This document shows positions 1 through 64,000 of a stretch of 64,000 nucleotides of DNA, piece by piece. The DNA is from Arbacia lixula. Its lineage: Eukaryota > Echinodermata > Echinoidea > Arbacioida > Arbaciidae. Location of the stretch: NCBI GenBank assembly GCA_963669155.1, contig OZ022587.1, forward strand, positions 1,691,808 through 1,755,807. The letters run 5' to 3'. Numbering within the stretch: position 1 is the first letter of the stretch; every line of letters starts with the position of its first letter. The position numbers were made by a program, and so were the translations under genes. The notes beneath the pieces were generated by a model, which was not told where the DNA came from, searched no databases, and saw nothing but the letters and a program-made list of their open reading frames with translations.

Positions 1-810
1 ATTTTACTTCATATATTAATACTAAGCGCGATGAAACTATTGGTATGCAAAACGTATGCGTAGAACTCGTCATGAAGACGTAGGTTGCCCGCCATTTCCA
101 TGGGGTTGTGACGTAAGTAATGACGAATGAATCTTGTTAGGTCATGGCAGGCTGTTATTTATGAGATAGTTGTCCTGGTCAATTTGAGGCCTACAATCTG
201 ATTAGGTTAAATGAACAGCAGATACCCTAATAGTACTTTTTATTCTAATTTATACATTAGATTTCATCTAAATCATGAGTTCATTTTTAATGCAATATCT
301 ATATTGAAAACTGATGTCAACAAAGACACTGTGTTTATATTATATTAAAACTGCACTCGCCTGACCGTGTAAATTCAGTTAAATTAGCGGCATTCATGGT
401 ATAACCAGCGAGAAATGTTTTTAATACCCTAATCAAATTTGAATTCCTTTGAATTTCAAATTTTCCGTCTTTAATGTGCTATTTACATATCGATACAATA
501 GGCTAACACAAACTAATAAGACATTTCTTTAAAACACATATTACGAAAAAGAGTTTCAACTTACCTCGAAGCTGAGGGCCCTCATCTTCTGTTTTGGAAA
601 ATACAACAGTGCCCTTTTTTGTTAAAAACATCTTTGTGAATGTGATATTTTTACATGTATTTCATTTTTGGTTAATGATATAAATAGTGCTCAATTAAAA
701 AAAAAACACCATTCTTATATCAATTACTTGATTTTGCTAGCACGTTCACTAATATTCTTGTGCACTAGTTGAAAGATATTGATATTCGACGTTAACTTAT
801 ATGTAACAGT
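1..810 (-). repeat. A module at the window edge
   Basis: This is an A-type monomer that opens directly at the window edge and is followed at 811 by a C module with no B in between. Its LRR pseudo-exon (about 40-180, minus strand) has the in-frame stop typical of A, B and C modules. Near 563-566 it keeps a minus-strand splice-donor-like AAG-type GTAAGTTG block. Confidence 0.85.
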
Positions 811-1450
811 ATATTACTTCACATATTGATCCTAAGCGCGATGAGACTATTGATATGCAAAAAGTATGCGTAGAATTTGTCACAAAGGCGTAGGTTGCCG
901 CTATTTCCAGGATGTTGTGACGTAAGTAATGAATTTTGCTAGGTCATGGCAGGCTGTTGGTTATGAGATAGTTGTCCTGTTCAACTTGAGGCTTACAATC
1001 TAATCTGGTGAAATTAACAGCAGAAGCCCTAACAGTCAGGAGTATTATGAATATTGCATTGAATTTCATCGAAATTAGGAGTTGATTTTTATATCTTTCT
1101 TGACAACTATATTTGGATCTCCATTTCCAGGTTGTTTTGACAAGAGTAATGACCTATGAAACTCGCCAGATCTCGGCGGGCTGATGGTGATGAAATAGTT
1201 GTCCCGTTTAACTTAAAGCCTGCATGCTGATCAAGTGAAATATACAACAGAAACCCCCATAGTCATTTTTAGAGTAAATGTCACAATGAATTTCATCAAA
1301 ATAATCAGTACCCTTTTATGTTATAGAGATCTTTTTAAATAATTTATTTTCTCTAAATGTATTTCAGGTTTGATTGGTGATGAGACCCATATCAACGTTT
1401 GAATGCAACGTTTGAAGATTTACACATTACAAAACAGAAGATCAACATAC

Positions 1451-1621
1451 TTTCAAAGAAGGAGCCATTTCTGCCAGTCCTGCGTAGAACTGGTCATTCA
1501 GATGTAGTTCGCCCTCCATTTCCAGGTTGATGTGACATGAGTAATGACCTATGAATCTTGCCAGATCTCGGCAGGCTGATGGTGATGAAATAGTTGTCCC
1601 GTTCAACTTGAAGCCTGCATG
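1451..1621 (-). CDS. E-type LRR exon copy 1
   Basis: Open for 57 codons (HAGFKLNGTT...MAPSLK) with acceptor TTGATCAG at its start and donor GTATGTTG at its end, phase 0 on both sides. This copy reads NDQFY where most copies read NDEFY or DDEFY. Whether it is spliced into a transcript is unknown. Confidence 0.45.
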
Positions 1622-2529
1622 CTGATCAAGTGAAATATATAGCAGAAACCCTCATACTCGCTTTTTAATCTAACTGTCACAATAAATTCTATCAAAATCA
1701 TGAGTTAATTTTTAGTGTAATATCTATATTCACAACTAATATGAACAAAGACCTTAAGTTTATATTACATTCAAGCTGCATTGGCTGGATCTTGTCAACT
1801 AACTAGAACAAGCGGCATTCATGGAACAACCAACGAGATATATTTGCAATCAATATTCCTTTGCATTTCATTTTTCAAAATTTAATGTGCTCTTACATAT
1901 CGATACAACAGACTTAGATAAACTTACAAGATATTGCTTTAAAATACACATTACAAAGAAGAGTGTCAACTTACCTTCAAAGGTTTATCACTGATTTCCT
2001 GTTTTGGAAAATACAACAGTACCCTTTTATGTTTAAAACATCTTTGAGAATAAAGATATTCTTTTAGATGTATTTAATTTTGGGTTGATGATATGAATAG
2101 TACTCAATTTTTGAATAACCACCATTCTTATATCAATTGCTTGATTATGCTAACACTTTCACTAATATTCTTGTCCATTAGTTTTGTCGCACATTTTTAA
2201 AGAGACACTTAATGTTGACGTAAATTTAAAGGTTACAGGATTTTACTTCATATATTAATACTAAGCGCGATGAAACTATTGGTATGCAAAACGTATGCGT
2301 AGAAATCGTCATGAAGACGTAGGTTGCCCGCCATTTCCATGGGGTTGTGACGTAAGTAATGACGAATGAATCTTGTTAGGTCATGGCAGGCTGTTATTTA
2401 TGAGATAGTTGTCCTGGTCAATTTGAGGCCTACAATCTGATTAGGTTAAATAAACAGCAGATACCCTAATAGTACTTTTTATTCTAATTTATACATTAGA
2501 TTTCATCTAAATTATGAGTTCATTTTTAA

Positions 2530-3051
2530 AGATTGTCCGTCCCTTTTGCAAGCTTAAAATTTGAAATCGTCTATCACGATCGTAATTTGAAGAATGTGTG
2601 ATTCAAGACCATTTCTAAGAATATAGCATGTTGAAGCTTTATGTAGATGTAAAAATTTTAGCCGTTAAATTTCAAACCGACTTTTTTCGTACTACGAAAA
2701 AAAGTATTAGTCTTTGTTACAGCATCTATATTGTTATTATGCATGTGTGAAATCCTAATTTTATGAGTAATTACCAAAATTTGGAGATGATTCCTTCTAT
2801 AGAACATTTTTTTTTTCATAATGTGTTTTATAATTTAATAAACAGATTAATCAATGAAGGAAATATTTCAACACAAACTGCTAAGAGCCTGAGGTAAAGA
2901 CTATTAATCAGACGTTGTTTACGTGCATTATTTGAATTTAACACTACGTATCAGTTTCAAATTATAAATATACAGCTTGCTAACACTTCTTTATATGTTT
3001 TGCCAATGTTCGGTTGGTTTTGTGGTGATCTGCAAAAGGGACGGGCTGTCT
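2530..3051. mobile_element. TTAA-flanked MITE 1 (522 bp)
   Basis: It interrupts an A module that is continuous in all other units. TTAA is duplicated at 2526-2529 and 3052-3055. The ends form a 21-bp inverted repeat with three mismatches; the shared core is CGTCCCTTTTGCA. No coding capacity is seen. TTAA duplication fits a non-autonomous piggyBac-type element, but other TTAA-targeting families are possible. Present in one copy only, so the insertion is younger than the repeat it sits in. Confidence 0.88.
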
Positions 3052-4016
3052 TTAATGCAATATCTATATTGAAAACTGATGTCAACAAAGACACTGTGTT
3101 TATATTACATTAAAACTGCACTCGCCTGACCGTGTAAATTCAGTTAAATTAGCGGCATTCATGGTATACCCAGCGAGAAATGTTTTTAATACCCTAATTA
3201 AGTTTGAATTCCTTTGAATTTCAAATTTTCCGTCTTTTATGTGCTATTTACATATCGATACAATAGGCTAACACAAACTAATAAGACATTTCTTTAAAAC
3301 ACGCATTACGAAAAAGAGTTTCAACTTACCTCGAAGCTGAGGGCCCTCATCTTCTGTTTTGGAAAATACAACAGTGCCCTTTTATAATAAAAACATCTTT
3401 GTGAATGTGATATTTTTACATGTATTTCATTTCTGGTTAATGATATAAATAGTGCTCAATTAAAAAAAAAACAACATTCTTATTTCAATTACTTGATTTT
3501 GCTAGCACGTTCACTAATATTCTTGTCGACTAGTTTGGTTGCACCTTTGTTGAAAGATATTGATATTCGACGTTAACTTATATGTAACAGTATATTACTT
3601 CACATATTGATCCTAAGCGCGATGAGACTATTGATATGCAAAACGTACGCGTAGATCTCGTCATACAGACGTAGGTTTGGCCGCTATTTCCAGGGGGTTG
3701 TGACGTAATTAATGACGAATGAATCTTGCTAGGTCATGGCAGGCTGTTGGTTATGAGATAGTTGTCCTGGTCAACTTGAGGGATACAATCTTATCAGGTG
3801 AAATAAACAGCAGATACCCTAATAGTCATTTTTATTCTAATTTATACATTAGATTTCATCTAAATCATAAGTTCATTTTTAATGTAATATCTATATTGAC
3901 AACTGATGTCAACAAAGACACTGTGTTTATATTACATTAAAACTGCACTCGCCGGCCCGTGTCAATTCAGTTGAATTAGCGGCATTCATGGCATAACCAG
4001 CGAGAAAATGTTTTAA

Positions 4017-4694
4017 CTCTTTGCCCGCCACGCACACTATCTCCCCTGCGCCACATTAATTTCAAGGTGCTACACTCAGAGGGGTTTTGCATGCACTGTC
4101 TTATTCCACTTCCAATAACTTTTTATTGGTTTGTCGTGATGAAAAAAAAATGTGAAGCTAAGTCTAAGAAAAACTTATACTCATGCCTATGGTATCATTT
4201 TTCATGTATAATATCATAGATTCTGAGAATTATAACTTTACATTCTGTCTACAAATTATCGTTTTGGAGGCTATGTTATACCTCTTATATTCAATATTTC
4301 CTAATGAAGGTTATTCTCTAAGTTAGTTTATAGAAAAGATGTGTTCTTTAGCTTTCATTACATACCAAACCCATGTCTTTATGGGAATAATGAGCCAAGC
4401 AATTTAGGATTTGAATGGGGCATTCAAAAAGAGTAAGCTAACAATGAACTAAACTTCTCTATTGAAATTGACCCTGGGTACTTCTCAATAGACTTCCTGT
4501 CCTGGGAGACTTCCTGCCTATTGATACTTTAATCCCCTTATTGTTATATACGATGCAATACACGCGTCGCTTTTATATGTGTGTGCGCACAATACAATTA
4601 AATGCGTTTCGTATGCATTGTGCGCGAAATGTGACTTGAGTCGAACTTGGCAGCCCGCTGTATGTGCCGCAAGTCGAACAAAGCGAGCTAAGAG
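4017..4694. mobile_element. TTAA-flanked MITE 2 (678 bp)
   Basis: It interrupts a B module within an otherwise constant motif. TTAA is duplicated at 4013-4016 and 4695-4698. Left end CTCTTTGCCCGC and the reverse complement of the right end CTCTTAGCTCGC match at 10 of 12 positions. The left end resembles piggyBac termini as I remember them. No open frame of note. Unrelated in sequence to the other two TTAA elements. Confidence 0.85.
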
Positions 4695-5071
4695 TTAATC
4701 AATATTCCTTTGGATTTCAACTTTTCCGTCTTTAATGTGCTATTTACATATCGATACAATAGGCTAACACAAACTAATAAGACATTTCTTTAAAACACAC
4801 ATTACGAAGAAGAGTGTCAACTTACCTCGAAGCTGGGGGCCCTCATCTTCTGTTTTGGAAAATACAACAGTGCCCTTTTATAATAAAAACATCTTTGTGA
4901 ATGTGATATTTTTACTGTATTTCATTTTGGGTTAATGATATAAATAGTGCTTGATTAAAAAAAAAACCACCATTCTTATATCAATTACTTGATTTTGCTA
5001 GCACGTTCACTAATATTCTTGTGCACTAGTTGAAAGATATTGATATTCGACGTTAACTTATATGTAACAGT

Positions 5072-8000
5072 ATATTACTTCACATATTGATCCTAAGTGC
5101 GATGAGACTATTGATATGCAAAAAGTATGCGTAGAATTTGTCACAAAGGCGTAGGTTGCCGCTATTTCCAGGATGTTGTGACGTAAGTAATGAATTTTGC
5201 TAGGTCATGGCAGGCTGTTGGTTATGAGATAGTTGTCCTGTTCAACTTGAGGCTTACAATCTAATCAGGTGAAATTAACAGCAGAAGCCCTAACAGTCAG
5301 TAGTATTATGAATATTGCATTGAATTTCATCGAAATTAGGAGTTGATTTTTATATCTTTCTTGACAACTATATTTGGATCTCCATTTCCAGGTTGTTTTG
5401 ACAAGAGTAATGACCTATGAAACTCGCCAGATCTCGGCGGGCTGATGGTGATGAAATAGTTGTCCCGTTCAACTTAAAGCCTGCATGCTGATCAAGTGAA
5501 ATATACAACAGAAACCCTCATAGTCATTTTTAGAGTAAATGTCACAATAAATTTCATCAAAATAATCAGTACCCTTTTATGTTATAGAGATCTTTTTAAA
5601 TAATTTATTTTCTCTAAATGTATTTCAGGTTTGATTGGTGATGAGACCCATATCAACGTTTGAATGCAAAATAAAGATGGATCTTGGCAGGGATGTCGCT
5701 AAGATTTACACATTACAAAACAGAAGATCAACATACTTTCAAAGAAGGAGCCATTTCTGCCAGTCCTGCGTAGAACTGGTCATGCAGATGTAGTTCGCCC
5801 TCCATTTCCAGGTTGATGTGACATGAGTAATGACCTATGAATCTTGCCAGATCTCGGCAGGCTGATGGTGATGAAATAGTTGTCCCGTTCAACTTGAAGC
5901 CTGCATGCTGATCAAGTGAAATATATAGCAGAAACCCTCATACTCGCTTTTTAATCTAACTGTCACAATAAATTCTATCAAAATCATGAGTTAATTTTTA
6001 GTGTAATATCTATATTCACAACTAATATGAACAAAGACCTTAAGTTTATATTACATTCAAGCTGCATTGGCTGGATCTTGTCAACTAACTAGAACAAGCG
6101 GCATTCATGGAACAACCAACGAGATATATTTGCAATCAATATTCCTTTGCATTTCATTTTTCAAAATTTAATGTGCTCTTACATATCGATACAACAGACT
6201 TAGATAAACTTACAAGATATTGCTTTAAAATACACATTACAAAGAAGAGTGTCAACTTACCTTCAAAGGTTTATCACTGATTTCCTGTTTTGGAAAATAC
6301 AACAGTACCCTTTTATGTTTAAAACATCTTTGAGAATAAAGATATTCTTTTAGATGTATTTAATTTTGGGTTGATGATATGAATAGTACTCAATTTTTGA
6401 ATAACCACCATTCTTATATCAATTGCTTGATTATGCTAACACTTTCACTAATATTCTTGTCCATTAGTTTTGTCGCACATTTTTAAAAAGACACTTAATG
6501 TTGACGTAAATTTAAAGGTTAGCGGATTTTACTTCATATATTAATACTAAGCGCGATGAAACTATTGGTATGCAAAACGTATGCGTAGAACTCGTCATGA
6601 AGACGTATGTTGCCCGCCATTTCCATGGGGTTGTGACGTAAGTAATGACGAATGAATCTTGTTAGGTCATGGCAGGCTGTTATTTATGAGATAGTTGTCC
6701 TGGTCAATTTGAGGCCTACAATCTGATTAGGTTAAATAAACAGCAGATACCCTAATAGTACTTTTTATTCTAATTTATACATTAGATTTCATCTAAATCA
6801 TGAGTTCATTTTTAATGCAATATCTATATTGAAAACTGATGTCAACAAAGACACTGTGTTTATATTACATTAAAACTGCACTCGCCTGACCGTGTAAATT
6901 CAGTTAAATTAGCGGCATTCATGGTATAACCAGCGAGAAATGTTTTTAATACCCTAATTAAATTTGAATTCCTTTGAATTTCAAATTTTCCGTCTTTAAT
7001 GTGCTATTTACATATTGATACAATAGGCTAACACAAACTAATAAGACATTTCTTTAAAACACACATTACGAAGAAGAGTGTCAACTTACCTCGAAGCTGA
7101 GGGCCCTCATCTTCTGTTTTGGAAAATACAAAAGTGCCCTTTTATGTTAAAAACATCTTTGTGAATGTGATATTTTTACATGTATTTCATTTTGAGTTAA
7201 TGATATAAATAGTGCTCAATTAAAAAGAAAAAAACAACATTCTTATTTCAATTACTTGATTTAGCTAGCACGTTCACTAATATTCTTGTCTACTAGTTTG
7301 GTGGCACCTATGTTGAAAGATATTGATATTCGACGTTAACTTATATGTAACAGTATATTACTTCACATATTGATCCTAAGCGCGATGAGACTATTGATAT
7401 GCAAAACGTATGCGTAGATCTCGTCATACAGACGTAGGTTTGCCCGCTATTTCCAGGGGGTTGTGACGTAATTAATGACGAATGAATCTTGCTAGGTCAT
7501 GGCAGGCTGTTGATTATGAGATAGTTGTCCTGGTCAACTTGAGGGATACAATCTTATCAGGTGAAATAAACAGCAGATACCCTAATAGTCATTTTTATTC
7601 TAATTTATACATTAGATTTCATCTAAATCATAAGTTCATTTTTAATGTAATATCTATATTGACAACTGATGTCAACAAAGACACTGTGTTTATATTACAT
7701 TAAAACTGCACTCGCCGGCCCGTGTCAATTCAGTTGAATTAGCGGCATTCATGGCATAACCAGCGAGAAAATGTTTTAATCAATATTCCTTTGGATTTCA
7801 ACTTTTCCGTCTTTAATGTGCTATTTACATATCGATACAATAGGCTAACACAAACTAATAAGACATTTCTTTAAAACACACATTACGAAGAAGAGTGTCA
7901 ACTTACCTCGAAGCTGGGGCCCCTCATCTTCTGTTTTGGAAAATACAACAGTGCCCTTTTATGTTAAAAACATCTTTGTGAATGTGATATTTTTACATGT

Positions 8001-8965
8001 ATTTCATTTTGGGTTAATGATATAAATAGTGCTCAATTAAAAAAAACCAGCATTCTTATTTCAATTACTTGATTTAGCTAGCACGTTCACTAATATTCTT
8101 GTCCACTAGTTTGGTGGCACCTTTGTTGAAAGATATTGATATTCGACGTTAACTTATATGTAACAGTATATTACTTCACATATTGATCCTAAGCGCGATG
8201 AGACTATTGATATGCAAAACGTATGCGTAGATCTCGTCATACAGACGTAGGTTTGCCCGCTATTTCCAGGGGGTTCTGACGTAATTAATGACGAATGAAT
8301 CTTGCTAGGTCATGGCAGGCTGTTGGTTTTGAGATAGTTGTCCTTGTCAACTTGAGGGATACAATCTCATCAGGTGAAATAAACAGCAGATACCCTAATA
8401 GTCATTTTTAATCTAATTTTTACATTAGATTTCATCTAAATCATGAGTTCATTTTTAATGTAATATCTATATTGACAACTGATGTCAACAAAGACACTGT
8501 GTTTATATTACATTAAAACTGCACTCGCCGGACCGTGTCAATTCAGTTGAATTAGCGGCATTCATGGCATAACCAGCGAGAAATGTTTTTAATCAATATT
8601 CCTTTGGATTTTAAATTTAACGTCGTTAATGTGCTATTTACATATCGATACAATAGGCTAACACAAACTAATAAGACATTTCTTTAAAACACACATTACG
8701 AAGAAGAGTGTCAAGTTACCTTGAAGCTGGGGGCCCTCATTTCCTGTTTTGGAAAATACAACAGTGCCCTTTTATTTAAAAAACATCTTTGTGAATGATG
8801 ATATTTTTACTGTATTTCATGTTGGGTTAATGATATAAATAATGCTTGATTAAAAAAAAAACACCATTCTTATATCAATTACTTGATTTTGCTAGCACGT
8901 TCACTAATATTCTTGTGCACTAGTTGAAAGATATTGATATTGGACGTTAACTTATATGTAACAGT
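5072..8965 (-). repeat. Higher-order unit H2 (C-D-E-A-B-B)
   Basis: C at 5072, D near 5360, E exon 5737-5907, A at 6526, B at 7355 and 8168. Length 3.9 kb matches two B modules. The second B has a base change that removes the usual internal stop of the LRR pseudo-exon (TTTTGAG instead of TTATGAG near 8336). Confidence 0.9.
5737..5907 (-). CDS. E-type LRR exon copy 2
   Basis: A 57-codon open exon with the array-standard acceptor and donor. It reads HDQFY at the variable site. Its upstream context on the minus strand is the A module at 6526. Confidence 0.45.
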
Positions 8966-11247
8966 ATATTACTTCACATATTGATCCTAAGCGCGATGAG
9001 ACCATTGATATGCAAAAAGTATGCGTAGAATTTGTCACAAAGGCGTAGGTTGCCGCTATTTCCAGGGTGTTGTGACGTAAGTAATGAATTTTGCTAGGTC
9101 ATGGCAGGCTGTTGGTTATGAGATAGTTGTCCTGTTCAACTTGAGGCTTACAATCTAATCAGGTGAAATTAACAGCAGAAGCCCTAACAGTCAGTAGTAT
9201 TATGAATATTGCATTGAATTTCATCGAAATTAGGAGTTGATTTTTATATCTTTCTTGACAACTATATTTGGATCTCCATTTCCAGGTTGTTTTGACAAGA
9301 GTAATGACCTATGAAACTCGCCAGATCTCGGCGGGCTGATGGTGATGAAATAGTTGTCCCGTTCAACTTAAAGCCTGCATGCTGATCAAGTGAAATATAC
9401 AGCAGAAACCCTCATAGTCATTTTTAGAGTAAATGTCACAATGAATTTCATCAAAATAATCAGTACCCTTTTATGTTATAGAGATCTTTTTAAATAATTA
9501 TATTCTCTAAATGTATTTCAGGTTTGATTGGTGATGAGACCCATATCAACGTTTGAATGCAAAATAAAGATGGATCTGGGCAGGGATGTCGCTAAGATTT
9601 ACACATTACAAAACAGAAGATCAACATACTTTCAAAGAAGGAGCCATTTCTGCCAGTCCTGCGTAGAACTCGTCATTCAGATGTAGTTCGCCCTCCATTT
9701 CCAGGTTGATGTGACATGAGTAATGACCTATGAATCTTGCCAGATCTCGGCAGGCTGATGGTGATGAAATAGTTGTCCCGTTCAACTTGAAGCCTGCATG
9801 CTGATCAAGTGAAATATATAGCAGAAACCCTCATACTCGCTTTTTAATCTAACTGTCACAATAAATTCTATCAAAATCATGAGTTAATTTTTAGTGTAAT
9901 ATCTATATTCACAACTAATATGAACAAAGACCTTAAGTTTATATTACATTCAAGCTGCATTGGCTGGATCTTGTCAACTAACTAGAACAAGCGGCATTCA
10001 TGGAACAACCAACGAGATATATTTGCAATCAATATTCCTTTGCATTTCATTTTTCAAAATTTAATGTGCTCTTACATATCGATACAACAGACTTAGATAA
10101 ACTTACAAGATATTGCTTTAAAATACACATTACAAAGAAGAGTGTCAACTTACCTTCAAAGGTTTATCACTGATTTCCTGTTTTGGAAAATACAACAGTA
10201 CCCTTTTATGTTTAAAACATCTTTGAGAATAAAGATATTCTTTTAGATGTATTTAATTTTGGGTTGATGATATGAATAGTACTCAATTTTTGAATAACCA
10301 CCATTCTTATATCAATTGCTTGATTATGCTAACACTTTCACTAATATTCTTGTCCATTAGTTTTGTCGCACATTTTTAAAGAGACACTTAATGTTGACGT
10401 AAATTTAAAGGTTACAGGATTTTACTTCATATATTAATACTAAGCGCGATGAAACTATTGGTATGCAAAACGTATGCGTAGAACTCGTCATGAAGACGTA
10501 GGTTGCCCGCCATTTCCATGGGGTTGTGACGTAAGTAATGACGAATGAATCGTGTTAGGTCATGGCAGGCTGTTATTTATGAGATAGTTGTCCTGGTCAA
10601 TTTGAGGCCTACAATCTGATAAGGTTAAATAAACAGCAGATACCCTAATAGTACTTTTTATTCTAATTTATACATTAGATTTCATCTAAATCATGAGTTC
10701 ATTTTTAATGCAATATCTATATTGAAAACTGATGTCAACAAAGACACTGTGTTTATATTACATTAAAACTGCACTCGCCTGACCGTGTAAATTCAGTTAA
10801 ATTAGCGGCATTCATGGTATAACCAGCGAGAAATGTTTTTAATACCCTAATTAAATTTGAATTCCTTTGAATTTCAAATTTTCCGTCTTTAATGTGCTAT
10901 TTACATATTGATACAATAGGCTAACACAAACTAATAAGACATTTCTTTAAAACACACATCACGAAAAAGAGTTTCAACTTACCTCGAAGCTGAGGGCCCT
11001 CATCTTCTGTTTTGGAAAATACAACAGTGCCCTTTTATGTTAAAAACATCTTTGTGAATGTGATATTTTTACATGTATTTAATTTTGAGTTAATGATATA
11101 AATAGTGCTCAATTAAAAAGAAGAAAACAACATTCTTATTTCAATTACTTGATTTAGCTAGCACGTTCACTAATATTCTTGTCTACTAGTTTGGTGGCAC
11201 CTTTGTTGAAAGATATTGATATTCGACGTTAATTTATATGTAACAGT
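8966..11247 (-). repeat. Higher-order unit H3 (C-D-E-A, no B)
   Basis: C at 8966, D near 9255, E exon 9630-9800, A at 10419, then directly the next C. At 2.28 kb it is one of the two shortest complete units. Confidence 0.9.
9630..9800 (-). CDS. E-type LRR exon copy 3
   Basis: Open over 57 codons, reading NDEFY, with standard acceptor TTGATCAG and donor GTATGTTG. Confidence 0.45.
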
Positions 11248-13497
11248 ATATTACTTCACATATTGATCCTAAGCGCGATGAGACTATTGATATGCAGAAA
11301 GTATGCATAGAATTTGTCACAAAGGCGTAGGTTGCCGCTATTTCCAGGGTGTTGTGACGTAAGTAATGAATTTTGCTAGGTCATGGCAGGCTGTTGGTTA
11401 TGAGATAGTTGTCCTGTTCAACTTGAGGCTTACAATCTAATCAGGTGAAATTAACAGCAGAAGCCCTAACAGTCAGTAGTATTATGAATATTGCATTGAA
11501 TTTCATCGAAATTAGGAGTTGATTTTTATATCTTTCTTGACAACTATATTTGGATCTCCATTTCCAGGTTGTTTTGACAAGAGTAATGACCTATGAAACT
11601 CGCCAGATCTCGGCGGGCTGATGTTGATGAAATAGTTGTCCCGTTCAACTTAAAGCCTGCATGCTGATCAAGTGAAATATACAACAGAAACCCTCATAGT
11701 CATTTTTAGAGTAAATGTCACAATGAATTTCATCAAAATAATCAGTACCCTTTTATGTTATAGAGATCTTTTTAAATAATTACATTCTCTAAATGTATTT
11801 CAGGTTTGATTGGTGATGAGACCCATATCAACGTTTAAATGCAAAATAAAGATGGATCTGGGCAGGGAGGTCGCTAAGATTTACACATTACAAAATAGAA
11901 GATCAACATACTTTCAAAGAAGGAGCCATTTCTGCCAGTCCTGCGTAGAACTCGTCATTCAGATGTAGTTCGCCCTCCATTTCCAGGTTGATGTGACATG
12001 AGTAATGACCTATGAATCTTGCCAGATCTCGGCAGGCTGATGGTGATGAAATAGTTGTCCCGTTGAACTTGAAGCCTGCATGCTGATCAAGTGAAATATA
12101 TAGCAGAAACCCTCATACTCGCTTTTTAATCTAAATGTCACAATAAATTCTACCAAAATCATGAGTTAATTTTTAGTGTAATATCTATATTCACAACTAA
12201 TATGAACAAAGACCTTAAGTTTATATTACATTCAAGCTGCATTGGCTGGATCTTGTCAACTAACTAGAACAAGCGGAATTCATGGAACAACCAACGAGAT
12301 ATATTTGCAATCAATATTCCTTTGGATTTCATTTTTCAAAATTTAATGTGCTCTTACATATCGATACAACAGACTTAGATAAACTTACAAGATATTGCTT
12401 TAAAATACACATTACAAAGAAGAGTGTCAACTTACCTTCAAAGGTTTATCACTGATTTCCTGTTTTGGAAAATACAACAGTACCCTTAAATGTTTAAAAC
12501 ATCTTTGAGAATAAAGATATTCTTTTAGATGTATTTAATTTTGGGTTGATGATATGAATAGTACTCAATTTTTGAATAACCACCATTCTTATATCAATTG
12601 CTTGATTATGCTAACACTTTCACTAATATTCTTGTCCATTAGTTTTGTCGCACATTTTTAAAGAGACACTTAATGTTGACGTAAATTTAAAGGTTAAAGG
12701 ATTTTACTTCATATATTAATACTAAGCGCGATAAAACTATTGGTATGCAAAACGTATGCGTAGAACTCGTCATGAAGACGTAGGTTGCCCGCCATTTCCA
12801 TGGGGTTGTGACGTAAGTAATGACGAATGAATCTTGTTAGGTCATGGCAGGCTGTTATTTATGAGATAGTTGTCCTGGTCAATTTGAGGCCTACAATCTG
12901 ATTAGGTTAAATAAACAGCAGATACCCTACTAGTACTTTTTATTCTAATTTATACATTAGATTTCATCTAAATCATGAGTTCATTTTTAATGCAATATCT
13001 ATATTGAAAACTGATGTCAACAAAGACACTGTGTTTATATTACATTAAAACTGCACTCGCCTGACCGTGTAAATTCAGTTAAATTAGCGGCATTCATGGT
13101 ATAACCAGCGAGAAATGTTTTTAATCAATATTCCTTTGGATTTCAAATTTTACGTCTTTAATGTGCTATTTACATATCGATACAATAGGCTAACACAAAC
13201 TAATAAGACATTTCTTTAAAACACACATTACGAAGAAGAGTGTCAAGTTACCTTGAAGCTGGGGGCCCTCATCTCCTGTTTTGGAAAATACAACAGTGCC
13301 CTTTTATTTAAAAAACATCTTTGTGAATGATGATATTTTTACTGTATTTCATTTTGAGTTAATGATATAAATAGTGCTTGATTAAAAAAAAAACACCATT
13401 CTTATATCAATTACTTGATTTTGCTAGCACGTTCACTAATATTCTCGTGCACTAGTTGAAAGATATTGATATTCGACGTTAACTTATATGTAACAGT
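11248..13497 (-). repeat. Higher-order unit H4 (C-D-E-A, no B)
   Basis: C at 11248, D near 11535, E exon 11912-12082, A at 12701. At 2.25 kb it is nearly the same length as H3 next to it, so two B-less units lie side by side. Confidence 0.9.
11912..12082 (-). CDS. E-type LRR exon copy 4
   Basis: Open over 57 codons. One base change near the start replaces the Leu of KLNG with Phe (KFNG). Splice signals are unchanged. Confidence 0.45.
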
Positions 13498-14162
13498 ATA
13501 TTACTTCACATATTGATCCTAAGCGCGATGAGACTATTGATATGCAAAAAGTATGCGTAGAATTTGTCACAAAGGCGTAGGTTGCCGCTATTTCCAGGAT
13601 GTTGTGACGTAAGTAATGAATTTTGCTAGGTCATGGCAGGCTGTTGGTTATGAGATAGTTGTCCTGTTCAACTTGAGGCTTACAATCTAATCAGGTGAAA
13701 TTAACAGCAGAAGCCCTAACAGTCAGTAGTATTATGAATATTGCATTGAATTTCATCGAAATTAGGAGTTGATTTTTATATCTTTCTTGACAACTATATT
13801 TGGATCTCCATTTCCAGGTTGTTTTGACAAGAGTAATGACCTATGAAACTCGCCAGATCTCGGCGGGCTGATGGTGATGAAATAGTTGTCCCGTTCAACT
13901 TAAAGCCTGCATGCTGATCATGTGAAATATACAACAGAAACCCTCATGATCATTTTTAGAGTAAATGTCACAAAGAATTTCATCAAAATAATCAGTACCC
14001 TTTTATGTTATAGAGATCTTTTTAAATAATTTATTTTCTCTAAATGTATTTCAGGTTTGATTGGTGATGAGACCCATATCAACGTTTGAATGCAAAATAA
14101 AGATGGATCTTGGCAGGGATGTCGCTAAGATTTACACATTACAAAACAGAAGATCAACATAC

Positions 14163-14333
14163 TTTCAAAGAAGGAGCCATTTCTGCCAGTCCTGCGTAGA
14201 ACTCGTCATTCAGATGTAGTTCGCCCTCCATTTCCAGGTTGATGTGACATGAGTAATGACCTATGAATCTTGCCAGATCTCGGCAGGCTGATGGTGATGA
14301 AATAGTTGTCCCGTTCAACTTGAAGCCTGCATG
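14163..14333 (-). CDS. E-type LRR exon copy 5
   Basis: Open over 57 codons, close to the array consensus (NDEFY form), with standard splice signals. Confidence 0.45.
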
Positions 14334-17300
14334 CTGATCAAGTGAAATATATAGCAGAAACCCTCATACTCGCTTTTTAATCTAAATGTCACAATAAACT
14401 CTATCAAAATCATGAGTTAATTTTTAGTGTAATATCTATATTCACAACTAATATGAACAAAGACCTTAAGTTTATATTACGTTCAAGCTGCATTGGCTGG
14501 ATCTTGTCAACTAACTAGAACAAGCGGCATTCATGGAACAACCAACGAGATATATTTGCAATCAATATTCCTTTGGATTTCATTTTTTCAAAATTTAATG
14601 TGCTCTTACATATCGATACAACAGACTTAGATAAACTTACAAGATATTGCTTTAAAATACACATTACAAAGAAGGGTGTCAACTTACCTTCAAAGGTTTA
14701 TCACTGATTTCCTGTTTTGGAAAATACAACAGTACCCTTTTATGTTTAAAACATCTTTGAGAATAAAGATATTCTTTTAGATGTATTTAATTTTGGGTTG
14801 ATGATATGAATAGTACTCAATTTTTGAATAACCACCATTCTTATATCAATTGCTTGATTATGCTAAGACTTTCACTAATATTCTTGTCCACTAGTTTTGT
14901 CGCACATTTTTAAAGAGACACTTAATGTTGACGTAAATTTAAAGGTTACAGGATTTTACTTCATATATTAATACTAAGCGCGATGAAACTATTGGTATGC
15001 AAAACGTATGCGTAGAACTCGTCATGAAGACGTAGGTTGCCCGCCATTTCCATGGGGTTGTGACGTAAGTAATGACGAATGAATCTTGTTAGGTCATGGC
15101 AGGCTGTTATTTATGAGATAGTTGTCCTGGTCAATTTGAGGCCTACAATCTGATTAGGTTAAACAGCAGATACCCTAATAGTACTTTTTATTCTAATTTA
15201 TACATTAGATTTCATCCAAATCATGAGTTCATTTTTAATGCAATATCTATATTGAAAACTGATGTCAACAAAGACACTGTGTTTATATTACATTCAAACT
15301 GAACTCGCCTGACCGTGTAAATTCAGTTAAATTAGCGGCATTCATGGTATAACCAGCGAGAAATGTTTTTAATACCCTAATCAAATTTGAATTCCTTTGA
15401 ATTTCAAATTTTCCGTCTTTAATGTGCTATTTACATATCGATACAATAGGCTAACACAAACTAATAAGACATTTCTTTAAAACACACATTACGAAAAAGA
15501 GTTTCAACTTACCTCGAAGCTGAGGGCCCTCATCTTCTGTTTTGGAAAATACAACAGTGCCCTTTTATGTTAAAAACATCTTTGTGAATGTGATATTTTT
15601 ACATGTATTTCATTTTTGGTTAATGATATAAATATTGCTCAATTAAAAAAACACACCATTCTTATTTCAATTACTTGATTTTGCTAGCACGTTCACTAAT
15701 ATTCTTGTCGACTAGTTTGGTTGCACCTTTGTTAAAAGATATTGATATTCGACGTTAACTTATATGTAACAGTATATTACTTCACATATTGATCCTAAGC
15801 GCGATGAGACTATTGATATGCAAGACGTATGCGTAGATCTCGTCATACAGACGTAGGTTTGCCCGCTATTTCCAGGGAGTTGTGACGTAATTAATGACGA
15901 ATGAATCTTGCTAGGTCATGGCAGGCTGTTGGTTATGAGATAGTTGTCCTGGTCAACTTGAGGGATACAATCTTATCAGGTGAAATAAACAGCAGATACC
16001 CTAATAGTACTTTTTATTCTAATTTTTACATTAGATTTCATCTAAATCATGAGTTCATTTTCAATGTAATATCTATATTGACAACTGATGTCAACAAAGA
16101 CACTGTGTTAATATTTCATTAAAATTGCACTCGCCGGCCCGTGTCAATTCAGTTGAATTAGCGGCATTCATGGCATAACCAGCGAGAAAATGTTTTAATC
16201 AATATTCCTTTGGATTTCAAATTTTCCGTCTTTAATGTGCTATTTACATATCGATACAATAGGCTAACACAAACTAATAAGACATTTCTTTAAAACACAC
16301 ATTACGAAGAAGAGTGTCAACTTACCTCGAAGCTGGGGGCCCTTATCTTCTGTTTTGGAAAATACAACAGTGCCCTTTTATGTTAAAAACATCTTTGTGA
16401 ATGTGATATTTTTTACATGTATTTCATTTTGGGTTAATGATATAAATAGTGCTCAATTAAAAAAAAAAAAAAAACATTCTTATTTCAATTACTTGATTTA
16501 GCTAGCACGTTCACTAATATTCTTGTCCACTAGTTTGGTGGCACCTTTGTTGAAAGATATTGATATTCGACGTTAACTTATATGTAACATTATATTACTT
16601 CACATATTGATCCTAAGCGCGATGAGACTATTGATATGCAAAACGTACGCGTAGATCTCGTCATACAGACGTAGGTTTGGCCGCTATTTCCAGGGGGTTG
16701 TGACGTAATTAATGACGAATGAATCTTGCTAGGTCATGGCAGGCTGTTGGTTATGAGATAGTTGTCCTGGTCAACTTGAGGGATACAATCTCATCAGGTG
16801 AAATAAACAGCAGATACCCTAATAGTCATTTTTAATCTAATTTTTACATTAGATTTCATCTAAATCATGAGTTCATTTTTAATGTAATATCTATATTGAC
16901 AACTGATGTCAACAAAGACACTGTGTTTATATTACATTAAAACTGCACTCGCCGGACCGTGTCAATTCAGTTGAATTAGCGGCATTCATGGCATAACCAG
17001 CGAGAAAATGTTTTAATCAATATTCCTTTGGATTTCAAATTTTCCGTCTTTAATGTGCTATTTACATATCGATACAATAGGCTAACACAAACTAATAAGA
17101 CATTTCTTTAAAACACACATTACGAAGAAGAGTGTCAAGTTACCTTGAAGCTGGGGGCCCTCATCTCCTGTTTTGGAAAATACAACAGTGCCCTTTTATT
17201 TAAAAAACATCTTTGTGAATGATGATATGTTTACTGTATTTTATTTTGGGTTAATGATATAAATAGTGCTTGATTAAAAAAAAAACACCATTCTTATATC

Positions 17301-17374
17301 AATTACTTGATTTTGCTAGCACGTTCACTAATTTTCTTGTGCACTAGTTGAAAGATATTGATATTCGACGTTAA

Positions 17375-17803
17375 AGGAATTTCGACCCGGAGCTCAAGAG
17401 GGCGCTGTTGGATGACGTCACAATCATCGCCATCTTAGTTCCGAAGTCTGACGAGTAGCGCTGTCAATCAAACTGGTAGATTGCGGATATGCGTTGCTTG
17501 CCCTTTCACGTACGTTGTGAGCGCTAGCCGAGCGAGCTATGCCAGTACACGTTTGTGCATACCGTAAACGGCGTAATGTACATGTACGTGGGCGGAGCCA
17601 GCAGGGAACAGCCGCCGAATCATGAGCCGAACTGTATTTCGGCATACCTAGATTGAGAATCGACATTCTTCGGGCATTCGGAACATAGCATTTGCGTAAC
17701 CGGTGAAATTATCGAATAACATTGCCGTCATTGGACAACACGTACTGTCCGCTCATGCGCTTACATGGAATAACGCCCTCTTGAGCGCCGGGTCTGATTG
17801 TCT
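17375..17803. mobile_element. TTAA-flanked MITE 3 (429 bp)
   Basis: TTAA is duplicated at 17371-17374 and 17804-17807, inside a motif that is constant at the same place in all other units. The 30-bp terminal inverted repeats (17375-17404 and 17774-17803) match at about 24 positions, with the last 13 identical (GCTCAAGAGGGCG). The interior is far more GC- and CpG-rich than the array. The reading frame on its minus strand (80 codons) has no recognisable product. Confidence 0.9.
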
Positions 17804-17822
17804 TTAACTTATATGTAACAGT

Positions 17823-20800
17823 ATATTACTTCACATATTGATCCTAAGCGCGATGAGACTATTGATATGCAAAAAGTATGCGTAGAATTTGTCACAAAGG
17901 CGTAGGTTGCCGCTATTTCCAGGGTGTTGTGACGTAAGTAATGAATTTTGCTAGGTCATGGCAGGCTGTTGGTTATGAGATAGTTGTCCTGTTCAACTTG
18001 AGGCTTACAATCTAATCAGGTGAAATTAACAGCAGAAGCCCTAACAGTCAGTAGTATTATGAATATTGCATTGAATTTCATCGAAATTAGGAGTTGATTT
18101 TTATATCTTTCTTGACAACTATATTTGGATCTCCATTTCCAGGTTGTTTTGACAAGAGTAATGACCTATGAAACTCGCCAGATCTCGGCGGGCTGATGGT
18201 GATGAAATAGTTGTCCCGTTCAACTTAAAGCCTGCATGCTGATCAAGTGAAATATACAACAGAAACCCTCATAGTCATTTTTAGAGTAAATGTCACAATG
18301 AATTTCATCAAAATAATCAGTACCCTTTTATGTTATAGAGATCTTTTTAAATAATTTATTTTCTCTAAATGTATTTCAGGTTTGATTGGTGATGAGACCC
18401 ATATCAATGTTTGAATGCAAAATAAAGATGGATCTGGGCAGGGATGTCGCTAAGATTTACACATTACAAAACAGAAGATCAACATACTTTCAAAGAAGGA
18501 GCCATTTCTGCCAGTCCTGCGTAGAACTCGTCATCCAGATGTAGTTCGCCCTCCATTACCAGGTTGATGTGACATGAGTAATGACCTATGAATCTTGCCA
18601 GATCTCGGCAGGCTGATGGTGATGAAATAGTTGTCCCGTTCAACTTGAAGCCTGCATGCTGATCAAGTGAAATATATAGCAGAAACCCTCATACTCGCTT
18701 TTTAATCTAAATGTCACAATAAACTCTATCAAAATCATGAGTTAATTTTTAGTGTAATATCTATATTCACAACTAATATGAACAAAGACCTTAAGTTTAT
18801 ATTACATTCAAGCTGCATTGGCTGGATCTTGTCAACTAACTAGAACAAGCGGCATTCATGAAACAACCAACGAGATATATTTGCAATCAATATTCCTTTG
18901 GATTTCATTTTTTCAAAATTTAATGTGCTCTTACATATCGATACAACATACTAAGATAAACTTACAAGATATTGCTTTAAAATACACATTACAAAGAAGA
19001 GTGTCAACTTACCTTCAAAGGTTTATCACTGATTTCCTGTTTTGGAACATACAACAGTACCCTTTTATGTTTAAAACATCTTTGAGAATAAAGATATTCT
19101 TTTAGATGTATTTGATTTTGGGTTGATGATATGAATAGTACTCAATTTTTGAATAACCACAATTCTTATATCAATTGCTTGATTATGCTAAGACTTTCAC
19201 TAATATTCTTGTCCACTAGTTTTGTCGCACATTTTCAAAGAGACACTTAATGTTGACGTAAATTTAAAGGTTACAGGAGTTTACTTCATATATTAATACT
19301 AAGCGCGATGAAACTATTGGTATGCAAAACGTATGCGTAGAACTCGTCATGAAGACGTAGGTTGCCCGCCATTTCCATGGGGTTGTGACGTAAGTAATGA
19401 CGAATGAATCTTGTTAGGTCATGGCAGGCTGTTATTTATGAGATAGTTGTCCTGGTCAATTTGAGGCCTACAATCTGATTAGGTTAAATAAACAGCAGAT
19501 ATCCTAATAGTACTTTTTATTCTAATTTATACATTAGATTTCATCTAAATCATGAGTTCATTTTTAATGCAATATCTATATTGAAAACTGATGTCAACAA
19601 AGACACTGTGTTTATATTACATTAAAACTGCACTCGCCTGACCGTGTAAATTCAGTTAAATTAGCGGCATTCATGGTATAACCAGCGAGAAATGTTTTTA
19701 ATACCCTAATTAAATTTGAATTCCTTTGAATTTCAAATTTTCCGTCTTTAATGTGCTATTGACATATCGATACAATAGGCTAACACAAACTAATAAGACA
19801 TTTCTTTAAAACACACATTGCAAAAAAGAGTTTCAACTTACCTCGAAGCTGAGGGCCCTCATCTTCTGTTTTGGAAAATACAACAGTGCCCTTTTATGTT
19901 GAAAACATCCTTGTGAATGTGATATTTTTACATGTATTTCATTTTTGGTTAATGATATAAATAGTGCTCAATTAAAAAAAAAACACCATTCTTATTTCAA
20001 TTACTTGATTTTGCTAGCACGTTCACTAATATTCTTGTCGACTAGTTTGGTTGCACCTTTGTTGAAAGATATTGATATTCGACGTTAACTTATATGTAAC
20101 AGTATATTACTTCACATATTGATCCTAAGCGCGATGAGACTATTGATATGCAAGACGTATGCGTAGATCTCGTCATACAGACGTAGGTTTGCCCGCTTTT
20201 TCCAGGGAGTTGTGACGTAATTAATGACGAATGAATCTTGCTAGGTCATGACTGGCTGTTGGTTATGAGATAGTTGTCCTGGTCAACTTGAGGGATACAA
20301 TCTTATCAGGTGAAATAAACAGCAGATACCCTAATAGTACTTTTTATTCTAATTTATACATTAGATTTCATCTAAATCATGAGTTCATTTTTAATGTAAT
20401 ATCTATATTGGCAACTGATGTCAACAAAGACACTGTGTTTTTATTACATTAAAACTGCACTCGCCGGCCCGTGTCAATTCAGTTGAATTAGCGGCATTCA
20501 TGGCATAACCAGCGAGAAAATGTTTTAATCAATATTCCTTTGGATTTCAAATTTTCCGTCTTTAATGTGCTATTTACATATCGATACAATAGGCTAACAT
20601 AAACTAATAAGACATTTCTTTAAAACACACATTACGAAGAAGAGTGTCAACTTACCTCGAAGCTGGGGGCCCTCATCTCCTGTTTTGGAAAATACAACAG
20701 TGCCCTTTTATTTAAAAAACATCTTTGTGAATGTAATATTTTCACATGTATTTTATTTTGGGTTAATGATATAAATAGTGCTCAATTAAAAAAAAAAAAA

Positions 20801-22532
20801 CATTCTCATTTCAAATACTTGATTTAGCTAGCACGTTCACTAAGATTGTTGTCCACTAGTTTGGTGGCACCTTTGTTGAAAGATATTGATATTCGACGTT
20901 AACTTATATGTAACAGTATATTACTTCACATATTGATCCTAAGCGCGATGAGACTATTGATATGCAAAACGTATGCGTAGATCTCGTCATACAGACGTAG
21001 GTTTGCCCGCTATTTCCAGGGGGTTGTGACGTAATTAATGACGAATGAATCTTGCTAGGTCATGACTGGCTGTTGGTTATGAGATAGTTGTCCTGGTCAA
21101 CTTGAGGGATACAATCTCATCAGGTGAAATAAACAGCAGATACCCTAATAGTACTTTTTATTCTAATTTATACATTAGATTTCATCTAAATCATGAGTTC
21201 ATTTTTAATGTAATATCTATATTGGCAACTGATGTCAACAAAGACACTGTGTTTTTATTACATTAAAACTGCACTCGCCGGCCCGTGTCAATTCAGTTGA
21301 ATTAGCGGCATTCATGGCATAACCAGCGAGAAAATGTTTTAATCAATATTCCTTTGGATTTCAAATTTTCCGTCTTTAATGTGCTATTTACATATCGATA
21401 CAATAGGCTAACATAAACTAATAAGACATTTCTTTAAAACACACATTACGAAGAAGAGTGTCAACTTACCTCGAAGCTGGGGGCCCTCATCTCCTGTTTT
21501 GGAAAATACAACAGTGCCCTTTTATTTAAAAAACATCTTTGTGAATGTAATATTTTCACATGTATTTTATTTTGGGTTAATGATATAAATAGTGCTCAAT
21601 TAAAAAAAAAAAAAAACATTCTTATTTCAAATACTTGATTTAGCTAGCACGTTCACTAAGATTGTTGTCCACTAGTTTGGTGGCACCTTTGTTGAAAGAT
21701 ATTGATATTCGACGTTAACTTATATGTAACAGTATATTACTTCACATATTGATCCTAAGCGCGATGAGACTATTGATATGCAAAACGTATGCGTAGATCT
21801 CGTCATACAGACGTAGGTTTGCCCGCTATTTCCAGGGGGTTGTGACGTAATTAATGACGAATGAATCTTGCTAGGTCATGGCAGGCTCTTGGTTATGTGA
21901 TAGTTGTCCTTGTCAACTTGAGGGATATAATCTCATCAGGTGAAATAAAGAGCAGATACCCTAATAGTCATTTTTAATCTAATTTTTACATTAGATTTCA
22001 TCTAAATCATGAGTTCATTTTTAATGTAATATCTATATTGACAACTGATGTCAACAAAGACACTGTGTTTATATTACATTAAAACTGCACTCGCCGGACC
22101 GTGTCAATTCAGTTGAATTAGCGGCATTCATGGCATAACCAGCGAGAAATGTTTTTAATCAATATTCCTTTGGATTTCAAATTTTACGTCTTTAATGTGC
22201 TATTTACATATCGATACAATAGGCTAACACAAACTAATAAGACATTTCTTTAAAACACACATTACGAAGAAGAGTGTCAAGTTACCTTGAAGCTGGGGGC
22301 CCTCATCTCCTGTTTTGGAAAATACAACAGTGCCCTTTTATTTAAAAAACATCTTTGTGAATGATGATATTTTTACTGTATTTCATTTTGGGTTCATGAT
22401 ATAAATAGTGCTTGATTAAAAAAAAAAAAACCATTCTTATATCAATTACTTGATTTTGCTAGCACGTTCCCTAATATTCTTGTGCACTAGTTGAAAGATA
22501 TTGATATTCGACGTTAACTTATATGTAACAGT
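17823..22532 (-). repeat. Higher-order unit H6 (C-D-E-A-B-B-B)
   Basis: C at 17823, E exon 18488-18658, A at 19278, B at 20103, 20918 and 21733. At 4.71 kb it shares many private variants with H7, such as the TTACAGGAGT start of the A module and ACATACTAAGATAAAC after the E exon. The two units are therefore likely a recent whole-unit duplication. Confidence 0.9.
18488..18658 (-). CDS. E-type LRR exon copy 6
   Basis: Open over 57 codons, DDEFY form. One change turns LEMEG into LVMEG, the only copy seen with this residue. Confidence 0.45.
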
Positions 22533-25500
22533 ATATTACTTCACATATTGATCCTAAGCGCGATGAGACTATTGATATGCAAAAAGTATGAGTAGAATTT
22601 GTCACAAAGGCGTAGGTTGCCGCTATTTCCAGGGTGTTGTGACGTAAGTAATGAATTTTGCTAGGTCATGGCAGGCTGTTGGTTATGAGATAGTTGTCCT
22701 GTTCAACTTGAGGCTTACAATCTAATCAGGTGAAATTAACAGCAGAAGCCCTAACAGTCAGTAGTATTATGAATATTGCATTGAATTTCATCGAAATTAG
22801 GAGTTGATTTTTATATCTTTCTTGACAACTATATTTGGATCTCCATTTCCAGGTTGTTTTGACAAGAGTAATGACCTATGAAACTCGCCAGATCTCGGCG
22901 GGCTGATGGTGATGAAATAGTTGTCCCGTTCAACTTAAAGCCTGCATGCTGATCAAGTGAAATATACAACAGAAACCCTCATAGTCATTTTTAGAGTAAA
23001 TGTCACAATGAATTTCATCAAAATAATCAGTACCCTTTTATGTTATAGAGATCTTTTTAAATAATTTATTTTCTCTAAATGTATTTCAGGTTTGATTGGT
23101 GATGAGACCCATATCAACGTTTGAATGCAAAATAAAGATGGATCTGGGCAGGGATGTCGCTAAGATTTACACATTACAAAACAGAAGCTCAACATACTTT
23201 CAAAGAAGGAGCCATTTCTGCCAGTCCTGCGTAGAACTCGTCATCCAGATGTAGTTCGCCCTCCATTTCCAGGTTGATGTGACATGAGTAATGACCTATG
23301 AATCTTGCCAGATCTCGGCAGGCTGATGGTGATGAAATAGTTGTCCCGTTCAACTTGAAGCCTGCATGCTGATCAAGTGAAATATATAGCAGAAACCCTC
23401 ATACTCGCTTTTTAATCTAAATGTCACAATAAACTCTATCAAAATCATGAGTTAATTTTTAGTGTAATATCTATATTCACAACTAATATGAACAAAGACC
23501 TTAAGTTTATATTACATTCAAGCTGCATTGGCTGGATCTTGTCAACTAACTAGAACAAGCGGCATTCATGGAACAACCAACGAGATATATTTGCAATCAA
23601 TATTCCTTTTAGTTTCATTTTTTCAAAATTTAATGTGCTCTTACATATCGATACAACATACTAAGATAAACTTACAAGATATTGCTTTAAAATACACATT
23701 ACAAAGAAGAGTGTCAACTTACCTTCAAAGGTTTATCACTGATTTCCTGTTTTGGAACATACAACAGTACCCTTTTATGTTTAAAACATCTTTGAGAATA
23801 AAGATATTCTTTTAGATGTATTTGATTTTGGGTTGATGATATGAATAGTACTCAATTTTTGAATAACCACAATTCTTATATCAATTGCTTGATTATGCTA
23901 AGACTTTCACTAATATTCTTGTCCACTAGTTTTGTCGCACATTTTCAAAGAGACACTTAATGTTGACGTAAATTTAAAGGTTACAGGAGTTTACTTCATA
24001 TATTAATACTAAGCGCGATGAAACTATTGGTATGCAAAACGTATGCGTAGAACTCGTCATGAAGACGTAGGTTGCCCGCCATTTCCATGGGGTTGTGACG
24101 TAAGTAATGACGAATGAATCTTGTTAGGTCATGGCAGGCTGTTATTTATGAGATAGTTGTCCTGGTCAATTTGAGGCCTACAATCTGATTAGGTTAAATA
24201 AACAGCAGATACCCTAATAGTACTTTTTATTCTAATTTATACATTAGATTTCATCTAAATCATGAGTTCATTTTTAATGCAATATCTATATTGAAAACTG
24301 ATGTCAACAAAGACACTGTGTTTATATTACATTAAAACTGCACTCGCCTGACCGTGTAAATTCAGTTAAATTAGCGGCATTCATGGTATAACCAGCGAGA
24401 AATGTTTTTAATACCCTAATTAAATTTGAATTCCTTTGAATTTCAAATTTTCCGTCTTTAATGTGCTATTGACATATCGATACAATAGGCTAACACAAAC
24501 TAATAAGACATTTCTTTAAAACACACATTGCAAAAAAGAGTTTCAACTTACCTCGAAGCTGAGGGCTCTCATCTTCTGTTTTGGAAAATACAACAGTGCC
24601 CTTTTATGTTGAAAACATCCTTGTGAATGTGATATTTTTACATGTATTTCATTTTTGGTTAATGATATAAATAGTGCTCAATTAAAAAAAAAACACCATT
24701 CTTATTTCAATTACTTGATTTTGCTAGCACGTTCACTAATATTCTTGTCGACCAGTTTGGTTGCACCTTTGTTGAAAGATATTGATATTCGACGTTAACT
24801 TATATGTAACAGTATATTACTTCACATATTGATCCTAAGCGCGATGAGACTATTGATATGCAAGACGTATGCGTAGATCTCGTCATACAGACGTAGGTTT
24901 GCCCGCTTTTTCCAGGGAGTTGTGACGTAATTAATGACGAATGAATCTTGCTAGGTCATGACTGGCTGTTGGTTATGAGATAGTTGTCCTGGTCAACTTG
25001 AGGGATACAATCTTATCAGGTGAAATAAACAGCAGATACCCTAATAGTACTTTTTATTCTAATTTATACATTAGATTTCATCTAAATCATGAGTTCATTT
25101 TTAATGTAATATCTATATTGGCAACTGATGTCAACAAAGACACTGTGTTTTTATTACATTAAAACTGCACTCGCCGGCCCGTGTCAATTCAGTTGAATTA
25201 GCGGCATTCATGGCATAACCAGCGAGAAAATGTTTTAATCAATATTCCTTTGGATTTCAAATTTTCCGTCTTTAATGTGCTATTTACATATCGATACAAT
25301 AGGCTAACATAAACTAATAAGACATTTCTTTAAAACACACATTACGAAGAAGAGTGTCAACTTACCTCGAAGCTGGGGGCCCTCATCTCCTGTTTTGGAA
25401 AATACAACAGTGCCCTTTTATTTAAAAAACATCTTTGTGAATGTAATATTTTCACATGTATTTTATTTTGGGTTAATGATATAAATAGTGCTCAATTAAA

Positions 25501-27242
25501 AAAAAAAAAAAACATTCTTATTTCAAATACTTGATTTAGCTAGCACGTTCACTAAGATTGTTGTCCACTAGTTTGGTGGCACCTTTGTTGAAAGATATTG
25601 ATATTCGACGTTAACTTATATGTAACAGTATATTACTTCACATATTGATCCTAAGCGCGATGAGACTATTGATATGCAAAACGTATGCGTAGATCTCGTC
25701 ATACAGACGTAGGTTTGCCCGCTATTTCCAGGGGGTTGTGACGTAATTAATGACGAATGAATCTTGCTAGGTCATGGCAGGCTCTTGGTTATGAGATAGT
25801 TGTCCTTGTCAACTTGAGGGATATAATCTCATCAGGTGAAATAAAGAGCAGATACCCTAATAGTCATTTTTAATCTAATTTTTACATTAGATTTCATCTA
25901 AATCATGAGTTCATTTTTAATGTAATATCTATATTGACAACTGATGTCAACAAAGACACTGTGTTTATATTACATTAAAACTGCACTCGCCGGACCGTGT
26001 CAATTCAGTTGAATTAGCGGCATTCATGGCATAACCAGCGAGAAAATGTTTTAATCAATATTCCTTTGGATTTCAAATTTTACGTCTTTAATGTGCTATT
26101 TACATATCGATACAATAGGCTAACATAAACTAATAAGACATTTCTTTAAAACACACATTACGAAGAAGAGTGTCAACTTACCTCGAAGCTGGGGGCCCTC
26201 ATCTCCTGTTTTGGAAAATACAACAGTGCCCTTTTATTTAAAAAACATCTTTGTGAATGTAATATTTTCACATGTATTTTATTTTGGGTTAATGATATAA
26301 ATAGTGCTCAATTAAAAAAAAAAAAACATTCTTATTTCAAATACTTGATTTAGCTAGCACGTTCACTAAAATTGTTGTCCACTAGTTTGGTGGCACCTTT
26401 GTTGAAAGATATTGATATTCGACGTTAACTTATATGTAACAGTATATTACTTCACATATTGATCCTAAGCGCGATGAGACTATTGATATGCAAAACGTAT
26501 GCGTAGATCTCGTCATACAGACGTAGGTTTGCCCGCTATTTCCAGGGGGTTGTGACGTAATTAATGACGAATGAATCTTGCTAGGTCATGGCAGGCTCTT
26601 GGTTATGAGATAGTTGTCCTTGTCAACTTGAGGGATATAATCTCATCAGGTGAAATAAAGAGCAGATACCCTAATAGTCATTTTTAATCTAATTTTTACA
26701 TTAGATTTCATCTAAATCATGAGTTCATTTTTAATGTAATATCTATATTGACAACTGATGTCAACAAAGACACTGTGTTTATATTACATTAAAACTGCAC
26801 TCGCCGGACCGTGTCAATTCAGTTGAATTAGCGGCATTCATGGCATAACCAGCGAGAAATGTTTTTAATCAATATTTCTTTGGATTTCAAATTTTACGTC
26901 TTTAATGTGCTATTTACATATCGATACAATAGGCTAACACAAACTAATAAGACATTTCTTTAAAACACACATTACGAAGAAGAGTGTCAAGTTACCTTGA
27001 AGCTGGGGGCCCTCATCTCCTGTTTTGGAAAATACAACAGTGCCCTTTTATTTAAAAAACATCTTTGTGAATGATGATATTTTTACTGTATTTCATTTTG
27101 GGTTCATGATATAAATAGTGCTTGATTAAAAAAAAAAACACCATTCTTATATCAATTACTTGATTTTGCTAGCACGTTCCCTAATATTCTTGTGCACTAG
27201 TTGAAAGATATTGATATTCGACGTTAACTTATATGTAACATT
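22533..27242 (-). repeat. Higher-order unit H7 (C-D-E-A-B-B-B)
   Basis: C at 22533, E exon 23198-23368, A at 23988, B at 24813, 25630 and 26443. Length equals H6 to within a base or so. B2 and B3 carry the unusual GGCTCTTGG and AAAGAGCAG variants found otherwise in the last B of H6. Confidence 0.9.
23198..23368 (-). CDS. E-type LRR exon copy 7
   Basis: Open over 57 codons, DDEFY form, standard acceptor and donor. Confidence 0.45.
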
Positions 27243-30200
27243 ATATTATTTCACATATTGATCCTAAGCGCGATGAGACTATTGATATGCAAAAAGTATG
27301 AGTAGAATTTGTCACAAAGGCGTAGGTTGCCGCTATTTCCAGGGTGTTGTGACGTAAGTATAAAGCTAGGTCATGGCAGGCTGTTGGTTATGAGATAGTT
27401 GTCCTGTTCAACTTGAGGCTTACAATCTAATCAGGTGAAATTAACAGCAGAAGCCCTAACAGTCAGTAGTATTATGAATATTGCATTGAATTTCATCGAA
27501 ATTAGGAGTTGATTTTTATATCTTTCTTGACAACTATATTTGGATCTCCATTTCCAGGTTGTTTTGACAAGAGTAATGACCTATGAACCTCGCCAGATCT
27601 CGGCGGGCTGATGGTGATGAAATAGTTGTCCCGTTCAACTTAAAGCCTGCATGCTGATCAAGTGAAATATACAACAGAAACCCTCATAGTCATTTTTAGA
27701 GTAAATGTCACAATGAATTTCATCAAAATAATCAGTACCCTTTTATGTTATAGAGATCTTTTTAAATAATTTATTTTCTCTAAATGTATTTCAGGTTTGA
27801 TTGGTGATGAGACCCATATCAACGTTTGAATGCAAAATAAAGATGGATCTGGGCAGGGATGTCGCTAAGATTTACACATTACAAAACAGAAGCTCAACAT
27901 ACTTTCAAAGAAGGAGCCATTTCTGCCAGTCCTGCGTAGAACTCGTCATCCAGATGTAGTTCGCCCTCCATTTCCAGGTTGATGTGACATGAGTAATGAC
28001 CTATGAATCTTGCCAGATCTCGGCAGGCTGATGGTGATGAAATAGTTGTCCCGTTCAACTTGAAGCCTGCATGCTGAAATATATAGCAGAAACCCTCATA
28101 CTCGCTTTTTAATCTAAATGTCACAATAAATTCTATCAAAATCATGAGTTAATTTTTAGTGTAATATCTATATTCACAACTAATATGAACAAAGACCTTA
28201 AGTTTATATTACATTCAAGCTGCATTGGCTGGATCTTGTCAACTAACTAGAACAAGCGGCATTCATGGAACAACCAACGAGATATATTTGCAATCAATAT
28301 TCCTTTGGATTTCATTTTTTCAAAATCTAATGTGCTCTTACATATCGATACAACAGACTTAGATAAACTTACAAGATATTGCTTTAAAATACACATTACA
28401 AAGAAGAGTGTCAACTTACCTTCAAAGGTTTATCACTGATTTCATGTTTTGGAAAATACAACAGTACCCTTTTATGTTTAAAACATCTTTGAGAATAAAG
28501 ATATTCTTTTAGATGTATTTAATTTTGGGTTGATGATATGAATAGTACTCAATTTTTGAATAACCACCATTCTTATATCAATTGCTTGATTATGCTAAGA
28601 CTTTCACTAATATTCTTGTCCACTAGTTTTGTCGCACATTTTTAAAGAGACACTTAATGTTGATGTAAATTTAAAGGTTACAGGATTTTACTTCATATAT
28701 TAATACTAAGCGCGATGAAACTATTGGTATGCAAAACGTATGCGTAGAACTCGTCATGAAGACGTAGGTTGCCCGCCATTTCCATGGGGTTGTGACGTAA
28801 GTAATGACGAATGAATCTTGTTAGGTCATGGCAGGCTGTTATTTATGAGATAGTTGTCCTGGTCAATTTGAGGCCTACAATCTGATTAGGTTAAATAAAC
28901 AGCAGATATCCTAATAGTACTTTTTATTCTAATTTATACATTAGATTTCATCTAAATCATGAGTTCATTTTTAATGCAATATCTATATTGAAAACTGATG
29001 TCAACAAAGACACTGTGTTTATATTACATTAAAACTGCACTCGCCTGACCGTGTAAATTCAGTTAAATTAGCGGCATTCATGGTATAACCAGCGAGAAAT
29101 GTTTTTAATACCCTAATTAAATTTGAATTCCTTTGAATTTCAAATTTTCCGTCTTTAATGTGCTATTTACATATCGATACAATAGGCTAACACAAACTAA
29201 TAAGACATTTCTTTAAAACACACATTACGAAAAAGAGTTTCAACTTACCTCGAAGCTGAGGGCCTTCATCTTCTGTTTTGGAAAATACAACAGTGCCCTT
29301 TTATGTTAAAAACATCTTTGTGAATGTGATATTTTTACATGTATTTCATTTTTGGTTAATGATATAAATAGTGCTCAATTAAAAAAAAAACACCATTCTT
29401 ATTTCAATTACTTGATTTTGCTAGCACGTTCACTAATATTCTTGTCGACTAGTTTGAATGCACCTTTGTTGAAAGATATTGATATTCGACGTTAACTTAT
29501 ATGTAACAGTATATTACTTCACATATTGATCCTAAGCGCGATAAGACTATTGATATGCAAGACGTATGCGTAGATCTCGTCATACAGACGTAGGTTTGCC
29601 CGCTATTTCCAGGGGGTTATGACGTAATTAATGACGAATGAATCTTGCTAGGTCATGGCAGGCTGTTATTTATGAGATAGTTGTCCTGGTCAACTTGAGG
29701 GATACAATCTTATCAGGTGAAATAAACAGCAGATACCCTAATAGTACTTTTTATTCTAATTCATACATTAGATTTCATCTAAATCATGAGTTCATTTTTA
29801 ATGTAATATCTATATTGACAACTGATGTCAACAAAGGCACTGTGTTTATATTACATTAAAACTGCACTCGCCGGCCCGTGTCAATTCAGTTGAATTAGCG
29901 GTATTCATGGCATAACCAGCGAGAAAATGTTTTAATCAATATTCCTTTGGATTTCAAATTTTCCGTCTTTAATGTGCAATTTACATATCGATACAATAGG
30001 CTAACACAAACTAATAAGACATTTCTTTAAAACACACATTACGAAGAAGAGTGTCAACTTACCTCGAAGCTGGGGGCCCTCTTCTTCTGTTTTGGAAAAT
30101 ACAACAGTGCCCTTTTATGTTAAAAACATCTTTGTGAATGTGATATTTTTACATGTATTTCATTTTGGGTTAATGATATAAATAGTGCTCAATTAAAAAA

Positions 30201-31131
30201 AAAAAAAAAAAAAAACATTCTTATTTCAATTACTTGATTTAGCTAGCACGTTCACTAATATTCTTGTCCACTAGTTTGGTGGCACCTTTGTTGAAAGATA
30301 TTGATATTCGACGTTAACTTATATGTAACAGTATATTACTTCACATATTGATCCTAAGCGCGATGAGACTATTGATATGCAAAACGTATGTGTAGATCTC
30401 GTCATACAGACGTAGGTTTGCCCGCTATTTCCAGGGGGTTGTGACGTAATTAATGACGAATGAATCTTGCTAGGTCATGGCAGGCTGTTGGTTATGAGAT
30501 AGTTGTCCTGGTAAACTTGAGGGATACAATCTCATCAGGTGAAATAAACAGCAGATACCCTAATAGTCATTTTTAATCTAATTTTTACACTAGATTTCAT
30601 CTAAATAATGAGTTCATTTTTAATGTAATATCTATATTGACAACTGATGTCAACAAAGACACTGTGTTTATATTACATTAAATCTGCACTCGCCGGACCG
30701 TGTCAATTCAGTTGAATTAGCGGCATTCATGGCATGACCAGCGAGAAAATGTTTTAATCAATATTCCTTTGGATTTCAAATTTTCCGTCTTTAATGTGCT
30801 ATTTACATATCGATACAATAGGCTAACACAAACTAATAAGACATTTCTTTAAAACACACATTACGAAGAAGAGTGTCAAGTTACCTTGAAGCTGGGGGCC
30901 CTCATCTCCTGTTTTGGAAAATACAACAGTGCCCTTTTATTTAAAAAACATCTTTGTGAATGATGATATTTTTACTGTATTTCATTTTGGGTTAATGATA
31001 TAAATAGTGCTTGATTAAAAAAAAAAACACCATTCTTATATCAATTACTTGATTTTGCTAGCACGTTCACTAATATTCTTGTGCACTAGTTGAAAGATAT
31101 TGATATTCGACGTTAACTTATATGTAACAGT
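27243..31131 (-). repeat. Higher-order unit H8 (C-D-E-A-B-B)
   Basis: C at 27243, E exon 27903-28073, A at 28685, B at 29511 and 30333. The C module has a small local deletion near 27360 (GTAAGTATAAAGC). Length 3.89 kb. Confidence 0.9.
27903..28073 (-). CDS. E-type LRR exon copy 8, with a re-made acceptor
   Basis: A 57-codon open exon of the DDEFY form. Seven bases next to the exon start are missing compared with other E copies, yet the junction still reads TATATATTTCAG on the minus strand, so an AG acceptor is kept. Because of this deletion the frame also stays open upstream, giving an 83-codon reading frame (27894-28145). Confidence 0.5.
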
Positions 31132-34100
31132 ATATTACTTCACATATTGATCCTAAGCGCGATGAGACTATTGATATGCAAAAAGTATGCGTAGAATTTG
31201 TCACAAAGGCGTAGGTTGCCGCTATTTCCAGGGTGTTGTGACGTAAGTAATGAATTTTGCTAGGTCATGGCAGGCTGTTGGTTATGAGATAGTTGTCCTG
31301 TTCAACTTGAGGCTTACAATCTAATCAGGTGAAATTAACAGCAGAAGCCCTAACAGTCAGTAGTATTATGAATATTGCATTGAATTTCATCGAAATTAGG
31401 AGTTGATTTTTATATCTTTCTTGACAACTATATTTGGATCTCCATTTCCAGGTTGTTTTGACAAGAGTAATGACCTATGAATCTTGCCAGATCTCGGCAG
31501 GCTGATGGTGATGAAATAGTTGTCCCGTTCAACTTGAAGCCTGCATGCTGATCAAGTGAAATATATAGCAGAAACCCTCATACTCGCTTTTTAATCTAAA
31601 TGTCACAATAAACTCTATCAAAATCATGAGTTAATTTTTAGTGTAATATCTATATTTACAACTAATATGAACAAAGACCTTAAGTTTATATTACATTCAA
31701 GCTGCATTGGCTGGATTTTGTCAACTAACTAGAACAAGCGGCATTCATGGAACAACCAACGAGATATATTTGCAATCAATATTCCTTTGGATTTCATTTT
31801 TTTCAAAATTTAATGTGCTCTTACATATCGATACAACAGACTTAGATAAACTTACAAGATATTGCTTTAAAATACACATTACAAAGAAGAGTGTCAACTT
31901 ACCTTCAAAGGTTTATCACTGATTTCCTGTTTTGGAAAATACAACAGTACCCTTTTATGTTTAAAACATCTTTGAGAAGAAAGATATTCTTTTAGATGTA
32001 TTTAATTTTGGGTTGATGATATGAATAGTACTCAATTTTTGAATAACCACCATTCTTATATCAATTGCTTGATTATGCTAAGACTTTCACTAATATTCTT
32101 GTCCACTAGTTTTGTCGCACATTTTTAAAGAGACACTTAATGTTGACGTAAATTTAAAGGTTACAGGATTTTACTTCATATATTAATACTAAGCGCGATG
32201 AAACTATTGGTATGCAAAACGTATGCGTAGAACTCGTCATGAAGACGTAGGTTGCCCGCCATTTCCATGGGGTTGTGACGTAAGTAATGACGAATGAATC
32301 TTGTTAGGTCATGGCAGGCTGTTATTTATGAGATAGTTGTCCTGGTCAATTTGAGGCCTACAATCTGATTAGGTTAAATAAACAGCAGATACCCTTATAG
32401 TACTTTTTATTCTAATTTATACATTAGATTTCATCTAAATCATGAGTTCATTTTTAATGCAATATCTATATTGAAAACTGATGTCAACAAAGACACTGTG
32501 TTTATATTACATTGAAACTGCACTCGCCTGACCGTGTAAATTCAGTTAAATTAGCGGCATTCATGGTATAACCAGCGAGAAATGTTTTTAATACCCTAAT
32601 TAAATTTGAATTCCTTTGAATTTCAAATTTTCCGTCTTTAATGTGCTATTTACATATCGATACAATAGGCTAACACAAACTAATAAGACATTTCTTTAAA
32701 ACACACATTACGAAAAAGAGTTTCAACTTACCTCGAAGCTGAGGGCCCTCATCTTCTGTTTTGGAAAATACAACAGTGCCCTTTTATGTTAAAAACATCT
32801 TTGTGAATGTGATATTTTTACATGTATTTCATTTTTGGTTAATGATATAAATAGTGCTCAATTAAAAAAAAAACACCATTCTTATTTCAATTACTTGATT
32901 TTGCTAGCACGTTCACTAATATTCTTGTCGACTAGTTTGGTTGCACCTTTGTTGAAAGATATTGATATTCGACGTTAACTTATATGTAACAGTATATTAC
33001 TTCACATATTGATCCTAAGCGCGATAAGACTATTGATATGCAAGATATATGCGTAGATCTCGTCATACAGACGTAGGTTTGCCCGCTATTTCCAGGGGGT
33101 TATGACGTAATTAATGACGAATGAATCTTGCTAGGTCATGGCAGGCTGTTGGTTATGAGATAGTTGTCCTGGTCAACTTGAGGGATACAATCTTATCAGG
33201 TGAAATAAACAGCAGATACCCTAATAGTACTTTTTATTCTAATTTATACATTAGATTTCATCTAAATCATGAGTTAATTTTTAATGTAATATCTATATTG
33301 ACAACTGATGTCAACAAAGACACTGTGTTTATATTATATTAAAACTGCACTCGCCGGCCCGTGTCAATTCAGTTGAATTAGCGGCATTCATGGCATAACC
33401 AGCGAGAAAATGTTTTAATCAATATTCCTTTGGATTTCAAATTTTCCGTCTTTAATGTGCTATTTACATATCGATACAATAGGCTAACACAAACTAATAA
33501 GACATTTCTTTAAAACACACATTACGAAGAAGAGTGTCAACTTACCTCGAAGCTGGGGGCCCTCTTCTTCTGTTTTGGAAAATACAACAGTGCCCTTTTA
33601 TGTTAAAAACATCTTTGTGAATGTGATATTTTTACATGTATTTCATTTTGGGTTAATGATATAAATAGTGCTCAATTAAAAAAAAAACACCATTCTTATT
33701 TCAATTACTTGATTTAGCTAGCACGTTCACTAATATTCTTGTCCACTAGTATGGTGGCACCTTTGTTGAAAGATATTGATATTCGACGTTAACTTATATG
33801 TAACAGTATATTACTTCACATATTGATCCTAAGCGCGATGAGACTATTGATATGCAAAACGTATGCGTAGATCTCGTCATACAGACGTAGGTTTGCCCGC
33901 TATTTCCAGGGGGTTGTGACGTAATTAATGACGAATGAATCTTGCTAGGTCATGGCAGGCTGTTGGTTATGAGATAGTTGTCCTGGTCAACTTGAGGGAT
34001 ACAATCTCATCAGGTGAAATAAACAGCAGATACCCTAATAGTCATTTTTAATCTAATTTTTACACTAGATTTCATCTAAATCATGAGTTCATTTTTAATG

Positions 34101-34605
34101 TAATATCTATATTGACAACTGATGTCAACAAAGACACTGTGTTTATATTACATTAAAACTGCACTCGCCGGACCGTGTCAATTCAGTTGAATTAGCGGCA
34201 TTCATGGCATAACCAGCGAGAAAATGTTTTAATCAATATTCCTTTGGATTTCAAATTTTCCGTCTTTAATGTGCTATTTACATATCGATACAATAGGCTA
34301 ACACAAACTAATAAGACATTTCTTTAAAACACACATTACGAAGAAGAGTGTCAAGTTACCTTGAAGCTGGGGGCCCTCATCTCCTGTTTTGGAAAATACA
34401 ACAGTGCCCTTTTATTTAAAAAACATCTTTGTGAATGATGATATTTTTACTGTATTTCATTTTGGGTTAATGATATAAATAGTGCTTGATTAAAAAAAAA
34501 ACACCATTCTTATATCAATTACTTGATTTTGCTAGCACGTTTACTAATATTCTTGTGCACTAGTTGAAAGATATTGATATTCGACGTTAACTTATATGTA
34601 ACAGT
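31132..34605 (-). repeat. Higher-order unit H9 (C, D/E hybrid, A-B-B)
   Basis: C at 31132, a fused D/E module near 31435-31560, A at 32168, B at 32993 and 33808. The unit is about 410 bp shorter than H8, the D-to-E spacing. Confidence 0.9.
31435..31561 (-). pseudogene. D/E hybrid LRR exon
   Basis: Left part is D-type (GACAAGAGTAATGACC) and right part E-type (ATCTTGCCAGATCTCGGCAGG), switching inside the stretch the two share. The hybrid keeps the E acceptor but lacks the E donor half, so it is not a complete 171-nt exon. Unequal exchange between neighbouring D and E is the simplest explanation. Confidence 0.8.
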
Positions 34606-35270
34606 ATATTACTTCACATATTGATCCTAAGCGCGATGAGACTATTGATATGCAAAAAGTATGCGTAGAATTTGTCACAAAGGCGTAGGTTGCCGCTATT
34701 TCCAGGATGTTGTGACGTAAGTAATGAATTTTGCTAGGTCATGGCAGGCTGTTGGTTATGAGATAGTTGTCCTGTTCAACTTGAGGCTTACAATCTAATC
34801 AGGTGAAATTAACAGCAGAAGCCCTAACAGTCAGTAGTATTATGAATATTGCATTGAATTTCATCGAAATTAGGAGTTGATTTTTATATCTTTCTTGACA
34901 ACTATATTTGGATCTCCATTTCCAGGTTGTTTTGACAAGAGTAATGACCTATGAAACTCGCCAGATCTCGGCGGGCTGATGGTGATGAAATAGTTGTCCC
35001 GTTCAACTTAAAGCCTGCATGCTGATCAAGTGAAATATACAACAGAAACCCTCATAGTCATTTTTAGCGTAAATGTCACAATGAATTTCATCAAAATAAT
35101 CAGTACCCTTTTATGTTATAGAGATCTTTTTAAATAATTTATTTTCTCTAAATGTATTTCAGGTTTGATTGGTGATGAGACCCATATCAACGTTTGAATG
35201 CAAAATAAAGATGGATCTGGGCAGGGATGTCGCTAAGATTTACACATTACAAAACAGAAGATCAACATAC

Positions 35271-35441
35271 TTTCAAAGAAGGAGCCATTTCTGCCAGTCC
35301 TGCGTAGAACTCGTCATTCAGATGTAGTTCGCCCTCCATTTCCAGGTTGATGTGACATGAGTAATGACCTATGAATCTTGCCAGATCTCGGCAGGCTGAT
35401 GGTGATGAAATAGTTGTCCCGTTCAACTTGAAGCCTGCATG
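35271..35441 (-). CDS. E-type LRR exon copy 9
   Basis: Open over 57 codons, NDEFY form, standard splice signals. The LINE inserted about 220 bp beyond its 5' end, in the adjacent intron-like sequence. Confidence 0.45.
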
Positions 35442-35660
35442 CTGATCAAGTGAAATATATAGCAGAAACCCTCATACTCGCTTTTTAATCTAAATGTCAC
35501 AATAAATTCTATCAAAATCATAAGTTAATTTTTAGTGTAATATCTATATTCACAACTAATATGAACAAAGACCTTAAGTTTATATTACATTCAAGCTGCA
35601 TTGGCTGGATCTTGTCAACTAACTAGAACAAGCGGCATTCATGGAACAACCAACGAGATA

Positions 35661-36556
35661 CTTGCATAGCAGTCTATGACACTAACCCCTTTTTACCAGG
35701 TGGAAACGAGAATCTGTTGAGACTAACAATAAAAGACATTCCGTTGTCCGTAGACAATTCTGTTATCTTGGAAGAGTTGGAAAAAAGAAAATACAAAGTG
35801 TCAGGGAAAGTAACATTACAAAGGTTGCGTGTGGATGGTCAACTAACAAACTGCTTGACGGGAGATAGGTCTATCTTCATCGAGAGACCCGCCCAACCCG
35901 TTCCCCGTTTCGTGTCTTTCGGAATCTTTCGCGGAAAAGTCTTCCACGCAAATCAAATCCCGAAAGATCACACGAGGCTCATTTGTTCAAACTGTCTACA
36001 TAAAGGGCATCACCGCTCGACATGTACGAGGCAAGTTGTTTGTCACTTCTGCAAAAAGGAGGGGCACTACCAACGAGATTGTAAGACCCCCAATAACGGA
36101 CCCGATTCGGACATCACGAGATTGCCCGACGAGCCGAGGTCTACGAAAATTCCAAATCAGCAAGACGAGAATGAGTCGCGGCAAAACGTCACCATGGCAA
36201 CGCGTCGAGCAGCTTCTATCGCGAGCAGAGGTGTTCCCGAGCCCCAGGACCGCGCCCGGGACACTACAGCGAGCAGAGTGAATGCACCCGCGATCACACA
36301 ACAATGCAAGATTACGCAATTCATCCAACATGAACGTGAAGCTATTTCGCATGCTAACGAGCGAGTTGGAATGGCCACGGCAAATCTGGAATATAGACAA
36401 AGCGACGAAGAAAGCGAAAAGACGGCAACAGAAGACTGTCAAGAATCTGACATATCTATCGAATCGCCAGAAATGCCGAGAGACGGATACAAAACAAGAT
36501 CGTCTAAACACAAAAAGAGAAAACAAAAAGGAGAGAAGAAACCGAAGAAAAAATGA
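35661..36556 (+). CDS. LINE ORF1 protein, 5' truncated
   Basis: The frame is open from the insertion point, so the true start is missing; a TTG at 35717 is only the first start-like codon. Residues around 5-75 of the visible part (LRLTIKDIPL, then FVSFGIFRG) look like an RNA-binding fold of the kind found in Tx1/L1 ORF1 proteins. Two CCHC zinc knuckles follow (CSNCLHKGHHRSTC and CHFCKKEGHYQRDC). The C-terminal half is polar and ends in a Lys-rich tail. The expected role is binding of the LINE RNA. It ends at TGA 36554-36556, about 75 bp before ORF2. Confidence 0.85.
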
Positions 36557-36630
36557 GAGCCTTATGAAGGGACTTTTAACAGAATTGTGAATTTCAGTAT
36601 GTGATAGTGTTTTTTCTTTCTCTGTTTGGT

Positions 36631-36772
36631 ATGAGTTTGTGCCATTTTCTGAGTGTTAATGTAAGGGGATTGCGTAATAAAATTAAACGTGATCTATTTT
36701 TCAAGTGGTGTAGATTTCAAAAGGCTAATATGGTCTTCATTCAAGAAACGTACTGGACAACAGAGTTGGAAA
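36631..36772 (+). CDS. LINE ORF2, N-terminal endonuclease start
   Basis: ATG at 36631 opens a frame reading LSVNVRGLRNKIKRD and then MVFIQETYW, the first motifs of the apurinic-type endonuclease domain of non-LTR retrotransposons. The frame is broken off at 36772 by the nested element. The rest of the protein lies beyond it, from about 42453. Confidence 0.85.
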
Positions 36773-37005
36773 TGTTATTTGTCTGCGGTACGATTGTATA
36801 GCAGACAAATGTTGTTTGTATCGTTAATGAATGCATACTTATGTTGGGTACGGGGCCGTTGCCCCGATGGAATGTAATTTGCATAGGCAGCTCGTACAGG
36901 TGTGCGAGCTAATTCAGCCACGGTGACCAGGGCACGTACGGGGGTACGTGGCATCAATTAGTAGGTAATTGAATCATTCTAGCTTGAACTTTCAACGAGC
37001 CAACT
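36773..37005 (+). repeat. Split direct repeat A1
   Basis: 233 bp, repeated with about one difference at 41927-42159. It forms the left end of the tyrosine-recombinase element and stops just before the gag-like start codon. Confidence 0.93.
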
Positions 37006-37008
37006 ACT

Positions 37009-38061
37009 ATGGAGCCGGCCGCAGTTGCTGACTTCGTGAGCGCGAAGATTCGAGAAAGCCAGACGGGGCTTCTAAGCCAGCTCGATTCGTTGATTTCTGA
37101 TAAATTAGGAGTTTTTCAGCAGCGAATTAATGACAACCAGAGAGAGCTTAGCGAATCTCAAATAGCGAAGATTGAGGAGATGAATAAGGACGTGTACAAG
37201 TTCCGAAAACGCGGAAATGAAGAACAGTACAAAGTCAATGTCAAAGTCACTAGAAAGTTGAAAGAGGCAGACGCATTGCTCGTAGATGAGGGGAGAGATG
37301 GCAAAGAAGACGCGCACATGAAGATTGCCGAAGGTATTCGAATGTTCGAACATCGCCAAAAGCTAATCAAAACTGCGGACAGTTCCGAAGGAGGATGGAA
37401 GACCGTAGACGAGTATTTGAGGAACAGTTTGGCAGACGACTCGGATGACGAGAAGAGAATCAATCGAGCTGAGTTAAAGGCTGAAAAGAAGAAAAAGGAC
37501 AAGGAAACTTCAAGGAAGAAGTTTAATGTTCGCAGGTTCACTCCTTACCAGCCAAAGGTGTTTACAGGCCGAACGGATGGTTGGTCCACAGGGGCGGTTC
37601 CGGTGTTGCCGGAACGAACGAGGAACGGTCGGTCACAGTCGAGCCGAAAGCCGGGTTCGTGTTTTTCGTGTGGAAAAGCAGGGCATTGGAGAGCTGACTG
37701 CAGAGAACTTTCAACTAATCTTCCCTACAACACGAAGCTAAGTGATATTCTCTTACTTAATATGAGGAGTGAATTAGAAGAAAGTAAAGTTCCATGTATT
37801 GAAACGGAATATGAAACAAGTTTCGTAGCTGGTCAGATTACATCCCCTGAAACGAGGCTACGAGAGAGGAAGAAATGTTGGGAAAGAATAGATGCTGATA
37901 AATACATCTGTGGTATAATCGATCAAGGGTACAAATTACCCTTATATTCAACCCCTATGGGGGTTAATTTGCCAAATAGTATCTCTGCCAGAGAGCATTC
38001 GAAATTTGTTGGGAGTGAGATAGATAATTTGGTAAAGAGGAAATGTTTTTACCGAGGTTGA
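37009..38061 (+). CDS. Gag-like frame of the tyrosine-recombinase retroelement (fossil)
   Basis: ATG at 37009 follows A1 by three bases. The N-terminal part is rich in charged residues and predicted helical. A Lys/Glu-rich stretch follows and then one zinc knuckle (CFSCGKAGHWRADC, about residues 218-231). This is the usual make-up of a Gag-like protein in DIRS/Ngaro elements. The region beyond leads into the polymerase part. Confidence 0.8.
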   Translation: MEPAAVADFVSAKIRESQTGLLSQLDSLISDKLGVFQQRINDNQRELSESQIAKIEEMNKDVYKFRKRGNEEQYKVNVKVTRKLKEADALLVDEGRDGKEDAHMKIAEGIRMFEHRQKLIKTADSSEGGWKTVDEYLRNSLADDSDDEKRINRAELKAEKKKKDKETSRKKFNVRRFTPYQPKVFTGRTDGWSTGAVPVLPERTRNGRSQSSRKPGSCFSCGKAGHWRADCRELSTNLPYNTKLSDILLLNMRSELEESKVPCIETEYETSFVAGQITSPETRLRERKKCWERIDADKYICGIIDQGYKLPLYSTPMGVNLPNSISAREHSKFVGSEIDNLVKRKCFYRG

Positions 38062-38094
38062 AGAGAGGCCTCTTGTAGTAAATCCTTTATCTGT

Positions 38095-39600
38095 GTCAGA
38101 TAGGTAAGACAAATTACAGATTAGTCTTAGACCGCAGGCACATTAATCCTCATTTATACAAAGAGAAGTTCAGTGATGAAGATGTTTCTGTTGTAAAAGA
38201 TGTGTTCGAAATGGGTGACTATGTGTTCACGTTCGATCTAAAGTCGGCTTATTCTCACATTGAGATAGCACATGCATGAACATAGGCAATATTTGGGATT
38301 TGCCTGGGATGTTGGTGGAGTAAGGAAGTATTATGTGTGCAATGTTTTACCTTTGGGCATTTCTACCGCGGGGTATGTATTCACCAAAGTGATGAGATCT
38401 GTTGCCAGTTATTTGGCGTGGTCAGGGTTATAAGGTAACCATGTTCCTTGATAAAAGATTTGCAGGGCATGGCAGAAAGGGAGGGGCTGATTCTCTAAGT
38501 GCCTGAGTGCAAATTTACGATCTCAAAGATTTAGGTTTCCTTCTTGCTGAAGAAAATGCCAGTGGGAGCCAAAACCACAAACTTCCTAGCTAGGACTAGA
38601 TTGGGATTATCTGATTGATCAGGTGCGAATCTCAAAGGATCGCATCGACGATTTGAAGTTTCCTATTTCCACTATTATTTCTAAAGGTGGAAAGACTGAT
38701 ACACTTCTGCACGTTAGGTTTTTAGCTAACGTCGTAGGAAAGATAGTGTCAATGCACACGGTGTTATGATCATTAGAGTTGAAACCTAGGGAGTTGTTCA
38801 AGTGTGTGAACAGTAGGGTGAGCTGGAATGCCCCTATCTTGGTAACATCAAACATGCTGGCAGAGCCTGTTTATTGGAGGGTAAGTGTAGACAAGTTAAA
38901 CAGTTTCCATATATATCAGATGTGGTTACGTACAATTGTGGTCAGTATACACAGATGCCCCCGGCGTTGGATACGGGGGTTTATATTGTTGAGAGTAATA
39001 ACACAGAGCTCATAGGAGTTAAATTTGGTTTGAGTCTGAGAGGATTCAAAGCTCCACGTGGAGAGAGCTCGAGGCCGTTGTGAGAATGGTACTGTCACTC
39101 GAGCATCGCCTGGAAGGGCGAAGTGTACGTTGGTACACGGACAGTAAGAATGTTCGAGGCCGTTGTGAGAATGGTACTGTCACTCGAACATCGCCTGGAA
39201 GGGCGAAGTGTACGTTGGTACACGGACAGCAAGAATGTTCGAGGCCGTTGTGAGAATGGTACTGTCACTCGAACATCGCCTAGAGGGCGAAGTGTACGTT
39301 GGTACACAGACAGCAAGAATGTTCGAGGCCGTTGTGAGAATGGTACTGTCACTCGAACATCGCCTGGAAGGGCGAAGTGTACGTTAGTCGTACGTTGGTA
39401 CACAGAGAACAAGAATGTGAAAATATTGAGGAAAGGGGGTGCTAATCCCGCCTTGTAGCAAAGGGCTTTGAGAATACAAAAAGTTTGAAGAAAACATTGT
39501 GAAAATTGACCCGGCTTGGATACCCAAAGGTGAGAACAAGCGGGCTGATGAATTGAGTAGGACGTCAGACAGTGGCGTCTGGCATGTAAATTGGGGCGTG
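38095..39600 (+). pseudogene. RT-RNase H region of the tyrosine-recombinase retroelement (fossil)
   Basis: Recognisable pieces of a DIRS-type reverse transcriptase are seen, such as VLDRRHINPH and FTFDLKSAYSHIEI. An RNase H core WYTDSKNV follows, and it lies inside an 85-bp tandem repeat. Pieces like WIPKGENKRADE fit the end of the RNase H part. The region is not intact. Confidence 0.75.
39069..39405 (+). repeat. 85-bp tandem repeat, about four copies, over the RNase H core
   Basis: TCGAGGCC recurs at 39069, 39154, 39239 and 39323, a period of 84-85 bp. The repeat unit contains the stretch for the RNase H motif WYTDSKNV, so the catalytic core region itself has been multiplied. The copies are nearly identical, so the expansion is recent. 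Confidence 0.93.
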
Positions 39601-40071
39601 TACTATAGGTTAGATCAGAAGTGGGGGGCCTCATGTGTATGACAGATTTGTTTGCCATTATAATACCAAATGTAGGTAGTTTATTACCAGATGGTGGTGT
39701 AATGAAACAAGTGGTATTGATGCTTTTCTCATAGTTGGGACGGAGATATAAATTGGTGGGTACCATCACCTCGACTCATTGCTAAACGGTTGAAAAATTA
39801 GTGCGGGAAAAGGCAAGAGGCACATTAATAGTCCCATATTGAAAATCTGTTCCATTTTGGCCCAAGACTTGGGATAGTGAGGAGTTCTTTTCATTCTTTG
39901 AAGAATATGAACTGTTGCCCTCTAGCGTAGTGGAGAGGGGGCGGGGCTAAAATTGAATTTTCGGGAGCCCTCGAAACAGCTTTAGGCTAATCGCATTGAA
40001 GATAACAATGTTGCACTTTATTTGTATTTCCAATTTCAGCCTTATGCGTCCAGGAGGCTGTACAAGGTGCG

Positions 40072-41142
40072 GTGGACAACGCAGGGGTTCGATCTGAGAA
40101 TCTCATCGACCAGGCAGTCGTCATGGCTCATCAGATCATAGGGGCCAGAAGCGAAGGGACTAATTGCAAGTATTTTGCTGCATTCAAGAGATGGGAGTCT
40201 TACATCGTAGCAGAGGGGGGCAGAGCATTACCAGCAGAACCCATACACGTCGCATTGTATGTATCAAGTTTAATATCTCGAGGGTCCTCATTCGGTGTGA
40301 TTCAGGCAGCACTGTATTCAATAAAATGGGCGCATAGCATGAGAGGAGAAGCTGATCCAACGGATAATGCTTTCGTTAAAAACATTTTGGAGAGTGCCAA
40401 ACGTAGGACGTCGAGACCCGTCGCCAAGAAGGACGCGGTGTTTTCGCACCAAATCATTGATTTATGCAAGAAGTATGAAGGTTGTGAAGATGTTATGGTT
40501 TTGAGGGATCTCGCTTATATCGTTCTCAGTTTTTCAGGGTTTTTTAGATTTGATGAGATTCAATCTCTTCGCGCTTCTGACATTGTGTTTGAAGATTCAC
40601 ATATATCCGTTCTTCTACGGAGTAGTAAGACAGATCAGTATCGTAGGGGCAATACCGTCGTGATAAGTAAAGGAAATTCGAGTGCCTGTCCAGTGAAAAT
40701 TTTGAGAGAATATATGGATAAGGCAGGTATTCCCGAGAAATCTGATCAATTCGTATTCAGACCTGCTTACTGTAACAAAGGAAGAAAGGGTTTGTCTAAG
40801 GTAAACAAACGGTTAAGTTATACCAGGACCCGGGAAACAGTAGTGGCTCGTTTGCGGGAGGTATGCGGGAAAGAGGCTAGTTTGGGCCTTCACTCACTCA
40901 GAGCAGGAGGGGCTATACCGCCGCTGCCAGAGCTTCCGTGCCAGATAGGCTTTGGAAGAGGCACGGCCGATGGAAGAGCGAAAAGTCTAAAGATGGCTAT
41001 GTTGATGATAGTTTGGAGCACAGATTATTGGTTACCAAGTCTTTGGAATTATGAAAAGGGTTTTTTTCGTTTTTTGGGGTTGTTTTTGTTTCTGTTTGAC
41101 TTGAGAAATAGCACAAGATTTCGTGCGGTTAAATGTATGTAA
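40072..41142 (+). CDS. Tyrosine recombinase of the Ngaro-type element (fossil)
   Basis: About 350 codons with the layout of a phage-integrase-type recombinase. An N-terminal helical core-binding part (residues ~1-115) is followed by a catalytic part with LSFSGFFRFDEI and LHSLRAGG, which fit the first Arg and the HxxR motif of the family. In the family it integrates the circular DNA copy through the split repeats. The start codon is not certain. Confidence 0.8.
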   Translation: MDNAGVRSENLIDQAVVMAHQIIGARSEGTNCKYFAAFKRWESYIVAEGGRALPAEPIHVALYVSSLISRGSSFGVIQAALYSIKWAHSMRGEADPTDNAFVKNILESAKRRTSRPVAKKDAVFSHQIIDLCKKYEGCEDVMVLRDLAYIVLSFSGFFRFDEIQSLRASDIVFEDSHISVLLRSSKTDQYRRGNTVVISKGNSSACPVKILREYMDKAGIPEKSDQFVFRPAYCNKGRKGLSKVNKRLSYTRTRETVVARLREVCGKEASLGLHSLRAGGAIPPLPELPCQIGFGRGTADGRAKSLKMAMLMIVWSTDYWLPSLWNYEKGFFRFLGLFLFLFDLRNSTRFRAVKCM

Positions 41143-41818
41143 GATATAAGTATATAAGTATGATTTTTCTTTTATCATTTTCGAGACATATGACAAACGT
41201 GTATCTGTTCGTGCCTTGGGCAATTTATTTTTGTTCACTTCAAACTGTAACATGATTAAATAATCATGAATCATGAATTTTCTTTAAAGAGAATTACTAA
41301 TATCGTTTCATTGTGAAAGGAAATTCATTGCATGTCTTATTAAAGACTGAATGTAATTTGAGATTGCGGATGGGAAAACAGCACCATTAGTCATATAATG
41401 TAGGGAAAGCAATCTTTTGTATTAGTAATTTCTTCCTGTTCAATTAAACCACTTAATGACAGTATTCTGTTCTTTTATGTAGGTGGGGAAGGCAAGTTTT
41501 TTTTTTTTTTTAGCATTTGTTTCCTTGAAATTTAACATACTAGGTAGTATGATTAAATGGGCAAGATTGTCCTTTTTAGTCTAAATGGGGCTCATTTGTT
41601 GGTTGTGTACTAACTTTGGATTTCAGTATATTAAACAGTGTTGAAAGATATTCAACAAGGGAGTCAATTGGACACGATTCAAAAGCTTTGTTCATGTGTC
41701 GGATGAACAAAACTTGTTGTCGATAGCCTGCTGGGTTACATCAAGTATTATGGACACGGCTTTAATTTACAATCGGTCATTTTTCTTCTATCCGCTTTTG
41801 CTCCCGTTCTTTGAATTC
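41143..41818 (+). other. Non-coding stretch of the Ngaro-type element before B1
   Basis: AT-rich sequence between the recombinase frame and B1. It has a T-run near 41498-41511. No frame or RNA gene is recognised. Confidence 0.6.
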
Positions 41819-41926
41819 TAGTCGTTGTCAGGCTATCCCACAATAATTGAAGTGTATTATTGTGTTTTTTGTTTTGGGAGTCAGAGGGAAGACAAACGAA
41901 ATAATGTGTGTAATTATAGAACAGAC
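41819..41926 (+). repeat. Split direct repeat B1
   Basis: 108 bp, repeated at 42343-42450 with no difference seen by eye. Its right end abuts A2 directly. Confidence 0.93.
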
Positions 41927-42159
41927 TGTTATTTGTCTGCGGTACGATTGTATAGCAGAAAAATGTTGTTTGTATCGTTAATGAATGCATACTTATGTTG
42001 GGTACGGGGCCGTTGCCCCGATGGAATGTAATTTGCATAGGCAGCTCGTACAGGTGTGCGAGCTAATTCAGCCACGGTGACCAGGGCACGTACGGGGGTA
42101 CGTGGCATCAATTAGTAGGTAATTGAATCATTCTAGCTTGAACTTTCAACGAGCCAACT
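41927..42159 (+). repeat. Split direct repeat A2
   Basis: 233 bp copy of A1, lying between B1 and a 183-bp spacer. It completes the internal B1-A2 junction that this element type uses to regenerate its ends. Confidence 0.93.
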
Positions 42160-42342
42160 TTTGTTTGCAATGAAAGTGCGTTGTTTTATGCTCTGACATG
42201 ATTCCAAGGTTTTCCAGAGTTTTTATTCTCGTCGAGTTTTATCTCTGGTTTTTTATCCTGGATCATGCTCGGTCCGATTTCCTGAAGGAAATGTGAAGAA
42301 ATGTTTGTTAAGCATTCATACCAATAAAAGGCCGGTTCCCAG

Positions 42343-42450
42343 TAGTCGTTGTCAGGCTATCCCACAATAATTGAAGTGTATTATTGTGTTTTTTGTTTTG
42401 GGAGTCAGAGGGAAGACAAACGAAATAATGTGTGTAATTATAGAACAGAC
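42343..42450 (+). repeat. Split direct repeat B2 (right end of element)
   Basis: 108 bp copy of B1 forming the right end of the element. The LINE ORF2 frame resumes immediately after it. Confidence 0.93.
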
Positions 42451-42452
42451 CA

Positions 42453-45400
42453 GTTATTAAAAGTGAATGGAAGGGAGAGGCCTTTTTTTCCCATGGAAAC
42501 AACCGGTCTAGAGGGGTAGCTATTTTAGTTAAAGAGAAAAGTGATGTTACAGTGATTGGCACAATTACTGATTGTGCAGGAAGACTTCTCATGTTAAAAA
42601 TCGCAAAAAATAAGGAAAAATATTGCCTTATAAATGTTTATGCACCAACAGAAATAAGGTATAAAGATCTATTTTTTAAACAACTAAAAAAGCGTATTGA
42701 GGATATCCAAAAGGAATGCTTGAAGTGTTACTTTGTTCTCGGAGGAGATTGGAATTGTGTTTTGGACCCTAAAAATGATACTAAAGGGTCAAAAGGTTGT
42801 TATTATAGAACTCCTCGAAGACTGAAAATGCTCTTGAAACAAAAGGGTTTTGTAGATGTGTGGAGGAAATTGCATAAAAATGAAAGACAGTTTACCTGGC
42901 GAAATTTACATTTAAAAATAGCGTCACGTTTGGATTTTTGGATTATAAGTAGAGATATCATGGAAAAAGTAGTTTCTACCGATATAAGACCCGTTGTAAA
43001 AGGAGATCACAATGATATTTCTTTAAAACTGAGAATTTCAGAAATAACTAGAGGCCCCGGATATTGGAAAATGAATACCTCTTTACTTAAGGATATAAAT
43101 TTTCAAAACGGAATTAGAGACATTATCTGGAAGTGTGTAAACAGTTCTGAGAAATCTTTTGTAATGAAGTGGGAAATTTTAAAAATCAAGTGTAGGGAAT
43201 TTGCTCAAAAATGTGCCAAAAGGAAACGTAAAATATATAATAGAAGAGAAACGTTAGAAAAAGAATTAGATAACCTTGAACGTAATGTGGATATTAAGCA
43301 AAATGATCAACAGTTAAATAGAGAATATGTAAGAGTGAAAGAAAAATTAGAAAGGCTGTATAGATATGAATGCAAGGGAGCAGGAATAAGGTCACGAGCT
43401 AAATGGATGGAAGAAGGTGAAAAAAATACAAGTTATTTTTTGTCTTTAGAAAAGAGAAATGGTGAAAGGAAAGTGATTACACAATTGAAACCAAAGGGCA
43501 AAACATGCGTTGTTACAGAACAGCAGAATGTATTAAGAGAAGTTAAAAGGTTTTATGAAGATTTGTACAGAGGTAATTGTATACATTCAGATTTTGTCAG
43601 TGATTATGTGTCATCGCAAGAAGTGAAAGTTTTAAGTCATGATGAAAAGGATCTGTGTGAAGGATTAATGTCGAATCATGAGTGTAAACAGGCAGTTTCT
43701 GCAATGAAAAGAAATAAGTCACCGGGAATGGATGGACTTCCTGCTGAATTTTATCAATTTTTTTGGGATGAGTTAGGTGAACTTTTAGTCAAAGCATTTA
43801 ATGAATCGTATGAAAAAGGGTACATGTCAACCTCTCAACAGAAAGGACTTATTACTTTGATTTTTAAAAAGGGGAATAGTGACGACCTGAAGAACTGGCG
43901 TCCCGTTACACTGCTTAATTGTGACTATAAAATACTAACTACTGTTTTAGCAATGCGATTACAAAAAGTATTATCAAACATTATAATGGAGACACAGGTT
44001 GGGTATATTAAGGGTCGCTTGGGAGGCTTTAATGTCAGAATTATCCATGATATGATAAATTATATGAAGGAAAAGAAAATGGAAGGTGCAATAATGATGG
44101 TCGATTTTACGAAAGCATTTGATGTTATTGAGGTACCTTTTATCTTGAAATGCCTAGAAAAACTCAACTTTGGAGATAATTTTAGGAAATGGGTGGAAGT
44201 GCTGTATAGACGCACGTTTAGTTCAGTAATAGTAAATGGTTTCATCACAGAACAATTTGAAATACAAAGAGGCATACGACAAGGTTGTCCGCTCTCAGCT
44301 CTTTTGTTTGTAATTACAGCGGAGTTTCTCGCCAATAGAATACGCACAAATGATAGCATTAAAGGTATACATTTTAATGAAAGCAATGATCAGTTTGAAT
44401 TGAAGTTACTTCAATACGCTGATGACACAACATTTTTCGTAGGAGATAAAGGATCACTTAAACTTATTTTGAAAGAATTAGAAGAATATGGTAATATAGC
44501 GGGTCCAAGAATTAATAAGGAAAAGACTGCATTGTTGTGGATTGGGACAAGGGAAAACAGATGGGACCTTTCATGTATGGATCTGGTATGGAAAGAAGAT
44601 GCTGTAAAATATCTTGGATTTTTTGTGTCAACAAACGAAGTGGTAGCATGTAATGCAAACTGGAAAAATAAGTTAGATAAAATGCAACGGCTGTTAGACA
44701 ATTGGCGTAAGAGAAATCTCACCCCCTTTGGAAGGGTAACAATTTTGAAGAGTTTGATAATAAGCCAGGTGGTACATTTGTTTATGTTCAATTACGTTCC
44801 ACCGCTTATCATTAAAAGGATGAATAAAATGTGTTTTCGTTTTTTGTGGCAGGCCAAAGGGGAAAAGGTCAGGAGATGTTATGTTATAAAAAACTATTCA
44901 AATGGTGGATTGAAGATGACTGATATTGAAAAACAAGTGTTAAGTTTCAGGTTAAGATGGATAGGGAGAATAGTTGATGGTACAAATGCTTTGTGGAAAA
45001 ACTTAGCGAACTATTGGCTAGATAAATTAGGGGGTTTAGATTTATTATTAAATAGTGATTTTACAGTATATAATGTTCAATCTATGTGTAATCAGAACAT
45101 GCCTTTGTTTTATGTGGAAATAATTCAAGCTTGGGCATCAATTGACAAGCAGTTACTTAAAAAGAATTTACCGGTGGAAAAGAATATTTTATGGCACAAT
45201 CAACATGTTATCTTTAATAAGAAATCACTGTTTTTTAAAGAGTGGTTTGATAGTGGAATAATGCGTTTTGAAGATATTTTGACCGATGGAAGATTCAAAT
45301 CGGTAGAGGAAATAACCAGAGTTTTGAAATCTAGAAAGAGTAAAGGAAGAGCGATTTTTGATTATGCAAAATTACGTCAAGCTATACCAAAAATCTGGTT

Positions 45401-46085
45401 CACGCAAATAGTAATTAATAGGAATGAGAATGTTTTACCCCTGACTGTTCCGAAAATGAAAATAGGAAAATCTATGAGGGGATTAAGTGAGATAACATCA
45501 AAATATTTTTATCATCGGTTGATTTTGCAAGAAGGGGTATATACACGATGTTGCTTCTTTTGGGAAAATTTGGTAAACATAAATATAACATGGGCAAAAT
45601 GTTTTGAACGAAATTTAGTACGAGTAAATGATAACAAATTGCGAGAATTTAATTTCAAAGTGTTATATAATCTTTTGCCAGTAAAGAGGAATTTATGTAA
45701 ATGGAATTTGGGTGAAGATTCTAAATGCACAACATGTCAAGTAGATAAAGATTTAACACATGCCTTAATAACTTGTAAATTGAATAGAAAGTTTTGGGAT
45801 TATATTATTTGGCTGACTGAGAAGGTTTTTCACTTCCGTGTTGACATTAATATTGGACTTCTGATAAAAACTTCAGATTTTGTTGAATTAGATGAATTTA
45901 TGACAATAGCTTTTTGGAGCATTTATGAGTTGATAATACTACGTAATTATAAGGGTACCGATTACAGAAATTCAAGACTGAAATATTTATTTAAATCCGA
46001 GATACGAAAGAGGTTAGAGGTAAATAGAATTTGTACTGGTAAAGCTTTGTATAGTCTGCCAAATGAGTTACTGGATTTTGTTTAA
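42453..46085 (+). CDS. LINE ORF2 polyprotein: endonuclease (rest), reverse transcriptase, C-terminal zinc knuckle
   Basis: The frame is open from the border of the nested element to TAA at 46083-46085, more than 1,200 codons. In order: the rest of the endonuclease (LINVYAPTE, GGDWNCV, RLDFWIISRD, KGDHNDIS), then an RT with NKSPGMDGLPAEFY, WRPVTLLNCDYKI, MVDFTKAFD, GIRQGCPLSALLF and the catalytic YADD at 44415-44426. A CCHC-like knuckle (CTTCQVDKDLTHALITC) lies near the C-terminus. The enzyme nicks the target and copies the LINE RNA there. No internal stop is present, so this part looks recently active, but the N-terminus is separated by the insertion. RT motifs fit the L1/Tx1 group. Confidence 0.93.
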   Translation, partial: VIKSEWKGEAFFSHGNNRSRGVAILVKEKSDVTVIGTITDCAGRLLMLKIAKNKEKYCLINVYAPTEIRYKDLFFKQLKKRIEDIQKECLKCYFVLGGDWNCVLDPKNDTKGSKGCYYRTPRRLKMLLKQKGFVDVWRKLHKNERQFTWRNLHLKIASRLDFWIISRDIMEKVVSTDIRPVVKGDHNDISLKLRISEITRGPGYWKMNTSLLKDINFQNGIRDIIWKCVNSSEKSFVMKWEILKIKCREFAQKCAKRKRKIYNRRETLEKELDNLERNVDIKQNDQQLNREYVRVKEKLERLYRYECKGAGIRSRAKWMEEGEKNTSYFLSLEKRNGERKVITQLKPKGKTCVVTEQQNVLREVKRFYEDLYRGNCIHSDFVSDYVSSQEVKVLSHDEKDLCEGLMSNHECKQAVSAMKRNKSPGMDGLPAEFYQFFWDELGELLVKAFNESYEKGYMSTSQQKGLITLIFKKGNSDDLKNWRPVTLLNCDYKILTTVLAMRLQKVLSNIIMETQVGYIKGRLGGFNVRIIHDMINYMKEKKMEGAIMMVDFTKAFDVIEVPFILKCLEKLNFGDNFRKWVEVLYRRTFSSVIVNGFITEQFEIQRGIRQGCPLSALLFVITAEFLANRIRTNDSIKGIHFNESNDQFELKLLQYADDTTFFVGDKGSLKLILKELEEYGNIAGPRINKEKTALLWIGTRENRWDLSCMDLVWKEDAVKYLGFFVSTNEVVACNANWKNKLDKMQRLLDNWRKRNLTPFGRVTILKSLIISQVVHLFMFNYVPPLIIKRMNKMCFRFLWQAKGEKVRRCYVIKNYSNGGLKMTDIEKQVLSFRLRWIGRIVDGTNALWKNLANYWLDKLGGLDLLLNSDFTVYNVQSMCNQNMPLFYVEIIQAWASIDKQLLKKNLPVEKNILWHNQHVIFNKKSLFFKEWFDSGIMRFEDILTDGRFKSVEEITRVLKSRKSKGRAIFDYAKLRQAIPKIWFTQIVINRNENVLPLTVPKMKIGKSMRGLSEITSKYFYHRLILQEGVYTRCCFFWENLVNINITWAKCFERNLVRVNDNKLREFNFKVLYNLLPVKRNLCKWNLGEDSKCTTCQVDKDLTHALITCKLNRKFWDYIIWLTEKVFHFRVDINIGLLIKTSDFVELDEFMTIAFWSIYELIILRNYKGTDYRNSRLKYLFKSEIRKRLEVNRICTGKALYSLPNELLDFV

Positions 46086-46186
46086 TTAAGTTGATTTATA
46101 TATGTAAAAGAAAATCAATATTCGATGTTATTATGATTTTGTGATTGGAATATGAATAAAGATCATTTGAAAGAAAAAAAAAAAAC
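46086..46186 (+). other. LINE 3' UTR with poly-A signal and tail
   Basis: A short AT-rich untranslated region with AATAAA at 46154-46159, then an A tract at 46174-46185 directly before the target duplication. Confidence 0.85.
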
Positions 46187-49100
46187 CGAGATATATTTGC
46201 AATCAATATTCCTTTGGATTTCATTTTTTCAAAATTTAATGTGCTCTTACATATCGATACAACAGACTTAGATAAACTTACAAGATATTGCTTTAAAATA
46301 CACATTACAAAGAAGAGTGTCAACTTACCTTCAAAGGTTTATCACTGATTTCATGTTTTGGAAAATACAACAGTACCCTTTTATGTTTAAAACATCTTTG
46401 AGAATAAAGATATTCTTTTAGATGTATTTAATTTTGGGTTGATGATATGAATAGTACTCAATTTTTGAATAACCACCATTCTTATATCAATTGCTTGATT
46501 ATGCTAAGACTTTCACCAATATTCTTGTCCACTAGTTTTGTCGCACATTTTTAAAGAGACACTTAATGTTGACGTAAATTTAAAGGTTACAGGATTTTAC
46601 TTCATATATTAATACTAAGCGCGATGAAACTATTGGTATGCAAAACGTATGCGTAGAACTCGTCATGAAGACGTAGGTTGCCCGCCATTTCCATGGGGTT
46701 GTGACGTAAGTAATGACGAATGAATCTTGTTAGGTCATGGCAGGCTGTTATTTATGAGATAGTTGTCCTGGTCAATTTGAGGCCTACAATCTGATTAGGT
46801 TAAATAAACAGCAGATACCCTAATAATACTTTTTATTCTAATTTATACATTAGATTTCATCTAAATCATAAGTTCATTTTTAATGCAATATCTATATAGA
46901 AAACTGATGTCAACAAAGACACTGTGTTTATATTACATTAAAACTGCACTCGCCTGACCGTGTAAATTCAGTTAAATTAGCGGCATTCATGGTATAACCA
47001 GCGAGAAATGTTTTTAATACCCTAATTAAATTTGAATTCCTTTGAATTTCAAATTTTCCGTCTTTAATGTGCTATTTACATATCGATACAATAGGCTAAC
47101 ACAAACTAATAAGACATTTCTTTAAAACACACATTACGAAGAAGAGTGTCAACTTACCTCGAAACTGGGGGCCCTCATCTTCTGTTTTGGAAAATACAAC
47201 AGTGCCCTTTTATGTTAAAAACATCTTTGTGAATGTGATATTTTTACATGTATTTCATTTTGGGTTAATGATATAAATAGTGCTCAATTAAAAAAAAAAA
47301 AAAAAAAAATCTTATTTCAATTACTTGATTTAGCTAGCACGTTCACTAATATTCTTGTCTACTAGTTTGGTGGCACCTTTGTTGAAAGATATTGATATTC
47401 GACGTTAACTTATATGTAACAGTATATTACTTCACATATTGATCCTAAGCGCGATGAGACTATTGATATGCAAAACGTATGCGTAGATCTCGTCATACAG
47501 ACGTAGGTTTGCCCGCTATTTCCAGGGGGTTGTGACGTAATTAATGACGAATGAATCTTGCTAGGTCATTGCAGGCTGTTGGTTATGAGATAGTTGTCCT
47601 TGTCAACTTGAGGGATACAATCTCATCAGGTGAAATAAACAGCAGATACCCTAATAGTCATTTTTAATCTAATTTTTACATTAGATTTCATCTAAATCAT
47701 GAGTTCATTTTCAATGTAATATCTATATTGACAACTGATGTCAACAAAGACACTGTGTTTATATTACATTAAAACTGCACTCGCCGGACCGTGTCAATTC
47801 AGTTGAATTAGCGGCATTCATGGCATAACCAGCGAGAAATGTTTTTAATCAATATTCCTTTGAATTTCAAATTTTACGTCTTTAATGTGCTATTTACAAA
47901 TCGATACAATAGGCTAACACAAACTAATAAGACATTTCTTTAAAACACACATTACGAAGAAGAGTGTCAAGTTACCTTGAAGCTGGGAGCCCTCATCTCC
48001 TGTTTTGGAAAATACAACAATGCCCTTTTATTTAAAAAAACATCTTTGTGAATGATGATATTTTTACTGTATTTCATTTTGGGTTAATGATATAAATAGT
48101 GCTTGATTAAAAAAAAAAACACCATTCTTATATCAAATACTTGATTTTGCTAGCACGTTCACTAATATTCTTGTGCACTAGTTGAAAGATATTGATATTC
48201 GACGTTAACTTATATGTAACAGTATATTACTTCACATATTGATCCTAAGTGCGATGAGACTATTGATATGCAAAAAGTATGCGTAGAATTTGTCACAAAG
48301 GCGTAGGTTGCCGCTATTTCCAGGGTGTTGTGACGTAAGTAATGAATTTTGCTAGGTCATGGCAGGCTGTTGGTTATGAGATAGTTGTCCTGTTCAACTT
48401 GAGGCTTACAATCTGATCAGGTGAAATTAACAGCAGAAACCCTAACAGTCAGTAGTATTATGAATATTGCATTGAATTTCATCGAAATTAGGAGTTGATT
48501 TTTATATCTTTCTTGACAACTATATTTGAATCTCCATTTCCAGGTTGTTTTGACAAGAGTAATGACATATGAATTTCGCCAGATCTCGGCAGGCTGATGG
48601 TGATGTTATATAGATTTTTTTAAATAATTTATTTTCTTTAAATGTATTTCAGGTTTGATTGGTGATGAGACTCATATCAACGTTTGAATGCAAAATAAAG
48701 ATGAATCTGCGCAGGGATGTCTCTTAGATTTACACATTGCAAAACAGAAGATCAACATACTTTCAAAGAAGAAGCCATTTCTGCCAGTCCTGCGTAGAAC
48801 TCGTCTTTCAGATGTAGTTCGCCCTCCATTTCCAGGTTGTTAAGAAATGAGTAATGACCGATGAATCTTGCCAGATCTCGGCAGGCTGATGGTGATGAAA
48901 TAGTTGTCCCGTTCAACTTGAGGCCTGCATGCTGATCAAGTGAAATATACAGCAGAAACCCTCATAGTCATTCTTAGTCTAAATGTCACAATAGATTTCA
49001 TCAAAATCATGAGTTCATTTTTAGTGTAATATCTATATTGACAACTGATATGTACACAGACCTTATGTTTATATTACACTTAAGCCGCATTGGCTGGATC

Positions 49101-49302
49101 GTGTCAACTCACTAAAATAAGCAGAATTCATGGAATAGCCAGCGAGAAATATTTGCAATCAATATTCGTTTGGATTTCAAATCTTCCGTCTTTAATGTGC
49201 TGTTTACATATCGATACAAAGGACTAACGGAAACTAACAAGATATTGCTTTGAAACACACATTACAAAGAAGAGTGTCAACTTACAACAAAAGGGTAGTC
49301 TC
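46187..49302 (-). repeat. Array, right block and its edge
   Basis: The array resumes with the target-site copy CGAGATA and continues with the rest of H10, then a last C module (48223), a short D piece and a diverged E module. Similarity to the consensus drops towards the right: many single-base differences accumulate after about 48580. The homology is cut at about 49308 by another LINE. This fading fits an array border where homogenisation is weaker. Confidence 0.9.
48771..48941 (-). CDS. E-type LRR exon copy 10 (array edge, diverged)
   Basis: It is open over 57 codons despite clear divergence: the mid part reads HYSFLNNLEM and the variable site KDEFY. Acceptor TTGATCAG and donor GTATGTTG are kept. 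Staying open while the flanks diverge is mild evidence that the frame has mattered. It is the closest open array copy to the parent exon at 52239-52409. Confidence 0.5.
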
Positions 49303-49315
49303 TGATTTGAACTCA

Positions 49316-50740
49316 AGAACACCTTTAAGCATATTCTTTACCCCAACAATCCAATCGGAGATCATCAAAATCACTAAACGTCTTAAAACACGTCTTCCTG
49401 CGGTCATGATGGAATTTGTGGGATTTTTTTTTTTAAAGAAGATTATCTATTGTATTTGTAAACCGCTTTGTCATATATTTAACCTTTCGCTTTGTTCTGG
49501 GGTTGCCCCGGATTGTTTTAAAATAGCTAAAGTACTCCCTGTGTATAAAAAAAGAAAAAAAAAGGAAGAAAGTCTTATCGACCCATTTCACTCATATCAG
49601 CTCTATCAAAGATTTTAGAACGAATCGTTTAAAAATGACTGTATAATTTCTTGAAGGATAACAATGTATTGATAAATGAACAATTTGTTTTAGGCCTTTA
49701 TTTTCAACAGAGACTGCTTTACTGCATGCCCTGGGGAAAATCATAGATCGTAGATAAGAAAGAGAAGCCTATTGGGTTGTATATTGATTTGAGTAAGGCG
49801 TTCGATTCATTGGACCATGGCATCTTACTGAGCAAACTTGATCTCTATGGAATCCGCGGTATACCACTACAATGGTTCGAAAGTTACTTACATAATCGTA
49901 AACAATACACTACTTTTAAAGGTGTCAACTCAAATACCATGTTGTTGAAAATTGGGGTTCCGCAGGGAAGTATCTTAGGGCCGCTCTTGTTCCTTGTATA
50001 TATAAATGACATCATCAAATCGTCGGGTGTCCTCAATTTTGCTGATGATATAAATTTGCTTGTATCGCAAAAGCAACTTAATCTTATTGTGACCAATGAA
50101 TTGAAAAATATATGTGATTGGTTAAAGGAAAACAAATCACAACTAAGTGTAGAAAGGACAAAACGTATGTTATTTCAGTCGACAAAGGCCACTACATTGT
50201 GTAATATGACTATTGGATATGATGATAGTATTATTTCAAGGGTAAATTACACAAATTTCTTGGGGGTAATACTTGGCGACAAACTTTCGTGGAATATCCA
50301 TGTAAACCATATCCACAGGAACATTATCATGTCATTAGGGATGCTTTATATAAAGTGCGTACAGTACTCCCAAATAAGATTCTTTGTACGATATACAATG
50401 CCCTTATACTGCCTTGTCTGGATTATTGTAGCCTGGTCTGGTCAGGCACGAGTTCAAAAAATCTAACCCGTTTATTTGTTCTCCAGAAGAAAGCCATTCG
50501 ATTATTTACCAACTCAAATAACCTTGCCCATTCTTCTCCACTGTACTCCACAAGAAGTACATACTTTAACTATTCATGATCGCATAGCGTTCAAACTCGG
50601 AGTTTTTGTTTGCAAATTTCTAAATGGGTTATTGCCACATGTTTTTACAGATTATTTTGCACAATATTCCCAAACCAATACTTTAAATACTCGTAAAATG
50701 GATAATTTTGTCCTGCGTTCTGTCGTTTGCATCTAACACA
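49316..50740 (+). pseudogene. Broken reverse transcriptase of CR1/L2-type LINE
   Basis: The longest open part (49777-50466) reads YIDLSKAFDSLDHGILLSKL, then VPQGSILGPLLFLVYINDI and the catalytic block FADDINLL: RT motifs of CR1/L2/Jockey-like LINEs. Upstream (49250-49618) and downstream (50289-50736) pieces continue the same protein in other frames, so at least two frameshifts are present. A stretch near 49620-49775 that should hold the next RT block is degraded. This is a dead element fragment. Confidence 0.85.
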
Positions 50741-50810
50741 ATCAAATTCTATTCAGTTTAAAGGAGCGAAATTTTGGAACTCTAAATCTTAATTCTATCA
50801 GTAACTACAA

Positions 50811-51768
50811 AAACCATTAAAAACGCTTCATGTCTCTTTACTAGTAATAACTTACTAATGGTAAATATTTAGTGCGTGATATGGAGTGCCGAGGTGTGAC
50901 GTAGTTAGAGCATAGTTGCCGGGACAACTGGGTCTAAACTATGTGGGTCGAGCAAACAGCGATTATCACAACGGGGCTGTGATAGGGATTGCCCGGCACT
51001 AAACCGATAGACAATGTCGGACCTCTAAGCCTCTCACTGTGGTGAGTTTGAGCCGATTGTCTTGACAACATGCTCATGTGGCGTCACCACTTCCGTGCTA
51101 TATTCTCTATCCTGCGTTTCGTGTTCTATGCCACATTTGTGTTTCATCATAAAGAGCGATCTTATTGGTGTTTTTAACATAGTTAAGTAGCATTTATTTT
51201 TAGAGCCTCACGCTCTTTATGGTGAAAAGTCAAGAATGTGGATAGTTGCTTCATCGTGCATATAACTTTGGTAGGTCGCATGGTAATTTTCCTCCGCAAA
51301 AAAGTTATTAACTCACTCATACTATTGAAATAATTGAACACGCGGAGGTTCTTCGACCTTGCTTGGGTGGTGCGTAGTCACATATATTGTTGTAATTCGA
51401 GTTGCCCTCGGGGCGTGTGGAGGGGGTATTCACATATGGAGGTTTACATAGCCGCATTATACTTCGACATTTTGATATTACAGACTGTTTACTCTGTTGA
51501 TTATTGTCTTTGTCTTTGTTTTGTGTTTTTGCTTCGTTTGTATTTGCTTGTATTAGTCTTTCTTTGATGTATTTTTGTTTAAGCATGTATTTGTATGTGA
51601 TTTGCGTACTCGGGTTCATGTTAATGTATGTCATTTAAATATTGGACTTTATATTTATGTGCTTTGAACCACATGTTAAAAGTTATCACATCTCACAAGC
51701 CATCGGCTATGTGGTGATGCCTTATATTCATTGTTCATGAAAGTTTTTTTATTCTTGTTTGTTAAATG
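50811..51768 (+). other. Unassigned 3' part of the decayed LINE
   Basis: Nearly 1 kb with no recognised gene. Parts of it are GC-richer than the array. It may be the LINE 3' UTR or a separate insertion. It contains the inverted repeat at 51145-51224. Confidence 0.4.
51145..51224. repeat. Inverted repeat, possible hairpin
   Basis: Arm CATCATAAAGAGCG (51145-51158) pairs with CGCTCTTTATGGTG (51211-51224), 13 of 14 positions, with a 52-base loop. Function unknown; it may be part of the LINE 3' region or the ends of a tiny insertion. Confidence 0.6.
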
Positions 51769-51873
51769 AATAAAGAATTGATTTGAAAAATTGTCCGTGA
51801 ATACACGTTAATCTGTTACTCATTGTGCGCTGCACAGGGAATTTGAGCCCCTACTTACTACAATTTTGTATCA

Positions 51874-51912
51874 CACCTGACGAAGTGATGCAGCGGTGCA
51901 CGAAACGTCGTG
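51874..51912 (+). ncRNA. Hammerhead-ribozyme-like motif
   Basis: Core strings CTGACGA (51877-51883) and GAAA (51902-51905) are followed by C, G, T and the cleavage-site C (51909). Stem I can form from CAC 51874-51876 with GTG 51910-51912. Stem II can form from GTG 51885-51887 with CAC 51899-51901. Stem III would be the minimal palindrome ACGT, as in dimeric hammerheads described for Penelope-like retroelements. Stems are very short, so chance similarity or a decayed copy is possible. Confidence 0.4.
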
Positions 51913-52019
51913 ATCTTTTTCTATTCCGTTTACCATACATTGCGAGACAAACGATTATCACTAGCCCTAATTTGAACTTGAAGGGACTATTGCAATCTGT
52001 GTTGATAAGCTCTAAAACT

Positions 52020-52238
52020 ACATTGTGTCCATATTATATTTAAAATACACTGGCCAGACATTGACAATTGACTACAATGAACATATTGCATGGCATCATC
52101 AACGAGTAACATTAGAAATCAATAATCCTTTAGAGTTCAAATTGTCCGTCATTCATAAGCTCCTCATGTTTCGATACAATAAAGAAACTAAAAGATACCG
52201 CTATGATGCATACATTAAAAAGAAGAGTGTCAACGTAC
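52020..52238 (-). other. Intron-like sequence homologous to the array
   Basis: This stretch aligns, with clear divergence, to the array segment beside E exons. Shared landmarks include AAGAAGAGTGTCAAC, the string ATCAATA(T)TCCTTT and CGATACAA. It is the minus-strand intron directly 3' of the parent LRR exon and shows that exon and intron together were the source of the repeat. Confidence 0.75.
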
Positions 52239-52409
52239 CCTCAAAGAGGGAGCCATCATCTGCAGTGTTTCGTAGAACTCGTCACACAGATGTAATTCGC
52301 CTTCTATTGAGAAGTTGGCGAGAGATGAGAGTCGACCAATGAATCTTGCCAGTTCTCGGCAGGCTGATTGTGATGAGATGGCTGTCTCGTTCAGCCTAAT
52401 AACCTCAAT
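52239..52409 (-). CDS. LRR exon of the 2A/Death/LRR gene; parent-type of the array E exons
   Basis: A 57-codon exon (171 nt) opened by acceptor TTTCATCTGAG and closed by donor GTACGTTG, phase 0 on both sides. It reads IEVIRLNETAISS, then ACRELARFIG and FSIEGELHLCDEFYETL. It aligns over its full length with array E exons (for example ACRDLARFIGHYS, GELHLDDEFYAGL) with many amino-acid differences but the same length. The pattern is that of LRR segments of echinoderm NLR proteins, as I remember them. Its start is phase-compatible with exon 53750-53899. Downstream on the minus strand come first the old LINE, then the array with ten open homologues. I infer it is either the ancestral exon or the outermost, most diverged repeat copy. 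Confidence 0.75.
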
Positions 52410-52609
52410 CTCAGATGAAATAAAAAGCAGCAAACATAAAAGTAACTTTAGTTTTATATGTTACATTAGCTTTCATTAGATTTGTAGGTACATTGTCAGT
52501 TTGATTTCTTTGTTCTCAATTAGTATACAACTAAGATATGGGTTGCTGTGAGTTAGTAAATCTACTTCCAAAGTGGGATCAACATTACCACCCCCTAGGC
52601 TTTATACTA

Positions 52610-52855
52610 AAGTTTAAAGAAATGAAGTGGAAATGGACAGGACACTTAGCCAACACAAGATATCAGTTGGACTAAGAATCTCACAGAATGGTAATCTAGA
52701 AATGGTAAGAGAAGAAGAGGTAGACAGAAGAGGAGATGGAGTGGTGATAAGCATACACCAACGCAGCAACATGGTCTAGATTGACTGGAGACAGAACAAA
52801 ATGGAGTTTGCTTGGGGAGAGCTTAATCGGACAGTGAATATACACAGCCTGATAA
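52610..52855 (+). mobile_element. 3' coding tail of a non-LTR retrotransposon, decayed
   Basis: In plus-strand frames one reads KWKWTGHLANTR, then WTKNLTEW and NGKRRRGRQKRRW, then TWSRLTGDRTKWSLLGE in a shifted frame. This is the well-known post-RT tail of several LINE families. It has stops and frame changes and sits in the intron between exons 53750-53899 and 52239-52409. Confidence 0.75.
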
Positions 52856-53300
52856 TGAATGGTGACTTAGGCTTTCCAGGTCACAGCAGCCCATAACTTG
52901 TTTTATATCACTCATCGATAATCAACAAAATAATTTATATCATTGAAAAGTAAGGAGCTCAGTGACGCGAGGTTGCCCAATCGCTAATAAATAAAACAAA
53001 ATGCACCATCGTTACTCTACGCATGCAAGCGATATGGGACACGTATAAGCACCAAACATACACGCGCATTGTTCAATGTACATGATTTGCCGGTTCCGGT
53101 AGAATGTGTGTGCCGTTTGACGATGTGGATAACAGAAATTATATTTTGTGATTGCTTTACATTATCACAGCACTGACAGTTAATGTTAGAGCACTATCAT
53201 ATTTTTTACGAACAAGTATAATTATACTTGCTGTATCTGGATACAACCATACCCGCCTCGTCATCCCCTTCTCGTGGCAACAACCTTCTCCTGAAGCATT

Positions 53301-53320
53301 GGGTTAGGGTTAGGGTTAGG
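53301..53320. repeat. Short interstitial telomere-type repeat
   Basis: GGGTTAGGGTTAGGGTTAGG, three full TTAGGG periods, in an intron. It is too short to be a telomere; it may be a repair scar or chance. Confidence 0.8.
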
Positions 53321-53749
53321 AACTGGAACTCAACAGGTGGCGATCTGGTGCTATTCGTTCCGCGTATCAAATCAAACATGGGCATCGCAGATTGTGGTAG
53401 TAGAGGTAGACAACGAGTTGAAAAGAGTGATACACGTCTATACGCTACTATTAAACGCTGTTTTATACAGCGCATGAAAACCAAGGCGGACAAACTGAAT
53501 GTATTGGCCTTATTCGTCAAAATGAAAGCTCTGACTTGTTTGTGAACATCGAACAACATCTGAATGCAAGTCACATCTAATGTATCCTTCCAAAGCTTGA
53601 AAAAAGGGAAAGCCTTTTAATCTTTTAATGTCTCCAATCAATGCGACTTCACGGACATTAAAGCCCATTAACCTATCCAGCTTGGAAACCAAACGAAGTA
53701 TCTTTAACAGCCGACACCGTTCATTTCATAATCTTGTGTGAATACAAAC

Positions 53750-53899
53750 CTGTGAATCCATGTCTACATCCGTTGTCCCAGCGAATGCATCGTCTGGAAT
53801 CTCTACACGACACAAAGTCAATTTCCGCACAGACGTACGATGGTATAAAGCGTCCACAATGTCTCGTGACATCTCGCATTTATCCAAGAGGAGATTTTC
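53750..53899 (-). CDS. LRR-like exon of the 2A/Death/LRR gene
   Basis: A 50-codon exon between acceptor TATATTTGATTCAG and donor CAG-GTTTGTAT, phase 0 on both sides. It reads ENLLLDKCEMSRDIVDAL, then VRKLTLCRVEIPDDAF. The V.KLTL.....P...F pattern is LRR-like. It joins in phase to the exon at 55063-55156 upstream and to 52239-52409 downstream. Like the array exons it is symmetric, so it can be included or skipped without changing frame. Confidence 0.65.
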
Positions 53900-54344
53900 C
53901 TGAATCAAATATACATATAATGCCTCGATTATTTGTGGACATATTTAGCAGAGTGCGTTAATAAGGGCATTCATTATACTACCAAGATCTGAATAACCTA
54001 AATAACTTTCATGTATATCCCCTTTATTTGAGAACGAATATATAGGCGTAGATGGCAAACAAAAGTTGCATTCAACAATCTCCAATAACGATTATCTAAT
54101 GATAATAAAAATAATCAGCTTGCAAGCAGTGCTTTTCTAGTACGAAGTAGGACCCATATAATGCGCTAGTTTATTACCATGGCTTTAGCAAGCAGCCGTT
54201 TAAAGCTGTAGAAACTTGTTGATCTAATTAGGAGTAAAATCACGAGTAAATCCTGCCTGATACCAGTTTATATACACCTGGGTTGAGAGAGCAAATGAAC
54301 AAAACGCCTTGTTCAAGGGTGTACGCACCGGGCTGGGTTGAAAC

Positions 54345-54375
54345 CTCCCCCCGGGGGAGGGGGGGGGGGGGGGTC
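54345..54375. repeat. C/G homopolymer tract
   Basis: A run of C followed by a run of G of about 20 bases (CCCCCCGGGGGAGGG then G only), in an intron. Likely slippage-prone and hard to sequence exactly. Confidence 0.85.
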
Positions 54376-54424
54376 ACTCACCACATATTGTGCTACCCAC
54401 GCGCGTCACACACTTAAAAAACGG

Positions 54425-54530
54425 ACCCTATATGGCGTAAACCCCGCAGAGACCCCGTCGAAAAACATACCCTAAATGCCCTAAACCAGGTAAAATATAT
54501 ACTCTAAATGGCGTAAACCCCGCAAAAGAA
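54425..54530. repeat. Two copies of a ~73-bp repeat
   Basis: ATGGCGTAAACCCCGCA appears at about 54432 and again at about 54505, with partly similar sequence between. No function recognised. Confidence 0.5.
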
Positions 54531-55062
54531 ATGGTAGAAAAGTATATGTCGAAAATAGAAATTGTAAATTAGTAATCTAAACGTCGAAAAAAGCAGTTGA
54601 AGATGAAAAACACCTCCTTTTTTAGGAAAATGTTGTCGACGTCAAAGAGCTGAAAACAAACCCTTTTCGACGCTTTTTGTGAACGCGGTATGTTAAGTAC
54701 CAGAGTTAAAATCCAGAGTCTCTCTGTAAGAATCAACAGCTCTCTCCACAGTGCCCTCATCTACATCACAAAGCCGTAGTGGAGGCGCCAAATGGACTAA
54801 GGCGCTGATTTATGGACTGTTAAATAAAGTTGTTACTGAAAACGTGTGCTGGTACTAAAGTCTACCTATCCAACATTCCTATCTGAAATGTAACAGTCAA
54901 AACTGAACATTAATTTACGGTAACTATTTTTTGAGGGAAGTTCCTACACGGTACGCTACGTTGAATTATACTTTGGCCTGCAAATTAAACGTTTTAATAA
55001 CCCTTCATTTGCGACATGTGGTAAAAATCTATATTTGGAAAGGTGTATAGAATCGCTCTTAC

Positions 55063-55156
55063 CGGGCCATGTTGAATATCAACCTGGATCTTGCTTTGTT
55101 CTCTGATTTCTTCGCAAAGCTGGTCAAGCTCATCATCAACGTAACACCCTTCGAAA
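55063..55156 (-). CDS. LRR-linker exon of the 2A/Death/LRR gene
   Basis: A 94-nt exon from acceptor TTGTTAAACAG to donor CCG-GTAAGAGC. It starts by completing a codon begun with AG in the exon at 56599-56978 and then reads FEGCYVDDELDQLCEEIREQ and IQVDIQHG, ending in phase 0. The ...DDEL..L pattern resembles the DDEFY..L part of the array exons. The short length makes the protein call weak, but both splice sites and both phases fit the neighbours. Confidence 0.6.
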
Positions 55157-55209
55157 CTGTTTAACAATAATTAAGGAAATGGTACAAATATGTACATTGG
55201 TTAAGGGTA

Positions 55210-56097
55210 GGGGAGAGTGGGGTAACTACGGACATAAAATTTCAAACTTCTGTGTTAGCATAACGAGTAGTCACATCATCGAATGGACATCATATCATGT
55301 ACCTAGGCGGTATACCCTCATTATGGCATAGATAAAGGCAAATAGCGTTAATCAATGAGAAGATATCAGACTAATTTGAATAACTAAAATGTTAAATTTA
55401 TTTTACTAAAACCGGAAACAAGCCATTTGAAAATAAATATAAACAAAACGCAAGGTATGTGGAATATGTTTGATTTTTTTTTATTTGAAAGGAACTTACC
55501 AATTTTTCAGACAGTTAATTAATTATCGTTTAAGTCAATTGTGCTTAAATGAGAAGAGCAGTAATAAGTGAAGCTCAGTTTTACATTTTGTGAAAAATGT
55601 GAAAATACTAAACATTTTTAAAAGCAAAAATTAGATGGCAAGTCAAAAACATCCATGTTTCAAGTCGTTCTTCAGTGTTTTATTTTATAGGTGCAGGTTC
55701 TGTAAAATACGACGCGTGCAATCATTATGATAAGCAGTGGAACTGCTTCTTATAACGGACTGTTGGAGACAATGATATATTCCTCCTGTTATTTTAGATT
55801 TCTCGTTATATAAGGGTAAAAATCATAATATTACCGGTAATATGGGACAAATTGGGCAATAACGTACACCTGTCCGCTATTATTCCACGTTGACCTTTGA
55901 CCCATGATATTTTTATACAGCCTAAACCACTGATTCATACCAATTAACACTGCATTTCTGTAAAAGAATGGAGCACACTGAATAAAACTTTGTCGCAAAA
56001 ATTTTCTGATATTTTCTGGAACTTGACTTGTCACGTGCGGAGCATCTCAGCCCGGATAGAGTTACTACCCGATGTCCGTATTTACCCCGCTCTCCCC
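55210..56097. mobile_element. MITE with 25-bp terminal inverted repeats and TA duplication (888 bp)
   Basis: Left end 55210-55234 begins GGGGAGAGTGGGGTAA. The right end (56073-56097) is its inverted copy with two mismatches. TA flanks both ends (55208-55209 and 56098-56099), as in Tc1/mariner-type and some other elements. The inside is AT-rich with no protein frame. The element lies in the intron between the LRR exons 56599-56978 and 55063-55156. Confidence 0.85.
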
Positions 56098-56515
56098 TAT
56101 AACAGATGGCAAGATCAATTTTCTATAACTGTAATACTTCATACACTGCTGAACAAAGCAAAGTTTAATGGATCTTTAATATAGAATTGCTACACTACTT
56201 CAAATGAGACCTTATCATGTCAATGAAACTTGAAACAGTGTATGAGGGTCGATGAAGGTTTAGCCCTCCGTTATGATGCTTGTGTAACTTGGAGAGGGTC
56301 TCATTAGAAGGAAAATTGCAGTTATCGCCATGAAAGAGATGAGATTTTTCGTGGTTCTAGACAATTATAGGAACATGTGGTTAACATTTAGACACTGTAA
56401 ATGTGATAAAATACACGTTAAACTTTCTTATCCATCGAAATCACGTACATTTCTCCTTGTTTCGAGTGAAGAGTAGTGGTCGTTAAAGGTCTTAATATGC
56501 TAAGCGTAGCATTTT

Positions 56516-56580
56516 TTTTTTAAAGAACAAACAGCCCCCCCCCCCCCTCCCAGCCCTCCTCCCCTCCCATCTCCCCTCCA
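56516..56580. repeat. Homopolymer and C-rich low-complexity tract
   Basis: A T run is followed by A-rich sequence and then a C-rich stretch with a run of about 13 C. It lies in the intron directly 3' of the LRR exon ending at 56599. Confidence 0.8.
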
Positions 56581-56598
56581 CATTGAGCTCGCTCCTAC

Positions 56599-56978
56599 CT
56601 TGCTGAGGTGAAACAAGTGTGGTTTCTGAGATTGCGCAGCATTGCCTCACAGCGTGTGTTGCCAACCATTAGGTCTTTGACACGTAATCGCTCGACCACT
56701 GGAAATGCCAATATCAGCGCCTGAGATAACGCTGCCGGTTCCCCCGTGACTGAAACAACCTGACTCGATGAATCAGGATGACCATTGCATATCAATAGCT
56801 CCCTCACAGTCGAGTGTGCTAGCAGCTGGATTGTGCGTAGGTTGACTGTACGGTGTGCGATGAGTGTGAGCTTCTGGAGACTGGGGAACAGCATGCTGAG
56901 GGTGGCATTGCGGGATTGCAGCCCGTCCAGGAAACCGTCATATACGGTGAGCTCACGCAATGCCTGTGTGGTCCCTTC
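56599..56978 (-). CDS. Main LRR exon of the 2A/Death/LRR gene
   Basis: A 380-nt exon with a strong acceptor (GATTCTGTTGTATCACAG) and donor AAG-GTAGGAGC. It is open in phase 0 and ends two bases into a codon. The protein has LRR spacing: LRELTVYDGFLDGL, MLFPSLQKLTLIAHRTVNLR, STVRELLICNGH, LAFPVVERLRVKDLMV. It follows the linker exon 57262-57380 in phase with an intron of only 283 bp, which leaves no room for a NACHT ATPase domain. LRRs in this family sense or bind ligands. Confidence is good that it is coding; the exact LRR boundaries are not set. Confidence 0.8.
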
Positions 56979-57261
56979 CTGTGATACAACAGAATCAAGG
57001 AATCAACAAGTTTTCCAGACATTGGGTGCGATTAATCTGAATCGATCACTAGTATATATTTTATTCCCGAACACCTACGCCGTGTCAACAGTTGAAAAGC
57101 TATTTTACCGCCACACCATTTCTCAGAAGCCTCTCCCCCTCAAGCATGATCCAATGTGGTAAGTGTCAGGTTATATCAGTTTCCAGTATATAGGTTTTCG
57201 TACTCAAGCGGAAATATCATTGTTGGCTTATCCTGTTAGGATTTATACAAAAGTGACCCAC

Positions 57262-57380
57262 CTTCTCTTCGTAGAACTCCCTTAGCTCCTGCTTACAGCT
57301 AGCTATCTCCTCATCAGTTAGTCGTGGAGGATTCTCTGCTGAGATTTGTGAGAAATTCCAGACAACAAAGTTCTTAATCT
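57262..57380 (-). CDS. Linker exon resembling the pre-NACHT segment of NLR proteins
   Basis: A 119-nt exon, acceptor ACATAACTTAG with a pyrimidine tract 15-30 bases upstream, donor AAG-GTGGGTCA. It enters one base into a codon and leaves in phase 0. It reads KNFVVWNFSQIS, then LTDEEIASCKQELREFYEEK. In echinoderm and amphioxus NLR proteins, as I remember them, a C..EL..[FH]Y segment like this precedes the NACHT domain. Here the next exon in phase is LRR instead. An alternative acceptor, eight bases further upstream (CTTCAAAAG), would break the frame with exon 57945-57977. Confidence 0.65.
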
Positions 57381-57944
57381 CTAAGTTATGTCTTTTGAAG
57401 AGGGAGAGGGAGCAATGGAAATCAACACATGTATATAGCTCACATGCATTATACAAATAGCACGTTTACTAACAAGTATATGCATTATATTTGTTAATTC
57501 CGATGACTAAAATTTAAGGCCGTTTAGCAAACACTATGTTTATGCACGTGTCATATTCATGAAATGTGGTGTCTAAGCATTATCTGTGTTACTTGAGGAA
57601 GCTGTTCATGGTAATGGATATTCTCCTAGGAAAATAAACCATACAATTACGACAAATCAACAGATGTCACATAAAATGAGTTGATACTTCCGGTTTGTTT
57701 CGTTTGACGAAGTTATGGAGTGTCGGGAAACATGATAAGCTAATATAAGCATGGGCCTTATACCTCTTGATTACCGTAACGCACAGATGAAAATACATAT
57801 TATAAACCTTGCAAGTGAGAGTTTTATTTAAGAACATGTCGATGCATCTCCATGGTAATGCTGTAAGCTCACATTTCAGGCTGTTTATTCACCATGCATA
57901 TGTTTTTAAAAACAAGGTGTGTACGGTTTTTTTCTGAAAGTTAC

Positions 57945-57977
57945 CTGACGATTCTGCCCCGAGTGAAGGATACTGTC
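57945..57977 (-). CDS. 33-nt exon of the 2A/Death/LRR gene
   Basis: It is bounded by acceptor TTACTATTTTAG and donor CAG-GTAACTTT. At 33 nt it keeps the phase (enters and leaves one base into a codon), adding QYPSLGAESS-like sequence. It is supported by splice motifs and phase only. Confidence 0.5.
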
Positions 57978-58342
57978 CTAAAATAGTAATACATATAAGC
58001 AAAACAACTGTTTAAAGTACATACGTTTTCAATAAAAACATATAGCGAGAAGTAATGACAATCTTACAAACAGGTAATGTTACAAAGTAATCATTGGGCA
58101 TTTCAGATTGTTTTGCTTGTAGAAGTTATGGAGTATCAGGAAACAGATATAAGTCAACAGAATAACAGTCCTTTTACACATGACAACCGCCACGCCCAAT
58201 AAAAGTTGCACATTAAAATCAATGTGAATTCAATTAAATTTTGGTTCTTTTTAAGCCTGTTGGCATTCTGTTTTCTAAGACATGTTATCACTAGCATGTT
58301 TCGAAGAAGGCATCATCACTAAACGATAAAGATGCGAATCAC

Positions 58343-58614
58343 CTTCTCTTAACCTTTCCCCTAACGAGTCAAGATCAATCTCGTGCAGTTTCCTCGCGAG
58401 CTCTTCACGGCAGTTCACCGTAGCACCTTGTTGGTCCCTCCAATAGAAGAGTATCTCCCTCAGGCTGTCTTCGAAGTTGGAATGGTGCTCTTCCAAGATG
58501 TTGTCGCAATCTACATATGACCTTCCTAAAGCCTGCCCCAGGTCCATGAACTTATCGGTAGGAACTTCCTTTGCCAGATCGCTGAGCTCAAGGTCCATCA
58601 GACCGTGAGTCGGA
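58343..58614 (-). CDS. Death-domain exon of the 2A/Death/LRR gene
   Basis: Acceptor CCACTCCACCACTTTTAG-like pyrimidine tract at 58615-58635; donor AAG-GTGATT at 58341-58342. It completes a codon begun with CC in the 2A exon. It reads LELSDLAKEVPTDKF, then LGQALGRSYVDCDNI, LREILFYWRDQQGA and REELARKLHEIDL. This matches the Death fold: L..LA....... F..LG..LG....D...I, then a W and L...L. Death domains recruit signalling partners by homotypic contact. Without splicing at the donor the frame would stop at 58275-58277, giving a possible short Death-only product. Confidence 0.85.
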
Positions 58615-58754
58615 CTAAAAGTGGTGGAGTAGGAAATAAACTTCATTTGGAATTCTTTTGTTTGTAAGCTAGATACCACTGTGGGGTGAACATGGCGAAC
58701 CACGAGTGGTAGACATATTTCACCCGTTTTCCAGTAAATGTTTTTTTTTTCCAC

Positions 58755-58985
58755 TTTACCGGATTCTCACCCTGGATAAGTTTAATGTAGATAAAGTGTG
58801 CCTCTCATTTACACAGGACCCCTTATTTAACATCATGTTTGAGTGTTTTCCCACAAAGGGAGATGCGCAACAACACACAGCGTGAGGTCCTTTACGAGGA
58901 CTTGTGTGGGACTCGATCTCACGGCCTTGCCATAGCGAAAATTATTTCTACCAATTATTGAGCCACGCTGCTCTCCCTAAGTCTA
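58755..58985 (-). mobile_element. tRNA-derived SINE
   Basis: On the minus strand the 5' part looks like a tRNA: a box-A-like TGGCTCAATAATTGG and a box-B-like AGATCGAGTCCC about 45 bases further, inside a frame starting GAGAGCAGCG. A non-tRNA body follows down to about 58755. It lies in the intron between the 2A exon and the Death-domain exon. Confidence 0.6.
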
Positions 58986-59277
58986 CGGACTACATGCACG
59001 CTCATGTCAGTCAAAAAATTGACTAACGTTTGGATATAAGCGGCATCCATAGTCAAGCACTAGTATTTTTCCGATATGCCACGTGTCATCAGTGTATAAA
59101 ATTGATATTTGAGCAGATGAAACCAGTCCGATATACTAAGCAAGTGGCATATATGCGTCACCTTTATTTTTACTGATGATTACCTATGAACACTTAATTC
59201 CCAGAGCCATTCTTAACCACGTGAACATACCTGAGATTATAGCCCATGACATGACAGCATGTGAGTGAGAGACTTAC

Positions 59278-59438
59278 GGCGAGTTGGGACCAGGGTTCAA
59301 CTCCACGTCCCCTGCCCTAACCAGGAGCATCTCATTGATGGGGGCGGGGCCCCGAGTCTCGCGAAGCGGGATAGTTCCTGACATTCCATTCGACCGCACA
59401 CCACTGCCACAGACTGGGACTGAAGCAGGTGGACTTTC
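59278..59438 (-). CDS. 2A-motif exon of the 2A/Death/LRR gene
   Basis: A 161-nt exon from acceptor AAACGCTTCATAG to the strong donor GTAAGTC. It is open in phase 0 and ends with CC, completed by T of the Death exon. It reads ESPPASVPV, then MSGTIPLRETRGPAPIN, MLLVRAGDVELNPGP, then NSP. The stretch fits the 2A consensus D[VI]ExNPGP with the usual preceding G and a short hydrophobic lead. On the proposed join the preceding exons (61827-60190) are in frame, giving an upstream polypeptide of about 434 residues released at NPG, with the Death/LRR part starting at the following Pro. Alternatively translation could begin at the in-frame ATG at about 59382-59384. Confidence 0.75.
59286..59309 (-). 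promoter_or_regulatory. 2A ribosome-skipping peptide DVELNPGP
   Basis: The codons for D-V-E-L-N-P-G-P lie at 59309 down to 59286, preceded by a Gly codon. In known 2A peptides the Gly-Pro bond at the end is not formed and translation resumes at Pro, so one mRNA yields two separate proteins. Sea urchin NLR genes and several non-LTR retrotransposons carry such N-terminal 2A motifs. The motif is complete here. Confidence 0.85.
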
Positions 59439-60189
59439 CTATGAAGCGTTTAATATAAATAGATGTTGCTTTTCTTAAAACTTCCATTGTCAATGATGTA
59501 CAATCAGAAGTTATTGCATGTATATCGTGATCTGACGAAATGTGTGTTTGGAAGTAAACTTAATATATTGGTCAAACGACGAATGTTGTAATAGGCAACA
59601 GTACAATCAGGGGGCCAGGGAAATATATTTTTATTAAATGGAAATATCAAACGAGGAATCAAATGAAAAGCTGCGTCTAAGAGACATGAAGCTAAATATC
59701 GCACTTGGTTGAGGTTATTTGGATTAAATATTAGTCCGTCCTGTCTGAATTAAGTCTGTCATATATGGATGATAATTCATAAAATGTATAGAACTGATAT
59801 TGAATAGTAACAGGTAGCTTCAAAGATCGAAATATAATCAAAGGAACATCTTCTTAAGCGATTCAAAGAAAAATTAATGAGTTAAGAATCAGGCACATGT
59901 GTGTCTGAAGAAAATACCATGAGAAAGATCGGGTTGGAAAATCCAGCAAAGATAGGAAAGATAGAGGGACGGAGATATAAAGGAGGAAACAGATGAATTT
60001 GGTAATCATTGTGAATGTATGGAATGCAGAGAGAGGTGTAGGCCAGCAGGTGATCCTGAAGGTGAAACTCATCATGAAGGCTTTAAAGAAAGATTTATGG
60101 CACATCATGATCATCTAAGTTTCCTAATACTGCACTTAGAGAGAGAGAGAGGGGAAGGGGGGGGGGGGGGTAGCTTGTATAATATTTAC
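59439..60189. other. Intron sequence with a G-rich tract
   Basis: Between the 2A exon and the basic exon. It contains a GA/G-rich run at about 60137-60171. No exon with good splice signals on both sides is recognised inside. Confidence 0.55.
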
Positions 60190-60375
60190 CTCTGTATGAC
60201 GTAAGCCTTCGCCAACTTCCTTTTTTGTGCTATGGCGACGCAATCGTGGCATGAACGACGGGTAGTACTTGGTAGAACTAGAACTCCTACTTATACGAAA
60301 GAACTTGCGTATTCTCCGTCGCAAGGTGTTAGTGTGAGCATAGTCAGCACCTTCGGAATTTTCCCTCCTCAGATT
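60190..60375 (-). CDS. Basic exon of the 2A/Death/LRR gene
   Basis: A 186-nt exon with a strong acceptor (TTTCCCTCTTGTGTTCAG) and donor GAG-GTAAATAT, phase 0 on both sides, 62 codons. It reads NLRRENSEGADY, then TLRRRIRKFFRISRSSSSTK and MPRLRRHSTKKE. The protein is strongly basic and Ser-rich, with no known domain; it could be a nuclear or membrane-binding patch. It joins in phase with the long exon upstream and with the 2A exon downstream. Confidence 0.7.
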
Positions 60376-60861
60376 CTGAACACAAGAGGGAAAAACGGAA
60401 AACATAGTATCCAGTAGTGAATACCAAAACACCACATTTAGCAAGCACATACTGCAAGTATCTACATGTATCTATGCGCTGAAAAATTAGAAACATGAAA
60501 AAGAAGATAATTTTACAATGTCTGTTATCATTTACAACCGAAATAATCATGCTCACAAAAAATGTTGTTAACAGGTACTGGTTAATCTCCTGTCTTTTTT
60601 TTTTCTCATTAGATGACGTGTTCCATACATTTGATGGTGGCGATAAGAAATGACTTACAGAAATATTTTTCAAGACTAGATGTGTAATTCGGTGCATTTA
60701 GATGAGCATTTATGGGCTAACTACACTAACTGAGCACAAATATCAAACTTGAATATCATGTTTCCTATCAAGCCAGTGTAAGTGCTCATTATATTGTTTT
60801 AAAATACTCTTTTTTTTTCATAATCGTCGTACATTGTAAATATTATGAATGGGTTACTTAC

Positions 60862-61827
60862 CTGCTGTGAATCGCCTGTCTTCAGTGTCTGTTGGTCAGT
60901 CTCACTGTGTGATTCTTTGTCATCGCAGCTCAGATCAGTCCCTGTAGCTGGTTGGTCAGTTAGTTCGCTGTTTCTTGTCATCATACAATCAGTCAAGCTG
61001 GCGGCAATGCTTGGGAACGTATAGTCCTGACTGGTAAGGCACTTGCCTCGGAATTTTCTTTCTTCTGAAGATGGACACGCCTGCTGGAATGGAGCGATCG
61101 CTTCTGAAGAAGCCCTTTGTTGAAATGACGTTTCCATCGTTGTTGTCGGTTCTTCCCCTTCGCTACCAGAAAGGAGTTCCTTACACGGGACAGCGCCCTC
61201 TGACGACAACTCTATCGGTTTCTGCGTCCCTACTTCTCTGACTTCTTCGTGCCCATTGCTGCAGTACTCTGTCTTTTTAGGTAATACTTTATCGGTACTA
61301 GTATCGCCCGAAGAGACCTGCCTTGGTGAAACGCATTTGTAGTTGTCATCGGAGGAATTTTTCCTCTCGGAATCTGTCATCTTGCTTGGAGGGGTGATAT
61401 TGGATTCTGTTGTAGGTGAAATTGATTGACAGGAGCCATGATTGCAAACCGGCTCCTTGAGTGGTGGATCTTGACGGGGAATACCTTCTAGAGAAGCTGT
61501 GTCGGTCTTCCTGTAAGGAGCGTGGATGTTTGCTTCTGCTTCTTCGCCCTCCACATTCTTCACCTCGTGATTGTGACAGCCGTGTGAGGAAGAATCGTTT
61601 CCATGTGCATGAGTAGAATCGTTGGATTGTGAAGTAGTATTGTCGTTTCCTCCACTGTCGTTGTGAGCTGTGTTACTGTCTTCATTGCTACTCTCTTGTC
61701 TCTTCAGCAATGCATTATGAAGTCTTAATCGCCTAACCAAGAACGAGAACCGTTCCTCAAGTTTAGACCCAGCCCTTGGGAGGAATCCACCGATCCTTGC
61801 TCTCCATACGTCGACTGACACACCCAT
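60862..61827 (-). CDS. First coding exon: long Ser/Thr/Asn-rich N-terminal region
   Basis: ATG at 61827 opens 322 codons ending at donor CAG-GTAAGTAA (a near-perfect match to consensus), phase 0. The N-terminus MGVSVDVWRARIGGFLPR is compact. The xVSVxxWRARIGxF opening is one I believe recurs at the start of other 2A-bearing proteins of echinoderms and amphioxus, but I cannot check it. A basic helix-like stretch follows (FLVRRLRLHNALLKR), then about 270 residues of polar, probably disordered sequence with a His/Asn/Ser-rich part. No signal peptide or membrane segment. On the gene model this is the part released upstream of the 2A site. It could also belong to a neighbouring gene if the splice joins are wrong. 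Confidence 0.7.
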
Positions 61828-62953
61828 ATTATGTGTGCTGCGTAGCTGTTACATCGGCTAGCTGTAAATGGTATGACAAGAAGGGGTAAACGAAGACGTG
61901 CAATACCATATCCCATTATGAAGTGGTGCACAGTTGTGGGAATACACGTTATATAGTTGAGTTAAACAGGGAGGGCACGCCATCATACTATATCAGGACA
62001 TGTTCATGGGTCTGTATTTGACCATAAGGACAGTGGTCACAGTCTGCGGTGCCTCATCTTTTCATTATAGATGAGAAGCGACCAACACCAGGCCAAAGCC
62101 CGTTGATCCAGGGCTTCCTGGGAGATTGTTGCCATGCAGGAGGGTAAGATGGTCGAAGTTTCAATGCATTGGAGAAACTTGTCTTTCTTGCCCAAGGTAC
62201 CCTCATTATCGTTAACCATTACTTCATGCATGTGATCAATGGATCATGCTTGGTCCCGTTCTCTCTCCAAGGTATGTTTATGAAACAGCTATGTCGACCA
62301 CTAGCAGCTGTAGCTGCAACACTTGCAGCTGGCTTTGTTCGGACCCATATCCATCAGATAGATAGGTTCAGCAGAATTATACATTATACTTTATTATTAC
62401 CAAAAATGGACACAATTGAAATACAGTCAGAGGGCCGGTAGATACATGATCATAATGAGGATATTGAGCATAACAAAATGTATACCACAAAGCTGTTTTA
62501 AACACGCAAGAAGAGCATTGTCAGGTTCAATGTTTGAATTGAGTGAATATATATTAATATTTATGTAAAGTACATATATCATTTAGTTAGAATTTACTTT
62601 CAATTCTGGTATTATACATTCCGTTGTTTGCACTATGGTATTGGCATAGTAAACTGGCATTATCCGTATGGCCGTGACAACATTTAATTCGCAGGTATAA
62701 TTCACAACCAATGGCACAGTTACACAAGTCATATACCTTGCTACCTTTTATATGTTTCTTTTTTGTTGTTTCCTTGGTTGAGTTCTAAAATGAAATGTCT
62801 TTTCATTATGTCGTTGCTATAAGAAATAACCATATTTGACATGACTATGACCATAATTCACCCTAATTTAAAGCATCTATCTGGAAAGATCGAAATTTAT
62901 ATCTCTTCGCACTTTAAGTGTGTAGATTCTGATGCCTGATAGTCCTGGCTAAT
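61828..62953. other. Upstream stretch without a recognised gene
   Basis: It should hold the promoter and 5' UTR of the minus-strand gene. No TATA or other promoter motif stands out. Short frames on both strands near 62037-62441 show no recognisable protein. Confidence 0.4.
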
Positions 62954-63698
62954 ATATTAACACACATGCACAAAAAATAACATAATTTTTTATTGAAGAA
63001 GTTTTGGGCAAAATAATTCGACAGGACTGTTCCTTAACTTATTGACCAACTTATGTGTGACAATCACATTAATCCAATCAGTCATGCATGAGTGGGCAAA
63101 TTTTAAAGGCATAAATGTCACTTTTCAGTCACAAGGGTAATTTTGGGATTCTGTCACATGATTTTTTATGAATTCCATTTCTGTTGCATAATTTATGTAC
63201 TGTGAATGTTTATCATCAATCTCTTGATGCACTTACACCTATCCTGACACTGAATTCATTGTTCTGGTTGAGTGAACAAATACCCATCCCTCTTGAGTTT
63301 GAAACTTTTGAAAAGCCTTTATTTTGGTTAAAAAAATAAAACTCTGGATATTTTTAAAAAGATGTAGCGTGGCCTGATGTGTAAACATATGAAGTTATTT
63401 TCGTGTCATGGTTGAGTGAAAACACTTTAAAAATCGCACAAGAAATGCCAAAATGTATTGTTAACACGACATAAACAAATACCCTTGTGACTTTGGAAAT
63501 GTTACATTTTTCTCTTTAAAGTTTAAAGTTTGCTCACTCATGCATGACTAATTGGTTTAACGTCATTTTCACACAGAAGTTACTCCATAAGTTGAGGAAC
63601 AATCCTGCCAAATCATTTTGCCCAAGACCTTTTTCGATAAAATGTTATGCTGTTTTGCTTGGGGGGGATTACTTTTTTGTTGTGTTTATATATATTAA
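62954..63698. mobile_element. Long inverted-repeat (foldback-type) element
   Basis: The left arm (about 62954-63145) and right arm (about 63476-63698) are inverted copies roughly 190-220 bp long with mismatches and small indels. Matching landmarks are TTGGGCAAAAT near the outer part, AGTCATGCATGAGTG in the middle and TCACAAGGGTA near the inner end. The spacer of about 330 bp has no frame of note. The outer ends are blurred, so no target duplication could be read with certainty. It fits a long-TIR MITE or foldback element. Confidence 0.75.
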
Positions 63699-64000
63699 AA
63701 ATACATAAATATTTGTGCTAAAGGCATGAAGGTACAGACGGGGAGGGGGAGAGGGGGGGTCACTTTAATACAACAGAGCCTAGAAATGTGCTTTATGATG
63801 ACACATTACATTCAACGTGTGAAATACCAAGAAATTCTCATCAAACCTTTTGATTATGCCGGGTCAGTATCTCTCTGTCATATATGCCTTAGCCGAGCGT
63901 TGGAGACCGAACGTACGTTTTGCATCGCACCGTGTCAATTCAGGCGCCAGATCGCGCTACTTTTGACTTCCGCGCCGCGACTTGCAAAGCTTTACCGCTA
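63699..64000. other. Right window edge, no feature recognised
   Basis: AT-rich sequence with a G-rich run near 63738-63760. The last 120 bases become GC- and CpG-rich, which may mark the start of something outside the window. Confidence 0.4.

Follow-up and report, generated by a model that had tools for sequence, protein, structure and literature searches.

The closest described system is the SpNLR2A of S. purpuratus, a hydrophobic 26-aa N-terminal 2A that is present in 14 NLR database entries and precedes a Death-NACHT-LRR arrangement (PMC4981915). This agrees with the short leads that a preliminary description of the present DNA had ascribed to known sea urchin 2A-NLRs. Some NLR 2As are placed in the same paper 'within the N-terminal region', and 12 of the 14 SpNLR2As are predicted signal sequences. 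Roulston et al. (2016) showed recoding and signal-sequence function for one SpNLR2A and its variants (PMC4981915); since these authors report sea urchin NLR 2As, the placement of a 2A ahead of a Death domain is already known. For S. purpuratus the same source gives a figure of about 35% (85/241) for 2A-like sequences and also reports them in non-LTR retrotransposons. In cellular genes generally, StopGo is described as rare (PMC12846837).

The 2A site described in this work was found in Arbacia lixula, in a stretch of 64,000 nucleotides of contig OZ022587.1 that we call the window and whose coordinates are used throughout; all features given below are on the minus strand. GDVELNPGP is located at 59312–59286, and the motif is complete, as had been described: it was found once in the window, in frame upstream of the exon for a Death domain. 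It also accounts for the only NPGP in all six frames of the window. When D(V/I)ExNPGP was searched as a degenerate DNA pattern, in which M is also allowed at the second residue, the window gave one match and its 100 dinucleotide shuffles gave none, and the 2A motif is no chance match. The core, LLVRAGDVELNPGP, spans 59286–59327, and translation of the 2A exon in phase 0 gives ...AGDVELNPGPNS. The skip is predicted between Gly (59291–59289) and Pro (59288–59286), and the downstream protein is predicted to start after it, with Pro first, as PNSPPTHGLMDLELSD.

The last 14 residues are identical at 11 of 14 positions to SpNLR2A6 (LLMRSGDVETNPGP, obtained as the translation of a primer given in PMC4981915). 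In vitro, SpNLR2A6 presents a recoding of about 80%, which is substantially lowered by the changes R11A, L13V/A and L14G/D (PMC4981915). R11, L13 and L14 are kept in the Arbacia sequence, and residue 12 is V; M12V is a natural SpNLR2A6 variant with the activity of the wild type (PMC4981915). All 12 residues before the last 14 differ from SpNLR2A6, including positions 21 and 25, where D25A, L21V and L21D lowered activity less; with other substitutions at L16 and L21 the activity hardly changed, if at all (PMC4981915). The hexapeptide before D (p6–p11), LLVRAG, is L-rich and ends in AG, like motifs 2/6, by comparison only. Such L-rich hexapeptides ending in (A/S/C)G before D were found in a survey of virus StopGo sequences, in which Leu is among the residues favoured overall at the variable position and Ser accompanies the L-rich (A/S/C)G motifs (PMC12846837). 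In addition, the nonapeptide GDVELNPGP belongs to 2As with activities of about 99% (ERBV-1) and about 89% (porcine rotavirus, row 'Porv-C') (PMC8623073), and the ERBV-1 peptide is reported to reach about 70–99% in fission yeast (PMC10520729). Chimeric 2As are often inactive (PMC12846837). Because the core matches SpNLR2A6, the hexapeptide is L-rich and GDVELNPGP is active elsewhere, we judge that skipping would be very likely at this 2A, given that it is translated. The dual-targeting role known from sea urchin NLR 2As is not likely here, where a hydrophobic signal run is missing.

The 2A exon can be placed in a chain of exons. Exon 1 (60862–61827) begins at ATG 61827, with A at −3 and G at +4, and comprises 322 codons of Ser/Thr-rich, acidic and hydrophilic sequence up to the donor CAG/GTAAGT; exon 2 (60190–60375) comprises 62 basic codons (pI 11.4) between a strong acceptor and a good donor; exon 3, the 2A exon (59278–59438), has a weak acceptor, TTCATAG/G, and the donor GCC/GTAAGT; and exon 4 (58343–58614) encodes the Death domain, with the Pfam match at about 58589–58347. 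These exons measure 966, 186, 161 and 272 nt; the lengths of exons 1 and 2 are divisible by three, and AG/GT dinucleotides are present at the internal boundaries. Exons 1 and 2 have one open frame each (frame 0). In exon 3, frame 0 carries the 2A, enters in phase 0 and hands 2 nt to exon 4, in which frame 1 is the sole open frame and frame 0 has five stops. The splice phases by which the 384-codon N-terminal part had been joined to the exons of the 2A and of the Death domain check out together with their coordinates, and no stop interrupts them. The predicted product up to the skip has 434 aa and ends in NPG, and the next protein begins with P.

Downstream of 58343, the assignment of exons relies on their open frames, their phases and the splice dinucleotides that flank them. 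The putative exon 5 (57262–57338) encodes the linker ENPPRLTDEEIASCKQELREFYEEK in one open frame with fitting phases, and the putative exon 6 (56599–56978) has 126 full codons; up to this exon the frame that starts at ATG 61827 is free of stops. The stop-free chain can be extended over three more putative exons, namely exon 7 (55063–55156), with a weak acceptor and two open frames, exon 8 (53750–53899) and exon 9 (52239–52409), with 57 codons in phase 0-0. The exons after exon 6 were picked for open frame and phase, and therefore the longer chain is no independent evidence for them. Among 2000 dinucleotide shuffles, the frame stayed open in none for exon 1, in 44 for exon 4, in 151 and 153 for exons 6 and 2, in 268 and 385 for exons 8 and 9, in 569 for exon 5, in 921 for exon 7 and in 1092 for exon 3. 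Exon 1 is coding, its openness being beyond chance; that of the Death exon is hardly a chance result, and exons 2 and 6 would seldom be open by chance. For the 2A exon openness is uninformative, because 1092 of its 2000 shuffles were also open. A tblastn search of exons 4, 6, 7 and 8 against the window found no other copy at a meaningful E-value, and likewise for exons 1–3. Rfam gave nothing at gathering score.

Exon 4 matched Pfam PF00531 (Death) with an E-value of 1.5e-5 and 25.5 bits, against a cut-off of 22.6. Five AF2 models of this exon were made from the single sequence; the best had a pLDDT of 73 and the other four 37–41. The best Foldseek matches were death domains (TNFR1, FADD, PIDD complex) at probability 1.00, with TMq of 0.54–0.62 for the first six and a best E-value of 0.029, none being at or below 0.001; by sequence, the best match in the PDB was a chain named PIDD-CC (E 0.046). 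The Death domain of the preliminary description is thus confirmed by a Pfam score above the cut-off and by the Foldseek matches.

The same description had the downstream protein as a Death/LRR protein, and its LRR part found no support. L-x-x-L-x-L patterns were noted by eye, so that exons 6 and 8 are LRR-like by eye only; Pfam gave no LRR match at E-values up to 10, nor up to 1 for exon 9 and seven of its copies. Sequence and profile matches in the PDB were weak and not LRR, and the low-confidence AF2 model of exon 6 (pLDDT 55) had best Foldseek matches that were not LRR. The Pfam scans covered 14 different stretches in the gene region, eight sequences of the exon 9 type and eight ORFs elsewhere; of the 50 ORFs with 60 aa or more that overlap 52000–64000, a subset was scanned. 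No NACHT match was present in the 14 stretches, and exons 5 and 6 are separated by only 283 bp. Parts of sea urchin NLRs are presumably similar to the linker encoded by exon 5 and to the exons of 57 residues.

The 3' end of the gene may lead into a repeat array. If exon 9 is read on, translation stops at TGA 52230 after 387 aa of downstream protein; alternatively, the exon splices on at AGG/GTACGT. Exon 9 matches the repeat array, and the gene end at TGA 52230 is uncertain. The remainder of the gene is located at 52.2–61.8 kb, beyond this array, which makes up most of window 1–49 kb in steps of about 815 and 2250 bp, its units carrying copies of exon 9. The array is interrupted by retrotransposon and recombinase ORFs. 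Between 1451 and 48931, amid broken copies, it includes ten open copies of the 171-nt exon, which start at 48931, 35441, 28073, 23368, 18658, 14333, 12082, 9800, 5907 and 1621 and are possibly further 3' exons. All ten full-length copies keep the frame, the AG before, the GTATGT after and the phase 0-0, and because of this exon 9 may splice on; with all ten open copies spliced in, up to 955 aa would follow the 2A. The 57-codon paralogues are 58–60% identical to exon 9 in the seven aligned of the ten, and the upstream flanks are 69–71% identical in the three copies compared. Between exon 9 and its copies dN is 0.30–0.31 and dS 0.47–0.51, and the resulting dN/dS of about 0.6 is a sign of weak constraint at most. 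Among the broken copies, 10 are truncated after 33 residues and 11 stop-bearing ones have 43 residues; another 13 have 21 residues, 12 of them with a stop, and a further 11 matches are partial and cover 10 residues.

These features could also belong to a decaying or non-functional locus, that is, a duplicated NLR that lost its NACHT, with an unused relict 2A and a 3' exon blown up into a satellite-like array. The NACHT absent from the 14 stretches scanned and the 283 bp between exons 5 and 6 fit such a history, as do the lack of an LRR match, the weak acceptors, the transposons nearby, the at least 34 truncated or stop-bearing exon 9 copies beside the ten open ones and the dN/dS of only about 0.6. 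It is at odds with the long intact frame, with an exon 1 that no shuffle reproduced, with a Death domain above the Pfam cut-off and with the frame, AG and GT kept in ten of ten full-length exon 9 copies. A variant in which the 2A exon was acquired from a non-LTR retrotransposon recalls the 2A-like sequences reported for APE-type elements of S. purpuratus (PMC4981915), but the scanned stretches downstream of the Arbacia 2A had no endonuclease or reverse transcriptase match on the same strand. We regard a decaying locus, this variant included, as quite improbable.

The protein upstream of the 2A had been described as basic, which does not hold for the whole: the 384-codon part has a pI of 6.1 (exon 1, 5.1) with 22% Ser+Thr, and exon 2 alone is basic. 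The complete 434-aa protein is hydrophilic (pI 6.0), and its highest 19-residue Kyte-Doolittle hydropathy is 0.49; therefore a signal sequence is not expected. From its composition, the protein is probably disordered. Exon 1 has no relative in Pfam, and no PDB sequence matched it at E-values up to 1. No relatives of exon 1 were confirmed in viral and prokaryotic contigs, nor of the 2A and Death exons in viral contigs, as expected for an animal gene; this has no bearing on novelty. A putative similarity between retrotransposon proteins and the start of exon 1 (VWRARIGGF) was not supported by a text search and a six-frame search of the window, and it was rejected.

The reading of one mRNA for two proteins depends on the join of exons 2 and 3. 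Exon 3 is indispensable for leading exons 1–2 in frame into the Death exon, because it has 161 nt and frame 0 of exon 4 has five stops. Scored with matrices of textbook values, the exon 1 donor is at the top of all GTs on the minus strand, the exon 2 acceptor at 99.9% of the AGs and the exon 2 donor at 98.3% of the GTs. The exon 3 acceptor stands at the 76th percentile of AGs, 13th of 28 within its intron; a rival acceptor at 59413 (98.5%), 25 nt inside exon 3, has a better score, and another at 59419 (76.7%) an equal one, both being out of frame. The other acceptors rank in their own introns 1/24 (exon 2), 2/36 (exon 4), 1/12 (exon 6), 8/48 (exon 5), 18/69 (exon 7), 8/64 (exon 8) and 13/70 (exon 9), and the ranks of exons 5, 7, 8 and 9 show the limits of the splice score and make the last exons less certain. 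There are 73 in-frame candidates for an exon between exons 2 and 4; by splice score, exon 3 is sixth of them and first among those of 120 nt or more. The phase agreement of exons 2 and 3 is expected by chance in about 1/3 of cases.

The base composition also changes at this point. The GC content steps from 0.32 to 0.62 with the best breakpoint at 59434 (interval 59450–59418), at the proposed start of exon 3, and this step was reached in 0/300 permutations. The same test gave 4/300 for each of the exon 2 and exon 6 acceptors and 0/300 for the exon 3 donor, and was uninformative for the exon 2 donor (158/300), the exon 4 acceptor (90/300) and the start of exon 1 (290/300). The step cannot distinguish an acceptor from a transcription start, and exon 3 might instead open a 2A-Death gene of its own at the in-frame ATG 59384, which has G at −3, with a 32-aa lead before the skip (MSGTIPLRETRGPAPINEMLLVRAGDVELNPG/P) and with exons 1–2 as a separate gene that ends before 59438. 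Such a pair of genes would resemble S. purpuratus, where the known NLR 2As lie in a 26-aa N-terminal peptide that starts with Met (PMC4981915), and it would agree with the weak exon 3 acceptor. The upstream gene could end where read-through of exon 2 meets a stop near 60136, or in a terminal exon after the AG before 59904 (98.7%), with a stop after 13 codons and AATAAA at 59635. On the other hand, the good exon 2 donor speaks against two genes, the next gene would have to begin within about 750 bp, an out-of-frame ATG precedes ATG 59384 by 5 nt, and the lead has no signal-like hydrophobic run, unlike what the signal prediction for 12 of 14 SpNLR2As would lead one to expect (PMC4981915). We consider two genes rather unlikely. 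Both starts would be usable by sequence and the exon 2–3 phases fit, and one gene with two promoters might be transcribed in two forms. The long form, begun at exon 1, would give both proteins, and the short form, begun at exon 3, a lead peptide and the same Death protein, now made in the absence of its upstream partner; this we find improbable.

Of the claim that one mRNA gives two proteins, the part on the 2A stands, as a complete site lies in frame before the Death exon and its core equals a tested NLR 2A at the key residues. The part on exons 1–2 is favoured by the phases, the strong splice sites of exons 1 and 2 and the composition step, and is weakened by the poor exon 3 acceptor, the better out-of-frame acceptor and the possible separate end. 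Our judgement from the sequence is that exons 1–2 and the 2A-Death exons probably share one mRNA.

The explanation that we prefer, and hold to be somewhat probable, is a single minus-strand gene with one mRNA for two products, a 434-aa signal-less protein and, after the 2A, a Death protein. It is read directly from the DNA that the frame is open, that a 2A lies within it, that a Death domain follows and that the 2A matches a tested one; we infer the splicing of exons 1–2 to exons 3–4, the skipping, the gene end and the roles of the products. In this gene, the ribosome at ...VELNPG/P would mostly leave the Gly-Pro bond unformed, the upstream chain would be released with an NPG C-terminus and translation would resume from Pro, giving two proteins in roughly equal amounts and a minor fusion. 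Most likely the Death protein would act in the cytoplasm as an adaptor or receptor derived from an NLR, and the upstream product, expressed alongside it at a fixed ratio, would be its partner or regulator. The wider proposal of a two-protein cassette, in which the 2A splits a signal-less and probably disordered 434-aa protein from a NACHT-less Death protein in fixed ratio, we regard as evenly balanced; the C-terminal part of the Death protein may then be encoded by an array of nearly identical 57-residue exons that can expand.

As in SpNLR2A, a complete D(V/I)ExNPGP here precedes a Death domain, and 11 of the 14 final residues of the 2A are those of SpNLR2A6. The arrangement differs in that a 384-codon part would precede the 2A, if spliced so, without a hydrophobic run, and in that no NACHT was seen. 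The 2A would be 434 aa from the initiator Met with exons 1–2 joined, or 32 aa from Met 59384, against about 26 aa in SpNLR2A. With viral StopGo/2A junctions it shares the core octapeptide, the L-rich hexapeptide ending in (A/S/C)G and the splitting of two sizeable proteins, whereas here the junction is in a cellular gene with introns. A 2A after a 434-aa partner without signal sequence is not described in the literature covered here, from which we do not claim its absence from print.

The tested sea urchin 2A splits off a short signal peptide (PMC4981915), and 2A skipping is common in RNA viruses. If the preferred explanation is true, a sea urchin NLR 2A that serves elsewhere as a targeting switch would here have become a true bicistronic linker, and animals would use a 2A as viruses do, separating two substantial proteins. 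The locus would then offer a natural setting for tests of whether an immune Death protein and its partner are co-expressed at a fixed ratio, and for studying the gain or loss of the signal-sequence half of a 2A.

In the window, a search for repeat families and exon copies delimited a repeat array at 85–49118, in which the 20 families listed have 27–30 copies each, of 300 nt, with a step of approximately 815 or 2250 bp. The array units contain minus-strand copies of the proposed 57-codon exon 9 (52409–52239) of the 2A/Death-domain gene, including its flanking sequence; 10 of these exon copies are full-length and open, and at least 34 are truncated or bear stops. The array is a satellite-like amplification of this exon.

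A plus-strand reverse transcriptase fragment (49747–50463; PF00078, E = 2e-16) sits in the stretch that separates exon 9 from the first copy in the array. A longer open ORF of 1213 codons (42444–46082, plus strand) matched the same reverse transcriptase family in Pfam (PF00078, E = 6e-35) and, below the threshold, zf-RVT; it is the ORF2 of an L1-like retrotransposon. The plus-strand region 36988–41139 includes a CCHC zinc-knuckle ORF (36988–38058) and, downstream, an ORF with a sub-threshold match to phage integrase (tyrosine recombinase; 40006–41139); the region may represent an element of the DIRS or Crypton type. A tandem repeat occurs at 39069–39385 (period of 85 bp, 3.7 copies, 96% matches).

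Upstream of the gene, an inverted repeat at 62996–63633 has arms of 112 nt, 83% complementary and spaced by 414 nt, and is MITE-like. The minus-strand start-stop ATGTAA (61854–61849), 27 nt upstream of the proposed start codon (ATG 61827) and in frame with it, would represent a minimal upstream ORF if included in the 5′ leader.

Pfam scanning of 14 distinct stretches of the gene region found no NACHT domain, and just 283 bp (57261–56979, minus-strand order) separate the Death-linker exon from the one that follows it; together, these features make the gene look like a NACHT-less NLR derivative.
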